A DNA stretch of 64,000 nt from Parietichytrium sp. I65-24A (Eukaryota > Sar > Bigyra > Thraustochytrida > Thraustochytriidae). How positions within the stretch are numbered: position 1 is the first letter of the stretch; the number at the start of each line of letters is the position of its first letter. This document shows, one piece after another, positions 1 through 64,000 of the stretch. The stretch lies in the NCBI GenBank assembly GCA_012862575.1, contig BLSF01000064.1:62001-126000 (forward strand). The letters run 5' to 3'. The translations under genes and the position numbers were made by a program. The notes under the pieces were generated by a model that saw only the letters and a program-made list of their open reading frames with translations, was not told the origin of the DNA and ran no database searches.

Positions 1-3000
1 GGTAATTGCTTCCGTTGATTCAACTTCAGAACCAACCTGTGCATCCGTTTGAGTGCTGAGAGTGACCCTGTCGCGAGGAGCCTGTTGAAATTGCGCCTGA
101 ACCGTCGCGACGCTAGCAATAGAGTCTTTCATTAGCTCGTTGATCTTCTCAAGCGCAACGGAGAAAGTCTGCTCTTGCATAGATGCGATTTTCTCGATCA
201 TAAGTCCCATTTGGGCCGTGCGAGCTTCTTCGAGTTGCAGAATTTGCGCCCCTCTCTCTGTCATAGCCTGCTGCAAGGCTCCCAGATCCCTCTCTCGCGC
301 ACCGAGATGTTCAACGATAATTTGTCGCTCACGCGCAATTGATTTCTCCACAATCTCACTCTGCCGTCGATCGATGGTTTCCTCCAAAGCTTTGAGTTGC
401 GCTTCCCTATGGTGTAAACTACGTTCGATTGATTCAGCTGCCAGACGAGATGACAAAGCGCTTGAAGCTGCAAGTTGCAAGGTGCGCTGCTCGGACTGAT
501 CCTCTTTTCCAGTCGTTTCGTTAATTTCTGGCTTGTCGTCTGATGACGGAACTTCTCCTGGCAGTGGCTCGTTGCTGTCTAATCTAAACTTATCCAGGTA
601 AAATGCGGTCACAAGCTGCAAGATATTATCATCCGACCATGATCCATCGTTGCTCTCCGCAAACGCATCTGCGCCGGCGCTGGAACACCCATTTTTTGAC
701 GATATCACATCCTGTAAAACGTCGCGGGCCGAATCCAGTATCAAATCTTTGTCGACGACTTCCCCTTGATCAACAAACCATTGCACGATTCCACCATCTA
801 AAACACCCGATGAAATCGATGCTTCTGGGTTTGCTTCTGCCAAGCCCAGGTTTTGGATCTCTTTATTCTGGTCTCGCACGAGGATTTCAGCCATAACTGC
901 GCTCGATATATAGTCTACCACATCATCATAACCACTCACGGGCTGATCTCTTTTCGGAAGCGCGCTAATCGTCGGTACGTGTGCGTCCAAAAGTGAGTCG
1001 ATTTCAGTCTTAACTCCTTTCCCTTCGTTTCCACGGAAATCGATCACGTGCTCGGGCTCCACCACACCAGGCGATTGCACGTCTCCTTCGCGTTTGGCCT
1101 TCGAATTTATAGTCTTTTGTACTAATCTCAAACTTGACAAGGCTTGTTTTACTACTCTCACAGCAGTCACCTCCCCTCGCAGCCCAGCAAGGTCCTTTCC
1201 TTTAAGCTGGGTGAAAATGCTATCTGCTGCGTTATCGACGAGAACCCTAAGTCTTACCGAATCCTTGTAAACGTCATCCGTCGACAAAACGCAATCTTCG
1301 GTACTCGAGTCCGCGAGTACAGCTTGTAGAAATGCCAGTGAAAATCCTGTGATAGTGTCGACATTTATTATTTTCTTCGCAACTTCCCGCGATAACTCGC
1401 TGCCATCGACTGTAGGTCCTGCCGCCTGCTGCAAGAGTGTAATCAGCCTCTCTTGCGCCTCAGCGCTCAAGTCGGGCACCTCTAATTTGCAAACTTCGCT
1501 TGCATGGGCAAATTTCTCGCGGGAGTAGTGCCCGGCGGCTTGGGTGGCATAGCCAGCATCCCCATGCAGTCTCTCGTAAACTGTATGAGCGAATTCGCAG
1601 AGAGTTCCAATCGTAGCTCGAATCGCCGCCTGCTCGGATCCCGAACAAGCACGACCTTTGCGCGCATAAAACTCGCATATTTCGTTTTCTAGCTCTGCGA
1701 GCTCAAGGTGACTCGACTTGCCAGGCGATACCTCACTGATTGCAAGACCTTGAATTGCACTCAGCTCAATAGCATTTGGTTGCTTGCCAACAGAAGCCAC
1801 GAAAGCACTCTCGGAGGCCGCAAATGCAGTTGAGCATTTTTTCGCAAATGGTGCAGATGGCATTGAAACAAAAACAGCTTTTGCAGCCTGAACGGCATGT
1901 CCCAGCCCCGCTTGCCAAGATGGCTTTGTACATGCTTCCACCCCACTTTGGTGAAAAGCCACCAGCAAGGCGGACTTGAATCGCTCATCCGGGGGTCGTC
2001 CAAAAGCCACGATGGAGGCGCAGCAGATGATGCAAATTAAGAGACTTGCAGAAGCTTGTAGAACACCTTCCTCGAAAGGGTTTGCATCAAGCCCGAGGAG
2101 AACGAGCGACAAATCCTCCTCGTGCAGGTCTCCTCGCACTTGGGCCAATACAAGAGCTCGCGTCATGGCTTTGAGAATAGACTGTTGCACAACGTGTATT
2201 GTTTCTGTGAGAACTAAAGCGCCAACCTGTGCACACACACCAGACGTGCTCTCAGGTTCCTGGTGTCCGCCCTGCCGAAGAACACTGGCACAAGCCTTGA
2301 TCGCGGCTCGGATCCCGCAAGTTAGAGGGGGTCCCTCGAAACTAATCAGCCCTTGCACTCGCTCCACGATAGAGGTTTGAAAACTTTCAGGCTGGATTCT
2401 TCCTCTTTGGGTTCGGCCTCCAGCGACTCTGATTTTTGTTCATCCAGACTCTGCTCTAAAGACTTTCTTTCCGTCTTTAACGGAGCAACGTACGAACTCG
2501 AAAGCGCCTCCGGACTTAACTCTTGCTCAATCTTTTTGTTGCCTTCCACTAGCACGCGAGGCGGCTGAGGGTGTAGTACAGTAACCGGGGCAATTTCGCT
2601 TGCTTCGAATGCTTCTTGCCCAGCTCTCCGCGAGTCCAAATTTGCGAGTAATGCATCAATGGAATCCAAAGATTCATCCGGGCCGCCTTCATTCTTTTCA
2701 GCTCCTGCGCCAGGCTGCTTTCTCTTTGAACGGTTCTTTTGCAAGACATTCTGCTTATCCGACGTAGCCGACGCCTTTGGCTTGCGGGTGCGATTCAGTG
2801 GCTCTTCGTAGTGAGGCCTCTTATTTTTGCCTTGTTGCAGCGTTCGACTAGATGCAAACTCTTCCTCAATAGCAGCGGTTTGCGGTCGCGCTTCGTTCGC
2901 TGCGCGGCGTGCCCTCTCTTCGAAACGCTTGGCAGCAACCAGCTCCTCTTGCTCCCTTTCCAAGGCATCACGAAGCACTGCCGGCATTTGTGGTTTTTCC

Positions 3001-4442
3001 ATTTCCTTTTTGCGAGCAAGGTGCTCCGAGTACTTGGAGGGTGCCATCCACGGCGCAAGGTAGTGATCTGGCCCTTCTGCAGGTCTTCTTCGCTGCCCGA
3101 CCTTGGTTCCGTCAGGCTTTTTCTTCCACTTCTCTTCGTATGCTCGCTCATATCGAAAGGTTTTATCGACATAGGTGCGAATCTGGGCGTCTACTGTTTT
3201 GATGCGGCTTTCCACTCGATTCTCGATGTCGAACGAATGAGGTTCATGGTCACCGTCACTGCCATCATGTAGCGCTGCGAGTTTTGCGTCCAGCCTGACT
3301 CTCGCTTCCTTAACCATCTGCGCCTCTGCCTGCAACAGATCCAGATCGAATGCAGGCGCAGGAGGTGGGAGCCATGAAGCTCTTTTCTGAGTATGGCCGT
3401 CTGATGGTGATAAGGTATTATATGGATCAAGCGTCGAGAGGAACCCCGCGGATGCTTGCGAGGCAACTGCATTCATATCTCTGTAGCTCTTCACCAAAGT
3501 CTGGATGCGTCTTTGGAGATCTCTGGAGGCCCGATTGGCGCCTGTTTCCATTTTGGAAATTGCGTTCGAGATCTCAGGCAGGCGGTCGAGAACACGCTCC
3601 GACTCACATTCCACTTGATTCAGACTAGAGCGGATTAATGACGTAGACCTCAGTCTTTCGAAATCGTGACGCAGCGCCTCGAGTTCCTGGCTTAGCGATG
3701 GCGGCTCGTCCGAAAAAAGCACCTGCTTGTGGGCCTTCTTAATTGAGTTTTCAACTTCAGCTCCAACGCTGTAGTTTTCTGGGGAAACCTCTTGCAGACG
3801 CAAGTTTATATCGTGATTCTCCTTACCTCTCGCAACACGGTCCTCCCTCCGGCTGGCTCCGTGCAGTGGCTGTTTGACTTGTTTTGTTTGATTTCTGCTG
3901 CTTGTCTCCTTCCTGCCCCCCTGTCTCGCAGGCTTTGTTTCCATCGTGCTTCGCGTCGCGGGCTTTCGCTCCTCCCTCACATTGATCTTCGTTGCCTTCC
4001 CAGTCGGCGGCCTCATAATCCGATTTGATCCAGGCGGAGCATCAGCCCCAACCCGTTGCTTTGTCGCTACCTGCGCCTTCACGTCCCGTCTCCCAGTGCC
4101 TTTAACTGGCGCATTGGCCCTCCCACTTCCGCTCGCACCGGTTGCCTGATCGCTGTTTCGAGTCTTGTTCACCGCATTATCTCCACGAGCAGTTCGTTTT
4201 TCTGCATCCTTCCGTCCGCGTTCACGTTCGCGTTCTGCGCTTTGAATTTGTGCGCTCTTGGTAAGCGCCACTTCCCTGGCACGCAATTCCATAACGTCCA
4301 TCTCCCGCAGTAAGTTCTGGCTCGCGCTTTCAATCCTCGAAAGCTCTGACGCCAAACCTGGTGGCAGTGCACTCGCGAGCTCTCTCTCCCACGTTCCAGC
4401 GGCCACCGGCCTAATGTCCACGCTCAGAGGGCTCTCTTCCAT
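1..4442 (-). CDS. Large coiled-coil protein, partial at left edge, with an internal frame change
   Basis: I do not recognise the family with confidence. The upstream half (4442 down to 2349, 697 codons) starts at an ATG just after a long purine tract; longer starts would translate the tract into Arg/Glu repeats. It is basic, low-complexity and rich in Lys/Arg/Glu, with helical segments. A second frame is open without a stop from 2439 to base 1 (813 codons). It has an alpha-helical middle and a long Glu/Gln-rich coiled coil near the edge. The two frames overlap only at 2349-2439 and differ by one base; both look coding on their side of about 2380. No GTAAGT donor is visible there, so an intron is not supported. 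The second half has paired helical motifs around 'VVDYISSAVMAEIL' that faintly recall TALPID3-type centrosomal proteins; that is a weak guess. Two overlapping genes are less likely. Confidence 0.65.
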
Positions 4443-4490
4443 CTTCACTCTCTCTCTGTCTCTTTCTCTCTCTCTCTCTTTCTCTCTTTC

Positions 4491-4560
<70 letters not shown>

Positions 4561-4612
4561 TTTTCTTTCTCTTTCACTCTTTCTCTTTTTCTTTCTCTCT
4601 TTCTCTCTCGCC
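4443..4612 (-). repeat. (GA)n purine tract before the coiled-coil gene start
   Basis: On the + strand this is about 170 bases of almost pure C/T (CTCTCT, CTTTCT). On the coding (-) strand it is a GA tract ending within a few bases of the ATG at 4442, so it most likely lies in the 5' UTR. Read as protein it would give only Arg/Glu/Lys repeats. Confidence 0.85.
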
Positions 4613-4793
4613 GTGAAAGCGCGCAACCTCTCCTTCGACTGCACGGATTGACCGAACCAAAAGACCTGCCGCCCAGATCCCCACAGCTGACACAGCTGAC
4701 AGGTCGGTTTGTTGAGGGACCCTGTGGGGACGCCAACTGCGGGAGGTGGGCCCGAGTTCCCGAGTACCGTACCCGAGTACCTTTCCTGTCTTT

Positions 4794-4825
4794 GTGAGTG
4801 AGTGAGTGAGTGAGTGAGTGAGTGA
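4794..4825 (+). repeat. (GTGA)8 microsatellite
   Basis: Eight near-perfect GTGA units lie in the divergent interval between the coiled-coil gene (-) and XPC (+). The rest of 4613-5357 is AT-richer, with no convincing ORF, and probably holds the promoters and 5' UTRs of both genes. Confidence 0.9.
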
Positions 4826-5357
4826 AAGCTCTTCTTCACAGTTGTAAGTTTGACATTTTTTTTAACTTTGGTCTGTATTTGTTCCTTCTTGTTCTCCTTT
4901 GTTCTTTCAGAACTACGGTACTCTACTAGTACGTGGTAGTCTCTATTGAACTCGGCACTACTCTTGTTGAGGAACGCAACTCTGCGCCCGAACGCTACCA
5001 CATTCACTATCTATCCTGCAAATTAGCAATACTTATGCTTCGGTCAACGCTTATGGGTAAGGTGTGCGCTTCGTCCTCACAATGCTATATTTGTGGTGTC
5101 TATTAGTTACTAGTAGTGACTTCAGGAACCCATGTGCGCAACTAAGTTCTTAGCGAGAAGGAACTAACAGAACTAACTCACTCCCAGAACTCCCAGAATT
5201 CACAATGTCTCACCACTTTCAAAAGTCACTTTCCCTTTCTTTCACGTCCTTCACAGCCTTCCCAGTCAGTTGTGAATCTCTTGCGAATCTCCTGTGAATC
5301 TCAGAAGCTGGGCTTTTATTCCCCGACAGGATCGAAAGACAGGGATAGACAGGGAAC

Positions 5358-7622
5358 ATGTCGGGCGAGACGGAGAAGAGGGGCATCTCGCTCATGGAGT
5401 GGGAGGGCTCCGACAGTGAGAGCGAAGACGAGGACGGGGGGCTGGACGAGCTCCTGGGACTACGCTGGACGGCTGCGGGGACACCGGGAGTTGCCGGAAC
5501 TGTGGGAACTGTGGGCGTTGCTGGAACTGTGGGAACTGTGGGAACTGTGGGAGGTGCGGCGAGCGATCGCACTTGTGCGGTCGGAAGCGGGAAGGACGAG
5601 GAGGAAGGCAAGAACAAGAGTGGCAAGGAGGAGCGAGCAGAGGAGAGCGAAGTGCAGATTGTGGAAGGAGCACAGGTGAAAGTGGAGAAGGTCAAGAGGA
5701 ACGGGAAGAGGGCGGCGAAGAAAAGAGCGAGGTTGGAGATGGTTCACAGAATGGAGCTGTTGTGCATGCTTGCAAGGGCGATGCGCTGGAATATCGCGAT
5801 CGATGGTGACAAAGTGCTGGCCGAGGCGAGGCGGCTCATGCCGGAACCGTTTTGGAAGTTGGAGACGAAGAGGCGAGTCACTGCGCTTCTGTCCTGGTTC
5901 TCGCATACATTCAGGGTGACAGAGAAGCGTGCTGACACTCTTGAGGAAGTTTTTGCAACCAGGGAAGGAACTCAGATCCAGCTCGTGCAGGTTCTCGTGG
6001 CTTTGGCCAGGTCAGTGGGAAACGGGGCGAGGCTAGTTGCGGGATTTTCACCAAAGCCTCGGGTGGTCTCCGGCTCGAAGCCGAGCGCTAAAAGGCAAAA
6101 GGCGTCTGCAAATCCAACATTTCGGGTATGGGCACAGTTATGGATTTCTGGGAGTGACTTGCAGGCCGCATCTGGAACTAAGGAATCCGACCCTATTTTG
6201 CTCAAGGACAATGAGCAGGACGCAGAGGAGTTTCTCGGCGAATGGATAAGTGTCGAACCAACGTCCAAATCGGTGGAAGATAGTTCATTCAAATTTGACG
6301 CAACCGTCCCTTACGTGGTCGCGCTTGGGCCTGGCAATTTCGCACTTGACGTCACATGCAGGTTCGCTGCGCAATGGACCAAGACAGCCCATGCGAGGCA
6401 CTCTGAAAAGGACGGTTGGTGGGAGGTTTGTACACTCCCTGCCCTCCAGCACCAGGGCCGTGAGTCCATGAAGCGCTGCACTGTTCTTGACAAGCCGCAG
6501 CTCGTCAGCCTTTCGTTTCCGTATCAACCTGCGATGATCGAACGGGAGAAAGCGGAGCTCATAAAAATCTCTTCATTGGAAGCAATGCCAACGAACGTTG
6601 AGGACTTTAAGAGGCACAAAAGCTTGATTTTAGACAAGCAGCTTGGTCGAAACCAAGGCTTGATCCCTGGGTCGACCGCGATGGGCTACTTTAAAGGTTC
6701 GGCTGTGTATCAGCGGGCGGATGTCAGCGAGCTTCGTGCCAAATCGCAGTGGATGCGCGTTGGACGACAAGTTCTGGCAAAAGAGCTCGACCACCCTGCG
6801 AAGCTCATCGAGCCTCTCAGACGGCATCGGACGTTTGCGCAAGAAACAAAAGTTCTTGATGGCGCCGCGGCCGCCCAGGAAGCTCCGGTGGCCTCTGTGG
6901 AAGTTGCTGATTCCAGACTTGCTGCAGTTCCGCAAGTGCAGCTTGGAGCTGAGGAAGATGATGAGGAAGAGGAGACCAATGAGGAGGATCTGATGAAAGG
7001 GAAAATAAAGCTTTATGGAGAATGGCAAACCAAAGAGTACGAGGCTCCAAGTTTAGGCCCAAATGGCGAGATACCGAAGAATAGCTACGGGAATGTGGAG
7101 ATGTGGAGTGACGTCTGCTGCCCGATTGGAGCACGGCACCTGAAACAACCATACGTTGCGAAAGCGGCGCAGAAACTGGGGATAGACTATGGAGTTGCAC
7201 TTACGGGGTTTGAAAATAGAGACGGGAGGCGCGTCCCAAAGTACGATGGAATCGTAGTTGCCGAGAAGAACGCTCAACTTATCATAGACGCTGCGCTAGG
7301 AATTGCTCAAGAGCGCTTAGAGAAACAAATACAAAAGAAGCACCTGATTGTCGTGGGCAACTGGCGTCGCTTCGTAAAAGGTATTCTTATTCAATCACGC
7401 ATTCAGCAACAATACCAGCCTTCTGCGCAAACCCAAAAGGCTTCACCGGAAGAATCGGAGCTCGCAAGAGCGATCCACAACGCTGGAAATAATCCTCCAG
7501 GTGTAGTGGGGAGACACCAGACTTGTGATCATCAATTTGTTAGCACTGGGCGTGAAACGGAGGAAGGTGTGGAAAAAAAATGTTCAAGTTGTGGCTTGGT
7601 CAAGTTTGTAGAGGAGCTATAA
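5358..7622 (+). CDS. XPC: XPC/Rad4 DNA damage recognition protein
   Basis: Nuclear damage sensor that starts global-genome nucleotide excision repair by binding the strand opposite a helix-distorting lesion; in other eukaryotes it works with RAD23 and centrin. The 754-aa protein has an acidic N-terminus and then Val-Gly-Thr repeats from 9-bp tandem DNA (residues 35-60). A transglutaminase-like domain follows ('VDVT'-type strand near 330). BHD1 at about 404-474 has the family signature 'MPTNVEDFKRH'. BHD2/BHD3 at about 550-645 has 'GNVEMW', 'ARKLGI'-like and 'DGRRVPKYDGIVV' strings, the most diagnostic part. An extra C-terminal Cx2H...Cx2C segment (720-750) looks like a small zinc ribbon. The start is the first ATG, followed by acidic sequence. 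It is convergent with the desaturase gene, 170 bases apart. No intron is visible. Confidence 0.93.
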   Translation: MSGETEKRGISLMEWEGSDSESEDEDGGLDELLGLRWTAAGTPGVAGTVGTVGVAGTVGTVGTVGGAASDRTCAVGSGKDEEEGKNKSGKEERAEESEVQIVEGAQVKVEKVKRNGKRAAKKRARLEMVHRMELLCMLARAMRWNIAIDGDKVLAEARRLMPEPFWKLETKRRVTALLSWFSHTFRVTEKRADTLEEVFATREGTQIQLVQVLVALARSVGNGARLVAGFSPKPRVVSGSKPSAKRQKASANPTFRVWAQLWISGSDLQAASGTKESDPILLKDNEQDAEEFLGEWISVEPTSKSVEDSSFKFDATVPYVVALGPGNFALDVTCRFAAQWTKTAHARHSEKDGWWEVCTLPALQHQGRESMKRCTVLDKPQLVSLSFPYQPAMIEREKAELIKISSLEAMPTNVEDFKRHKSLILDKQLGRNQGLIPGSTAMGYFKGSAVYQRADVSELRAKSQWMRVGRQVLAKELDHPAKLIEPLRRHRTFAQETKVLDGAAAAQEAPVASVEVADSRLAAVPQVQLGAEEDDEEEETNEEDLMKGKIKLYGEWQTKEYEAPSLGPNGEIPKNSYGNVEMWSDVCCPIGARHLKQPYVAKAAQKLGIDYGVALTGFENRDGRRVPKYDGIVVAEKNAQLIIDAALGIAQERLEKQIQKKHLIVVGNWRRFVKGILIQSRIQQQYQPSAQTQKASPEESELARAIHNAGNNPPGVVGRHQTCDHQFVSTGRETEEGVEKKCSSCGLVKFVEEL

Positions 7623-7672
7623 TGCTCGTCGAGCACCCCGAGTTTCTTAGAGACAGACACCTTCCCAACTCA

Positions 7673-7678
7673 AATAAA
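7673..7678 (+). terminator. AATAAA polyadenylation signal of XPC
   Basis: A canonical AATAAA lies about 50 bases after the XPC stop, within the 170-base gap that separates it from the convergent desaturase gene. Confidence 0.6.
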
Positions 7679-7792
7679 ATGCAATTCTGTCCTTTTTTTG
7701 TTTTGAGGCTTTTTGTGTAAAGCTTGCCAGAATGATATGCAAAATTATTAACATGTAACTTTTCTTAAAAATAATAACAGAAAAATGGGACA

Positions 7793-10099
7793 TCAGAAGG
7801 CATTCGCACTGCGTCGAAGTTGGAGACACTCCGCACAAGCCTCTAAAGCCTGGCAAGAATTTTGGTGAGCAGCAAGGCACTTGATTTCGTATGGCACGAT
7901 GCCCCCCTTTGAGGACACTTTCTCTGAGCACTCTGGGCACTGTCGAACGGAATTCGCACACGATTTGTGATAGACATCCGAGCACTCACAGGAAAAGCAG
8001 ATAGAGGAGATCAATAATCTGCCAATTCTATCACTGCCGTTCGCCACAAATTTCATTTTGCAAGCAGCGCAACGTCTTGTGAGCGAATCAGACTTTTGAT
8101 GCAAAACTTTGTCCATCAGCGAGTGTAAATAATTGCGGGGGTCCTCCCCGGTGTCATCCGGCTGTCGAAAGTTTCGAACCCACATGTCGTCAATGTAAGC
8201 GTCCCGACGAGCAAAATCTCCGTGCTCTTGCATCCACTTCTCATCGTTTGCAGCAGACACCCATTCGTAGATGGCAAGAAGAATCGAGGGACAGTCATTG
8301 AGGTCTTCGTAAAACTCCGGAGCGATCTCGCGAAGCTTTGGGTACATGACAGCAGGAATCATAGGAAAGTCGTGGTGCTCCACATGCCACAGTTCGCCAA
8401 AGTTGAGGACATGCCACAAACGGGAGCCGCTATAGGTCACTGTTGGCTGAGGCTGCTCCGTAAAAGCACTCTCCATGCAAAGCGCGCTTTCAAAGGAAGC
8501 ATGAGATGCCAATTTTGGTTTTCGCATGGAATTTTGATGCTGTATCAACCAAAAGCCAAGGTAGGGGTGACAGAAAGCTCCGAGCGAGCAAGATGCCGAT
8601 ATCCACAGAAAAACAATCCCATGTAGACCTGCCAACCGCCAGCATAGCACATTCCCTAGCAGCATCATCCCCTCGTACTCAATTGCAAGCCTGTGCGCTT
8701 CGTCGAGAAGCACTTTTCTTACAAGAAACATTGGGAAGAGGAAGGTGGGCACAACTCCGCTCCACAAAAACCGCGCTATTCGATTGTTCGCAAGGTCAAG
8801 CGACCACTTGACCTCATTTTGCGCAGCCGTATACAAATCATCATGAAAGTACTCCGACCAGCGCAGTAGGGTAGCAGATGATGTCCAGAATTTGGGAAAC
8901 CGAAGCACAACCGAGAATGAGGGCGGGGATTGCCACGGCTGAAACAAAATATCACCGTCTCGGTCCTACGAACCAAAAGGCACACTGAGGTCAGAAGCGG
9001 TGGAAGGGGACATCATTGAAAGGAAAAGGGCACAACTTACAGCATCGGACCCAGTATACGCATGGTGATATGCATGATAGCGTTGATAGTACATTGCCCA
9101 TGGAAAATTACACAACGAGGAGGCCACTATCATAGCCAAGTAACTGGCATCTTGATGCCTGTACACATGACTGAGATCGTGGTTCAGAGCCTGGAACCCA
9201 TAAGCCACCCATGACCCGACAGTGACAGCAACCACGAAAGTAGTCAGCCCACTTTGCATACGACCTAAAATATAAATTATGATGAAGTGGAGGCAGACGA
9301 GAGCAACCAAGAGAACCGCAAGCTTCGCCCCTGTACCGGGATTTCCAGAGTTCTCTTCCATGAGCTGGCGAATTTCTGGGTGGCAAGCAAGTATTCTTTT
9401 CCGTCTGGCTCTGTGCCAATCTGCAGTTGTGAACGTCACGGCCAAGTCTGGCAATGGCGGCAGGGCCACCGGGGCATCCGCCTCTTCCACTTTCTCTTCA
9501 TTATACGAATCAAGATGCTTCTTCGCTGAAAGCATGTCGCTCTTTGCCAGTTGATCGGCGCCGATAATCACCATGACATAGGCTCGAATCTGATAAGCCC
9601 TGGCCAATTTAAAGTCGTCAATGCGAAGGTATCTGCTACATCGCATCAGCTGCTCAAAGCTTTGTAGGGTTGTCGTCAGCTGTCCGAGTCCCAGGCAGCT
9701 GTGCATCAACAAGCAGTATGCCGCTCCGCAGCAGACTGATACCCAGTCCGGCAAGCTCTCCCGCGCGTGGCCAGCGGCGCAGTGCGTACGCTCCAGACTC
9801 TCTAGCATCCCGATCGCCTCTTTCGCCACCAGCCTGGCGGTCTCGAAGCGCCCATCGTCCAGCAGCAGCAGCCCTTTCTCCAGCAGCACCGAGGACACCC
9901 TGCGACACTTGATGTATGCCACGTTCGCTCTGCTCGCGCGCTGGAAGTCCGACACCGAGAGTCCCAACGCGCACAGCGCTCCTTCGCTCACGCTACTCAG
10001 CGCGCTCAGTGAGTCGCCTTCTTCTGCGCCGCACTCCACTTTGCATCCCACTCCCGCGGACACCTGTCCCCCCGCGCTCTGAGCGTCCTCGCACACCAT
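7793..10099 (-). CDS. Sphingolipid delta-4 (dihydroceramide) desaturase fused to a helical-repeat N-terminus and a C-terminal zinc-type Cys cluster
   Basis: Two exons, 10099-9041 and 8965-7793; the intron 8966-9040 has GTAAGT and TAG ends and joins 'TGSDA' to 'DRDGD' in frame (743 aa). The core matches DEGS: entry motif 'ADWHRARRKRILACHPEI' (about 227), histidine boxes HDLSH (307-311), HAYHH (342-346) and HVEHHDFP (547-554), then 'LREIAPEFYEDL'. The family inserts the 4,5-trans double bond of ceramide at the ER, using a di-iron centre fed by cytochrome b5. The residue equivalent to His in the usual 'GHF' string is Phe here. Unlike the usual roughly 320-aa enzyme, it has about 215 N-terminal residues of TPR-like helices and, after about 650, a CxxC...CxxCxC...HxxxC...CxxC cluster resembling RING/PHD zinc folds. 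Both extras share exons with the desaturase. The ATG at 10099 follows a GA tract; an upstream ATG would translate it. Confidence 0.88.
8966..9040 (-). other. Intron of the desaturase gene
   Basis: 75-nt intron with donor GTAAGTTGTG and acceptor TTCGTAG followed by G. Removing it restores one continuous desaturase frame between the second histidine box and the 'DRDGD' segment. Confidence 0.9.
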
Positions 10100-10112
10100 C
10101 CGCGCCTTCCGC

Positions 10113-10151
10113 TCTCTCTCTCTCTTTCTTTCTTTCTTTCTCACTCTCACT
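10113..10151 (-). repeat. (GA)n/(GAAA)n purine tract before the desaturase start
   Basis: C/T-only on the + strand, hence GA-rich on the coding strand, ending about 15 bases before the chosen ATG. Confidence 0.8.
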
Positions 10152-10165
10152 CTCACTCCAATCAC

Positions 10166-11331
10166 TCCGATCTATCTATCGTAACTTTCACTCTCCTCTT
10201 CAGCGCGTACGCTTCCTGTGGGGCCACACAGCAGCAATACGCCACTGTTAAGCGCTTCGCTAGTCCTTGGTACTGAACAAGGCCGTTGCCATACGTGAGA
10301 GCCCGGGTCTTGTCGTGAGGGGACGGAAGGTCTTACCAGAGTCACTTAGGCTTCCGATTAAGAATATCTCGCGGTCAAACGAATCGAAACCCCCAAAGCA
10401 GGTAGCTTCAGGGTCCTAGTCGAAGGTGATATGGGTAGCGGTAATGTGGTGTGTTATGGGTGGGTCATTCATGTGAATAGGTAAGAGTCATTATATGCGA
10501 CTGTAGGTGTGGGCGGTATGTATCGCTACTGCTACCGGGTAGAAGAGACTACGGCTTGCAATAAGCTGCTCGCTTTGGAGAATAGAGGCGGCTAAGAGCG
10601 AAGGAAACTCGAAGGACGTTGGAAATGGAGACCAAAGGTGCAAAGCCTTTCGCTGCACGATTAAGATGTAATTCGGTCAATCCGCTTGTTTGGAGTGTGG
10701 AGGGGGCTGTGATGTGTCTTTGAGGTGAGGTAGGTAGGTAGTTTACCCGTGATGAAGAAGAAGAGAAACACGAGGATGTGGTGCCAGCGCTACACTTCCA
10801 TTCCGCATTTTGTTGGCGAGTTTACATAGATCCATCCGCGTGCTGGCTCTCTGCTTTCTAGAGAACTCAATGACACACTCACATTTCTGTTTCACCCGGC
10901 AACTTGTTTTGTGTTTCCGTGTCAGGAATCAATTGTTCGTGCATCCCACGAATTGCGTCTCAGGTTCGCCAAAAGTATTTTCGATTGAAAGTCATTCTGC
11001 ACAGTACACCTTTTGGTTTAATCCAAAATCATTTAAACATAGGATCTCGGAAAAAGCTTTGGAACTCGATTGGCTCAATCAATAAATAATACAGAAGCCG
11101 TGGAAGCCGCGCGTTAGGGTCTCTCTCTGGTTTCAATTCGCTGTTCTTAAGAAGGTACACTATGGTGGTCTGCCCGACTGCAGTATGGAAATCCCATTTG
11201 TTTGCCCTCTCTTCACAATCGCAAGGTGATGAAGATAGCGAAACATACCCAAAATCAAGCCCTTTTTCTTAAAAGATGAAAAAATATTAAATCGCGGTGG
11301 CCACACAAGGCGACACGATCGCAACTTCCAC
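10166..11331. other. Intergenic region, no supported gene
   Basis: It lies upstream of the desaturase gene and downstream of the first membrane-protein gene, both on the - strand, so it should hold the desaturase promoter and the neighbour's 3' UTR. The short ORFs show no family resemblance. AT-rich sequence with an AATAAA-like string lies near 11081. I see no tRNA arms. Confidence 0.6.
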
Positions 11332-12873
11332 CTAGAGAGGCGGAACTCCATCATAAGGGTAAGCTTTGATGCAGTACACTTCATAAACAGTATTGGTCAA
11401 AGAGCGGTTAAGCATGCACAAGCAGATATCGAGCCCCTCGCCTCTGCATGGGGCGAAAAAGTCTTTTGATCTACATATGAGCTGGAAGATTGACTGGAAC
11501 GCAAAGGCTGAACAGAGCGCAATTGCACTGGTGAACACGACCCCTCGAGGCCTGCTTCGCCAAGCTCGCAATAAGCTAAAACCTTGCCTCTGCTCCATAT
11601 GGACGCAGATTGTGTCAACAATTCCCTCGGAAACAAATTGGAGCAGACCCCAGGATAGAATAGTTGACATGTCAACCGAATTGCTGCTTTCCAAGGCCTC
11701 GCGATACCACGGCAAAGGAGCATACAGTGGCCGAGAGGAGTAGACTAGCAGAGTGGCCGTCACAACTACAATACTCGAATACTCGCAGACCATGTCAATC
11801 ATAATTAGCATTTCGTAAAATCCATTCTCCCTCTTCAGCATTTCTGCAGTCATCCCCTCTTCGCCCGAGAAGCTGTCACTTCCGACAGGCCTGATTGCAA
11901 TGGTGGACTTTGATTTTCCCATTATGCGCCTCAAAAATTGATCGCGTTTTCTCAAAGATACCCTCGTTGCAATCTCGAGAACCGCTTGATACGCAGCGAG
12001 TGAGATCAAAAAGTATGGATCTGGAGAAACAGAAATTTCGAACCGGAAGAACAGAGAGGTTGCCAGTTGAAACCAAAAGTAGAAGCCCCAGATGTAATGG
12101 GGTTGAGGATCGATACCGCTCCCGGCATTAGATTTGAAGAGAAGAAGGCTCCTCGAACACCATAGAGAGGCATATCTCATAAGCTCCCTCGCGAGCGGAT
12201 AGATGATGCCAAATTTAAACAATGTTGTAGTTGTGTCTTCGCCAGGAAGTAGGATTCTCATAGTGGTCACGCATGCCACCGCCGACACCATCACAAATGA
12301 TTGAACCACGCACAAACCCGGGAGGCGGCTGTCCCTGGGCAATGTCAACTTGAAAATAAAGCCAAAACTTAGCGGCACAAAACCTGCCCAGTACGTGCGA
12401 TAAAATGAGTTTCCCATGTATGTCCCGACATAGGCCTGCAAGCAACAATAGACGAAGCTCAACACAAGAGCCAAACGCCAGGGAAATGCTTTTCCCAGAT
12501 AAAGCATTGTGATCATCGGCGTGATTAAGTACATGGGGAGAATCCCCAAGGGTAAATCTGCAAGATCATTCTTCGTTCTTCTCTCGAACGAGTCTTGCAC
12601 GACGGAGAGCGACCTGAGATCTGAGAAACTTGCATTGAAGAGAGCGCTGTTCTTGGAAAACTGGTGTTGAAAGACGCTGTCCCAAGCCAAGATTACAACA
12701 GGGGCGAGTGAGATGTAAACGGCGCTCACGAACACCTCCCCGGAAGTTTTCAAACCCACACGTAGGCTGCGGACCCAGTAATCACTCAGGACCAAGGGCT
12801 GGCTTGCGACAGGGCCAACACGGCCTCTGGTCTCATTGGAGGACGGGGCAGTGGAGGCGGGGTGTGTGCCCAT
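11332..12873 (-). CDS. Multipass membrane protein, tandem paralogue A
   Basis: Unrecognised family. The 513-aa single-exon protein has a hydrophilic N-terminus and about ten hydrophobic segments. It is clearly homologous over most of its length to the next gene upstream on the same strand (13673-15232). Shared strings include 'LPRDSRLP', 'FGIIYPLARELMRYA' (versus 'YGLIYPVVREAMRYC'), 'SPDPYFLIS' and 'RRDQFLRRI'. A central basic loop follows 'RKRD'. Near the C-terminus both have a 'D.IC...EQR.G...LRA....RPRG' segment, then a last membrane helix and a short Cys-rich tail. Transport or scaffolding is possible, but no catalytic motif is visible. The start is the first ATG. Confidence 0.85.
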   Translation of the reverse strand: MGTHPASTAPSSNETRGRVGPVASQPLVLSDYWVRSLRVGLKTSGEVFVSAVYISLAPVVILAWDSVFQHQFSKNSALFNASFSDLRSLSVVQDSFERRTKNDLADLPLGILPMYLITPMITMLYLGKAFPWRLALVLSFVYCCLQAYVGTYMGNSFYRTYWAGFVPLSFGFIFKLTLPRDSRLPGLCVVQSFVMVSAVACVTTMRILLPGEDTTTTLFKFGIIYPLARELMRYASLWCSRSLLLFKSNAGSGIDPQPHYIWGFYFWFQLATSLFFRFEISVSPDPYFLISLAAYQAVLEIATRVSLRKRDQFLRRIMGKSKSTIAIRPVGSDSFSGEEGMTAEMLKRENGFYEMLIMIDMVCEYSSIVVVTATLLVYSSRPLYAPLPWYREALESSNSVDMSTILSWGLLQFVSEGIVDTICVHMEQRQGFSLLRAWRSRPRGVVFTSAIALCSAFAFQSIFQLICRSKDFFAPCRGEGLDICLCMLNRSLTNTVYEVYCIKAYPYDGVPPL

Positions 12874-13672
12874 CCTCTTGCGCTTGCCGGAAGCTGTTTC
12901 ACACTCGCAGACCGCGTCATATGCAAACTACTCTCATTCTTTTTGTGGCTCTCCAATCGTGGCTCGAAAGTTCATCGGCCATCGTACCCAGCTACCGGAA
13001 CAAGAGTAGTACCTCACCTTGCCGACTTGGCATGCCTTGACTGAGAGCACGGTTTACAAGTTTCGCGAATTCTACTTCTTCACCCAGTTGCCCTTATTGT
13101 GTTAGGTTAGGTTAGGGGTATTCGGTATTCTCGAGTGGTGCTGACCAGCTCGTGCCGCTACAGGTATTCACGACTACTCCTATTCCGTTGACTGGCCACG
13201 CACGATCAAAGTCGAACCAGTCAGTGTGAGGGAAGCTCGGATTCCCAAAGAGATTCCCGAAGGTGACTGAGAGATGAGAGAGAGATGGGTCCAAGTCCGG
13301 TTTTCAAAACTTTTAGTCCAAGTCCGAGTCCGACTCGAACTTACTTCGAAAGTGTGGACGCGAACGGATCGTACTATAGTATATGGTATGAGGCTTTTAT
13401 GAGTTGAAGTGCAAACTCGACGTAACGGTAATGATTGATTGCCCCGAGTGTAAAAGGTCGTGCAGCTCAGTGGCGATTTCTGAGCGCAGTACGATAGCAA
13501 CACTGAGAGAGGCTCGGCATTGTAAGACCCGGGTGGCATGTTGTGCGACTTCATGGATTTTAATAGGGAGGAGTTTTGCTATCTATCGTTTGCGTGTCAT
13601 GGTTTGAGATCACCTTTTCAGAACATGTTTCGAGGATGAAAGCAGAGGCTATTGTCAAAGATTATGGATGCT
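12874..13672. other. Intergenic region between the tandem paralogues
   Basis: Apart from the telomere-like string, nothing coding is convincing here. It should contain the promoter of paralogue A and the 3' UTR of paralogue B. Confidence 0.6.
13102..13118 (+). repeat. Short telomere-like TTAGG/TTAGGGG repeat
   Basis: The string TTAGGTTAGGTTAGGGG occurs once in the gap between the two membrane-protein genes. Three units are too few to prove a telomeric origin. Confidence 0.5.
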
Positions 13673-15232
13673 CTATGGCGCAAGTCCTGTCGAATTTTTG
13701 AGAGTATGTAAACAGAACAATTCAGGGATCGACAGCGTACTTCCTTGCGTGCTGTTGGACATTGCAGAACTTTCGAGGCAATCACAGATATAAAATCCCA
13801 CGGAATCGCTACACTCCAAAGTGAACTCCAAGCTATTCTCCGCTAAGATCGTCACGATGCAAGAGCTTACAAATAAGACGGTGACGGCGAGAACCAAAAA
13901 CCACTTTGCGCCACGAGGCCGCTCTTCGAGCGCTCTGACAATGTCAATTCCGTCCCTTTGCTCGTAGTAGATACAGAAACTATCCACCAAAAATTCACTC
14001 AGTATCTGAGTCATACCCCATGCCAAAATACCCCAAGAAGAAATCGGTGCAAAGTCTTCATTGAGAAGCTGGATATACCAAGGGAAGCTGGCTACCAAGG
14101 CATAATTTTGGAGTAGACTTAAAATCAGTGTCACAGCTAGAATTCCTGTGTACTCACAAATCATATCCGCGAGGATGACATTGGCAAAATATTGGTTCTC
14201 AAGAAATGTCGCAATATGGTCACCACTTTCGTGATGCTTGGCGATCACCGATTGAAGAGGTTGCGGTGCCGGGGCAACAGATTGTCTATGATTTGCCCGA
14301 TTGGTTCTAAACAACCTTGATAAAATCTTGTCCCTGCGCCGCATCGTTGTCCTCAAAACGACCTCCAACACAGTCTGATGTATGGTCAAGAGAGTAAGAA
14401 CAGCTGGGTCTGGCTTGGATGATTGCTCAAACCTGAAAAACAATGCACTCGAAAGTTGAAACCAGACGTAAAATGCCCAGCAATAAAAGCCATTTGGACG
14501 TATCCCCTTTCCTGCACTCTCCTGGTCGACGATTAGGCTACGCGATGAAACCATCGCGCAATAACGCATGGCTTCTCGGACTACAGGATAAATCAAGCCA
14601 TACTTGAGAAGAATCCAATATGAGTCGTCCCTCGATATGGTTTGCAGAATTCTAATGACCCCGGCGCTTCCGATCATAACAATAGTCTGCAACAGGAGCA
14701 TTTTGGGCAATCGGCTATCCCTTGGAAGGGCGATTGCAAACAGAAGAGCACAAAGTGGGGTCGGAAGAGCCACACTGAAGTAGTCCACCTCTTCGTTCTC
14801 AATCCATCCTTGTGAAATAGCAGCGTCGAGAGCATTGATAAGGACCAAAACTAAAACCAAGACAATAGTTCCCGAGAGGGTGCCCAAGTACAGCTTGCAA
14901 ACCAAGGGGGTAAATATATAAAGAAGAACATTGTTGACGAGGAATTGTCCCAATACTTCCCCAATACTTTTCGCCTCGCTTGACGGGTGCACGAAAAAAT
15001 CTTTCCCAGCAAATAGATCTACTTCCGTGGCATCGAATTTGACGCTAGTAGATTCATCCTGAACAAGGTGAACACCTATGAATGCACCGATCAACGATAC
15101 GATCGACAGCACAGCTGAGTATTTGAGAACCTGAAAAGTGGCGATGATGCTTGTCTGCGAAGCCTCTTGAGCGCTCTTGACCGATGCCGAGCTACGCACA
15201 CGCTCAGCTATCCCTTGGCCAACGAGGCCCAT
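13673..15232 (-). CDS. Multipass membrane protein, tandem paralogue B
   Basis: 519-aa, intronless and in the same orientation as paralogue A (11332-12873), 800 bases away, so a tandem gene duplication. It has about ten predicted membrane segments. The conserved core runs from 'LPRDSRLP' through 'LLKYGLIYPVVREAMRYC', 'FYVWFQLSSALFFRFEQSSKPDP' and 'RRRDKILSRL', with the same C-terminal 'EFLVDSFCIYYEQRDG' and 'RPRG' block. Sequence divergence, loop length and N-termini show the copies are old, not recent. The Cys-rich tail after the last helix is kept, which suggests a disulphide-bonded or metal-binding outer segment. No known transporter or enzyme signature is visible to me. The start ATG at 15232 is the first in frame. 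Confidence 0.85.
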   Translation of the reverse strand: MGLVGQGIAERVRSSASVKSAQEASQTSIIATFQVLKYSAVLSIVSLIGAFIGVHLVQDESTSVKFDATEVDLFAGKDFFVHPSSEAKSIGEVLGQFLVNNVLLYIFTPLVCKLYLGTLSGTIVLVLVLVLINALDAAISQGWIENEEVDYFSVALPTPLCALLFAIALPRDSRLPKMLLLQTIVMIGSAGVIRILQTISRDDSYWILLKYGLIYPVVREAMRYCAMVSSRSLIVDQESAGKGIRPNGFYCWAFYVWFQLSSALFFRFEQSSKPDPAVLTLLTIHQTVLEVVLRTTMRRRDKILSRLFRTNRANHRQSVAPAPQPLQSVIAKHHESGDHIATFLENQYFANVILADMICEYTGILAVTLILSLLQNYALVASFPWYIQLLNEDFAPISSWGILAWGMTQILSEFLVDSFCIYYEQRDGIDIVRALEERPRGAKWFLVLAVTVLFVSSCIVTILAENSLEFTLECSDSVGFYICDCLESSAMSNSTQGSTLSIPELFCLHTLKNSTGLAP

Positions 15233-15879
15233 CCGAGCCTTTCTTTGCTATCGCTTCGAGAGCGATGGCCAGACGCGCAACCTGCGAATACTTTCTCGTG
15301 CGCTACACCACCGATTCTCGCCCTTGCGGCCCGAATCCCGCCACACCTCATTCCCTCGCACTGCTGACTGCAAAGGATACCCGTATGAGTGCCGCAGCGA
15401 GTGGCGATATAAAGACAAGCAAAACACCAAGAGCTCCCCTTTCAAGTTTGCACAACTGGTGACTTGAGCCCAGGTAGCTCTTGACTCTTGATTCTTGACT
15501 TTTGGCGTTTGCACACAGCTTCGGCTTTAAAGAGCATTACATTGACCGACTGGGTGAGTACCAGCACAGTAGCCTCATTATCACTTTTCCGGTACCGGCT
15601 TTTTTGTCACGACGTCGACCTCACAGATCATTGTCGAACTTTCTGCGAGGTCTGAAAGCACTTTCAGGTAGCCCATCTGTTCATCCAATCTGTTCGAAAG
15701 TTAAAAAAGCAGCTGTCATGAGCCACAATGTCTTGTGCAGGGAGATACCGAGCCACGTTTGCTGAGTCGCGTCTCATCAGTAGCGCTCACTACCCATCAT
15801 ACCCAGCTTTTGCAAAGCCTTGAGCCAGAAGTATAATCATACCAGGAAACGCCGTTGCATGTGACAGATACTTATAGCA
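15233..15879. other. Intergenic region upstream of paralogue B
   Basis: Probably the promoter and 5' UTR of the 13673-15232 gene. Several short overlapping ORFs have no homology I can see and are most likely chance. Confidence 0.55.
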
Positions 15880-16284
15880 TCAACTTGAATCATCTTTGGT
15901 TTGCTCGCAACCTCCGCCTCTGCACGGAGGCCGGATCACCACATCAGGGTGTTTCTTACCCCAGCAAATGCAAGGGCAACTGTCAAAACCCACAAGGCTT
16001 TGACGTCGATTCCCGTTGACAGGTGTCGCGCCACAAGACACTTCATCGCCAACTACATCCGACCTAAATCTGCAAGTCGAGCAAGTAATGGAGAGGGTGC
16101 CCTTGTTGCCTTCCACTCTTTCCTCATTGGACGTCACACCACAGGAAATATGCAACGATTCAGCACGACCTCTGCGCTAGTTAGATGTCGAGATGCATCG
16201 AAGTGCGGAGCATTAGAAAAGCTTTGCTTCGTGCAGCTTACAGCAAAAGCATTCCAGAGCCAAAATTCTCCTAGCAGCATTCAT
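15880..16284 (-). CDS. Possible small two-exon cysteine-rich protein
   Basis: Speculative. A - strand frame at 15880-16176 is open, lacks an ATG and is strikingly Cys-rich: 'ITCSTCRF', 'DSCPCICW', 'PPCRGGGC'. A 43-nt upstream exon (16284-16242) begins with ATG and ends at GTAAGC. A 72-nt intron (16241-16170), close in length to other introns here, would end in AGAG and restore the frame, giving about 110 residues starting 'MNAARRILALECFCCR', loosely like a mitochondrial presequence. Against it: the donor is GTAAGC, not the GTAAGT used elsewhere, a nearer AG would break the frame, and the opposite strand carries a longer ORF (15901-16470) with no recognisable features. No family is recognised. 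Confidence 0.28.
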
Positions 16285-17224
16285 TTGGGGGGGGTCCTCT
16301 CCTCAGCACAGGCAGCAGCAACCTCTAACACAGCGCGCATCGCGCAGCCGCGGGGATTTGAGTTCGAAAGGAAGCTGGCATTCTTCTACTGCCCTCGAAG
16401 TCAGAAGACACAACCCCGGGTTGTACACATTCCTATTTCACAGTCTTCGCCACCATCGCATGCATACTAGCATCCAAACTGCTGCACGAGACCGCGCCGA
16501 TTGGTTTCGTGGTCCATATCGTGCTATTCGACCACCTTTTCCATTCGTGCCATCATGAGGTGGTATGGCGCACACAACACCTGGGTAGTTTATTTTACTT
16601 GTGTTGTTTGTTTTACTTGTGAGGTTTCCTTCTCTTTGTCCCAACTCTCGAGTCCGAGTCGCACTCACTCATTCATCCATCCACAACTTTTTAGCTTCTT
16701 CGCTCAACTATGCTAAATAATGCTCATTGTAACTTGATGCTTGAAAAGCTGTGCTGACAAATGCTCGCAGTCGTTAGTAGCTCATTACACAGAGACGTAG
16801 TACACCTTGGAGAAAAAGTACCGGTACCGGTAACATGAGCCTAGCCTCTTCCAGTCCGCACAGTAGTATAGGAATCTGTGCCGTTCTACAGAGAGAGTCG
16901 TTAAACATTGAACTTGAAGTTGGACTTGTATTTGTTGCAGCTTGAACGCGCGAACGGGTTGACTGTGAATGTGTTGATGGTTTACAAACCTCATTTTTTG
17001 ATTGAATTGAATTCGAAAAGTGACTTGTACAAAGACACGGTGCATATCTGTCTGGCTTGCTTTTGCTGGCTTGTTTTGTTGTCGTAGAGAATAAACCAAT
17101 CAAAACAGCACATGGTCATCGCGACCCGCACAGACAGACTCCTCGCTCCGCGCCTATCGACGGCTTAGAAGCTAGCAAGCGACAGTAAGCTTACTGACCG
17201 TGAAAAGAAACGCCCGCGCCACTT
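16285..17224. other. Intergenic region, no supported gene
   Basis: Contains a G8 run near 16287-16294 and a direct GTACCGGTACCGGTA repeat near 16819-16833. Small ORFs on both strands lack any family signature. Confidence 0.5.
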
Positions 17225-17279
17225 CTCTCTCTCTGTCTCTCTCTCTCTATCTCTCTCTCTCTCTCCCTCTTTCACACTC
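17225..17279 (+). repeat. (CT)n tract upstream of the EF-hand gene
   Basis: About 50 bases of CTCTCT with few interruptions on the sense strand, some 180 bases before the start codon. A purine-rich stretch follows at about 17366-17440, nearer the ATG. Confidence 0.8.
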
Positions 17280-17455
17280 TTTGTCTTTCACTCACTCTTC
17301 TCTCTTGCAGCGCAAGTGTCAGTGCATGTGAGCAAGCTGTGCGTGGCTCTCGCTGCGAGTTGTGAAGCGGGAGAGGCAGGGCAGGAGGGAGCGGGGAAGG
17401 GAGAGGCAGAGGCAAAGGCAAAGGCAGCATTTGAGAGAGGCTCAAGTCAGCAAAG

Positions 17456-19026
17456 ATGGGCGGTGGCTTGAGCTCGCACCCGCGCCCGAACTCGGCCAAG
17501 ATGCTGAGTTCGCGGTCGAGCTCAGAGAGAGAGCTGAGCCTTAACAAGCAGGTTGAGTCGAACTTGGACGAGGACGTGACCGTCAAGTCACCTCGGGAGC
17601 CGTACAAGCCGGAAAGTGAGCTGGAAAGGAAGGTGGTGGCGACTCTGCGAGCGATGAATAAGGAAAAGCTCGCAAATGGAACTGGAAATCGCTCAGTAAT
17701 GAACAGAGTAAGTTTATTGTGCCGGTCAGAGGATACGATGAGTCTCGGGAGGAGAGTCTGAAGCTAAACTGAACTCTTGCTTGACGTGCGTCTCAGGTCC
17801 TCTTGAATTTCCCTAAAATGCAGGTCACATTCACAGAGTTGCACGACCTATTTCTCGAGACAGACACAGATCGCTCGGGCTCGCTTGAAATTGAGGAATT
17901 GTAAGTGTGTGATGTGATACTATGCACGGGCAAAAAAGTACTTATCGAGACGAGCTGACACACATAATTTATGAAATTGTGCAGGCACGTACTCATGCAA
18001 AAGTTGAACCCTGATATCACTATGGAAGTTGTCAAGGAGATTTTCCAAGAAGCCGATGTTTTCACGGATGGCAAGATCAACTTCAAGGAGTTCCTTACCT
18101 GCCTCGCCCTCGGGTACCTTTTGAAGCTAATTCCCGACCTCGATGCGCAGGAGTCAAAGCGACCATTACAGATACCAAAACAAACGATAGTGACCCCGCG
18201 GAATGAGGCTGCTGAAGCTGGTGTGACATCTCTTGCTATGGGAGCGTCTGGAGCTTTTGGATCCACCAAGTCTACAGCAATCGAGTCGACCAATTCGAAA
18301 CCAGAGCCAAGTGCTGCCAGCACATCCGAAAGCTCTGCCGCGGAGAAAACGCCAGAGGCTGACGCTGCTAGCAACACCGCAGATGCCTCCGCGGGTGGAG
18401 AGAGTTCTGCATCTAAAGAAGCGGAGGCAGCAGCCGGTTCCGAGACATTGAAGAACGGTTCTCCAGATGATCCAGCAGGCACAGCGAGCGATGCAAGCAA
18501 GAACGAAGAGCCTGCAAAGGTACCGCAAATCGCTACTGAGAAGGCAGCCGAAGGCGCAGTTGCGCGAGAGTCTAGTAGATCTGCTCGCAAAAAATCACCC
18601 CGTCGGCAACGCGTGTTTACTGATGTTAAGGGTGTCCGCAGAGTCTTTGAGCTCGCCACAGAACTCTACCTCGCTTTTGACAGTAGCTGTACCGGGACCA
18701 TTACCTTTCATGAGATGGAGCGGGTCATTAACTCAACGACGGGGGAGAGCGAGATGACGAAGAATACCAAGGAGGTTCGCAAGAGAAGGAATTCGCTTGG
18801 AAATCACGCAACTGTTTCCAGCGCCGCGGCTGTGCATTCAAATCCAGGCGCAACGCAAAATACCAACTCATCACCAATGGCTGACCTTCTCTCTCGCGAC
18901 CGCTGGAAGGAACTTGACTGGGATTCTGACGGTTTTATCACATATCAAGAATTTCTTTGCACCTATGTCAAATGGATAGCAAGTCTCGGTGACAGCTCGA
19001 TCCTTGACTCAGATGACGAGGAGTAA
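17456..19026 (+). CDS. EF-hand calcium-binding protein, predicted N-myristoylated
   Basis: Three exons, 17456-17707, 17824-17900 and 17985-19026, joined at GTAAGT donors and GCAG acceptors (456 aa). The N-terminus MGGGLSS fits N-myristoylation (Gly2, Ser6), implying a membrane-tethered Ca2+ sensor. A canonical EF-hand loop 'DTDRSGSLEIEE' spans the exon 2 region, followed by a second 'DVFTDGKINFKEF'. After an Ala/Ser/Glu-rich linker of about 140 residues (poor complexity, likely disordered) come a basic 'SARKKSPRRQR' patch, a third EF-like loop 'DSSCTGTITFHEME' and a fourth 'DWDSDGFITYQEF'. So two EF-hand pairs are split by a disordered spacer. The acidic C-terminus ends 'DSDDEE'. It is not calcineurin B or calmodulin by length. 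The partner is unknown. Confidence 0.85.
17708..17823 (+). other. Intron 1 of the EF-hand gene
   Basis: 116 nt with donor GTAAGTTTAT and acceptor AATGCAG; phase 0, joining 'MNR' to 'VTFTELHDLF'. Confidence 0.85.
17901..17984 (+). other. Intron 2 of the EF-hand gene
   Basis: 84 nt with donor GTAAGTGTGT and acceptor GTGCAG. It splits the Leu codon after the first EF-hand loop, and splicing gives 'EIEELHVLMQKL'. Confidence 0.85.
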
Positions 19027-19812
19027 AGTGACGACAGGGGAAACAGGCTCTCATTTTAACCTCAGCGCCCCAATGCCAGCAACGGTTAGGTCCTCGAAAC
19101 CTGAGCCGACCTCGACATTTTAGCGGGCCCATTTGTAATTTATCCAACTAAGTTCCAACAACCTATGTGTGTCTCTCCTTCTCGTGGTAATCCTATGGCC
19201 CTCGACCCACATGGTTGGGCCACGGCTTCTGCACTCCAAGTCCGAGAGTCTTTCCATTTTGCATTGGATCTGTTGAGAGATGTGTCGCGACTCAGCGCAT
19301 GGCACTCACGACTAGCTACATAGAGTGAGTGCCCAGCATCTCCCAAATCCCAGCTTACTCGTCGCTATGTCGTTAAACTACATCTATCCGAAAAACGTCT
19401 GAAGTTCACTGTCTCAAGTTGCTTAGAAATCACAGTTTATAAACACCGTACCGGGACTCGAGAACTGCGAGTATCGTTGAAAACGAAACCAAGACAATGG
19501 CAAATGCTAACTCGATCTTCCTCTCGAATCACTCACATTAATTCGCTCGCACACGTCCCGGCCATGGCTCAAATTCATTTGTTTGAAAGTCAGGCAAGGA
19601 AACAAATAGCGTTCGACTATTATACCGTACCAGGTACTCATTCAACTCCCTGATTGACAACGCGAGTATACCAGACAGGCGTTAGTAACTTACGTTTGAA
19701 ACCAACTGCAGGCACCGTTTCTGCAACTCGCGCTGGCGGCGCCACTCTAAGAATTGAAAAAGTTCACAGCAGTTTGTCAGTTCCACCAAGCGAGCTCGAT
19801 CGTTCGATCGTT
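19027..19812. other. Intergenic region, no supported gene
   Basis: 3' flank of the EF-hand gene and upstream region of LRRC40. Only short random ORFs are present, with GTAC-containing palindromes near 19447 and 19623. Confidence 0.55.
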
Positions 19813-19848
19813 CGATAGATAGATAGATAGATAGATAGAGAGAGAGCG
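19813..19848 (+). repeat. (GATA)n then (GA)n tract before LRRC40
   Basis: Five to six GATA units run into GAGAGAGAG, ending about 38 bases before the LRRC40 ATG. A GATCGTTC direct repeat lies immediately upstream (about 19798-19815). Confidence 0.85.
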
Positions 19849-19885
19849 AGCAGCCTTGCACTCGGCAGAGGTGGACTTGGTGGAA

Positions 19886-22336
19886 ATGGGGTCACGTAGA
19901 CTGGCGCGGAATCCAGACTTCTTTGGCGGAGGGTCGAATGCTGGGCCGGATGTGGTTGTTGTTGGCGCGGGCCCACCGGCGAGGGTCCCCGCCACGAGTG
20001 ATGGCGCGACAGCCGGCTCAGGAGGCCAGGCTTCGATGAAGGCGAGGCTGAAGAGCGCGAGGAACACGGGGACGTTGGACCTGTCGGGATTTGGACTGGA
20101 CCACGTGGGACGGGACTTCTTGAACGATGCGCAGTCAGGGGTCGCGGGAGATGAGCAGTGGTGGGAGGTCGTGAATCTCAGTCAGTTGCGGTTTTCGAAC
20201 AATGTCATCAGCGGCATCGACGACGATGCGTTTGAAGACGTGCGAGAGACGCTGGAGGTGATGCTCTTGGATAACAACAAGATAGGGTCTTTCCCGGTTG
20301 CGCTGGAGTCTCTGGATCAGCTCAAGAAGCTTATCATGTCGAATAATCCGATCCCGCAGCTTCCTGAACAAATGTATCTGCCAAATCTTTCGATGCTGGT
20401 TTTGTCTCATACCTTGCTTGACGCTTTGCCTGATTGTATTGCGGAACTTTCAAACCTTCGAATTCTTGAGGTCGGGGATTGTAGAATTTGCCGCTTTGCG
20501 CGCCGTCTTCCGCGACATCTAGAGAAACTGGTGGCGAATCAAAATCAGCTGACCTACCTTGAAGAAGGAGTCTTCGCAGGGTGTCCAGAACTCAAGTCAC
20601 TGGATCTCTCAAACAACCAGCTCGAGAGCCTCCCCAAGTCATTTCGTTCCCTTCCGTCTCTTGAGATCGCAGACCTTCGCTACAATAAGATTGCCTCACT
20701 TGTGGACGCCCTTCCTGAAAGTGAGACTTTCGATCAGCTCTTGGTCGGTTTCAACTCACTTTTGAGTCTCGAGGGAATTGGCCTTCTGAGGGTTCCCAAT
20801 ATCTCTGTGATTGATGCACGCGAGAACAAGGTTGCCTCGCTTCCGGTCGACGATCTTTACGCTTGCACAAAGCTCAAAGTTCTCGAGCTGAGCAACAACA
20901 ATTTGCCCGATTTGACAGCTGGACTAGGGTACATCAAGTCGCTTCAGGGCCTCTTCGTCTTAGGCAACCCTTTGAGAGGAATTCGCTATTCCATCTTGCA
21001 GTCAGGAACCGAGAAGCTGAAGGCCTATCTTCGCACGCGAGGCCCTTGTCCCGACACAATATTAGGCCAGGAAATGGAGGATCAATGCGGAGTATCTGTG
21101 AAGGATCCGTATCAAAATCTTCTTCGCGGAAACGATTTGTTACGAGATGCAACTGCAGCAGGTCGCCAATCAGGCTCGTACAATTTCTCACAGGCTTTGT
21201 CTCATGACAGCAGCGGGGAAAATCTTGTACTGCTGCTTGACGGCATTTCAAGGTACACCGAGGACGATCGCATGGGCAACATTCCGCCTCCCAAACCTGT
21301 ACTTGCTCTCGACCTTTCTATGAACATGTACACAGGCTTTCCCATTGTGCTCTCTGTACGCCAGTTTCCAAACCTGGAAACGCTGTTGAGTTTAAAGCTT
21401 GACGGAAACGGTTTGCGTGAAGTCAGTGCTGAGCAGCTGCGAGCACTCCCAAATCTTCAGGAGCTTTCGGTTCGGAATAACCAGCTGGAATGGTTTTTAC
21501 CGAGTCTTAACACCCCATCGCGACCTCTCTTTCCGTTGATGAAAAAGCTCGACTTGAGACAGAACGCTCTATCTGCGATTCCATCGGCGCTGAGTATTCA
21601 CTTTCCGATGCTGGAGGAGTTGTTGCTCGGCTACAACCAAATAGAGCGCGACGACCCTGAGCTGGTGTACCTCGAACAGCTCCAGGTCTTGGATATGTCC
21701 AACTGTAAACTGCGAAGCTTTCCAGCAATGATCATGGGCCGCAACAAACTTGATTACATCAATCTGGAGAACAATGCCATCTCCAGGCTTGATCCTCAAG
21801 TAGCTCTCAAGCCAACTCTGCGGACACTGCTCATTTCTGGAAATCCCCAGCGAAGTGTGCGTCCTCACATTGTCGCTGAGGGGAGCGCTGCAGTTCTTTC
21901 CTACCTTCGGGATCGCTGCACTGAGACTGAGTACGTCGAGCCGCCAAGTGCTGGGCGGTACACGCCTCGTGAAGAGGAACAAGGGGAGGAAAAGGGAGGC
22001 TTCGAGGGGAGCGGATTTTCAGCTCGCCAAGAGGAATTTCAAAATCACTATGCCCAGCAAAATTACGGAGCCCAGTTTGAAGGCAATTCTCCGTCCTTCG
22101 ATTCTGCGCGAGACGAGAACGACAGGAGATTCCAGCACAGCCAGCCCGAGCACCACGCACCTGCGGCCAAGGGCGTCTCTGCAGAAGAGATGATCGCGCT
22201 GAAGAAGAAAATCTCCGAACTGGAGTCAAAGCTGGAGAACGACTTTTCTCTTAGCAGTGCTCAGCGCTATGCGCTCAAAAAGAACCTTGCTAAAGAGCGA
22301 TCGGTATTGATCCGTCTTGAGCGAGCTGCCAACTGA
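19886..22336 (+). CDS. LRRC40: LRRC40-like leucine-rich repeat protein
   Basis: 816 aa, one exon. It begins with the LRRC40 signature: 'MKARLKSARNTGTLDLSG', then 'EQWWEVVNLSQLRFSNN'. About twenty LRRs of the plant/SDS22-like LxxLxLSxNxLxxLP type follow in two blocks. Each block ends in the family's characteristic cap, 'ILQSGTEKLKAYLRTR' after the first and 'AAVLSYLRDRC' after the second, as in human LRRC40. The protein is about 200 residues longer than vertebrate LRRC40: a Gln/Glu-rich disordered stretch is followed by a C-terminal coiled coil (about 768-815, 'KKKISELESKLEN'). LRRs bind protein partners; the specific role is not established. The ATG at 19886 was chosen because the upstream in-frame TTG lies in the simple repeat. 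Confidence 0.85.
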   Translation: MGSRRLARNPDFFGGGSNAGPDVVVVGAGPPARVPATSDGATAGSGGQASMKARLKSARNTGTLDLSGFGLDHVGRDFLNDAQSGVAGDEQWWEVVNLSQLRFSNNVISGIDDDAFEDVRETLEVMLLDNNKIGSFPVALESLDQLKKLIMSNNPIPQLPEQMYLPNLSMLVLSHTLLDALPDCIAELSNLRILEVGDCRICRFARRLPRHLEKLVANQNQLTYLEEGVFAGCPELKSLDLSNNQLESLPKSFRSLPSLEIADLRYNKIASLVDALPESETFDQLLVGFNSLLSLEGIGLLRVPNISVIDARENKVASLPVDDLYACTKLKVLELSNNNLPDLTAGLGYIKSLQGLFVLGNPLRGIRYSILQSGTEKLKAYLRTRGPCPDTILGQEMEDQCGVSVKDPYQNLLRGNDLLRDATAAGRQSGSYNFSQALSHDSSGENLVLLLDGISRYTEDDRMGNIPPPKPVLALDLSMNMYTGFPIVLSVRQFPNLETLLSLKLDGNGLREVSAEQLRALPNLQELSVRNNQLEWFLPSLNTPSRPLFPLMKKLDLRQNALSAIPSALSIHFPMLEELLLGYNQIERDDPELVYLEQLQVLDMSNCKLRSFPAMIMGRNKLDYINLENNAISRLDPQVALKPTLRTLLISGNPQRSVRPHIVAEGSAAVLSYLRDRCTETEYVEPPSAGRYTPREEEQGEEKGGFEGSGFSARQEEFQNHYAQQNYGAQFEGNSPSFDSARDENDRRFQHSQPEHHAPAAKGVSAEEMIALKKKISELESKLENDFSLSSAQRYALKKNLAKERSVLIRLERAAN

Positions 22337-23108
22337 CCATGAAACGAAGGCCGCATCCGCATGCCTGTTCCAATTATGCACCCTAGACTTATTCCTCCCC
22401 TCCCTTTCTGGCAAAAGGAAACGAGCACGAAAGGAAAAGAAACTTCAACCTGCTTCGAGGATATCATTCCTCGCGCACTCTAAGTTTAATCAAACCTCCT
22501 TCATCTGATCCCTTCAGATTCTCCCATCGCCCGTTGCTTGCTCCAGACATTACCTCTCACTCTCTGTCGCACACTGCAATGGACAGTTGCCCAACTCCAC
22601 GTTTGCTTGGCAGATCCAGTTCCAAATCCAGATGCAAACTGCGTTCCCATCTGTCTGCAAGAGAATATGAACCTCGTATTGCTTCCATTCCGATTGTGCC
22701 TCCATTCGCCTTTAACAAAAAGATGCATTTCCACCGGACACCATTCCAACACCCAACCTCACTTTCAGAACAGATCTTTTCGAAATCAGAATTCAGAATT
22801 CGCTGTCACACAAGTCACACACGTCCTTTTTAATTAAGACAGTACTGTAGCACCATGGTAGTGAATGGTACTCGTAGCTACCTAGCAGAACTTCCAAATT
22901 TGCATAGCTACTGCGTCGCCGTAGCGTATTAGTAACATGCAACCTACTTGGTTACAAGCTTACAGACGATACAGACAAAACAGACTGAAAGATCGCGGCG
23001 TTCGAGACGGGTTGTTGTGAGATGTTGTGAGGACTGTAAGAACTGTGAGAACTGTGAGGACGGCGGACTTGCGAGTCTAAAAAAGTGTACTCTGTGAGTG
23101 AGCCAGTG

Positions 23109-23142
<34 letters not shown>

Positions 23143-23199
23143 CGAAAGGGAAGGAAGGGTATCGAGCAGAGGGTGAAAGTGGTGGTTTGTTGGGGAGGA
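22337..23199. other. Intergenic region with (GA)n tract
   Basis: Between LRRC40 and NAD synthetase, both +. A 9-bp imperfect repeat (ACTGTGAGA-like) lies at about 23032-23060 and a pure (GA)n run at 23109-23139, 60 bases before the start codon. No gene is supported. Confidence 0.65.
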
Positions 23200-25311
23200 A
23201 TGTCATCTTATGCAACGGTGGCGACCTGCTCGCTGGACCAGTGGGCGCTGGACTTTACAGGAAACCTTGCGCGGACTCGCAGGTCCATAGAGATTGCCAA
23301 GGAGAAAGGAGCAAAGTACCGCGTTGGCCCTGAGCTGGAGCTGAGCGGGTATGGCTGCGAGGACCATTTCCATGAGATTGACACGTTCCAGCACTCTGCG
23401 GAGGCTCTTGCCGAGCTGCTCAAGAGCGGCGTGATGGAGGGGATCCTGTGCGATATTGGCATGCCGATGCTTCATAATTCGGTGCCTTACAACTGCAGGG
23501 TGATGTGCCTGGGATCTAAAATTCTGTGCATCCGGCCGAAGCTGTTTCTTGCCGACGACGGCAACTACCGCGAGCCGCGATGGTTTACTCGCTGGGAGCG
23601 GCTGGGCCAGGTGGATGAACATAAACTGGTAAATAGCCTCCGTGAGGTTACCGGGCAGACAAGTGTTCCGTTCGGCGATTGCGCGATTGACCTGAATGAT
23701 ACCAAGCTTGCGTCGGAAACCTGTGAGGAGCTGTTTACTCCAGATAGCCCGCATATCGCGCTGGGGCTCGCTGGCGTAGAGCTTCTCGGTAATGGCTCAG
23801 GGAGTCATCACGAGCTGCGCAAGCTCAACACGAGGGTAGACCTTATGCGCAGCGCAACCGAGAAGAGCGGAGGTTGCTATTTGTACGCAAATCAAATGGG
23901 CTGTGACGGCGGGCGATTGCTCTTTGACGGCTGTGCCATGATTGCGGTAAACGGTAAAATCGTGGCGCAAGGAAAGCAGTTTTCTCTCGCAGATGTGGAA
24001 GTAGTGACCGCAACCATAGACCTGCAAGAGATTCGGTCCTACCGTATCTCAAAAGCAAGCAGGGGTGTCCAAGCCTCGCAGATCAAGCCCATGTTTGTTG
24101 TGAAGGTCGACTTTAGTGTGTGCCATGATGTGGATTACGCAGATGTATCGCAGCCCATCCCGGTGAGATACCATGCCCCTGAGGAGGAGATCGCGTATGG
24201 GCCGGCGTGCTGGATGTGGGATTACCTGCGAAGATCTGGATCCTCGGGATTCTTCCTTCCACTCTCTGGTGGCGCTGACTCGTCCTCCACTGCCGCAATC
24301 GTTGGCTCCATGTGTCAAATGGTCGTTCGGGAATGCCAGCGTGGCAATGACGCAGTTCTTGCGGACGCAAAGAGGATCACTGGCCACAAACCAGATTCGT
24401 CGTACGTGCCAACGGATCCGAAGGAATTTGCGAGTCGCATTTTTCACTCGGCTTACCTTGGAACTAAAAATAGCTCTGAAGGCACCAAAAACTTTGCTCA
24501 GGGACTTGCAGATGCCATTGGGAGTTATCATCTGACCGTCAACATCGATTCCGTGATCTCCGCAATATTCAACCTGTTTGTCTTAGTAACCGGCAAGACC
24601 CCTCAATTTCGCGTCCACGGGGGATCCCACTCAGAGAACCTCGCGCTTCAAAACATCCAGGCGAGGTTCCGAATGCTTTTTAGCTACTTTCTGGCTCAGT
24701 TGCTACCGTGGGTACGTGGGAATCCTGGATGGCTTTTGGTGCTCGGTTCCGGAAATGTCGATGAAGGGCTACGTGGATATCTTACCAAATACGACTGCTC
24801 CTCAGCCGATTTAAATCCAATTGGAGGAATCAGTAAAGTCGACCTGAAGCGATTCCTGTACTGGGCGTCGACACCTGAAGGTCTTGCGTACCCCATCTTG
24901 AAGGAGATCTCCGACGCCCCGCCCACCGCAGAGCTGGAGCCAATCACAGAAAATTACACCCAGACTGATGAGCAGGACATGGGCATGACCTATCAGGAGC
25001 TGAGCACGTTTGGCAGATTGCGCAAGATCTCAAGGTGCGGACCTGTTTCCATGTTCAAGCGTCTTGTTGTGCAGTGGCCCCATTTGTCTGCAAAGGAGGT
25101 GGCTGTCAAGGTGAAGCATTTCTTCCGGTCTTATGCCCAAAACCGTCACAAGGCCACTACTTTAACGCCGGCGGTTCACTGCGAGTCCTACGGAGTGGAT
25201 GATAACCGCTTTGACTTGCGCCCGATTTTCATTGATTCGAGCTGGCCGTGGCAGTTCAAACAAATCGATGCGTTGGCGGAAAAGATTGACGCCTCCCGCT
25301 CTAAACAATAA
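23200..25311 (+). CDS. NADSYN1: Glutamine-dependent NAD(+) synthetase
   Basis: Cytosolic enzyme for the last step of NAD synthesis: deamido-NAD plus ATP plus glutamine gives NAD. 703 aa, the usual size. The N-terminal nitrilase-type glutaminase carries the triad Glu45 ('GPELELSGYG'), Lys114 ('IRPKLFLADDGNYRE') and Cys175 ('SETCEELFTP'). The C-terminal synthetase has the ATP pyrophosphatase P-loop 'LPLSGGADSSS' and strings such as 'LVLGSGNVDEGLRGYL', 'KYDCSSADLNPIGGISK' and 'QTDEQDMGMTYQELS'. It ends in the conserved 'DNRFDLRP' segment. All catalytic positions are intact. The ATG at 23200 gives the usual 'VATCSLDQWALDF' start; an earlier GTG frame is not needed. It is convergent with the nucleotidase gene, 126 bases apart. 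No intron. Confidence 0.96.
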   Translation: MSSYATVATCSLDQWALDFTGNLARTRRSIEIAKEKGAKYRVGPELELSGYGCEDHFHEIDTFQHSAEALAELLKSGVMEGILCDIGMPMLHNSVPYNCRVMCLGSKILCIRPKLFLADDGNYREPRWFTRWERLGQVDEHKLVNSLREVTGQTSVPFGDCAIDLNDTKLASETCEELFTPDSPHIALGLAGVELLGNGSGSHHELRKLNTRVDLMRSATEKSGGCYLYANQMGCDGGRLLFDGCAMIAVNGKIVAQGKQFSLADVEVVTATIDLQEIRSYRISKASRGVQASQIKPMFVVKVDFSVCHDVDYADVSQPIPVRYHAPEEEIAYGPACWMWDYLRRSGSSGFFLPLSGGADSSSTAAIVGSMCQMVVRECQRGNDAVLADAKRITGHKPDSSYVPTDPKEFASRIFHSAYLGTKNSSEGTKNFAQGLADAIGSYHLTVNIDSVISAIFNLFVLVTGKTPQFRVHGGSHSENLALQNIQARFRMLFSYFLAQLLPWVRGNPGWLLVLGSGNVDEGLRGYLTKYDCSSADLNPIGGISKVDLKRFLYWASTPEGLAYPILKEISDAPPTAELEPITENYTQTDEQDMGMTYQELSTFGRLRKISRCGPVSMFKRLVVQWPHLSAKEVAVKVKHFFRSYAQNRHKATTLTPAVHCESYGVDDNRFDLRPIFIDSSWPWQFKQIDALAEKIDASRSKQ

Positions 25312-25437
25312 GAACGAATTTGTCAATCCTCTTTCTTTCGTTTGCTTCGGTCAAATCCAAATTGGTGTCTTTTTGTGTGGTACCAGTGCTTAGATCAAAT
25401 GAAGGATGACGAAGAAAAAATGATTATGTACACTTTT

Positions 25438-26439
25438 TTATTTGGAAGCAGGTTGCTCCAGTATCTCGTCGATAATCCGATTGACCGTCTGGAAGCTCCC
25501 ATCGTTCATGATTAGGACGTCAAAAGCATCTTTGTATTCTTGCATTCGTTCGCCAATTTTGTGATTGAGCAGGCCAACCCTGAGTTCTCGTGCGCCGTGC
25601 TCGAACTCTTTGGAAAGTAAGCCATCGGACATGTGAACATCCCCGCATGAGTCCCCCACCAAGAGAACAGTTGCCTCGCCCTGATCGTCGCCCCACAGAT
25701 GCCAAAGTTTCTCTCTTGCCTCTGGAGCAATGTTCGCGTACCTCTTATTCATCACATGGTAAGGTTCCCTGCCCGACATCTCAGCCTCGAATCCGACGAG
25801 CTCATCGTCGCCATTGAAGGCCATTCTATTCGAGACCACGAAAACATTGCTCCGGAGCTCACCAGCTTGACGCAAGACTTCCTCTAGGACGTCTGCGATC
25901 CCAGCAGAAAAGATGAGCAGCGGCACGTTGGCCTCTTCCAATTTTCGCATAAACTCTCGCACGCCGGGCCGAAGCTCGATGGCGGCCTGCTCAACGGCGA
26001 GCGACAAGTACTCTCTGCGCATGCCTGCGTTGACAAGCGCCAGATGCGACTGCTCCACCCATTCCACCATGTACTGCCTCTTCTCCTCGAGCGAAATGGA
26101 GCTGCTCACCTCTAGTGGAAAATACTTGTCCTGCAGCTCCGTCGCTTTCGCTCTAAACTCTGCGTCCATGGCGTCGCACTCCTCCACCACTCTGTGGCAC
26201 GAGAACTCTCTTTCCAGCTGCCCGTCCTCTCCGTTCCTCCAGAACTTGGTCAACGTGTGATCAAAGTCCACCACCACGCGCAGATGCTTGGCACCTCCAT
26301 TCCGCAGCGTGCGCATCTTGGCCGCGCGAGCCACGCCGCTCCACGTGCTCTGCCTGCGCACTCTTGCCATCATCGCGGCGCTGCCCCCCACAGCTACTGC
26401 CAGCGCGAGGATGCTTTCCCGCGACGAGAGCAACCCCAT
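25438..26439 (-). CDS. NT5C3: Cytosolic pyrimidine 5'-nucleotidase, NT5C3 family
   Basis: HAD-superfamily phosphatase that dephosphorylates nucleoside monophosphates (pyrimidine preference in animals). 333 aa. Motif I 'DFDHTLT' (Asp58 nucleophile, Asp60), then 'EEKRQYMVEWVEQSH', motif II region 'LLIFSAGIADVLEEVLRQAG', 'FVVSNRMAF', and motif IV 'LLVGDSCGDVHMSDG'. The match to NT5C3 extends nearly end to end. The N-terminus has a short hydrophobic Ala/Leu/Val stretch (residues 10-24) followed by Arg residues, so a membrane anchor or organelle presequence is possible. The ATG at 26439 was chosen because the upstream one would translate the GA tract. The TAA stop overlaps an AATAAA, so the 3' UTR may be very short. 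Confidence 0.9.
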   Translation of the reverse strand: MGLLSSRESILALAVAVGGSAAMMARVRRQSTWSGVARAAKMRTLRNGGAKHLRVVVDFDHTLTKFWRNGEDGQLEREFSCHRVVEECDAMDAEFRAKATELQDKYFPLEVSSSISLEEKRQYMVEWVEQSHLALVNAGMRREYLSLAVEQAAIELRPGVREFMRKLEEANVPLLIFSAGIADVLEEVLRQAGELRSNVFVVSNRMAFNGDDELVGFEAEMSGREPYHVMNKRYANIAPEAREKLWHLWGDDQGEATVLLVGDSCGDVHMSDGLLSKEFEHGARELRVGLLNHKIGERMQEYKDAFDVLIMNDGSFQTVNRIIDEILEQPASK

Positions 26440-26465
26440 CTTCCCCCTTACTACCTTGCTTTCTT

Positions 26466-26515
26466 CCTTCTTTCCTCTCTCTCTCTCTCGCTGCCTCTCT
26501 GACTCTCTGCCTGCT
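26466..26515 (-). repeat. (GA)n tract before the 5'-nucleotidase start
   Basis: CT-rich on the +, GA-rich on the coding strand, about 30 bases upstream of the ATG at 26439. Confidence 0.8.
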
Positions 26516-26601
26516 TCACTTTTCGCGCACCGCAGGCGACCCGCGCGTATACCCAATAATGATTTCTATTAGCAGCTCCTAGTGCTGTGGGCCATGAATA
26601 C

Positions 26602-26638
26602 CTGTGGGACTTGTGGAACTTGTGGGATTTGTGGGATG
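26602..26638 (+). repeat. 9-bp minisatellite TGTGGGACT/TGTGGAACT/TGTGGGATT
   Basis: Four imperfect 9-mers in the divergent interval. The unit nearly equals the 9-mer inside the XPC coding sequence near 5500-5555. Confidence 0.8.
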
Positions 26639-27512
26639 AATCAGATAAATCTTTCTCTGTCTTCCTTTGTTGAGATTTTTGTAAAAAAATGAGGGGAAGC
26701 GCTAGGGGGGGCTACTGTGCATGGCTAGTGTGCGTCATATGTACGAGGAGGAGACGGAAGAGTGGCGCATTGGCATCTATTGTTTATTCTGAATTCTGGT
26801 TTCGCAATTGCAGTCGTAGTTGTCGGTTTCAATCTGCGCACGATGGGCAATGGCAATCGAGCACCGTCGCGACCATGGTGTGCTGAAGAACGTTCGCCGA
26901 CTGTCACAGCTGCAAGCACATTGTCTCGACTTCGACATCATTGCAATGAAAGAAAGAGCGAGGGAGAAGACCCTGCAACTACAAGAACCAAGTCTCCGGA
27001 ACCGAACGAAGAACCGGTTCTCCACATCAACATTACCGCTAACTAATAGCAAATGCAATCTCCGAGGAAGGCTCCAAGGGACGCGTACTGAGTACGTACA
27101 TACAGCCGTGCTTCTACTGTTCTTGTAATCAGCACAGTACAAGGGTCCGCGTTGGGAGAGGGAAGGAGTGGGTGTACGCGGAGAGGTGGATCCACTGTTA
27201 ATTGCAGTAATAGTGCAGCGGTAGAGCCGTGGGGCTGGAGCGCAATACTGGGGCGGCCGTTAATCTGGCCTGTATTTCTTGGTTGTTTGAGAGTGAGATA
27301 TTTTTATTTGCACGGACGGTCAAAACACTCAGTCTCTGCAGAGAAGCTGGTAACTTTATGGTTTCCCTGGCGCATGTGCACTTGTTGGCTGTCCTGGTCG
27401 TCTCGATCTTGAAGAAGGACTTTGATTTGGAGGGATAGATATTAGGTGTCAAAAGCAGCGCCCGTGGCGAAAAGTTGCAAAAGCGGGAAGAGGAGAAGAA
27501 GGCGGTCTTGTA
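26639..27512. other. Divergent intergenic region, no supported gene
   Basis: Promoter space between the 5'-nucleotidase (-) and the two-pore channel (+). ORFs up to 121 codons occur on both strands but lack recognisable features. GAGTAC/GTACTC strings cluster near 27088. Confidence 0.55.
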
Positions 27513-27547
27513 GATTGCTGATTGCAGATTGCAGATTGCAGATTGCA
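27513..27547 (+). repeat. GATTGCA heptanucleotide tandem repeat at the channel start
   Basis: One imperfect (GATTGCT) and four perfect GATTGCA units end one base before the two-pore channel ATG. Confidence 0.95.
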
Positions 27548-27548
27548 G

Positions 27549-30312
27549 ATGGGCGAGAGGGAACGGCTTTTGCTTGGCGGAGGAGCAAGCAGCGACTCAG
27601 GGTACATGAGCGTCGGAGGTGGGCCAGTCACTGACAGGGCCCATTCAGTGAGGCTTGCAGCGGCATACATTAAGGCGGCTGTATTCGACAGACGGATTGA
27701 CCATCGGACAGAAGAATGGGCGCTGGACTTGGTACAGATCTATTATGAAAGCGCTGTGTTTAAGCTGATGGTGACGGTTGGGGTTTGGGGGTTTCTCATT
27801 TTGACCTTTCTCGAGGACCGAACCGGAACGGCGAATGACAATTACTTCTTCATGGAGGCAGCGTGTTGGGGGTGCCTATTCATCGGCTTCTTACTGAGGG
27901 TTGCGTTCACGAGCAGAAGCAGGCTCTTTAGAAGCAGGTTTGCGAAAGTGCACATCTTGGCGCTTATTGTGTCCCTAGTGGATTTGATCGTCAGCTGGTC
28001 CATCTCGTCAACCGGAACGCGGTACTTTCGATACGCGCGAGTCGTTCGGCCAATTCTTCAACTGGAGTACTATCAAGTAGTGCGCAGACGCGTGATTGAC
28101 ATTCTGCGAACAATGTATCGCGTCCGTGCTTCACTTCTCCTGCTCCTGTTTCATATCACCTTCTTTGCCGTCATTTCGATGTTCCTGTTCCACGGGTCCG
28201 AGGAAGGTAATGAGCACTTTTCCTCCATGTCGCAGAGCATGGTGAACCTCATAGTGTTGCTGAGCACTTGTAACTCACCAAAGGTCATGTTGCCTGCATT
28301 TCGCGACAACAAGCTATACTCGCTCTACTTTGTGTTGTACCTGCTCGTCTCAGTGTTCTTCATGCTCAATCTGGTGTTGGCTGTCGTCTACAATGAGCAT
28401 CGCAGGCACCTGAAGCGTGAAGCACGGAGGCTAGCTATCAGAAAACGCGTTTGCTCCAGCGCAGCTTACAGGGTCCTGTTCCTCTATTCTAGATCGCTCG
28501 GTCCTCGCCGCGAGCGGACGGGAATGTCGTCTCGAGATGTCTATGAGCAAGGTCTGCCGTACGATTTGGTCAACGACTTGCTCATCAAGTTGGATATACC
28601 CCCTCGAGTTGCGCGTGCATACGCAAGCTTTCTGGACTCCGGTAGCTCAGAAACGCGAGGTTTCATCACTCGCGATGACTTTGAGGATGTTTTGGTGATT
28701 ACTCACATGACGTCTCGATCGAACTTTGGCGCTGACCCAGCACAGCACGAAGTAGTCGAAGATGAAGACGAGGATTCGCTCATCGACGATAATGAGCTCT
28801 TGGCAACTGCCACGGAAGCTACCTATTTGCGAAGAGATATTGAAGAGCTGGAAAACTCACCACACACGCCACGATCATTCTCCTCGAGCGGAATATTAGA
28901 GGCCTCCTCGCAGAGCTTGTCACAGACTGTGCAAAGCCAGCGGCGTTCTAGTGTCGTACGCGGTCGCACAGCAACGCGCGGGATACCAGAAAGCGCTTCG
29001 GTGGCCTCATTTGGACACGAGTCTTACGTCGCTGAGCCGTTTCGCGATCGTTTCGACGCAGACCTGGACGGCGCTGATGCGTGTCCGACGTGTATTCCTG
29101 GATGCGGAAAAACGCGTTACACGCACGCCTCAGGGTTCAAGCGCCTCGCAATTCAAGCGGTAATGCACCACATATGGCTCGGGCAGAATTTCGGGTACGT
29201 CAAGACCCTGGACTTTTGCGTGAATTTTCTTCTCATCGTGTCAGGCCTGATCACCGTTATTCTCGTCTCGGTGGACCCGAAAGCCATCGTGGAGGATGAC
29301 CCCCTTAGCTACGCCATCTTCAACTCTGTGTGCTCTGTGTTCTTTGCGGTGGAAATTATATTGAGAATTGAGGCCGCTGGTGTGAATCGATTCTTCCAAT
29401 ACGCTTGGAACATCTTCGAATTTACCATCGTCTTGTGTTCCTTCATGAGCACCATCTCGCACATTGTTCCAATTGGCTTTTTTGCCGAAAACCACCACTT
29501 GTTCTTGTTCATACGGAAGCTTCGTCTCCTTCGACTTCTTCGTTCGGTGCCTCAATTCCGGCTCCTGACGGAGATTATGGTGTACCTCGTTCCCGCTCTT
29601 TCAACCTTTGGTGTGGTCATTTTCATGTTCATGTACATGTATGCGATCATTGGTATGGGCCTTTTTGGCAAGATTACCAACCTCCCTGAAGACATGGTCG
29701 CTAGTACATTCAGAAGCTTTGCGGAGGCGCTTCTGACGATCTTTGAGCTAATGGTTGTGAACGATTGGAACGCAACAAGTAAGTTGACTCGACTCGCAAC
29801 GTTACTTTGTGTATGAATGCGGATTCGTACGGAACTAACTCGACATGTTTATTTTTGGATCTGTCGCCATAGTGGCTGCCTACAAGGACGCGACTGGCTC
29901 CGAGCTTTCGCAGCTGTACTTTGTCGTTTGGTACTTTTTTGCGGTTATTGTCTTGCTCAACTCGGTTACATCTTTCGCTCTGGAAGCGCTAGATGTCCAT
30001 ATCACGCACTCGAAACTCCTTCAGAATGTGCAGGAGATCCGTCAGTCTCCAAAATTCACGGCGTCGCCGCCACGCGAGCGCGTGATGTCCATGCAGGAGT
30101 GCCGTAACAAGGAGTTGAAGCGAGGAATGTCTATTGTTCACCGCATGTCTACTGTGCAGAGGATTGGCGAAGTTGCAAACTCGCAGATCGCAGAAAGCAA
30201 CATTGTCCGCCTTTTGCAGGAGGTGTTTGACGAAGAGGTGGACGAGCCCACCACTCTCGAGATCGATAACGAGCTCGTCAAATTAGGGCTCTCCCATTTG
30301 GTCGACTTTTGA
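27549..30312 (+). CDS. TPC1: Two-pore channel (TPC), endolysosomal/vacuolar cation channel
   Basis: Exons 27549-29778 and 29873-30312 (889 aa). Two six-helix domains of the voltage-gated superfamily. Domain I: S1 near 60, pore helix 'SMSQSMVNLIVLLSTCNSP' (about 225-243), S6 'FFMLNLVLAVVYNEH' (about 268-282), followed by a basic stretch. The linker holds a weak EF-like segment ('FLDSGSSETRGFITRDDF', about 360-377) and an acidic patch ('VVEDEDEDSLIDD', about 400). Domain II: S1 near 545, an Arg-containing S4 'FIRKLRLLRLLRSV', pore helix 'STFRSFAEALLTIFELMVVNDW' (about 717-738) and S6. The order and filter fit TPCs, which release Na+/Ca2+ from acidic organelles and respond to PI(3,5)P2 or NAADP in animals, or to Ca2+ and voltage in plants. 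Which type this is cannot be read from the sequence. A short coiled C-tail follows. Confidence 0.9.
29779..29872 (+). other. Intron of the two-pore channel gene
   Basis: 94 nt, GTAAGTTGAC to CGCCATAG. It lies just after the domain II pore helix and restores the frame into 'AAYKDATGSELSQLYF'. Confidence 0.85.
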
Positions 30313-30629
30313 GCACACCAGCGACACCAGCTGCGACGTTGCGTTCATTCATAGTCTGACAAGTCTGAGAACATAAATAAATACCTTGTCTGTTTTTTGA
30401 GCCATCCCCTTTCACAAAGTTCCCATCCATCCTGTCCCTTCTCGGCATTTCGGCGGAATTCTAAAGCCTAGCGCAGCTTATTACTCGGATCAAGGAGATT
30501 GATTCATCGTTGATGTATCACCTAGGGAATACTCGCCCAAGTTCCCTAGTCTACTAGTAAATTTTGGCTTTGGGATATTTTGGGATACACGAAAGAAAGT
30601 CGCGAGTCAAAGTTTGAGATTGTGAGCGA

Positions 30630-31484
30630 ATGCGGGAACGAGAGATGGCGGCCAACCCGGAGAGTACACCCACGGCAGTGGAGAAGGACGTGCGTGCAAA
30701 CGAGGAAGAACACTATCGCGAGGCGGCAAAGGTGTACCATGGGGCGTGGTTTTACGAGGAGGGAGGTGATTACGAGTCCTGGCAGCTGGACCTGGTGGCG
30801 GAAGCGCTCGGGAAGGATGCGGCGAGTGGAAATATACTGGACCTGGGAGGCGGGACCGGGAGATTCTCGCTCCTGTTGCACAAGCGACTCGACTGCAGCG
30901 GTTTGGCGATTTGCGTCGATCCTTCTCCGGAGATGCTCCGAATCGCTGAAAGCCAGGATAGTTCGAGGGTCTCCGTCAGGTGTAGCGGCGCTGAGGCTTT
31001 TGTCAGCCAGGAGGCAGCAGTTGGCGAAATGCAAGCCAGTGGAATTCTGCTGAAGGAGGTGATCCATCACATTCCAGAAGCAAAGAGGAATGCGTTTTTC
31101 CAGGACTGCAAGCGTGTCCTTCGGCCCGGTGCGGCGTGCGTGATTTTGACAAGACCTCAGGCCGAGATAGACTATCCGATGTTCCCTGCTGCCAAGAAAG
31201 TGTGGAGCGATAACCAACCTTCTGCCGAAGAGATCTGCTCGGCTCTGGGGAGCGCTGGATTTAACCAAGTGAACTGGAAGATATGTGCGTTTCCAGTTCG
31301 GATGCCAATGGAGCAGTGGATTGAAATGATTTCCAAACGTGTGTGGTCCACCTTCTCAGAAGCGCACTTTTCAGAAGACGAGATACAGCAAGGAATCCAG
31401 TACGTGCGTGAAAACAATCCTACCGATTCCGACGGCCACGTTCAATTCGAAGAGCGCGTCGTCATCATCCGCGCGTCCCAATAG
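30630..31484 (+). CDS. Class I SAM-dependent methyltransferase
   Basis: 284 aa, one exon. The Rossmann-fold motif I is 'ILDLGGGTGRFSLLL' (about 70-84); motif II Asp is in 'AICVDPSPEMLRIA'. The post-motif region 'LLKEVIHHIPEAKRNAFF' and 'RVLRPGAACVILTRP' fits the methyltransferase-11/25 type that acts on small molecules. The substrate is not evident. The C-terminal part ('PMEQWIEMISKRVWSTFS') resembles the lid of ubiquinone/arsenite-type small-molecule methyltransferases only in general shape. Two start ATGs lie 15 bases apart (30630 and 30645); the first is used here. It follows the channel gene in the same direction, 317 bases on. Confidence 0.8.
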   Translation: MREREMAANPESTPTAVEKDVRANEEEHYREAAKVYHGAWFYEEGGDYESWQLDLVAEALGKDAASGNILDLGGGTGRFSLLLHKRLDCSGLAICVDPSPEMLRIAESQDSSRVSVRCSGAEAFVSQEAAVGEMQASGILLKEVIHHIPEAKRNAFFQDCKRVLRPGAACVILTRPQAEIDYPMFPAAKKVWSDNQPSAEEICSALGSAGFNQVNWKICAFPVRMPMEQWIEMISKRVWSTFSEAHFSEDEIQQGIQYVRENNPTDSDGHVQFEERVVIIRASQ

Positions 31485-32293
31485 TGCCACACACCACGAA
31501 AACTATCTTGTGGAGATCTTGTGAATCCTTTGACGAATAGCCATCGGATCGATCGCTCGCCATCAAATATAACAAACTTGCATCCACTTCACGTTTCCAT
31601 CACCGAACCGTGGCCATCTTTCGTCAGCCACCGTATGCAGTTCTCAGTCAGCCCGATGCCATCCTACGCTCGTCCCAAACAATCTCGACAAACCTACTTC
31701 GATGTTGAATCCCTCATTCTAGTCGCCTCAGAAACAAACTGACCTCATTCACTGTCAGCACAGAACTTTGCTGGAACTTGGAGTCAATTCCATTTCCCCA
31801 TTTCAATCCTTTTGAATACTGAATTCTGAACTTCCTTTCAACTAATTAGAGCCTAACTGCAAGTTAATGTTAGTGTAGCGTTAGTGTCGAGAGTAGTAAA
31901 CACAAAACTAAAAGCGTTCCCCAACAGCACCCTCTTCCCTCCCATGTCCCACTTAACGCACACTACAGCCCTATTAGAGCTAATTCTCCCCAACAAAATT
32001 GTCTTCGTGCCATTACTCCCCGCTAGCGGTTACTCATAACCTGCTCCGCGTACAGTCCCCGTCCCACGTAAAGTGTCCCCGGCGTCAAAAGAACCGCCTG
32101 CCTCAGTCCGCCCTTCCTTTCGCCCTCACTGGTCCCGCGCGCCCTCCGTTCACCCCTCCCTCCGGGGTCCTCGGGGACGAGGCTCTAATCCCTCCTAGCG
32201 AGCGAGTCCCCACCACACCGTACCAAAGGGTCCGCGGCGCGCACCCCTTCCTCCTTCCTCCTTCCTCTTCCTTTTCCTTCCTTGTTTCCGGGC
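31485..32293. other. Intergenic region, no supported gene
   Basis: AT-richer 3' flank of the methyltransferase, passing abruptly into a pyrimidine-rich (CCTTCCTTC) stretch at about 32245-32285, just before the TBC gene start. Confidence 0.6.
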
Positions 32294-33919
32294 ATGGACT
32301 CCCGCCGCGAGGTGTGGTACGTGGCCTCGGGCGGTGCGCGGCTGCGCGCGCAGAGCGGGACCAGCTACCATGCGTACCTAGAAGAATCGTCCCCGGCGTA
32401 CGCGGCGTACGCCGGGGGGTGCGCGTGCGGGCGCGGCGGGGACTGCGACTGCGGCGCGCAGGTGGCGCTGGACGTGTCCCGCGTCCGCGCGGACGCTCTC
32501 GCCTGGGTAGGCGCCGGCGCATGGGCTCTCGGCGCCACGGAGCGCGTACTGCGGGGACTGATCCGCCGCGGACGGGTGGCGTACGCGCAGGGTGTGCACC
32601 ACGCGTGCCTGCTGGCGGTGGCGGAGTTCGGCGAGGACGGGGAGGAGCGCGCGTTCTGGGTGATGTGCGCGCTGTGCGAGGAGGTGCTGGGAGGAGGAGG
32701 ATCGGACGGATCGGACGGATCGGCCGGAGGCGGTTGGAGCCACGGGGACACGGCGGCGGTACGCGAGGACGTGCGCACGGTGGCGCTGTCGGTGGGCAGG
32801 CGCAAGTTCGAGGCGGTGGGCAACGTGGTGGACCGCGACGGCGTGGTGGAGCTGCTGTGCCTCAAGTGGCTGCTGCAACTGTGGGCGGACGAGGCCGTGC
32901 TGGCGGACGCGGCGGTGGCGAGGAGGATCTGGGACTGCGTGTTCTATACTGCGGCGGGATGCAGCGCGCGGGACAGCCCCGTGGACGTGCTGCGCGCTGC
33001 CTGCGCGGACGGGTGGGCGCCCAGACGCACGGACTTTCACCTGAGGCTGGCAGTTGCGCTGATCAGAGACACGCCAATCATCGACGCCGATGATGCGGTC
33101 GGCGTGATCGGCGGAAGCGCTCTCGCAAACGCTGAGATTACGGGGGTTGCGGAGGGTGCGGAGGTTGCGGAGGAAGGGGATGCGGTGTCGCCGTCGCTCC
33201 GGCCCACGGCGATCAAGAGGGCGAGCCAGCGAAAGTACCCGCGCGAAAGGAGCAGCACGCACACGAACCTTTACGAGGCGCATCGGGAGGCAGGCTTCCG
33301 CCGCAAGCACTCGCCGTCCTCACCCGGCATCTCGCCAGCTACGCTGCTGCGTCGAAAGGCGAGCCTGATGGAAATGGGCGCGCACGCGACGGGTCACGTG
33401 TACGAGACCATCCTTAATCGCGTGCGCAACATGAGCATGCGCAAGCTGGAAGAGCTCATCATCGTCACGGAGCATCTCACCCTGCTTCCCAACAACTCCA
33501 AGACCTTGGACTTTATAGAGGCAGAGGAGCGCGAGAAGGACCAGCTCAGGGACGAAGAGTCGAGGAGCACGATTGTGTATATTCAAAAACTGTACGCATC
33601 ATATCAGAGCATCTCGCTCGGGTACGCCGAGTTCAAAAAACTCGCTCTGGAAGCCTGTCCGTCCTGGGGCTCTCGCGATGTCATGGAGGTGTTCTCCACG
33701 CTGGACGTCACACGTCAAGGCAATGTCGACGTGATGTATTTGCTGCAGCAACTTCCTGCGAGATTCTCAAACCGATCCATCTATGAGCTCGAAGCTTTGG
33801 CTACAGCCGTGTACACCTTCGCGGTTCAGCGAGATAAGACTGTACCGGGCACCGGAGCAGCCGCCTTTAAAAGAGAGGCCTTGAACGAGGAGGCGTGCTC
33901 GCCATGTAAATTGTCGTAG
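32294..33919 (+). CDS. TBC-domain Rab GTPase-activating protein
   Basis: 541 aa, no intron. The N-terminal half fits a compact TBC domain. The arginine-finger motif V-x-L-D-x-x-R is present (Asp60, Arg63 in 'VALDVSRVRAD'), as is the glutamine finger Y-x-Q (Tyr97-Gln99 in 'VAYAQGVHHACLLAV'). Then come 'ERAFWVMCALCEEVL' and 'LLCLKWLLQLWAD...RRIWDCVFY', typical of the second TBC half. With both fingers present it should stimulate GTP hydrolysis by a Rab at some membrane; the Rab is unknown. The rest is disordered, then helical, with a C-terminal EF-hand-like pair ('FKKLALEA...DVMEVFSTLDVTRQGNVDVMYL') lacking a perfect Ca loop. Low-complexity SDGSDGS and VAEGAEVAEE runs come from 9-bp repeats. 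The first 800 bases are far more GC-rich than all neighbours. Confidence 0.75.
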   Translation: MDSRREVWYVASGGARLRAQSGTSYHAYLEESSPAYAAYAGGCACGRGGDCDCGAQVALDVSRVRADALAWVGAGAWALGATERVLRGLIRRGRVAYAQGVHHACLLAVAEFGEDGEERAFWVMCALCEEVLGGGGSDGSDGSAGGGWSHGDTAAVREDVRTVALSVGRRKFEAVGNVVDRDGVVELLCLKWLLQLWADEAVLADAAVARRIWDCVFYTAAGCSARDSPVDVLRAACADGWAPRRTDFHLRLAVALIRDTPIIDADDAVGVIGGSALANAEITGVAEGAEVAEEGDAVSPSLRPTAIKRASQRKYPRERSSTHTNLYEAHREAGFRRKHSPSSPGISPATLLRRKASLMEMGAHATGHVYETILNRVRNMSMRKLEELIIVTEHLTLLPNNSKTLDFIEAEEREKDQLRDEESRSTIVYIQKLYASYQSISLGYAEFKKLALEACPSWGSRDVMEVFSTLDVTRQGNVDVMYLLQQLPARFSNRSIYELEALATAVYTFAVQRDKTVPGTGAAAFKREALNEEACSPCKLS

Positions 33920-34274
33920 ATACTCATACGTGCTTCATCAGTCAGTCGCCATGGCGAGGTGCAGCAACAACTTCCTGTAGAGGTAAATTATTTAACTTCA
34001 TTAATTAAAATTGATTTTAAAAAAGAAATTACCAAAACAAACAAAACAAACCGTAATGTAAGTAACGGAACCAGAGGAAAATTCTCCAGTTGCCTTTGCC
34101 ATGGTCCTTCGCCGCACGTCAACATCTTCCGTGACTGCACCTCCTGACAACGACAGATACATGCGTGATCACGTTACACATACACGCATATGACCAAAAC
34201 GCAAGTGAATACATTCCTCTATTGGAAACGGTAATTGCAGAAAAAGAAAAATCAAGTTACACATTTTATCCCGC
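33920..34274. other. Convergent intergenic region
   Basis: 3' flanks of the TBC gene and of S1P lyase. It contains the AT-rich stretch 33980-34060 with a TTAATTAAAATTGATTTTAAAAAAG run. No coding signal. Confidence 0.6.
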
Positions 34275-36151
34275 TTACACCTTGAGTACAACATCAGTGT
34301 ATGTGGCGAGCATCTTGTTGACCGGACCTGAAGGCATGGCAGCTGCCATGCCGTACACTGGTGCATTGCCGCTCTTGTCAACTTTGCTTGGGTCGGCCAT
34401 GCACTCGGCGGTGCACTCCTCCAGATCCTTGATGAAACGGTCAGCAGCGTTGACGACTGGCAGAGTGACGCAAATGTGAATGGAAGCTGGGCGCTGCAGG
34501 GAGTTGAGGGACCAGCCGCGCTTGTGCATCCTGTCACCGAGCGAGTAGATGTTGAAGTCGTCGGACGTAAATGCGACGATCATCACAATTGGATCTCCGC
34601 AGAGCTCAATGCCGTTGATGCGCTGCACAGCTGCCTTGATTTTGCGCTGTGTATCGATGATCTTCTTGGTGGCGTCCATGTAACCCTTTTCTCCCATGCA
34701 GAGCATGCTCGCCCAGCAAGCTGCAGAGAGGCCACCAGGGCGCGATCCAGCAATCGACGGGGTGACGTACAAACCACCTGGCCAGGAAGGGTAGGTGAAA
34801 TACTGTTCACGGCGCAGCTCCGGGGTTCTGTAGAGCACCACCGACGTGCCCTTCACACTGTAACCGTACTTGTGAGTGTCGCAGGAGATGCTGGTGGCGC
34901 CGGGAAGCTTGGCGAACTCAAAGTTAACATTCTTAAGCTCCTCGTACCCGAGCTTCTTTGCAAAGGGAAGCACAAAGCCACCGAGGCACATGTCAATGTG
35001 AAGGCCGCAGCCGTGGTTCTTTGCTATCTTAGACAGCTCGTCAAGTGGGTCGATGATTCCGCTTGGATAGTTTGGCGCGGAAGAGTAGATCATGATGGTG
35101 TTCTCCGTGAGAGCTGCTTTAACTACGCGAGGGTCCACTTTCAAGGTGATAGGATCTACGGGTACAGAGATGAGCTTGATGCCCATCAACTCGCAAGCTT
35201 TATCGATGCCAGCGTGTGCTGTCATTGGGGCGACTACCTCAGGCTCAGTGATATCGTAGTGCTTGCGGTAGAATTCCTTGTGAGCGCGGGTTGCAAGGCA
35301 GATCGACTCCGTGCCTCCACCTATATAACAGTTACAAGCAAATCAGCGGCACGTTTACAACCCCCAAAGCAAAATGAACATGCTGTGACTTACTGCTCAT
35401 GGTTCCGCAAACAGTGCTGAGACCACCGTTAAGCATGTTCGCAGTCATGGAGATGACCTCTGCTTCGAATTTCATGACACTCGGCCACCTGTGGAACGCA
35501 GAAACTCCCCTTGTAAGCAATCGTAACAACAGACTATGGCCGCTCTTCTATTTGCGCGCGCGAAACTTACACATCTGGATGAAGTGGATTTGTGATCGAA
35601 AACAATTTGAAAACCTCCGCTTGCATGTTCATATGCTTGTCCCCACCATGATACACGGCACCTGACACCCAGCCATCCTTCCACTTGCTTTCCTCCTTAG
35701 AGTACATAGCCTTCATGTCACTGAGAATTTCCGACTCAGAGACACCATTCTCAGGCAGCGTGAACAGCTGTTCTCGATTTGGATCTTTGATAGACTTCTC
35801 CAAATCAGCCTCCATTTTGCCAAACTCTTCGGCAATCTTGTCCTTTGCAACCGGAAGGTTCTCCAACATGGTCAAAGCGCGAGACCCCACCACATCCTTG
35901 ACGCGCTTGACGGATAGGTGGCGGAATTCCCTGTACGTGGTAATGCCTTTCTTCACCAACGCGACGAACAAGTAGATTCCAATCACATCCGCCAGCAGCC
36001 TTGCGCTGGTAGACTGTCCCGTGAACAAACTAGCCACAATCTCCAGGATCGACCCATTGCGAGGGTGAGTCTTCAGCCTGTACAGCGCCACGGCCAGCGC
36101 GATCACTGGCAGCCGTTCCCTGCGCGTCAACCTCCCAAACACCTGCCCCAT
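34275..36151 (-). CDS. SGPL1: Sphingosine-1-phosphate lyase
   Basis: PLP enzyme of the ER that splits sphingosine 1-phosphate into a fatty aldehyde and phosphoethanolamine, the only exit from the sphingolipid pathway. Exons 36151-35571, 35488-35394 and 35320-34275 give 573 aa. An N-terminal anchor ('LADVIGIYLFVALV') precedes the catalytic part. Diagnostic strings: 'WVSGAVYHGG', 'NPLHPDVWPSVMKFEAEVI' (across intron 1), 'MSSGGTESICLA' (across intron 2), 'APNYPSGIIDP', 'HIDMCLGGF' and the PLP lysine in 'SISCDTHKYGYSVKG' (about Lys376). All expected motifs are intact. The first ATG is at 36151; an in-frame TTG at 36160 is not needed. In function it pairs with the ceramide desaturase at 7793-10099. 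Confidence 0.95.
35321..35393 (-). other. Intron 2 of S1P lyase
   Basis: 73 nt, donor GTAAGTCACA, acceptor TTATATAG followed by G. It splits a Ser codon in the 'MSSGGTES' motif. Confidence 0.92.
35489..35570 (-). other. Intron 1 of S1P lyase
   Basis: 82 nt, donor GTAAGTTTCG, acceptor TTCCACAG. It splits the Val codon of 'HPDVWPSV'. Confidence 0.92.
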
Positions 36152-36160
36152 CGTGTCCAA

Positions 36161-37921
36161 TTTCCCTAGCTTCCTTCGCCAGTCTTTATCCCGCCTCCAA
36201 GCTCCACAGACCTTCCCGCTCGACCAGAGTTCTTGCTCCTGCTTTTGAGAATTGCCGTCCTCTTGGATTCCCTTGGTCTTTTTTGCTTTCGTTGCCGTCT
36301 CACCATCCTCCCGCCGACTCCTAATATAAAAACTATCAAGCTATAGGACCTACCTCGGCGACGTCTAAATTAGACCCAGTGACTTGGGAGAAAGAGAGGT
36401 AAGTTAATCTTTGTGTGAGATGATTCTCAGTACTCACACAGCAGTCGAAGTTATTTCGAGAAGTGACAGACTCAGAAAGACTCTCTCTCAAGAAAGAAAG
36501 GGTTGATCAACAACAGTACTCTGGTACTCACATGTCAGTAAGATGTGTAAGACGGGGCCACGTGGACTCTCTCTCACACCCAGTTAACAGTGGCCTATTA
36601 CCTACTACACCCAGCGCACAGCGCCCCTACTGTCGTGCTATCAACAGCCCTAGTACCCTCACCACAACACTCACTCTGCTGCAAGGAAAACTCTGGCTTA
36701 CCACGAAAGCGCAAGGCTTGGAATTGTACTCCTATGGAAACCGATAGATGTGGTTAGCCTCGAGTAGGGTCCGGCGGCAGTACTAGAAGCCAGAATCACC
36801 TGGGCCGTAAGCGGAGCGGTAGGAAATTGCTAAGGAAGACGCATGAGATGGTGAGCTCGAGAACGGGTCAACAAATGTCAACAGCAACGATGACGGAAAA
36901 GAAAGAAAGAAAGAAAGAGCATCATGATGGCAGCGGCAGGATGGATGAATGCGGATGTGAAAAGATGAAAGGATGGCTGTGGATAGTTAGAGATGGAATC
37001 CCTGGAGAATTGCACTCAACGACGCAAAGGCACTGGCGAGTTATGACGGTACTCAGTACCGCAGGTATAACTTGAAGAACAAAGTACATGCATGGCGCGA
37101 TGGGTGCGATGGGTGCGGCCAATTTCTCGCGCTGTCCCAGATCGGCGAATCCTGCAGGCGACATGAGTCTCAAGCGCCAATTGTTGCGATTTGTTGACGC
37201 ACGTGGTTGGATGCACTGGCACTGGCATGACACAAGGGTAACTAAAGGACGGAGTCAACTCGAGCGACTCGAAGATTTTAAGGAACGGTTTCGTGGAGTC
37301 CAGACTTCGGAAGGCTCGTAACTGTACAGAGAGGAGAAAGATTTACGAAAGTTTCCTTCCGGTTTTCACGAATGCGTTTACAAATCATTTCTTTCATTCT
37401 CCAACGACGCGAGCCTGCTCTGTCTGCGATCAGAGCACCTCAGGTATGATTTTTTCCAAAGTCTTGTCGCACCTCACGGAGTCTTGTACAGCCGAGAATC
37501 CCAGCAGCCCATGGGAAACTGCCACCCCCTGCTCCACCTCTTCTTACGCGACCTGAGGAGCCGAAAAGTTGTGCAATGCAAAGGTTGGGTTGAAGGAAAT
37601 CTTCGAGTAAAAGGTGCTACAGAGAACAGAAGGAACAAAAGTGTACAACGAGGTATTGTGATGTATTGTGAGAGCGACCAGAGTGACAGTGCGTCAGGAT
37701 TTTGAAGTTTACAAATGGATGTTCATGACTTTAAAACTGTAAATTCGATCGACGACATGGAAGTCGATCAGCACTCGTTGCCAGCGTGTTGTGCCCGAAG
37801 CCGGGACAGTATTCGCTGGTACTACATGGAAAACAAGAGTCAGATGATGCGATGACCTGAATTCTGAATTCTGGCAATATGTCGGTTCAACGTGGAGAAC
37901 CAAGAGACTAGACTGGTTGTT
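36161..37921. other. Long intergenic region, no supported gene
   Basis: Upstream of S1P lyase and downstream of the FAM228-like gene. It holds a (GAAA)n run at about 36897-36918, a GCGATGGGT direct repeat at about 37096-37115 and several GTACTC/GAGTAC strings. ORFs of up to 103 codons show no recognisable features. Confidence 0.55.
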
Positions 37922-38830
37922 CTACTTGTGCTTCTCCGGGAAAGTTCGCTTGCCTTTCGGAAACTCCTTGTCAATCACATCTTTGCCCTTGGGGTAATTG
38001 AAATGGTCAATCTTGAAATTGGTCGGCGCACTTGGCTTGGCGACATTGTCCTCGCTCATCATCTTTGCAAAGAATCCGTGCGGCGTGCTCTCAATCTTGC
38101 CGGTGGCCCACATCTCTACGCTTAGTGTTTCCCTTGGGGCTTGCGCGCATGAGAGGTCGCGCTGCCCCGATCCAGGAATCATTCTGCGCTCGGCCTCGGT
38201 CTTGCTGATAATACGCTTCGTTGGGTCATCCAGCTTTCCGACGCTGGCACGAACCCCATTCCTGTTGAGTACGAAAGGGTCATATGAGCTGGCAATTACA
38301 ATGTCCAGGAACAAGCTGTCCTTCTCGTTTGTTTCTCGAAGGAATTTCTCGTACTCCTTGGCTCGAATCTTGCGGAGCTTTTCTGAGCTCTTCTCCGCGT
38401 TGTGCTGCACCGTGGACCTTATCTTCTCGAATACGTTGTCGTTCCACTCTTGGTACCGCGAGAGCCTCTTTCGATACTCCATTTCGTCGTGGAGCTCAAG
38501 CATTTCGTCCACCTGTCGCACAAACGCCTCTCCCTCCGAAATCGAGTTGCACATGTTTTCAAATCGCTTCTCCTTCTCTTGCCGGATATACTCAAGCCTC
38601 TCCCGCACGTGCCTCTCGGACTCTTCCTGCTGCTTATTCAACCGCTGCCAATACGCTTTGTTTCTCTGAATTTTCATCTGTTCGCTCTTGTCCAGCTCCT
38701 TGCCCCTCTTTCCACGGCTCGCTCTGCTTTTCGCGTGCTCGGACAGTGACCGCTCGATATCGCCCTCCTCCTTCGAAGCGTTCAGCACATCTTCAAGCAG
38801 CGCGTGTGAATACACCTTGCACCTGCTCAT
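37922..38830 (-). CDS. FAM228-like coiled-coil protein
   Basis: 302 aa, one exon. The N-terminal two thirds is charged and helical (long Glu/Lys/Arg-rich coiled coil, about 30-190). The middle and end carry 'AKEYEKFLRETNEKDSLFLDI...SSYDPF', followed by 'DDPTKRIISKTEAERRMI' and a tail of short Pro/Lys motifs. The 'EY..FL...N.K...FLD....YDPF' pattern is what I associate with animal FAM228A/B, a poorly characterised family. I rate this likely but not certain; other ciliary coiled-coil proteins can look similar. The tail motif 'PHGFFAKMM' resembles the short repeats of microtubule inner proteins, but that is inference. The ATG at 38830 is the first in frame. Confidence 0.6.
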   Translation of the reverse strand: MSRCKVYSHALLEDVLNASKEEGDIERSLSEHAKSRASRGKRGKELDKSEQMKIQRNKAYWQRLNKQQEESERHVRERLEYIRQEKEKRFENMCNSISEGEAFVRQVDEMLELHDEMEYRKRLSRYQEWNDNVFEKIRSTVQHNAEKSSEKLRKIRAKEYEKFLRETNEKDSLFLDIVIASSYDPFVLNRNGVRASVGKLDDPTKRIISKTEAERRMIPGSGQRDLSCAQAPRETLSVEMWATGKIESTPHGFFAKMMSEDNVAKPSAPTNFKIDHFNYPKGKDVIDKEFPKGKRTFPEKHK

Positions 38831-39734
38831 CTTGAACCCTTTTTCCTCTTACTCCCTTCCCCGTTTGCCCTCTTTCGCTCTCCTGCTCCTATGCTCGCTT
38901 GCACAAGTCTGCTTGCTCTTCGGGAAACGGCCAGAGTGCCTCCGTCCGCCGTGCAGAGCCTCTCGAGGTCTCCTTCCCGCTCTGTCCTTGTGGCCCTTCT
39001 ATCAAGATGTAATTCGCTCTCTTTGTCTCTGTCTCTGTCTTTCTATCCACGCGTCTCCCATTCGCGTTCATGTATATGTTAGTTCGCATTCCCATTCACT
39101 TTCTTGTTCAAAAGTTTTTCCAAATTCCACTTTGCCTCGCGTTGTGCAGCGGAAACTGCCTAGACTTTGGCCTAGCCACCAGGTAACGAGCGTAACGAAT
39201 GTAATGCATAGTCCTGTCGGTGCTATTGGTTTGCTAAGCGTTAGTATAGGAGTGGTGTGCAGAATTTTTTTTTCTTTCAAAGTTTGGAGTTGGGTGAACG
39301 GATCATTTTGCGGGGATTGAGTTAGAGAAAATAGAGCCCGCTTTGCGTGGCCTTGGCGTGTTTTGGATTGTAGACTGTGATCGGTGGTGGAGTATGAATG
39401 TACCCCGATCTCGAGTGAGTGGACAGTGATTTAATTGATTGAATGATTGATTGATTGAATGAATGAATGATCCGAATGGGGCTCACTGTCAACTGTGTCT
39501 GACTGTGAAAGTGATCGTGATTCTGACTCTGATTGTGCAAGTTGGAGCGTACTCCTGTAGGTAGGTAGCTCCCAAGTTGGTCTTTGTGCTTCTTTGGAAT
39601 GCTCCTGCGAAAGGGCAAAGACTGAGAGCAGCGTCACGAAGGTCGAGGCGGAAGAGCGCAGCGTTTTGCACCTGTGTGAGCCTGCATTGGGAGGACTCGA
39701 GGCGCCGCGAGCATTCGTTCGACAAAGCGCAACG
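38831..39734. other. Divergent promoter region
   Basis: Between the FAM228-like (-) and TPR (+) genes. CT-rich sequence (GTCTCT repeats) at about 39010-39045 gives purine-rich sequence on the - strand. A TGATTGAT/TGAATGAA run sits at about 39435-39470, and a GTGTCTGACTGTGAAAGTG stretch follows. No gene beyond the first ATG of the TPR protein is supported. Confidence 0.55.
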
Positions 39735-41627
39735 ATGGAGACCAAAGAAAGACATTGTGCCTCCCGATCGGTGTTGCTCGAAGCCAAGATGAGCGAGGCT
39801 CTGGACGAATGCAAGTCCTCCGAGGCCTTGGCGAAGGGCGAGTTTGTAGAACTGCGAGCTGATGTAAACCGAACGCGAAAGGCTGCAAGGGCGGCTTTCA
39901 ACGATGAGGACTTTGTCAAAGCAATTCACTTGTATACGGACTGCATTGATTTGCTTCAAGACGCAATGGCCAACGAGAGTGACGAGCAGTATGAAGAGAC
40001 GGCGAGATGGACCTCCAGCCTATTAATACGTCGCGCTTGCGCCTTTCAGCGCGTTGGGAACACCTATAAAAGCATCAAAGACGCGAGCGATGCATTGAAG
40101 CTAGACCCCACCTCACAAAAGGCTTACTTGATCAAAGGCGTAGGGCTGATGGAAACAGAGCAGCTCGCGCAGGCATCTGAATGCTTTTTGCAAGGGTTGG
40201 AGCGTCACCCAAACAATGAAGAGCTGAAGCTCGGTTTTTTTGAGAGCATCAATGGTGTGAAAAAGTACCGTCACAAACATGCAAACAGGGGCTCGGAGTC
40301 CGTCGCGATCGAAGACGTGGTTTCGCACCGTCTCACGAGGACTGCTGGAGAGGTCGACACACAAGCTCTTGAAGATTTGGAAACAGTCAACTTTGACATC
40401 TCGGACGTCCTACGGGAGGAGCTTAAGGTGTGGAGAAAGCTTTCCCCGGACACTCGGTTATTCGATAAAGAGAGAGAGAAAGAGGCGATCGTAAGCTTTC
40501 TCCTTAAGAACAGGGCGGAGCTCTTCGGCGCATTTGCGTCTAGTCTGAGTATTCCCTCCCGTGAAGAGGCGGTCCCATCACAGGCTTATCGTCGCAACAA
40601 GCTCCATCGCAAGAAGAGTCCAGGCTCGCCAAAAAGTCCGAAGAGCCCCAAGTCTCCAGAGGAGCAGACGCCATCTAGGACAGAGACACTGATCGCAGAA
40701 TTCGAAGACCAGGTTATTAGTGACTCCTGTGCAGTAGAGCCGCTAGGAACATGGGCAAGAATGACTGAAGACCAGTTTTGGAGCTTTCTTCTCGACTACG
40801 AACTATTGACAGCAGATTTCGGCGAAAAAGAATTTCAGGCTGTTTGGAACATTATCTCTGGATCCTCTGCGCCATCCCCTCGGAGCCCGGAACTAGAGGA
40901 GGAACCCTTGCACCAGCATCTTCTTCACAAACCAAAAGATTGTTGTAACATTCTGTTTCCAAAGTTTTTGGAAGGATTAACTCGGCTCATCGCGGAACGA
41001 TATCAGCCTTCAGCAAAATATCAAGCAGTTGACAGCGTGAACCACTATTCGTCGACTAGCTCTTCCTTGATTTCGCTCTCAGAGCGTGTTTTCTATGGCT
41101 TCCACAAGCACGTGATTCGTGCAAAAGCAACACAGTCACAGGACAGCGCTGATGCAGATTTAAAGCAGCAACAAAAGGCAGCCAAACTCTCGCAAAACAT
41201 TAGAGCGGCAAACGCATACACGAAAGACCTTCGCAATTTCCTCTTGCGGTCAAAAAAGGTTTCTCACGTTCGCCAACTCTACGAAAACCGGCTCCGCAGG
41301 ATTTTCGACTTTTTCAAAAGGCCCGCGCTTCAAGAGATCAGTGTTCCAGAGATTATCAACTTACTCTCCACTGTCGGATACATCGACCGTTATAATGACC
41401 GACTCGACGATGTGCTTGGAACCATCGTAGCAGTCACAAATTTCATCGGGGACCACAAGGTGCAGCTCGTCTCATTCGAGGAATTCTATCAGATCTTGTT
41501 GTGGTGCTGCGAGCTCAAGACTCGCGACGGCATCGTGCCGTTTCACCACCGTTTCGAGCTCTTCATCGTCAACGACATTCTCCGGCCCGCCCAGTCAAAA
41601 ACTGACATCGGCAATCTCTTCTCCTAG
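39735..41627 (+). CDS. TPR protein with C-terminal helical EF-like region
   Basis: 630 aa, no intron, ending in TAG. Residues about 45-165 form three to four tetratricopeptide repeats ('AARAAFNDEDFVKAIHLYTDCIDLL', 'RRACAFQRVGNTYKSIKDASDALKLDPTSQKAYLIKG'), the co-chaperone-like arrangement. A linker with 'SPKSPKSPKSPEE' (about 294-310) looks disordered and phosphorylatable by proline-directed kinases. The C-terminal half has helical pairs of the kind found in protist EF-hand-related scaffold proteins ('FWSFLLDYELL', 'LFPKFLEGLTRLIAERY', 'RRIFDFFKRPALQEISVPEIINLLSTVGYI', 'VSFEEFYQILLWCC') but no intact Ca-binding loop. I do not recognise a named orthologue. The ATG at 39735 is used; an upstream TTG frame exists but is not needed. 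Confidence 0.75.
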   Translation: METKERHCASRSVLLEAKMSEALDECKSSEALAKGEFVELRADVNRTRKAARAAFNDEDFVKAIHLYTDCIDLLQDAMANESDEQYEETARWTSSLLIRRACAFQRVGNTYKSIKDASDALKLDPTSQKAYLIKGVGLMETEQLAQASECFLQGLERHPNNEELKLGFFESINGVKKYRHKHANRGSESVAIEDVVSHRLTRTAGEVDTQALEDLETVNFDISDVLREELKVWRKLSPDTRLFDKEREKEAIVSFLLKNRAELFGAFASSLSIPSREEAVPSQAYRRNKLHRKKSPGSPKSPKSPKSPEEQTPSRTETLIAEFEDQVISDSCAVEPLGTWARMTEDQFWSFLLDYELLTADFGEKEFQAVWNIISGSSAPSPRSPELEEEPLHQHLLHKPKDCCNILFPKFLEGLTRLIAERYQPSAKYQAVDSVNHYSSTSSSLISLSERVFYGFHKHVIRAKATQSQDSADADLKQQQKAAKLSQNIRAANAYTKDLRNFLLRSKKVSHVRQLYENRLRRIFDFFKRPALQEISVPEIINLLSTVGYIDRYNDRLDDVLGTIVAVTNFIGDHKVQLVSFEEFYQILLWCCELKTRDGIVPFHHRFELFIVNDILRPAQSKTDIGNLFS

Positions 41628-42223
41628 ACTGCACTTGCCCGACTTCAACCAGACGCATTCCAACGTCAAAACTTTTTCTAAAACAGCCAACAACCTCCCC
41701 AAGCATCCACCGTCCTCCATGCCCTCAACAACTCGAATCCTTCGGCCAAGGTCATGATTATTGAGAACGAAAGATATTGTTCATTGCAGACTGTAGTTTT
41801 CAACACCACAACACTCGCACCCGCGTGAAACTCCTTGGTCCGTGTTTCGAGACGCGCGGTTCACTCGCTTGGCATTGGAAATCAAACAAAGCTACCCGCT
41901 CCACGAGCAAAGCATCTCCATGATCGTGATGACCTATCATCTGTATGTCGGTATGTCAGTGTAATTTCGAGAAAGCTACACGAGTCTCTACGTATACGTG
42001 TATTAGTCCTTGTGCGTCGCAGTCCGCACATTCATGGTGTCTTGTGAGGGTGCGGTGAGTTGCGCAATCCGCGGCGCAAGCACGTGTGGCGCAGGCCGTG
42101 AGAAGGAGGGCGAGCAAAGTCAGGAAAGATCTCACACAAGAGCGAGCGTTCTTCTGTCGCCGGAAGTGGAGGTGTTGAAAGGAACAAGAAAGAGTCGGGA
42201 GGTAGGGAGAGAGAGAGAGAGAG
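41628..42223. other. Intergenic region with GA tract at its end
   Basis: 3' flank of the TPR gene and 5' flank of the SAM carrier. A (GA)n run at 42206-42223 abuts the carrier ATG directly. No gene is supported. Confidence 0.7.
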
Positions 42224-43169
42224 ATGGTGGACTTTGGGGCGCTGGTTGCCGGCGGTAAGTTGTGAGAGATGACGGATATGCCCGCCCATACGCGTAAGCG
42301 AGGTATGGCGAGTAGGTGGCTCGAGCTGCGATTGGGCTGACTGTGCTTCTCTTCGTTGGTCGGATTGTGGGTCCACATGGTGATGAATTTGTGGTGGCTC
42401 AGGAGCCGCGGGACTTGCGGTGGATGTGAGCTTGTTTCCGATCGATACCGTCAAGACCAGGATGCAGGCGCCGGCAGGGTTCTGGAAGAGCGGAGGCTTT
42501 AGCGGGATCTACAGGGGGCTGGGAAGCGCTGCGATCGGGTCCGTGCCCGGCGCATCTTTGTTCTTCGGCACTTATGAGAACGTGAAGCCTATGGTAGGGG
42601 AAATGCTTGGCGAGAACTCTTCCTATACACACATGTTGGCGGCCTCGATGGGAGAAATTGCAGCCTGCCTTGTTCGCGTACCAACGGAGAACGTAAAGCA
42701 AAACCTCCAGGCGGGAATTTACGAGTCCAATGGAGCGGCGATTCGAGCGATTGTTGCTGAAAATGGATACCTAGGTTTTTTTAAAGGGTATGCCACCACC
42801 GTGATGAGAGAGATTCCTTTTTCGATGATCCAGTTCCCTATCTGGGAAGCCTTGAAATCAAGAATCGCGCAAGCCCATGCAGACGGAGTCGCGCGGCCAT
42901 GGGAATCTGCGGCTGCAGGTTCATTTTCTGGCGCGTTTGCAGCAGCTGTCACCACCCCTCTCGATGTTGCAAAGACGAGGCTAATGATCCGAAATACCCA
43001 CGGAGAGCCGTACAAAGGCATGCTGTCCACCCTGCAAAGAGTTGCTACAGAAGAAGGCCCTTCTGCGCTCTTCAAAGGTGTCGGTCCAAGAACCATGTGG
43101 ATCGGAATTGGGGGGTTTGTTTATTTTGGTGTCTACGAGGAAGCGAGAAGTATTTTGGGCAAGAGATGA
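42224..43169 (+). CDS. SLC25A26: Mitochondrial S-adenosylmethionine carrier
   Basis: Imports SAM into mitochondria in exchange for S-adenosylhomocysteine, feeding methylation of RNA, proteins and quinones. Exon 1 (42224-42254) encodes 'MVDFGALVAG'; exon 2 (42403-43169) completes 265 aa. Three mitochondrial-carrier repeats with PxD/ExxK/R motifs: 'FPIDTVKTRMQ', 'VPTENVKQNLQ' and 'TPLDVAKTRLM'. SAM-carrier strings include 'GFSGIYRGLGSAAIGSVPGASLFF', 'HMLAASMGEIAACLVRVP' and 'VMREIPFSMIQFPIWEALK', close to animal SLC25A26 throughout. Without exon 1 the first helix would be cut, which supports the splice. The start codon touches the end of a GA repeat. Confidence 0.94.
42255..42402 (+). other. 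Intron of the SAM carrier
   Basis: 148 nt, donor GTAAGTTGTG (same first ten bases as the desaturase intron), acceptor GGCTCAG. Splicing yields 'GALVAGGAAGLAVDVSLFP'. Confidence 0.9.
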
Positions 43170-43509
43170 CGCACTGTAGTCTCTCCTAGCCTGCACAAAT
43201 AGATGACCGTGCTTCTATCCTTTCTTTACCAATGCAAATGGTGGGCAGTGGCTCGAACACCTTCCCTTTTCTGTATGCGACTCGCCAATCTGCTGCAGAG
43301 CGAAATAGTCGACTAGCTTTCAAGATTATGAGGGTTTTTTTTTAACTTAATTTTTGTAAGAGAAGGTAAAAAAAGAGAACGGGACAACTGTTATTTTCGA
43401 ATGCACAGCCAAGCAGACGAGCCAGAACAAAAGGCGTTGCGTCTTTACGTGGTCATGCAAGAACGGGAAGCATGAATGCTCGCTTTGTGTGGACTTGTTC
43501 GCTTGAACA

Positions 43510-45114
43510 TCACTTGAACGACTCAGCCGTGCACACAATGGTGGCGAAGATCGAGAAGATTAAGAGAGCCCAAGCAGAGATAATTCTGGCGTCCCAGCGG
43601 GGCGGCTTTGTGAATCCCTCGGGACTGCGGATCTTGATATAGAAGGTCGCGGGAAAAACAAAGGCCAGGAGCATACATACCGTACTTCCTGTAAATCTCC
43701 AAACGGTTGCAACTCCGGGGATGAAGACCATGCTAAGAGCAGAAAAGACAAGAATAAACGATGTTGAGACAATGTGCTCAATCCATTCTGTAGAGCACAT
43801 GCTCATGTGATGTGACAGAATCTCCTGCTCTCGTCTCTCCTGCATGCGCAGGTGAGGCGTCCTAAAGTCCGGACTGTTTTCTGACCTGTCAATTGGAATG
43901 ATCTCCTCTCCCTCTTCACCTAGCAGGGCTACCGAATGATCTTGACCATTTGAGACTGGAATAGGTGGGAGAGCCCGGTTCTCCTCGATTCCGAGGTCGT
44001 CATCCTGCATTCTGGTGTAGTTCTCTGCCCCGTGCGCGTTGATTGAAGCGCTGCGTTGCGGTGTGGTCTTGCCAAAGAGCTCGTGAAGCAAACGCAGTAG
44101 TGTTTCGCGGCACGGCAGAATTAGGAGCGGGTAACTCAGAAGAATGGTCAGAAGAAAACCAAATCGACCAACGTTGATGAGTGGATCGTTCCATGGGAAC
44201 GCGTTCAGAATATCGTCAGGTACTCCGTTTTTACAAGTTTCTGGAGCATCATGCGGGCAAATGAAGTCAAATGCATAGAGATAACCCGACAGACTCACTA
44301 CGAGATAGAAACACATGGCGCAAGTGATCGTGTAGAAGACAACTTGGTCCAGACGAATCCGAGTTGGTTTGCGGAGACCAACATGTACAGGTAACAAATT
44401 GAAGTGTGCCATGAAACTCAGCTGCATGAACGGGAGAGCCGTGAATGTATCGTCAAGGCTGAAAGAGGCCCATGTGAGATCAGATGAGTGGGTTCGGATA
44501 TAATGAGCGTGGCCAGCCGTGCGATAAACAATCGCAATACTCAAAACTCCAAGCGCGACCAGCGACACCAGGCTAGTAAAGCGAAGCGAATGCAAGGATG
44601 TTGCAAAGCAGAGTGGGACGACAGGAGCAGCGCAGCACAGCGCAATGATATTGCGGGTTCCCTGCTCGGACTCGGGCTTGTCAAACAGCAGCCATTCCAC
44701 TAGTGGCGAGGCCAAATCTCGCGCTAGGATGAGATAAGCCACTGAGGCCAGGAACGTCATCATGGTGAGCAGTGCCATCGTCACATACTTGATGCGAGGT
44801 CCAAACGCTTTCTCCCCGCACTCCTCGTAATTCTGCGCACCGGTTCTCCTCGAACAGCTCAGCAGCAGCCTCATCGAGTATCCGCTCAGCAAGCCGCTTC
44901 CAATGAGGTACAAAACTCCCAGCACGATGCCTGTTTTCTTGATTGCATATGGTAGCGAGAGGCACCCACCCCCAACAAGAGTCGCCACGAGGCTAAACAC
45001 TGAGCTGCTCCGCGACGTCTTCCTGCTCGGATGATCCATCGCAGGTTCCAGGATCGCCGAGTGATCATGAGACCCAAGCGACCCGAGGGATCCAGTTGAC
45101 GCCGTGCGCTCCAT
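43510..45114 (-). CDS. Amino acid/auxin permease family transporter (AAAP, SLC36/38-like)
   Basis: 534 aa with about eleven membrane segments. The start of the AAAP fold is clear: 'SSVFSLVATLVGGGCLSLPYAIKKTGIVLGVLYL', then 'SGYSMRLLLSC'. These carriers move neutral amino acids with Na+ or H+ at the plasma membrane or out of lysosomes/vacuoles; sequence alone does not settle which. An unusually long hydrophilic loop (about 350-450, rich in Ser, Asp, Glu and Arg) precedes the last two or three helices, where many family members have a short one. The N-terminus is a short Ser-rich cytosolic tail. Single exon. A GA tract precedes the ATG at 45114. Confidence 0.88.
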   Translation of the reverse strand: MERTASTGSLGSLGSHDHSAILEPAMDHPSRKTSRSSSVFSLVATLVGGGCLSLPYAIKKTGIVLGVLYLIGSGLLSGYSMRLLLSCSRRTGAQNYEECGEKAFGPRIKYVTMALLTMMTFLASVAYLILARDLASPLVEWLLFDKPESEQGTRNIIALCCAAPVVPLCFATSLHSLRFTSLVSLVALGVLSIAIVYRTAGHAHYIRTHSSDLTWASFSLDDTFTALPFMQLSFMAHFNLLPVHVGLRKPTRIRLDQVVFYTITCAMCFYLVVSLSGYLYAFDFICPHDAPETCKNGVPDDILNAFPWNDPLINVGRFGFLLTILLSYPLLILPCRETLLRLLHELFGKTTPQRSASINAHGAENYTRMQDDDLGIEENRALPPIPVSNGQDHSVALLGEEGEEIIPIDRSENSPDFRTPHLRMQERREQEILSHHMSMCSTEWIEHIVSTSFILVFSALSMVFIPGVATVWRFTGSTVCMLLAFVFPATFYIKIRSPEGFTKPPRWDARIISAWALLIFSIFATIVCTAESFK

Positions 45115-45164
45115 CCTCTCTCTCTCAATTTCTTCTCTCTCTCTCTCTCTTCTCTCTCTCGCCG
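45115..45164 (-). repeat. (GA)n tract before the transporter start
   Basis: About 50 bases, C/T on the + strand with one AATT interruption, touching the ATG at 45114. Confidence 0.85.
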
Positions 45165-46237
45165 CTTTTTATTTCTTCAATTTCTCAGCACTGCCGTCGC
45201 TCACTGTCTCCAACAGGACCTGAGCCCACTCCGCCGTCGAGCCAAACGCAACCGAGGATTCTAAGGTCACGCACAACGTCAACTACAAGACAGTCTCTGC
45301 ACCGACCACCATGACCGTCCCTTCTGCTCCCACTGTCTGCTCCCTGCGCACGCCCTGCCGCTGCCTTCGCTCCTCCGTCTGGCGATACTCACAATACTCA
45401 CAGTCAGTACACCTATCGGTGGATCTCTCGCTACTCAGGGCCTCACGTGAGAGATCGTGAGAGTCACAAAAGTGAGAATTGTGAGCTCGCAAGACTTGTA
45501 CTCCTGCGTAACTGCAGTGTACTCGAGCTCCACCTAAGGTTAGCAAGAAAAGAGAGAAGCGTTTCATTCACTTTACTTTTGGCTACTTTGCCTCTGCAGC
45601 GAGCTTACTCTGGTGCTGGTCAGTCTTAAAGTGCAGGTGGCGTCGATTGAGAGTGATTGATTCAACAACGCACGAACGCACGGCGTTTTCACAGCAGGGC
45701 TCCATGAGAAAGCAGAATGATTGATTCAGAAGACAGCAGAAATGCACAACACAGAACTCAATGTCAAATTAGTCAGTTTGTCTTTGAGAGCATCTTCATC
45801 TGAGGCTTCCAAGTGGCATCCTGACCTTTGTCAAAAGTCAAAATGATTGATCGGATAGACAAACTAACAACGTAATGAGCCAATGCCTACTCGCTGGTCA
45901 TCCGATTGCCTATGGGACCAGGAGGGCCAACCATTCCGGCCGAGGTGCAGACACCGGCGGGAGGAGGAAGAGGAAAAGGCCGATGTGAGGGGCACCGGCT
46001 TTCGCTTCCGAGGCTTAAGCTTACAAGGAGCAAGGAGCAAGGGCAATTTGCCGAGAGCACAAATCGCACAATAACGCACGCTAAGTACAGCGCAAGTCGC
46101 TTTCGGGAAGGCGGAGTGCCACCGTAGTATCCAGAAGCGGACGTTAGACCTGAACAACGCCTGACCCCAGAGCACTCGGGAAGCCAGGCCGACCCGCAAA
46201 AGTCTGGGCCATAGCTGGCTTTAAAGCGCGGCTCGAA
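45165..46237. other. Divergent intergenic region
   Basis: Promoter space between the transporter (-) and the SAC3 protein (+). A + strand frame at about 45906-46124 (Gly/Pro then basic) could be an unspliced upstream exon of the SAC3 gene, but no good donor is evident. Confidence 0.45.
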
Positions 46238-47221
46238 ATGAATATGAATAGGGACACAGGTGACACGGCGGAGAGGCGGCGGCGGCGGCTAGCAAGGTTT
46301 GCAGAGCACCATCAACTAGAGCATAAGGGCACTCGAGGGGACACGGGACCTTCCAGGAAGCGTCAGCGGGTTCTGGAGGACGGCTCGAAGGCAATAATTG
46401 GGACCTGTACCGACTTGGAAAAGAAATATTTGCGCTTGTCTGGGGAGACAGATCCACGGACGGTGCGCCCTGTCAAAGTCCTGAAGAAGGCTCTTGAGTG
46501 GGTGAAGGATCGCTGGAGGCGGGACAAGGACTACGTGTTTGCCTGCGAGCAGCTCAAGAGCATTCGGCAAGACTTGACGGTACAGCGATGTGAGGATGTC
46601 CCCAAATTTCTGTTGTTCACTATCAGAGCGTACGAGACACATGCAAGAATAGCTTTGGACCAGGGAGACATGGACGAATTTCAGCAGTGCAACACAGTTT
46701 TGCTAAGTTTATTTCAGAAAAGTCTTTCACCGGGGACCCCTCACGCAGAGGATTGTTTGCGTTTCCAAGATGAGTTCACAAGCTACGTGATGTTGTGCGC
46801 TTTGCTGAATGACAAACCTCTAATCATCAATCAAAACGCAGAAGAGTTCCTGGAGCCCGGCCCAGCGGTATTTTTCGCTGAGAAGTGCATTAAAGCTTAT
46901 AATTTAGGCGACTTCGTGTCCTTTAGACGACTATGCCTTGCAAGCAGCGTACCATACATGCAAGCGACTTTACTCGATCACGTTCTCCAGGACGCTCGCT
47001 TAAAAGCGTTTGCTGCTACAAAGACGGCCTTCCGTGACCCGAAATTCCCCCTCTCAGATCTTCAGCGGATGCTGTCATTTAGCGACCCTGCAAACCGCAA
47101 AAAGGGAGATATGCGCACCTTCCTCCGTCAGCAAAATGCCGTTCTAGATGCCGCCAAAAGACATCTTGTCCTTAGCTCGAGTCAGGCTTCATCGCCCGGC
47201 AATGCAAGGAGAAAGCGTTAA
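46238..47221 (+). CDS. LENG8: SAC3/GANP-domain protein, LENG8/Thp3 type
   Basis: 327 aa, one exon. After a basic N-terminus ('ERRRRRLARFAEHHQ') the SAC3/GANP domain begins at about 52 with 'IIGTCTDLEKKYLRLSGETDPRTVRPVKVLKKALEWVKDRW', then 'DYVFACEQLKSIRQDLTVQR' and 'YETHARIALDQGDMDEFQQCNTVL', all near-identical in pattern to animal LENG8 and yeast Thp3. These proteins pair with a PCI-domain partner (Csn12-like) in transcription-coupled mRNA processing and export in the nucleus. The C-terminus ends in a basic 'NARRKR'. Animal LENG8 has a much longer disordered N-terminus; here it is short, or extra exons lie upstream. Confidence 0.88.
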   Translation: MNMNRDTGDTAERRRRRLARFAEHHQLEHKGTRGDTGPSRKRQRVLEDGSKAIIGTCTDLEKKYLRLSGETDPRTVRPVKVLKKALEWVKDRWRRDKDYVFACEQLKSIRQDLTVQRCEDVPKFLLFTIRAYETHARIALDQGDMDEFQQCNTVLLSLFQKSLSPGTPHAEDCLRFQDEFTSYVMLCALLNDKPLIINQNAEEFLEPGPAVFFAEKCIKAYNLGDFVSFRRLCLASSVPYMQATLLDHVLQDARLKAFAATKTAFRDPKFPLSDLQRMLSFSDPANRKKGDMRTFLRQQNAVLDAAKRHLVLSSSQASSPGNARRKR

Positions 47222-48118
47222 TTCTCTACTAAAGCTAGCCTTCGCGAAGGGCACAAGAGGAAGGGCTCCGATCAGAGTTTACATTTCCAAGTTCGGTATC
47301 GGAGTTATTGTCAAGTTATTTCATTTTTTCTATTACAATCGAATTTAGAAACATAGTTTTGCTCAAGTCCGTCTCATCTCGCTTGCTCAATTTCCCACCC
47401 ACCCTTTCACATTTCCTGACTTACCAGAATTACGCAAAGGTGTACTACTAAATAGGCTAGGACTCCTCCGACAACAGTACTAGCTCACTAGCTCCTTGCT
47501 TAAGAGTAGTGGGATTTAGTGGGACCGTGGCAAACATTGCGTTCCTCAGACGGCACCCTCCCCACTCAACCGTCAGGAGAATCTCCTTCCTCTTTCCCCA
47601 AGTCGCCGGCTTCCCTCAGCAGCGAGAGGGTCCTCGCGTTGGGTTCCGCAGAAAGCAGAAGGAACGGGACCTACAGCTTGCCGCTAGCTGCGGCTACGGA
47701 CTGTCCGCTCTCACGAGAAGCTCTGATACAGAGAATCCCCGGCCGGCGTGGGCCACTGGGGTCGATCATCTATCTCTCCAACCTCCCAACATCATCAACG
47801 CACGTTTGCGGAGCTCAAGGAAGAACGAGGAAGAACAAGGAATTCGGTTCGCTTGGCAAGTCAATCGCCTTGATAGACTCACGGCCTGAGGCCGGCGAAG
47901 ACAAGTTGCAAAGGTTTTCGACTCTGCGCGACTGAGTGGCTCGGAGTCCTGCTCTAGTGTGCTAGTTCCCATCTCTCTTTGTTTCGCATTCCTCGTTTCA
48001 CTTTGCCTCACGTGTCATCGCCGACATTGCGGGAAGAGAAACATTTACAAACAAACAAACAAACAAAAGGAAGAGTCAGAGAGAGATAGAGAGATACAGA
48101 GGAAATTGTCACGGAGCC
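47222..48118. other. Intergenic region
   Basis: 3' flank of the SAC3 gene and the probable promoter and 5' UTR of the giant gene. ACAAACAAACAAACAAAC at about 48052-48067 is followed by GAGAGATAGAGAGATACAGAGG to 48102, just before the ATG. Confidence 0.65.
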
Positions 48119-51100
48119 ATGTCAGGAGCAGGAGCATTAGAGCGCATGCAAGATGCGATTGAAGGGCTTGCCGGACATGCTCCGTTGAACGCAAACAACG
48201 TCAAGCACGCACTAGAGCTGGCGAGACACGCAGAGCCTTCTTTTCGTGAAGCGGCTCTGCGCAGATTGTGCGGCGCCACTGCGGAGGTGTGCGAGTTGCT
48301 GGACGGGTCGCTCGAGATGCAGAGGACGCTCGTTGCAACTCTCAGCGACGCGGCGGCGGCGGACGAGCTGCAGAGGAATAGATTCCTGGCGTGCATCGTC
48401 GTCGGCAGGGTAATGCATGTGGTAATGGATAGTGAAGCGATTGCGATGGCAACGAGGGTGTGCGCACCAGCTGCCTTTGACATGTTCTGTAAAGCATTCG
48501 AAAAACGCGATGGGGCACTCTGTGTGCTTGCAGTCTGCGCCTTTGCACCATTTCTGGAGACGACCCCGGAGAGTGTTGAGAGCGAGGCCCGGCTAGGCAA
48601 ATTTAAGAAGGAGGCCTGCAACATCTTAAACTCAATGTGCGCCGGATTTGAGCAGAGTAAAGATCAAGACCTTCAAAAGGGTGTCGGAAACAACACTTCT
48701 ATGCAACACCCTGCGCTGGTTGCTTGTATCTTGCGAAGCGTCCGGGAATACGTCATGGACTCCCCAAAGAGACGCAACCAGCTTATTGAGCCAATGCTGG
48801 CTTCTGTGCGTAAGCTCTTCGTCAGGCGTGGGACGAAAGGCTTAGAGAACCGAAAGTTACCTTCAACACTGCTTGAAGAAGCAAGCTGGTTCGTCTGCAA
48901 GTTTTGGGTCCAGCCTCAGGACACATTTATCAAGTCGCTGTCAAAAGGATTTGTTCAGCAACTCTTGATTAAATTCGGGCAACGAGCACCAAGTCAAACG
49001 ACGGTGTCCGAAGACGCAGAACTGAAGGACCTTTTCTATCGCGCCAACATATTGAGAGAAAAGTTGATGAAAGATTCCGGCGCGTTCAAGTTCTCAGCAC
49101 AGGTGCAGCAAGGTAAGAAAAAAAGGCTGGAAGCGCTGAATCTGCGCCTCGGACCAAGAGGCGGATACATCGTCAGAAAGTACCACTCACTTCAGAACAA
49201 ACGTCGAGGCAGTCTGCATTCCGGGTCGGAGATGCTGCTGCAACAGGAGGAAGAAGAAGATGACGAAGAGATTCTACCTCAAGAACTCGATGCCAAGCTC
49301 ACTTTTAATATTACCCGGCAGCTTATTGTCTTCTCGGGTCAGGAAACAAGTATTACGGTGCATCTCACGAATCGCTCCTCAGTGTCGCCAGAAGTCTTTT
49401 CGATTCAAACTCATCCTGCAGAGTTCTTTTTTGCAATTCCAGCTTATGGAGTTATTCAACCGGATTCTTCTCTCCCCATTCATATTAGGTTTGTGCCACA
49501 GATGCGGCGCAAAGGCTTGACTTGCACACGGCTGAACGGATTTTTACGGGTGCGAAGTGTGGACGGCCTTCCCGGTGAGAGGGTAGGACTCTCCGCCTTT
49601 CATGGCCCGTTGCTGAAAATATTTGACAACCACATCGATTTTGGCTACTTTCCCTTTCTGCTCCGAGCGTCTCGCGGCCCGGGTGGGAAGACGGTACCAT
49701 TTTTTATTTCAAACGAGTCGCCAGTGGCGTGCAATTGCAAACTTTCTTTTGCCAAGCCAAACTCGGCCTTTGCAGTCTGCAGACCGTATCATCTTATTTT
49801 ACCTGGACAGCGATTGAAAATCGAGCTTTCCTTCAAGCCGACAGAGGCGAAAAAGTACGCCGACACTCTGCTAATCTCAGGCGTCGGTGGAGAGTTGCAC
49901 AAGGTTTCTCTTCTTGGACATGGTGGGGAGCCATTATTCGTGCCGGAAAGTGTGGTAGACTTTTCACTATTACCCGGCCAAACTGGTACATGGCATCAGC
50001 GTGCGTTCCGGGTGGAGAATGTTGACGAAGGAAAGAGCCTTCCCGTCAGCTTTATTTCAAGCGATCCGAACCAACTGGTCGTGTCAAATATCGAGCTCGG
50101 GCCAAAGCAGTCCCAGACTGTGATGGTGCAAATTCGGCCGCAATTTCAGGGAGAGCTCAATCTGGACTTTGCAGTAGTAGCTCCGGACTCCCGCCCTTGT
50201 AAAGTGAAGATCACAGGCTTTGTGGGAAATCCGATCACGCTTCCTATCGCTCGCGACGTGTACTTGCCGGTGCAGACCACAGGAGTGCGACAAACCTTCC
50301 AGCTCCCACTCGTAAACTACACCAATCACCGCACAGAGTTCAATCTGGAGTCATTAGGCTCCACCGCATTTTCATTTGCGGTATGCAATCATGCACATCC
50401 GCATGGAGCTCCAGTCCAACAAAGCTCGTCTTTTGTTCTGGAGCCTTTTGAGACGGCGAAAGTGTTGGTCGGAGTACTGATAAATCAGCCTGGCCTCTTC
50501 CGAACTCCAGTTCGGATTGAGGTATACTTTCCAAACCGCCTTAGTCTGGGACCCTGGTACATCATGTGCCCGTGTGTTGGGAAGGCAATTAACGTGCCGG
50601 AGGAGCGGTCGAATCACAAAGCTATGCACTTTTCGGAGTTGTACAGACTAGTAGCGTTTCAGGCGGGGGATGAAGCTTCGGGGCAAAATGACAAGTTGTC
50701 CGCCTCCAACGAATTTGAGAGTGATAGTGACGATGCAGAAGAAGAAGAAAGCCAAGCAAATCATGGCGATAGCGAAAACCCACAAGACGTACACAATCCG
50801 ACCTCCGAACAGGCTGGGCAGCCCACCCCGCTCAAGCTGAGCCAGGCTATGATAGCCATGTACGGTACAGGAAGCATTCACTCCCGTAGACAACCGGCAG
50901 TGGAAATTGAATTGAGAAACTGCACAGGGAGGCTTCAGGAATTTTTCATTCTGGTCTCTAAACCGTTCTACATGCTCAATTCCACTGGCGTGGATTGCTT
51001 ACTTGACGCGCATGACACGATGACCTTGCAGCTTCGTATGGATCCTGCAGCTGGGGATTCAGCTGCTCCGTATGTCGGTTTCCTCTGCGTGTTGCAAAAG

Positions 51101-54100
51101 ACAAAGTCTCGCCTCCATGGGTTCAGATTGGTCTGTTCAGCAAAGATAATCGGGTCCAGAAACACAATGGTGTCGGTCTCAGCAAACGATGGGCCAATTT
51201 GCATTCCAGGGAGCGTTGTAGACGCTACAGAGCAAAAATCTTTGTCGATACAGAATATCACGGATGAAAGCATGACAATCACCGCCAACATACAAGTCGC
51301 AAAAGCTTCCCCATTTGTCTTTGATTCAACGGAGTCTGTCACGGATCAATTTGAGCTACGGCCATGGGAAACGCATGTTCTGGCCATCCGTTTTAACCCC
51401 AAAGTTCAGGGAAAGTTTTCTGCACCGTTTCAGGTGTGCTACGCAGACCCTTACTCCAAGGAGGACGGCCCTACGGGCTCCGAAACAGGAAGTCACGTCG
51501 CACACTCTTGCATGCTCGAGGGCTCGGCGAGCAGCGTTGAGATTATTGACATTAACCCCGACGAAATTATTGACTACGGCGAGATATCAGTTGGACGTAG
51601 AATTTCGCACGAAATCGCTGTGGAAAACTTCTCGTTTCAAGATGTATCCGTAATGGGTGCTGCAAACGGCCCGTTCGTGCTGTGCGGTGACTCCAGATTC
51701 ACCGTGCCGCGGGCAACCAAGTCATATGCAGCGAAGGGGGATGAAAAGGCGCTCTCGATCTCTATGGTGTCGAGCATGTCAAAAATGGACTTAATTCCGG
51801 GGAGAAACGACCTGCGTTGTATGCTCTTGGCCAAGAAGCCTGACAGTTGTCTCAGATTTGCGAGCTTTATTGTTGACAATGATTTCTCGCACACCAAAAT
51901 CGTAGCTCTTCGTTCTCGGATTGGAGTCGCCAGATGCATTTCCAATTACGGATTCCCGTTCGAGACCATCGTGTCTCCGTCTGTGCTAATGGAGGGGGAA
52001 GAGGAGCTCGAGGTAGAGGACGATGCCGACCTCGGAATTATCTCCATGAGAGAGTCCGCGTCTGCCCTTAACAGCGGCATTATCGATTTTGCCGTGGTGC
52101 ATACCGGTACTGTCGAGCTGCACACCAGAGAGCTCGTTGTCACCAACAATGGAAGCCGGTCCATTGTAATCACGAAAATCGAGTCCACATCCGCACAACT
52201 CAAATTCAAGGTGAAACCTGAACCCAGAGTTAGCGTCATAGGAATGGAGCAGGCTCAACTGGAACGCCATCTTGAATCAGTTCGTCAGGAGGCCATCGCG
52301 TTTGCTTCTGATCTCCAGGAGCCGCTCTCGGTATCACGAATGGACCCGCTCCTCATTTCTTCTCGCGAGGACGCCGACTTGTGCTTGGATTGGGATGAAC
52401 TCGACTTTCAACTCTCAAAAGCTGTTGACGAGGCTTCTTCACTCCTGAAGAAGCAAACCTCCGAAGCAAACAAGCCCAGAAAACGACGAAGGTCTCAAGT
52501 CGGAAGAATTAACATTGAGTCATTGGACACACGATCCGCAATTAGCTCCAAAAATGAAGAAGCTGCACAGGCGATAGGGACACTTTCGGCGCTTATGCAA
52601 GAGCGTCAGGCACAGGCAGGTGTATGCTCGTTTCCGATACGCGTTGACGAAGGAAAGTCTCTACGAATGGATCTTGAACTGGACTATGACGAGGAAGAAG
52701 TTGGCGAGTTTTCGCAGGATCTGCAGATTCACTATGAAGATATTGGCGCGGTCCAGGACTCTGTCTTTGTATTTCGCATCATCGCCAAGTTTCAGCCCCC
52801 GCTAGAAGTGACGTGCCAAGAAGATGGTGTAAATTTTGGGATAGTAGGACTTGGAAATGTTTCTTCTTATATTGCTGAACTCAAGAATGTCGGTGTAGAG
52901 CCAATTCATTGGTCAATTGATTTGGATCAATACGGAGCACAGCCCGTGGAGGTTGAGGGTTTAGAAGGCGAGGAAAAGCGGAAACATAAAACAGGTGCAT
53001 CCCTTGCACAAATGGAAGCTGCGGCCAGGGAGGCATTTTCTGTAATGCCTGCGAAAGGAAGTATCGAGCCCGGACGATCTGAGAAGGTAAAGTTTGTATT
53101 CTCTCCGTTAAAAAGCGCTTCCGACCTAGAGCTGTTCTGCAAGGCTGCTCTGATCACGAATGTATACTCGAGCGGAGGCGCGCCCCGCCCGTATCGCACG
53201 GAGTTTGATGTTGCTGGGAGAGCTGGACTCGCTCACGTTTTCGCTTCAGCGTTGCCCCGGAGAGAGCTCATTAAGGCAGTGGTGAGTGCAAATGATGCTG
53301 CAGAGGCTGGAAATCGCACGGAGAGTGTGCTGCTGAATTTTGGAGGAGTGAAAACAGGTAAAAACAAGACGTTGAACTTGTATTTATTCAATGAGGGAAA
53401 CATGAATGCTACTTTTAAAGTGCAATGTGCCTCAAATAGGTTTGTTTTCGATCCGGCAGTCGGGGACATCGCTCCTGGAGCGGAGTTTCCAATCGCGGTG
53501 ACGTTCTCCCCCAATTCGGACCGTACCTGTCGATCACGGGTAATTATCAAATGGGCTTCAGAGAGTGGGAACAGAGACGCTCAAAGGACCGACGAGGAGA
53601 CACTCGACTGTATCTTAGGTGAGACGCTGGAGGCCGAGCTTAATGGCCATGGCGGCCAGCCCAGACTTGATGTGCGACAGTCTGAAGTCGACTTTGGTTG
53701 TGCCATTCTTCAGAGCGAGAACGAGGCCCCATTAACGATTCATAACACTGGAACCGCCGAAACGTTTGCTGCATTCAAACTGCCCACGAAGAGCGTATAT
53801 GTCCGGAACTCCAAAGGTGACCTGATTGATAGTCTATCAATACCTTCCAAGTCTTCAGTCACAGTGAATCTAATCTTTCATCCCGAGAGCATCGAGGACT
53901 TTTTGGAGACGCTTATAGTTCACAGCCTGTACGAAGGGGAAGGAAAATTTCACGTGGAGGTGATGAGCACAGTGGGAATGCCCGAGCTTGCAGTGACCCC
54001 TGAACGCGCGCTAGACTATTTGAATTTTGACGTTGCTTTGATCAAACAGACGCACGTCCGAAGCTTTACAGTAACGAATATTGGCGACGTGGACTTGCCT

Positions 54101-57100
54101 TTTGAGTGTGCCTTTCTACAGCCGACCGAGGGAGCGAAGCAGCGTAAGAGTCGCAATCAGTACCCGTCCGCGGAGAGGCTAGGACATCGCCGCCAAAGCA
54201 CCTCGGGCGCGGCGGGTGGCAGAGATTCATCAGCTCAATCTCGCGATCGGCCGTGGCTTGAGCTCTACAAGGTGCCAAATGACTTTGAAGTGTGCGATCC
54301 TGGAACGATTTCAGTAGAGCCCAAGAAGGGCGTTTTCAGCAAGGGTGCAATGGTTCATTTCACGATTAGTTTTGAGCCTGTGGAGCGCGAAAAAGAGAGC
54401 CGTGTGCTTCTGGTTTTGAGAAACAAGTTCAAATCCATATTCGCCGAAGTGCGCGGCATCGGAGGGGATCCGCTACTTGAGTTGGACTCCCCGCTTAAGG
54501 TAGTCGACTTTGGGCTATGTCAAAAGGGCCAAGAGTATCATAAGACAGTCAACGTGATGAATGCTGGCAACATAGGATACTCTTTCAGTGTGCTTCCTGA
54601 TCCGAACGACGAAAATTTACGGTCAAGTATGCAACAGTTGGGGTGGAATGGGGACTATTCAAGGTTGTCATCTCTGGCTGCCGAAGACGAGAATGATCCA
54701 AAGGCACGGCAGGATATGGAAACCTTCTTCCGCGCTCTGTCGCGCTTTGGATTTTCCCTATCGTCGTCCAAATTTTGCGAAGCTTACTCGACCAGCCCAA
54801 TAAAGGTGACCTTCAACCCTCCAAGGAACAATATTGTGGATGAGAGCAAGGATCAAGACACTGCCGAATGCAGAATCCACATCCGCCATGCCACCGGCTA
54901 CGAGCAAATTACTTTAAGAGGCCGTATTGGGTACCCTCAGTTGCAAGTGTATGAAGTGGACGGAACTCCATTACTTGACTCAGAAATTGACTTGGGCACG
55001 TGTCCAATCAACCAAACTTTCAAACGCAGCTTTCTGCTCCACAATCCAGGCAAAATTCCAGCTATGTTCTTTGTAAAGCGAGATCTGCCTCAGGAATTAT
55101 CACTTATCCCTATGGATGGGAAGGTTGCGCCTGGAGAATTCTTTCCTGTCGAGCTAACCTTTCAGCCCTTTATGAACTGTGAAACAATTTGTAAAGCGAC
55201 TGTCGTTTACAACAACAACAGCTCCCTTTCACTTGGCCTGCGCGGCGTCGGAGGCAGCGGGGTGCTAGAGCCAGAGTTTTTGTCGGAGCGCGATAAGCGC
55301 CTTCAAGGGCTTGACTTTCAATTAGTAGCAACTGGAATTCCTGTGGAGAAGCGTGTATTGGTACACAATCGTGGGCAGGTCCCACTGAACCTCATCGCGG
55401 AGACGTCTGCTTCGCACTACACCTTGCAAAAGATCCTTGAGAGTAGTATACATGAGGCTGTGCCGGGATACAATAACAAGCTCTTCACCTACCTTCCCGG
55501 AAACGACAATGCCTCTGTCAATAACAGTTCTATGCGACGAAGAGGTGATAAAAACAGCAGCATGAAAGTCACTCGCAAACAAAAGTTGCAGAGGAGGATG
55601 AGCAAGCGAGAAGTGAGCATTGATCACCGACGCTGGGAAACCGCCGAGAGCCCAGTTGTTGAGTGTACCCTGCAGCCCAATCACTTTGCAGTTCTGCAAG
55701 TTGTGCTGGTCGCCGAGAAGGAGACTATGTACACAAGCTTGTTGAAATTGAGAAGCGAGTTTGACTCGATCTCTATTCCCCTTCGCGCGAGAGGAGGAAT
55801 CGTTCGCGTGAGGCATAGCGGGAATCTGGACTTTGGAAATATTGCGTGTGATCATACCTATACTCGGAAGATTCAGCTCTTCAATGTCGGTTCGATTCCA
55901 ACTGGAGTGGAGTTGTACTGGAAGATGCCCTTCGGATCGCGAGAGGCAAGCGAAATTGCCCAGTCTGCGGATATTACAGGTACCGTCCTTCTGAGAGGAA
56001 CCTCCACACATCTCGGCCGAGTGCGGTTATGGCACTGGGCAATCGAGAATATCGTGAATGCGGTTCGCGCCGAGCGAGCTGCCTTAGAGAACGCAAAGAA
56101 GAAGGGTAAATCTATGTCCCTGAAGGACCAGCGCGCTCAAGCAAGCTTCAATCAAAAGCATCGCTCCTTCGCTGAAGTGGATTCGGACGAGGAAGAATCC
56201 GAGAGCTCCAATGCTGTTGAAGGGCTTAAAGCTGTGGGTGACCTTGTTGGATCGAGAGTAAATAAAATCATTGAGCGCTTCAACAAGTACCAAGAGGAGC
56301 AAGATAGGCTGCAAGAAGTCAACATGGAGCGCATTGTGAAAAAGGAAACTACTCGCAAATCTGTTTTGCGGGTGAATCGTCTGCAGAGTTTCATTCAGGT
56401 CCAAAAGCCAGGACAACGCCCTGGAAATCCTGTTATTCAGAACATCCAAGAGCAAAACGAAGCTGAACTTGAAGAGAGCGGATTCTCTATTCCGCATCTG
56501 CATGTTACGCCCCGGGAAGGAACCTTGTCACAGCGACTGAGCATGGATCTTACGGTCTCCTTTAATTGCTCAAAGACGGGAAAATTTTCTGCTATCCTGG
56601 TGGTGGCGTGCTCCCTTCCTGGTGTTCCTCTATATGAGATTCCTGTCACTGCAGAGGCCCAGGAGGTGCTTGTCGTGGTAGACGACAATAGCACGATTAA
56701 TTTTGGTCGTCAGGCGCTCGGTGAGTACAAGGCAATATCGAGGACGTTCACCAACAAAGGAACCATGCCGGCGACATTCCGAATTCGAAACATGAATGCC
56801 GACCTCAGTGTGGAGCCATCAGACGGAGTGTTGAATCCCGGGGATTCGGTGTCCATCGATTTCGTGTACACACCAACTTCTGAAAGTCTGTGCGCTTACC
56901 CAGTGTACTTTGAAACGGATTGCACTGCTCCATTGATTCTAGACATTTATGCTGGCGGAGGAAATCCCGAGCTAGATCTGGACCATCATGATAGATTTGA
57001 CTTTGGCCGTTGCATGGTTGGAAAGTCCATCCCCAAGCAGCTCCGAATTGGGAATTCCGGAAATGCAATTCTTTCCATCACTGGCTTTCAGTTCCACGAC

Positions 57101-59332
57101 AACCGCACGAAGTCCCCTTTCGAGAAGGGCGAGTCATGGCCCCACACTCTGGACTCGCAAGATCCGCTGCGAATCGCTCCAGCAGAGAGCTACTACCTGC
57201 CGCTTGTTTTTCATCCCAGCGGCGAGGAGGCTTATGAGTGCGGTTTTACAATTGTCACGACGGTTGGCTCTTTTACCCTTAAATTGACAGGTCTTGGGCG
57301 GGAAGCAGTTCTGAGTTTGTCCGTAAACAGGGTCGACTTTGTAGACTGTATCGTCGGAAACGCGTACCAAAACTGCTTTGAAGTTTCCAACGCAGGGGAT
57401 TTGAACTACCCTTTGGAGGCACAGTTGGTGTCTTTCAGCCAACAGGGTGCAAAATCGGAACCCGGCAAGGACAAGTGGAACATTCTTAGCGACCTGAAAG
57501 TGGAGCCAAAGGCTGCGAATATAGCTCCGTTCGAGAAGCAAGTCATTACTGTGACGTACATTCCCACAAGACCGGTCATGGAGAAACTTGGGCAGGTGAG
57601 GATATCACTTACTTCGATCTACTCGAACTTTGAGATCCCGCTGCGCTTAGTGTCGGGCACAGCAGACCTGCATATCGATCCACCAGAGTTTGATTTTGGT
57701 CACTTTGAGAAAATGAAGCCTGCCGAGAAACTGGTCACTCTCACAAATACTGGTTCAATGTCTTTTGGATTTCGAATCAAGAGGGCAAGCGCGGGACCAT
57801 TCCCCTTCCGACTGTCACGCTGGGAAGCCGTTCTTGGCCCTGGCGACTCGGTCGAAATTGCGTGCATTTACTTGCACCGTCCTGCTCAGCAGGCCGCAGC
57901 TGCAGCGGAGAATGACGGTGTATCCCAGGATCTTTCCGGGGATTTTTGTGAAGAATTGTTGATAGAGACAGACTTGGTGGGCTCGCTTATTCTGATGAAT
58001 GTGAAGGGCTTGTGTGACTCGTCGGAGTTGGACTTTGATGAGCTGAGCCAGATCAAGCTTGGTAATTGTACCGTTGGCGAGCAGGTGTCGAAAACAGTGA
58101 CCGTCACCAATAAGGGGGGCTACCCAGCAGAAGTGCGTTTGTCTCCAAGCTACCCTCTCAAGATCTCTTCCAAATTACTCGTCATTGAGGGTCACAGCTC
58201 CGCCTCCTTTTCTGTACAGTGGAGGCCAATGGGAAGCTATGAGCTTCGGTCGGCCATTAAGGTGCAGTCGAATGTGGGGTCTTTCGAGGCAACGGTCAGC
58301 GGTGTTGGAGTGTATCCAAGATTCAAGCTGGATGGCAATAGGATTGATTTCGGTGTCTGTGCCATTGGGTGCGAGTATGAGCGTCAATTTACGCTTCGGA
58401 ACTGTGGAAAAGTAGAGATGGACTGGTCGATTCCGGCTTTAGCAAACGGTTACTCGGTGTCCAAAATGAGCGGGACGCTGGGAGTTCGCTCAGAGGAGAC
58501 GCTCACCGTCACGTTTAAGCCCCTGGACCTTGGTCGCTACCCGGGCGATTTCATAGTGGAGTCTCGGGGAAGATACAAAATTGTCAGTGTAGTGGGAGCA
58601 GGCGGTCACTTCCAACTCGACATGGAGCCAAAAGTGGACCTTCTGGACCTCGGCTCTGTCCCCTGCAGAACTGCAACTAGTTTGAAATTGCAACTGCGAA
58701 ACACTGGCGCAGTGAAGGCCTGCATCGGTTGGCGCTCAGGAACTTCGACCAAATCGGGATCCAAGGCGTCTCTGCATATCGTATCGCCACGAATTCTACA
58801 CCGAGACGGAAAGGTAGCCGTGTCTCCCAACGACTGCCTCGAAGTCATACTAGCCGTCCGCCCAGGACGCAAGCCAGACCCATTTGAGCTTCGGGGCGAG
58901 TTTTTTTGCCAAGAGAGCTCATTCCCAGTTGTTCTAACAGGGCAGGGTTATGTGATCGACTTGAGGCCTGAAACTCGTAATTTTCTTGCCGCCGAATCGT
59001 TGCAAGGGCTCGCCATGCCCAACCCGCTGACTCTAGACGACTCACCTGATCCAATGGAGGCTGCAGAGAGTCACTTGGAAAAGACTGAAAGGCACAACCC
59101 GACTTTGAAGCATGTCCTTGCACTGCAATGTGCAGCGGATAAGACAGAGGAATTCTTGCGACAACTCATAGCCCCGGTGCGTATTGAAGACCCTTCTTTG
59201 CAGTACCTCTTGCTGCCTCCGGTCCCATTTCTCAGGGGTGTGCCAGGCATGGACGAGCTAGGAGACCAGGTGGGCCCGATCTTGGACTTGCCAGAGCGGA
59301 AGGAGACCAGGCAAGGTTGGGGGCCAGTGTGA
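48119..59332 (+). CDS. Giant ASH/MSP-repeat protein, HYDIN-like ciliary protein
   Basis: 3737 aa in one uninterrupted exon. The first about 330 residues are helical and repeat-like (ARM/HEAT-like), unlike HYDIN. From about 395 on there are around twenty immunoglobulin-like ASH (ASPM-SPD2-Hydin) units, each starting with a 'xxDFGxxxxG...xxxLxNxGxxxxxF' pattern: 'IDFGYFPF', 'GVNFGIVGLG', 'LLNFGGVKTG', 'VVDFGLCQKG', 'EIDLGTCPIN', 'NLDFGNIACD', 'TINFGRQALG', 'RFDFGRCMVG', 'EFDFGHFEKM', 'RIDFGVCAIG'. Acidic and Lys-rich linkers interrupt the array. Animal HYDIN, a long central-pair C2 projection protein, has the same build; CFAP47, CFAP65 and DLEC1 are smaller relatives. It therefore most likely belongs to the axoneme, but the exact orthologue is unsettled. 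A GA-rich leader precedes the ATG. Confidence 0.85.
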   Translation: MSGAGALERMQDAIEGLAGHAPLNANNVKHALELARHAEPSFREAALRRLCGATAEVCELLDGSLEMQRTLVATLSDAAAADELQRNRFLACIVVGRVMHVVMDSEAIAMATRVCAPAAFDMFCKAFEKRDGALCVLAVCAFAPFLETTPESVESEARLGKFKKEACNILNSMCAGFEQSKDQDLQKGVGNNTSMQHPALVACILRSVREYVMDSPKRRNQLIEPMLASVRKLFVRRGTKGLENRKLPSTLLEEASWFVCKFWVQPQDTFIKSLSKGFVQQLLIKFGQRAPSQTTVSEDAELKDLFYRANILREKLMKDSGAFKFSAQVQQGKKKRLEALNLRLGPRGGYIVRKYHSLQNKRRGSLHSGSEMLLQQEEEEDDEEILPQELDAKLTFNITRQLIVFSGQETSITVHLTNRSSVSPEVFSIQTHPAEFFFAIPAYGVIQPDSSLPIHIRFVPQMRRKGLTCTRLNGFLRVRSVDGLPGERVGLSAFHGPLLKIFDNHIDFGYFPFLLRASRGPGGKTVPFFISNESPVACNCKLSFAKPNSAFAVCRPYHLILPGQRLKIELSFKPTEAKKYADTLLISGVGGELHKVSLLGHGGEPLFVPESVVDFSLLPGQTGTWHQRAFRVENVDEGKSLPVSFISSDPNQLVVSNIELGPKQSQTVMVQIRPQFQGELNLDFAVVAPDSRPCKVKITGFVGNPITLPIARDVYLPVQTTGVRQTFQLPLVNYTNHRTEFNLESLGSTAFSFAVCNHAHPHGAPVQQSSSFVLEPFETAKVLVGVLINQPGLFRTPVRIEVYFPNRLSLGPWYIMCPCVGKAINVPEERSNHKAMHFSELYRLVAFQAGDEASGQNDKLSASNEFESDSDDAEEEESQANHGDSENPQDVHNPTSEQAGQPTPLKLSQAMIAMYGTGSIHSRRQPAVEIELRNCTGRLQEFFILVSKPFYMLNSTGVDCLLDAHDTMTLQLRMDPAAGDSAAPYVGFLCVLQKTKSRLHGFRLVCSAKIIGSRNTMVSVSANDGPICIPGSVVDATEQKSLSIQNITDESMTITANIQVAKASPFVFDSTESVTDQFELRPWETHVLAIRFNPKVQGKFSAPFQVCYADPYSKEDGPTGSETGSHVAHSCMLEGSASSVEIIDINPDEIIDYGEISVGRRISHEIAVENFSFQDVSVMGAANGPFVLCGDSRFTVPRATKSYAAKGDEKALSISMVSSMSKMDLIPGRNDLRCMLLAKKPDSCLRFASFIVDNDFSHTKIVALRSRIGVARCISNYGFPFETIVSPSVLMEGEEELEVEDDADLGIISMRESASALNSGIIDFAVVHTGTVELHTRELVVTNNGSRSIVITKIESTSAQLKFKVKPEPRVSVIGMEQAQLERHLESVRQEAIAFASDLQEPLSVSRMDPLLISSREDADLCLDWDELDFQLSKAVDEASSLLKKQTSEANKPRKRRRSQVGRINIESLDTRSAISSKNEEAAQAIGTLSALMQERQAQAGVCSFPIRVDEGKSLRMDLELDYDEEEVGEFSQDLQIHYEDIGAVQDSVFVFRIIAKFQPPLEVTCQEDGVNFGIVGLGNVSSYIAELKNVGVEPIHWSIDLDQYGAQPVEVEGLEGEEKRKHKTGASLAQMEAAAREAFSVMPAKGSIEPGRSEKVKFVFSPLKSASDLELFCKAALITNVYSSGGAPRPYRTEFDVAGRAGLAHVFASALPRRELIKAVVSANDAAEAGNRTESVLLNFGGVKTGKNKTLNLYLFNEGNMNATFKVQCASNRFVFDPAVGDIAPGAEFPIAVTFSPNSDRTCRSRVIIKWASESGNRDAQRTDEETLDCILGETLEAELNGHGGQPRLDVRQSEVDFGCAILQSENEAPLTIHNTGTAETFAAFKLPTKSVYVRNSKGDLIDSLSIPSKSSVTVNLIFHPESIEDFLETLIVHSLYEGEGKFHVEVMSTVGMPELAVTPERALDYLNFDVALIKQTHVRSFTVTNIGDVDLPFECAFLQPTEGAKQRKSRNQYPSAERLGHRRQSTSGAAGGRDSSAQSRDRPWLELYKVPNDFEVCDPGTISVEPKKGVFSKGAMVHFTISFEPVEREKESRVLLVLRNKFKSIFAEVRGIGGDPLLELDSPLKVVDFGLCQKGQEYHKTVNVMNAGNIGYSFSVLPDPNDENLRSSMQQLGWNGDYSRLSSLAAEDENDPKARQDMETFFRALSRFGFSLSSSKFCEAYSTSPIKVTFNPPRNNIVDESKDQDTAECRIHIRHATGYEQITLRGRIGYPQLQVYEVDGTPLLDSEIDLGTCPINQTFKRSFLLHNPGKIPAMFFVKRDLPQELSLIPMDGKVAPGEFFPVELTFQPFMNCETICKATVVYNNNSSLSLGLRGVGGSGVLEPEFLSERDKRLQGLDFQLVATGIPVEKRVLVHNRGQVPLNLIAETSASHYTLQKILESSIHEAVPGYNNKLFTYLPGNDNASVNNSSMRRRGDKNSSMKVTRKQKLQRRMSKREVSIDHRRWETAESPVVECTLQPNHFAVLQVVLVAEKETMYTSLLKLRSEFDSISIPLRARGGIVRVRHSGNLDFGNIACDHTYTRKIQLFNVGSIPTGVELYWKMPFGSREASEIAQSADITGTVLLRGTSTHLGRVRLWHWAIENIVNAVRAERAALENAKKKGKSMSLKDQRAQASFNQKHRSFAEVDSDEEESESSNAVEGLKAVGDLVGSRVNKIIERFNKYQEEQDRLQEVNMERIVKKETTRKSVLRVNRLQSFIQVQKPGQRPGNPVIQNIQEQNEAELEESGFSIPHLHVTPREGTLSQRLSMDLTVSFNCSKTGKFSAILVVACSLPGVPLYEIPVTAEAQEVLVVVDDNSTINFGRQALGEYKAISRTFTNKGTMPATFRIRNMNADLSVEPSDGVLNPGDSVSIDFVYTPTSESLCAYPVYFETDCTAPLILDIYAGGGNPELDLDHHDRFDFGRCMVGKSIPKQLRIGNSGNAILSITGFQFHDNRTKSPFEKGESWPHTLDSQDPLRIAPAESYYLPLVFHPSGEEAYECGFTIVTTVGSFTLKLTGLGREAVLSLSVNRVDFVDCIVGNAYQNCFEVSNAGDLNYPLEAQLVSFSQQGAKSEPGKDKWNILSDLKVEPKAANIAPFEKQVITVTYIPTRPVMEKLGQVRISLTSIYSNFEIPLRLVSGTADLHIDPPEFDFGHFEKMKPAEKLVTLTNTGSMSFGFRIKRASAGPFPFRLSRWEAVLGPGDSVEIACIYLHRPAQQAAAAAENDGVSQDLSGDFCEELLIETDLVGSLILMNVKGLCDSSELDFDELSQIKLGNCTVGEQVSKTVTVTNKGGYPAEVRLSPSYPLKISSKLLVIEGHSSASFSVQWRPMGSYELRSAIKVQSNVGSFEATVSGVGVYPRFKLDGNRIDFGVCAIGCEYERQFTLRNCGKVEMDWSIPALANGYSVSKMSGTLGVRSEETLTVTFKPLDLGRYPGDFIVESRGRYKIVSVVGAGGHFQLDMEPKVDLLDLGSVPCRTATSLKLQLRNTGAVKACIGWRSGTSTKSGSKASLHIVSPRILHRDGKVAVSPNDCLEVILAVRPGRKPDPFELRGEFFCQESSFPVVLTGQGYVIDLRPETRNFLAAESLQGLAMPNPLTLDDSPDPMEAAESHLEKTERHNPTLKHVLALQCAADKTEEFLRQLIAPVRIEDPSLQYLLLPPVPFLRGVPGMDELGDQVGPILDLPERKETRQGWGPV

Positions 59333-59566
59333 CGCCAGTTCATTCATTTGCTCTGAGCAAATAATAGACCCTGCAAATATGTAAATTTTGAATTTGTAAA
59401 ATCGATGTTTGTTTTAAATAAGCCAGCCGTATTGTTTCTCGCTGTTTTTGGTCAATCGACTATGTGGGTTGTTGAGACATGGGATAAATGAAAGGTAGTC
59501 TACTTTGCATCATGCGCGCTCTCGGCTTGAAAGAGCACAAAGCAATCGCGTTAGGTATCATCTTCC
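59333..59566. other. Convergent 3' flanks
   Basis: 234 bases between the giant gene and the membrane/SH3 gene, AT-rich with AAATAA strings near 59360 and 59415; probably both poly(A) sites. Confidence 0.55.
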
Positions 59567-61267
59567 TTACTCCCACTCGCTATCCTCGCTTCCGGCAATG
59601 TTGGGCCGCCTCTCCTTGATTTTCTCCTTGAAACTCTCGAAAAGAGATTCGCTTGGGCTAGACGGTTGCTTATGTTCTTTAGAGTCGTCCGTCTCCTCCA
59701 CCTTTTTCAAATTTTTCCTCGCTTCTCCAGACTTGATGGCGGAGAGGAATGGTGCCACTCTCCCAGGCTGTTCTTTAGGGACAGGTTTTGGCTTGTTCTT
59801 CGAAACAGATTGTTTCGCTGTCTCCTGTCCGGCGTCGGTTGTCTCGGACTTTGGCGAGCTTGCGGAAGATTCGTTATCAGCACGCTTTTTCTGCTCTGCT
59901 TCAGCGCGCTCGTATGCTTCACGTTGTAATTTTAAAAGCTCGATCTTAAACTTCTCGTCTGATTGTTCCAAGAAAGCAACTGGTGCATACCCTGACAACC
60001 CATCCATGGTTTCGATCTGAATCCATCCTTCCACTGGCGCAGATATAGTGCGCACGATCTGGTCCTTTTCTACCGACACTTCTGATTCGCTCTCTGCTTT
60101 GAATTGCTCGAGCACCTTGCAAACTTGGCCACACTTGACGTCGCCTTCGAAAGACTTTTCTTGGGCAGCGGAGAACTTCTCCTCCTCTTTAAGTGCATCT
60201 ACATCCACGTTCTCCTCTTCTGCAGGGGTGCGTTCTACAGCACCGCCCTCCAAGCCGGTCACGTAGCCAACAAGTGCCGCGAAACTTGAAAAGGGGAGAA
60301 CCTTGAGCATGTAGACAATACCTTCGAGGGACTCTTGCCAATCATGGTGATAGCGTTGTGAAGTTTTCAAAGGTCCGAGCACCAGAGCTAGATACAAAAC
60401 AAACCACCCGATGAACACCGTTGGCAAAGTGGAATTTTGAATGGTCCAGTTTCTTCGCCCAGGGTTCTGATCGTCATGCGGATCGTTGCACTCGAACCGC
60501 AAGAAGAAAGCGGCAGAGGTAAACGCAAAGACCGAGTTCCACACCACGTACCACTCGCCGGAGACGAGCATACAATTAGTGACCTGGCGCTCTCGAATCC
60601 AGAAATGAAAGATGGTGGCTGTTGTCCAAGACATGTAGAGAACCGCCAGCAATACTGGAAGAAAGACAAACTCCCAGTCTGACCGAGTCGGCATAAATTT
60701 GGGCCAAGGCAAGCGAAAAAGTCTGATGAAGATCGCGAAGACCATCACGACAAAGAGAGGGAGCACCGAGATAAACGGTCCGGCCCGAACGAACAGCGCA
60801 TACGTCAACGGGCGAAACATGCGGTCAATCGTCATTCTCTGCTTCGACTCCACCTCCTTCTGCAGCACCTTACCCAGCGTGTTGTTCCTGATCCAGTGTT
60901 CCGCTCCGGCGATGTCGTCCCTCTCCATCATAATTTTACACTGCTCTCGTGCCTCCATCTTGGCTGCCGTCACAGCCTTGTGCGTGGTCTCCAGCATCGC
61001 CGGTGCCCTGAACACGTAAGAAGCTACTCCCAGAAGCATGAACCCTACCAGCACCCCGACGGTCACCACCAAGTGCAGCTTCTTCTTCCTCACCAGCGCC
61101 TCCGATCCCAGTCGCATAAGCACCTTGGTCTGTCTGTGTTTGTTCTTCACATCTTCGCGCGTGCGTCTCCGCAGCAAAGCTCTGGCGTTGAAGATCACAG
61201 CCGTGGCCAATATCAGCCCCACGAAGGGCTCCACCTCCTTCCACGCTACGCCTGCAGTCACCACCAT
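59567..61267 (-). CDS. Multipass membrane protein with a cytosolic SH3 domain
   Basis: 566 aa, no intron, family not recognised. The N-terminal half has about seven hydrophobic segments, the first within 'VEPFVGLILATAVIFNA', with basic loops and a helical stretch between segments 2 and 3. After the last membrane helix ('VLPFSSFAALVGYVTG') comes an acidic linker. An SH3-like domain at about 384-436 follows ('CKVLEQFKAESESEVSVEKDQIV...GWIQIET..GLSGYAPVAFLE'), with the family's DEL-type acidic strand, GW and GxxP positions. Then come a coiled coil and a Lys/Ser/Pro-rich tail. An SH3 domain on the same chain as a polytopic membrane protein is rare. It could recruit Pro-rich partners to a membrane. 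The start is the ATG at 61267; an upstream TTG is not needed. Confidence 0.8.
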   Translation of the reverse strand: MVVTAGVAWKEVEPFVGLILATAVIFNARALLRRRTREDVKNKHRQTKVLMRLGSEALVRKKKLHLVVTVGVLVGFMLLGVASYVFRAPAMLETTHKAVTAAKMEAREQCKIMMERDDIAGAEHWIRNNTLGKVLQKEVESKQRMTIDRMFRPLTYALFVRAGPFISVLPLFVVMVFAIFIRLFRLPWPKFMPTRSDWEFVFLPVLLAVLYMSWTTATIFHFWIRERQVTNCMLVSGEWYVVWNSVFAFTSAAFFLRFECNDPHDDQNPGRRNWTIQNSTLPTVFIGWFVLYLALVLGPLKTSQRYHHDWQESLEGIVYMLKVLPFSSFAALVGYVTGLEGGAVERTPAEEENVDVDALKEEEKFSAAQEKSFEGDVKCGQVCKVLEQFKAESESEVSVEKDQIVRTISAPVEGWIQIETMDGLSGYAPVAFLEQSDEKFKIELLKLQREAYERAEAEQKKRADNESSASSPKSETTDAGQETAKQSVSKNKPKPVPKEQPGRVAPFLSAIKSGEARKNLKKVEETDDSKEHKQPSSPSESLFESFKEKIKERRPNIAGSEDSEWE

Positions 61268-62700
61268 TTCGAAGAGGGAAAGATCCAACCAAACGGATCA
61301 CTCCTTCACGTTCGTTCAAAGCCTTTCTCGACTTTCTCGATCCAGCTAATCCAGCTCCACGCGCCAGTCCGTCCCTGAGAGATCCTACCGTATCCTCCGT
61401 GTGCGATCAGCGCGCGTTATTCGGAACTTACTTATTCGATTAGCGATTGTGGTGGGAGGTACTCGCAAGGGTACTCGAGGACGCTCTGTTCCAATTCAGG
61501 ATTTGCTTTTTCTGAATCTGAAATAATTAATTCTGTTCTGCGCTTGTTCCGGGTATGCTAGGGTTATCACTAGCCAATGATAGCATTGCATCCAGGATTT
61601 TAGGAGAGCTTTCTCACAGGTGACAGAGTGTCACTTGCTAAGAGTCCTTCGAACTACTAGGTGATCATGTAAGTAGGAGTGCCAGAGCGTGTACTATTGG
61701 AACCTCATTAGCGGTTCAAGTAAAAGTCTTCAGATTCCGAGACTGTGCAGGCTGAGCTAGACAAAAGTGTAGGAACATGCGAGGTACTGTAGAAACTTCC
61801 ATACCCATCGTGTGAGTCCTCAGCTTTCTTTCATTGGATGATTTGATCAAATTCAGAAAACAGTTTTTGTCTTTTGATGATGAACTTTGAATTAATAACT
61901 TGATTGATTTGGAGAAAGAATTAGTAACGATTCAAGAATCTAACTGTTTGTGCAACGAAAGTGGCAGGAGTAGAAGCGCGCAGCGTTAGAAAGAGCTAAG
62001 GCAATTCTGCGACGAGATCTTCCTTGCGGCCGCCTTCAAGTTTCGCCGCGCGAAAACGGCAATTCTGCGACGAGATCTTCCTTGCGGCCGCCTTCAAGTT
62101 TCGCCGCGCGAAAACGGCCAAAGAACCCGTCAGGAACCAGGTTTAATTAGTCGGTTCCCCATCGAACTGAACAGAACAGTGTCAACTCTTCCGCTTCACC
62201 GAATAAAACGATGTAGGCTAAGCAATCACCTCTGTTTCGCAGGTGTTGCTTGTTTACTTTTCGAGTGAACAGAGTGAACAAGCCTTCTACTAGCTAGAGG
62301 CTAGACAAGAGCTTGTTGAACGTGTTCTGGTAACAGAGTGCTCGCTTGAACGAAGCCATTCTGCCACCTGACACAGTGCGCCAAGTCTTTTCAAACGCCC
62401 AACGACGACAAAGGGAAAAAAAAAAGGGTGAACACAAAGGACCAGTGAGGACAGCATCAAAGTCCTTCAAAATCCGGCCCGAGACTTATTTCCCGTGCTG
62501 CGCGAACGGGAGGGACGAAGGAAGCCAGAAGCGGCGTGCTTGTGCGAATTTCGTGGAGTTGGCGGCACGAGTCAGTCAGAATTCGGAAGGTTGTGCATGG
62601 CCTGGTGAGCTCGATCTATGAACTCGTGAAAAGACGTTGAAGCGGACCACATTGTTGGGAGATAGAGGAGCCTCGAGGAACGGGACTGTCGGTAGGGAGA
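61268..62700. other. Divergent intergenic region with 58-bp duplication
   Basis: Promoter region between the SH3 membrane protein (-) and CEP78 (+). Contains AT-rich sequence around 61820-61930 and the perfect tandem repeat listed separately. The frame just before the CEP78 ATG is open back to a TGA at 62620 but has no ATG. Confidence 0.7.
62000..62115 (+). repeat. Perfect 2 x 58-bp tandem duplication
   Basis: Bases 62000-62057 and 62058-62115 are identical, with three further matching bases. Each unit holds a GCGGCCGC palindrome and TTTCGCCGCGCGAAA, which can form a 6-bp stem with a 3-base loop. Confidence 0.97.
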
Positions 62701-64000
62701 ATGGCATTACAGCGCATGGATGAAGGGGATAGTTTGCCCGAGTACAGTCCTGCTCAAAATGCGTACGTGAAGCTTCGGCGCAGAGTGGGTAAAGTAGGGG
62801 TTGATGCGGTGCTCTTGGACTTTTTAAGGTTTGGGATCGTTTGGAGCGACCTGGACAGCACGGATGAGAACGAGCTTCAGGTGCTGAGAAGCCTGCTTTT
62901 AGAGCCCGTATCGGAAGTACACCTGGCCTGCGGGCTTCGACGAGGCGGGAGGTTTCGAGGACATGGTCGGACCAGTGGCGTTGGAACTCCGCTGGTTTTG
63001 GAGCGCATGGAGAATCTTTCTCTTGCGAAAGCGCTTCGAGCGCCGCTGGAGGACCCCAGTCGTATTCTCGTTAGAATCGAACTGAATGGGATTCGTCTCA
63101 GGGCCGAAAGCTGCGCAGTGCTTGGCAGGGGACTTGCAAAGACAGGGCACCTTCAATTTCTATCTCTGGCGAATGGGCAGATTGGAGATGAAGGGCTGGC
63201 GAAGCTGGCACGTGGGCTTCAGCAAAATGCGACAATTCAGGACTTAGTCCTGCGTCGCTGTCTCTTGAGCGATGCTTCAGGGCCTCACTTGGCCAAGATT
63301 CTAAGTCGTCATGCGCAGAGGAGGGATGATCTCAAGTGGGCCACCTCTTTGCGCAGAGACACAAGCATGCTCACGCTTGACTCTCAGCTCACGCCGCTGG
63401 AAGTCAATGACGTGGCTCTCCAGGGGCTCTTGGTGCTTGATCTATCTGAGAATTTACTTGGGGATAGAACTGCAGAGCTGATTTCTCGAGTTCTTACTGC
63501 AGATTGCTGGCTTGGCGGACTTAACCTTCGATACAATGCATTCTCAGAAGCGGGGGTGCGGGTTCTTGCGCGACACTTGGAAGAGTCTAACGAATCTCTT
63601 GCGATTCTGGACCTTAGGGACGCTGCAAATGAAGATGATGTAAAAACACTTCGAGCCGTTGAAGAGCTGGACGCCTTTATGAGACAGAGAAGCGAACTTA
63701 CGACTGCTGGATTGATGAAAAGGTACATGCCAGAAACTTCCGAGGAGTTTTGCCTCCCAATTCTTTCGCCTCATGCAGAATTCAGGGCTGCTCAGAGCCA
63801 GTCTGACAGTGTTCAGTATGCCTCGTGCGTCATAGCATCGGCGATTCTCCGCTGGGAAAGCGGGCATCAGCTCAGCAGCTCCGTAGCAGGCATTGTGGCG
63901 ACCTTGGCGACCTCAAACACCATGTACGTGAACATAGAAATGAACACAGTTCAGGAGTCTACAAACTCCACCGAGCTGGACAAGGGGTGGCGCCCAGAAA
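62701..64000 (+). CDS. CEP78: CEP78, centrosomal/basal-body LRR protein (partial, N-terminal)
   Basis: 433 codons are open to the right edge with no stop. LRR units begin at about residue 127 ('RIELNGIRLRAESCAVLGRGLAKTGHLQFLSLANGQIGDEGL'). Then come 'GPHLAKILSRHAQRRDDLKWATSLR' and 'LVLDLSENLLGDRTAELISRVLTADCWLGGLNLRYN'. These match the animal CEP78 blocks '[21 protein letters not shown]' and 'LWLRALDL' in order and spacing. CEP78 sits at centrioles/basal bodies and controls cilium length through the EDD-DYRK2-VprBP ubiquitin ligase in animals. The ATG at 62701 is the first in frame after a stop at 62620. An unrelated hydrophilic segment follows the LRRs from about 330. The rest is outside the window. 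Confidence 0.85.
   Translation, partial: MALQRMDEGDSLPEYSPAQNAYVKLRRRVGKVGVDAVLLDFLRFGIVWSDLDSTDENELQVLRSLLLEPVSEVHLACGLRRGGRFRGHGRTSGVGTPLVLERMENLSLAKALRAPLEDPSRILVRIELNGIRLRAESCAVLGRGLAKTGHLQFLSLANGQIGDEGLAKLARGLQQNATIQDLVLRRCLLSDASGPHLAKILSRHAQRRDDLKWATSLRRDTSMLTLDSQLTPLEVNDVALQGLLVLDLSENLLGDRTAELISRVLTADCWLGGLNLRYNAFSEAGVRVLARHLEESNESLAILDLRDAANEDDVKTLRAVEELDAFMRQRSELTTAGLMKRYMPETSEEFCLPILSPHAEFRAAQSQSDSVQYASCVIASAILRWESGHQLSSSVAGIVATLATSNTMYVNIEMNTVQESTNSTELDKGWRPE

Follow-up and report, generated by a model that had tools for sequence, protein, structure and literature searches.

A two-exon gene model joining a TPR-like head, a divergent DEGS-type desaturase and a Cys/His tail

Desaturases of the DEGS family (PF08557 + PF00487) carry a Lipid_DES segment followed by an FA_desaturase domain with three histidine boxes, and reside in the ER membrane, N- and C-terminus both facing the cytosol. 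In the front-end cytochrome b5 (Cyt b5)-desaturase fusions, the Cyt b5 is the electron supplier. The gene described here has the DEGS order of domains and boxes in its core and differs from the family by an additional head of ~215 aa, an additional tail of ~140 aa and a longer core. It was analyzed within a window of 64,000 nucleotides, the whole stretch of DNA under study, and against its own genome (42.5 Mb, 172 contigs).

Gene model and desaturase core

The fusion gene runs on the minus strand from an ATG at 10099 to a stop at 7793, contains one intron and encodes a product of 743 aa. The extent given in the initial annotation (7793..10099) proved exact, and both exons (353 + 390 aa) translate without internal stops. 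The parts of the gene and of its desaturase core are listed below, with residues numbered along the product.

9041..10099, minus strand: exon 1 (353 aa), with ATG 10099, the helical head and the N-terminal half of the desaturase core
8966..9040, minus strand: intron of 75 bases, GT..AG, in phase, containing an in-frame TAG
7793..8965, minus strand: exon 2 (390 aa), with the C-terminal half of the core, the Cys/His tail and the stop TGA at 7793-7795
9359..9421, minus strand: Lipid_DES (PF08557), residues 227-247, E 3.4e-6, 26.9 bits (cut-off 23)
8303..9238, minus strand: FA_desaturase (PF00487), residues 288-574, across the intron, E 1.4e-12, 48.3 bits (cut-off 29.7)
9167..9181, minus strand: His box 1, HDLSH, residues 307-311
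9062..9076, minus strand: His box 2, HAYHH, residues 342-346
8372..8386, minus strand: His box 3, HVEHH, residues 547-551
8537..8539, minus strand: H496 of the IQHQ stretch, possible ninth ligand to iron

Splicing is required because of the in-frame TAG in the intron, and an unspliced read ends in the middle of the desaturase. With the intron removed, box 2 and its sequel can be aligned with another desaturase. Four other splice pairs lead to a near-identical protein (742-746 aa), and the GT..AG pair at 9040/8966 was preferred. At the level of the gene model, the evidence supports a three-part fusion in which a helical-repeat head precedes the DEGS-type desaturase and a Cys/His tail follows it, and as anatomy the fusion is real.

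Residues 227-574 make up a DEGS-type desaturase, with the Pfam families Lipid_DES and FA_desaturase both above their curated cut-offs in the profile search that the initial annotation had proposed. The HxxxH, HxxHH and HxxHH motifs of the FA_desaturase domain are all present, as had been claimed for the three boxes. H496, which may serve as a ninth iron ligand, sits where the plain DEGS of the same genome, described below, has EHY. From these matches the core can be assigned to the DEGS type with good confidence, and we infer ceramide as its putative substrate.

A search of the genome with the Lipid_DES profile returned two places up to E 1, the fusion gene, above the cut-off, and a plain DEGS (C29:19567-20409, 306-aa main frame), which at 21.8 bits fell below the cut-off of 23. 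This plain DEGS is also the closest relative of the fusion core in the genome besides the core itself (E 4.3e-5), at 29% identity; a desaturase at C146:7878-8636 came second (E 0.18). After box 1 the fusion core reads VYRH where the plain DEGS has NLAF, it has FWLIQH instead of HFIAEH, and it exceeds the plain DEGS by ~70 residues in length (388 vs 319 aa, between bounds chosen by the analyst). In these respects the surroundings of the His boxes differ from those of the plain DEGS, a comparison that, with one reference sequence, is a weak family criterion. To call the DEGS core intact, as was done at the outset, goes too far: the histidine ligands are kept, but the box-1 sequel and HFIAEH are not, and overall identity to the plain DEGS is low.

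The head and the gene start

About 215 residues lie N-terminal of the start of the Lipid_DES match at residue 227, and the head is helical in a low-confidence model, in agreement with the helical extension that had been noted ahead of the core. Two features bear on this part of the gene.

9500..9931, minus strand: TPR-like helical head, residues ~57-200 (low-confidence model, two consensus units)
10112..10142, minus strand: GA-rich tract just 5' of ATG 10099, a gene-start signature of the genome

In the low-confidence single-sequence model, the head helices at residues 61-140 have a pLDDT of ~70-85. Many of the top VIA rows for this model are TPR proteins, with Z up to 12.9, a value within the tool's warning range for helical repeats. 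Helix pairs of the TPR domains of FKBP51/52, LGN, Sgt2 and Sec72 align with the modeled head at the same low confidence, while none of these domains has a significant sequence match to it. The TPR consensus has small residues at positions 8, 15, 20 and 27, and two units at 76 and 173 show this arrangement (permutation P 0.00035, for a pattern chosen post hoc); a possible third repeat between them is off the pattern. In the TPR profile search that had been called for, no Pfam TPR profile reached its cut-off in the head (TPR_MalT 14.9 and 16.4 bits, cut-off 45), and what speaks for the repeat is the helices, the two consensus units and the model matches to TPR domains. The head is probably TPR. 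The earlier suggestion that it targets the desaturase to a complex fits a TPR domain, and the head may act in this way.

The strongest evidence for the head as part of the gene is the gene-start signature, which supports a start at ATG 10099. The GA-rich tract before this ATG has 18 motif hits in 40 bases. In a sample made up of the long-frame genes of the window and of 20 fetched 10-kb stretches, at least three GA motif hits in the 40 bases upstream were found for 6 of 41 first ATGs (5 of 40 excluding the fusion gene) and for none of 645 internal ATGs, and the nine ATGs further along exon 1 have 0 or 1 hits each. Within exon 1 the signature thus marks ATG 10099 alone, which argues that head and core belong together. 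It supports this start and does not prove it, because it is missing before 35 of the 41 first ATGs. GC3 also peaks at gene starts, with means of 0.66, 0.61 and 0.58 over 37 genes and values of 0.79, 0.54 and 0.54 for the fusion gene. Codon usage in the head is best in its own frame out of six, as it is in 8 of 9 sixty-codon windows over residues 1-220. GA-rich tracts were observed directly 5' of ATGs at ~4442, 10099 and 45114 (minus) and 48119 (plus) in the window, and the six first ATGs with such a tract include two from other contigs, a possible 5' signature of the genome.

The Cys/His tail

The product continues for ~140 residues beyond the end of core homology. From residue 610 onward there are 12 Cys with four CxxC pairs (permutation P 0.008, for a motif chosen post hoc), and the Cys/His cluster that had been reported after the core was recovered as follows.

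7928..8071, minus strand: C4HC3-like array, C652xxC655-x20-C676xxC679xC681-x4-H686xxC689-x6-C696xxC699
7826..7837, minus strand: last CxxC pair, CAEC, residues 730-733

The spacing of the ligands fits a RING/PHD-like C4HC3 cross-brace. As in RING/PHD fingers, of which RNF4 is a weak lead, the Cys/His ligands number at least eight and follow a C4HC3-like order, but the six-residue loop before the last pair is short for such fingers. Six-frame translations of the window and the 20 fetched stretches (frames of at least 100 aa, 145,128 residues in all) contain two instances of a loose form of the array, the one in this tail and another in a 608-aa open frame. The profile search for RING/PHD families, also part of the initial proposal, was negative at cut-off, with none of these families returned for the tail by Pfam up to E 10 (HMMER filters on) or by NCBIfam up to E 1. 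Among PDB sequences, RNF4 RING chains ranked highest, at E 0.0032 for a double-RING and 0.12-0.18 for four single-RING chains; in the double-RING match each of the two stretches has ~E 1 alone, and the RNF4 alignment begins past the first Cys pair with the His out of register. The structure model of exon 2, at a mean pLDDT of 37.2, is too low to use. In the finger region the frame of the gene does not have the best codon score, a test of little power as core stretches score equally low.

From its ligand order the tail is a putative zinc cluster and would bind zinc. Ubiquitin-ligase-like control of sphingolipid synthesis, as raised in the initial annotation, is a guess whose sole basis is the Cys/His spacing together with the very weak RNF4 RING matches. 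Several further matches were dropped, namely TAL-effector matches of the tail, which were sums of many matches below 5 bits (seen in two alignments), and DUF3916, HMBD, UNC-79, C1_1, RH_dom and DUF7463 (Pfam) along with MAPRE1, LASP1, TIGR04500 and DesB, all far under cut-off or near E 1.

Genomic setting, competing readings and known systems

A Rad4/XPC gene lies downstream of the fusion gene in convergent orientation. Upstream, a tandem pair on the minus strand (11332-12927 and 13673-15247) encodes putative membrane-protein paralogues that are hydrophobic by eye, have no Pfam matches and share 30% identity over 464 aligned positions. A sphingosine-1-phosphate lyase gene at 34275-35342 (minus strand) lies ~24 kb from the desaturase on the same strand, with several genes between; its Pfam label is Pyridoxal_deC, and its PDB sequence matches include a bacterial one at E 2.6e-105 and 4q6r (sphingosine-1-phosphate lyase 1) at 4.7e-93. 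As context for a role in sphingolipid metabolism this proximity is weak, and it may be a coincidence. Among the 20 window frames scanned in addition to the fusion gene, 6 of which had no Pfam match, no further sphingolipid gene was indicated by Pfam. The window gave no tRNA and no Rfam match, and bacterial promoter and terminator patterns were set aside as inapplicable to this genome.

In the genome at large, no second copy was found of the head (sole other row E 0.35) or of the tail (no other row). Viral contigs gave no confirmed relative of core, head or tail, phage records none of the core, and prokaryotic genome contigs none with a two-sequence core alignment or with the plain DEGS. A fusion of this kind was not found with a few search terms in open-licence PMC papers. 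The fusion may be private to the organism or common in its clade. As to the organism, a 3788-aa open frame at 47966-59332 (plus strand) abounds in HYDIN/CFAP65/ASH Ig-like domains, and such a HYDIN/CFAP65-like protein, presumably an indicator of flagella, suggests a flagellated organism. Six-frame searches of the genome, which are blind to introns, gave no phycobilisome or light-harvesting family match, and the organism appears non-photosynthetic as far as these searches go. A red alga, considered at first, was discarded on account of these negative searches and the HYDIN/CFAP65-like protein. A PUFA-synthase profile had 13 matches in the genome, none above cut-off, which gives no support to a thraustochytrid possessing this enzyme, and a 5583-aa open frame at C66:8562-22499 with several separate matches of this kind, also below cut-off, is probably a giant modular polyketide-synthase-like gene.

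Given the two open exons, the Pfam domains, the kept His boxes and the start signature before the head, we lean, at slightly better than even chances, toward a nuclear gene for a three-part membrane enzyme composed of a TPR-like N-terminus, a divergent DEGS-type di-iron desaturase and, at the C-terminus, a Cys/His zinc cluster. The desaturase would sit in the ER membrane with both ends cytosolic, the TPR part would dock the enzyme to a partner such as a chaperone, receptor or other enzyme of lipid metabolism, and the zinc part would be a second interaction or control module. The fusion enzyme would work beside, and not in place of, the plain DEGS. A naturally occurring protein that unites a DEGS-type enzyme with docking and zinc parts would point to partners that, elsewhere, may act in trans, and would allow control of the ceramide step to be tested within a single protein.

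A serious contender, which we put at a little under even odds, is that this divergent desaturase no longer acts on ceramides and that the plain DEGS carries out the ceramide step. The family match would then be real, with a different substrate and a different position of the double bond or hydroxyl, and the gene would represent a lineage-specific desaturase with a lipid product other than the established one. The low identity to the plain DEGS, the VYRH and FWLIQH replacements, the ~70 extra core residues and an FA_desaturase score of 48.3 against 80.3 for the plain DEGS all favor a changed substrate. Retention of ceramide is favored by a Lipid_DES score above cut-off, 26.9 bits against 19.0 for the plain DEGS main frame (a scanned piece that lacks the first exon), and by DEGS being the nearest relative of the core in the genome. 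That head or tail, or both, fall outside the mature enzyme is unlikely in our judgment. Internal Met codons ahead of the Lipid_DES stretch could provide a start, at codon 176 or 189, or a DEGS of normal size could result from alternative splicing or polyadenylation, the flanks being read-through or a separate upstream product, and the weak codon score of the finger region is in line with this; the GA-rich signature at ATG 10099 and the high GC3 at this 5' end speak against it, as do the sharing of one stop-free exon by head and core and of one exon by core and tail. It is scarcely credible that an assembly or annotation artefact united unrelated sequences: there is one assembly only, but both joints lie within open exons and the frame is continuous.

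Nor do we expect the tail to be a genuine ubiquitin ligase module of the RING type, tagging the desaturase or its partners for degradation, a proposal we rate as improbable. E3 RINGs usually have a hydrophobic residue between the first Cys pair, which CAAC lacks; in addition, no Pfam or NCBIfam RING/PHD family matched, and the RNF4 alignment misses the first Cys pair and the register of the His. On the other side stand the C4HC3-like spacing, the rarity of the pattern in the six-frame residues, the weak RNF4 similarity and a report that human Degs1 is polyubiquitinated (PMC8551130). In that report, the predominance of its native or polyubiquitinated form is said to govern cytotoxicity. A self-regulating ceramide desaturase with its own docking domain and RING-like ligase, beside a plain paralogue with neither, is very improbable; if it existed, sphingolipid desaturation, cell location and breakdown would be coupled in cis.

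Read as a three-part membrane enzyme, the fusion differs from the plain DEGS of the same genome, in whose 306-aa main frame no TPR or zinc family was matched. A second unusual desaturase fusion was observed at C28 ~459006-462221, a 1071-aa open frame with Cyt-b5 and FA_desaturase after a long N-terminal half that looks, on visual inspection, as if it spans the membrane and that matched nothing in Pfam. As in Cyt b5-desaturase fusions, here represented by that frame, a soluble domain has been added to a desaturase in the fusion gene. No Cyt-b5 match was obtained in the fusion protein (Pfam, up to E 1), and its added parts, unlike Cyt b5, resemble interaction domains.
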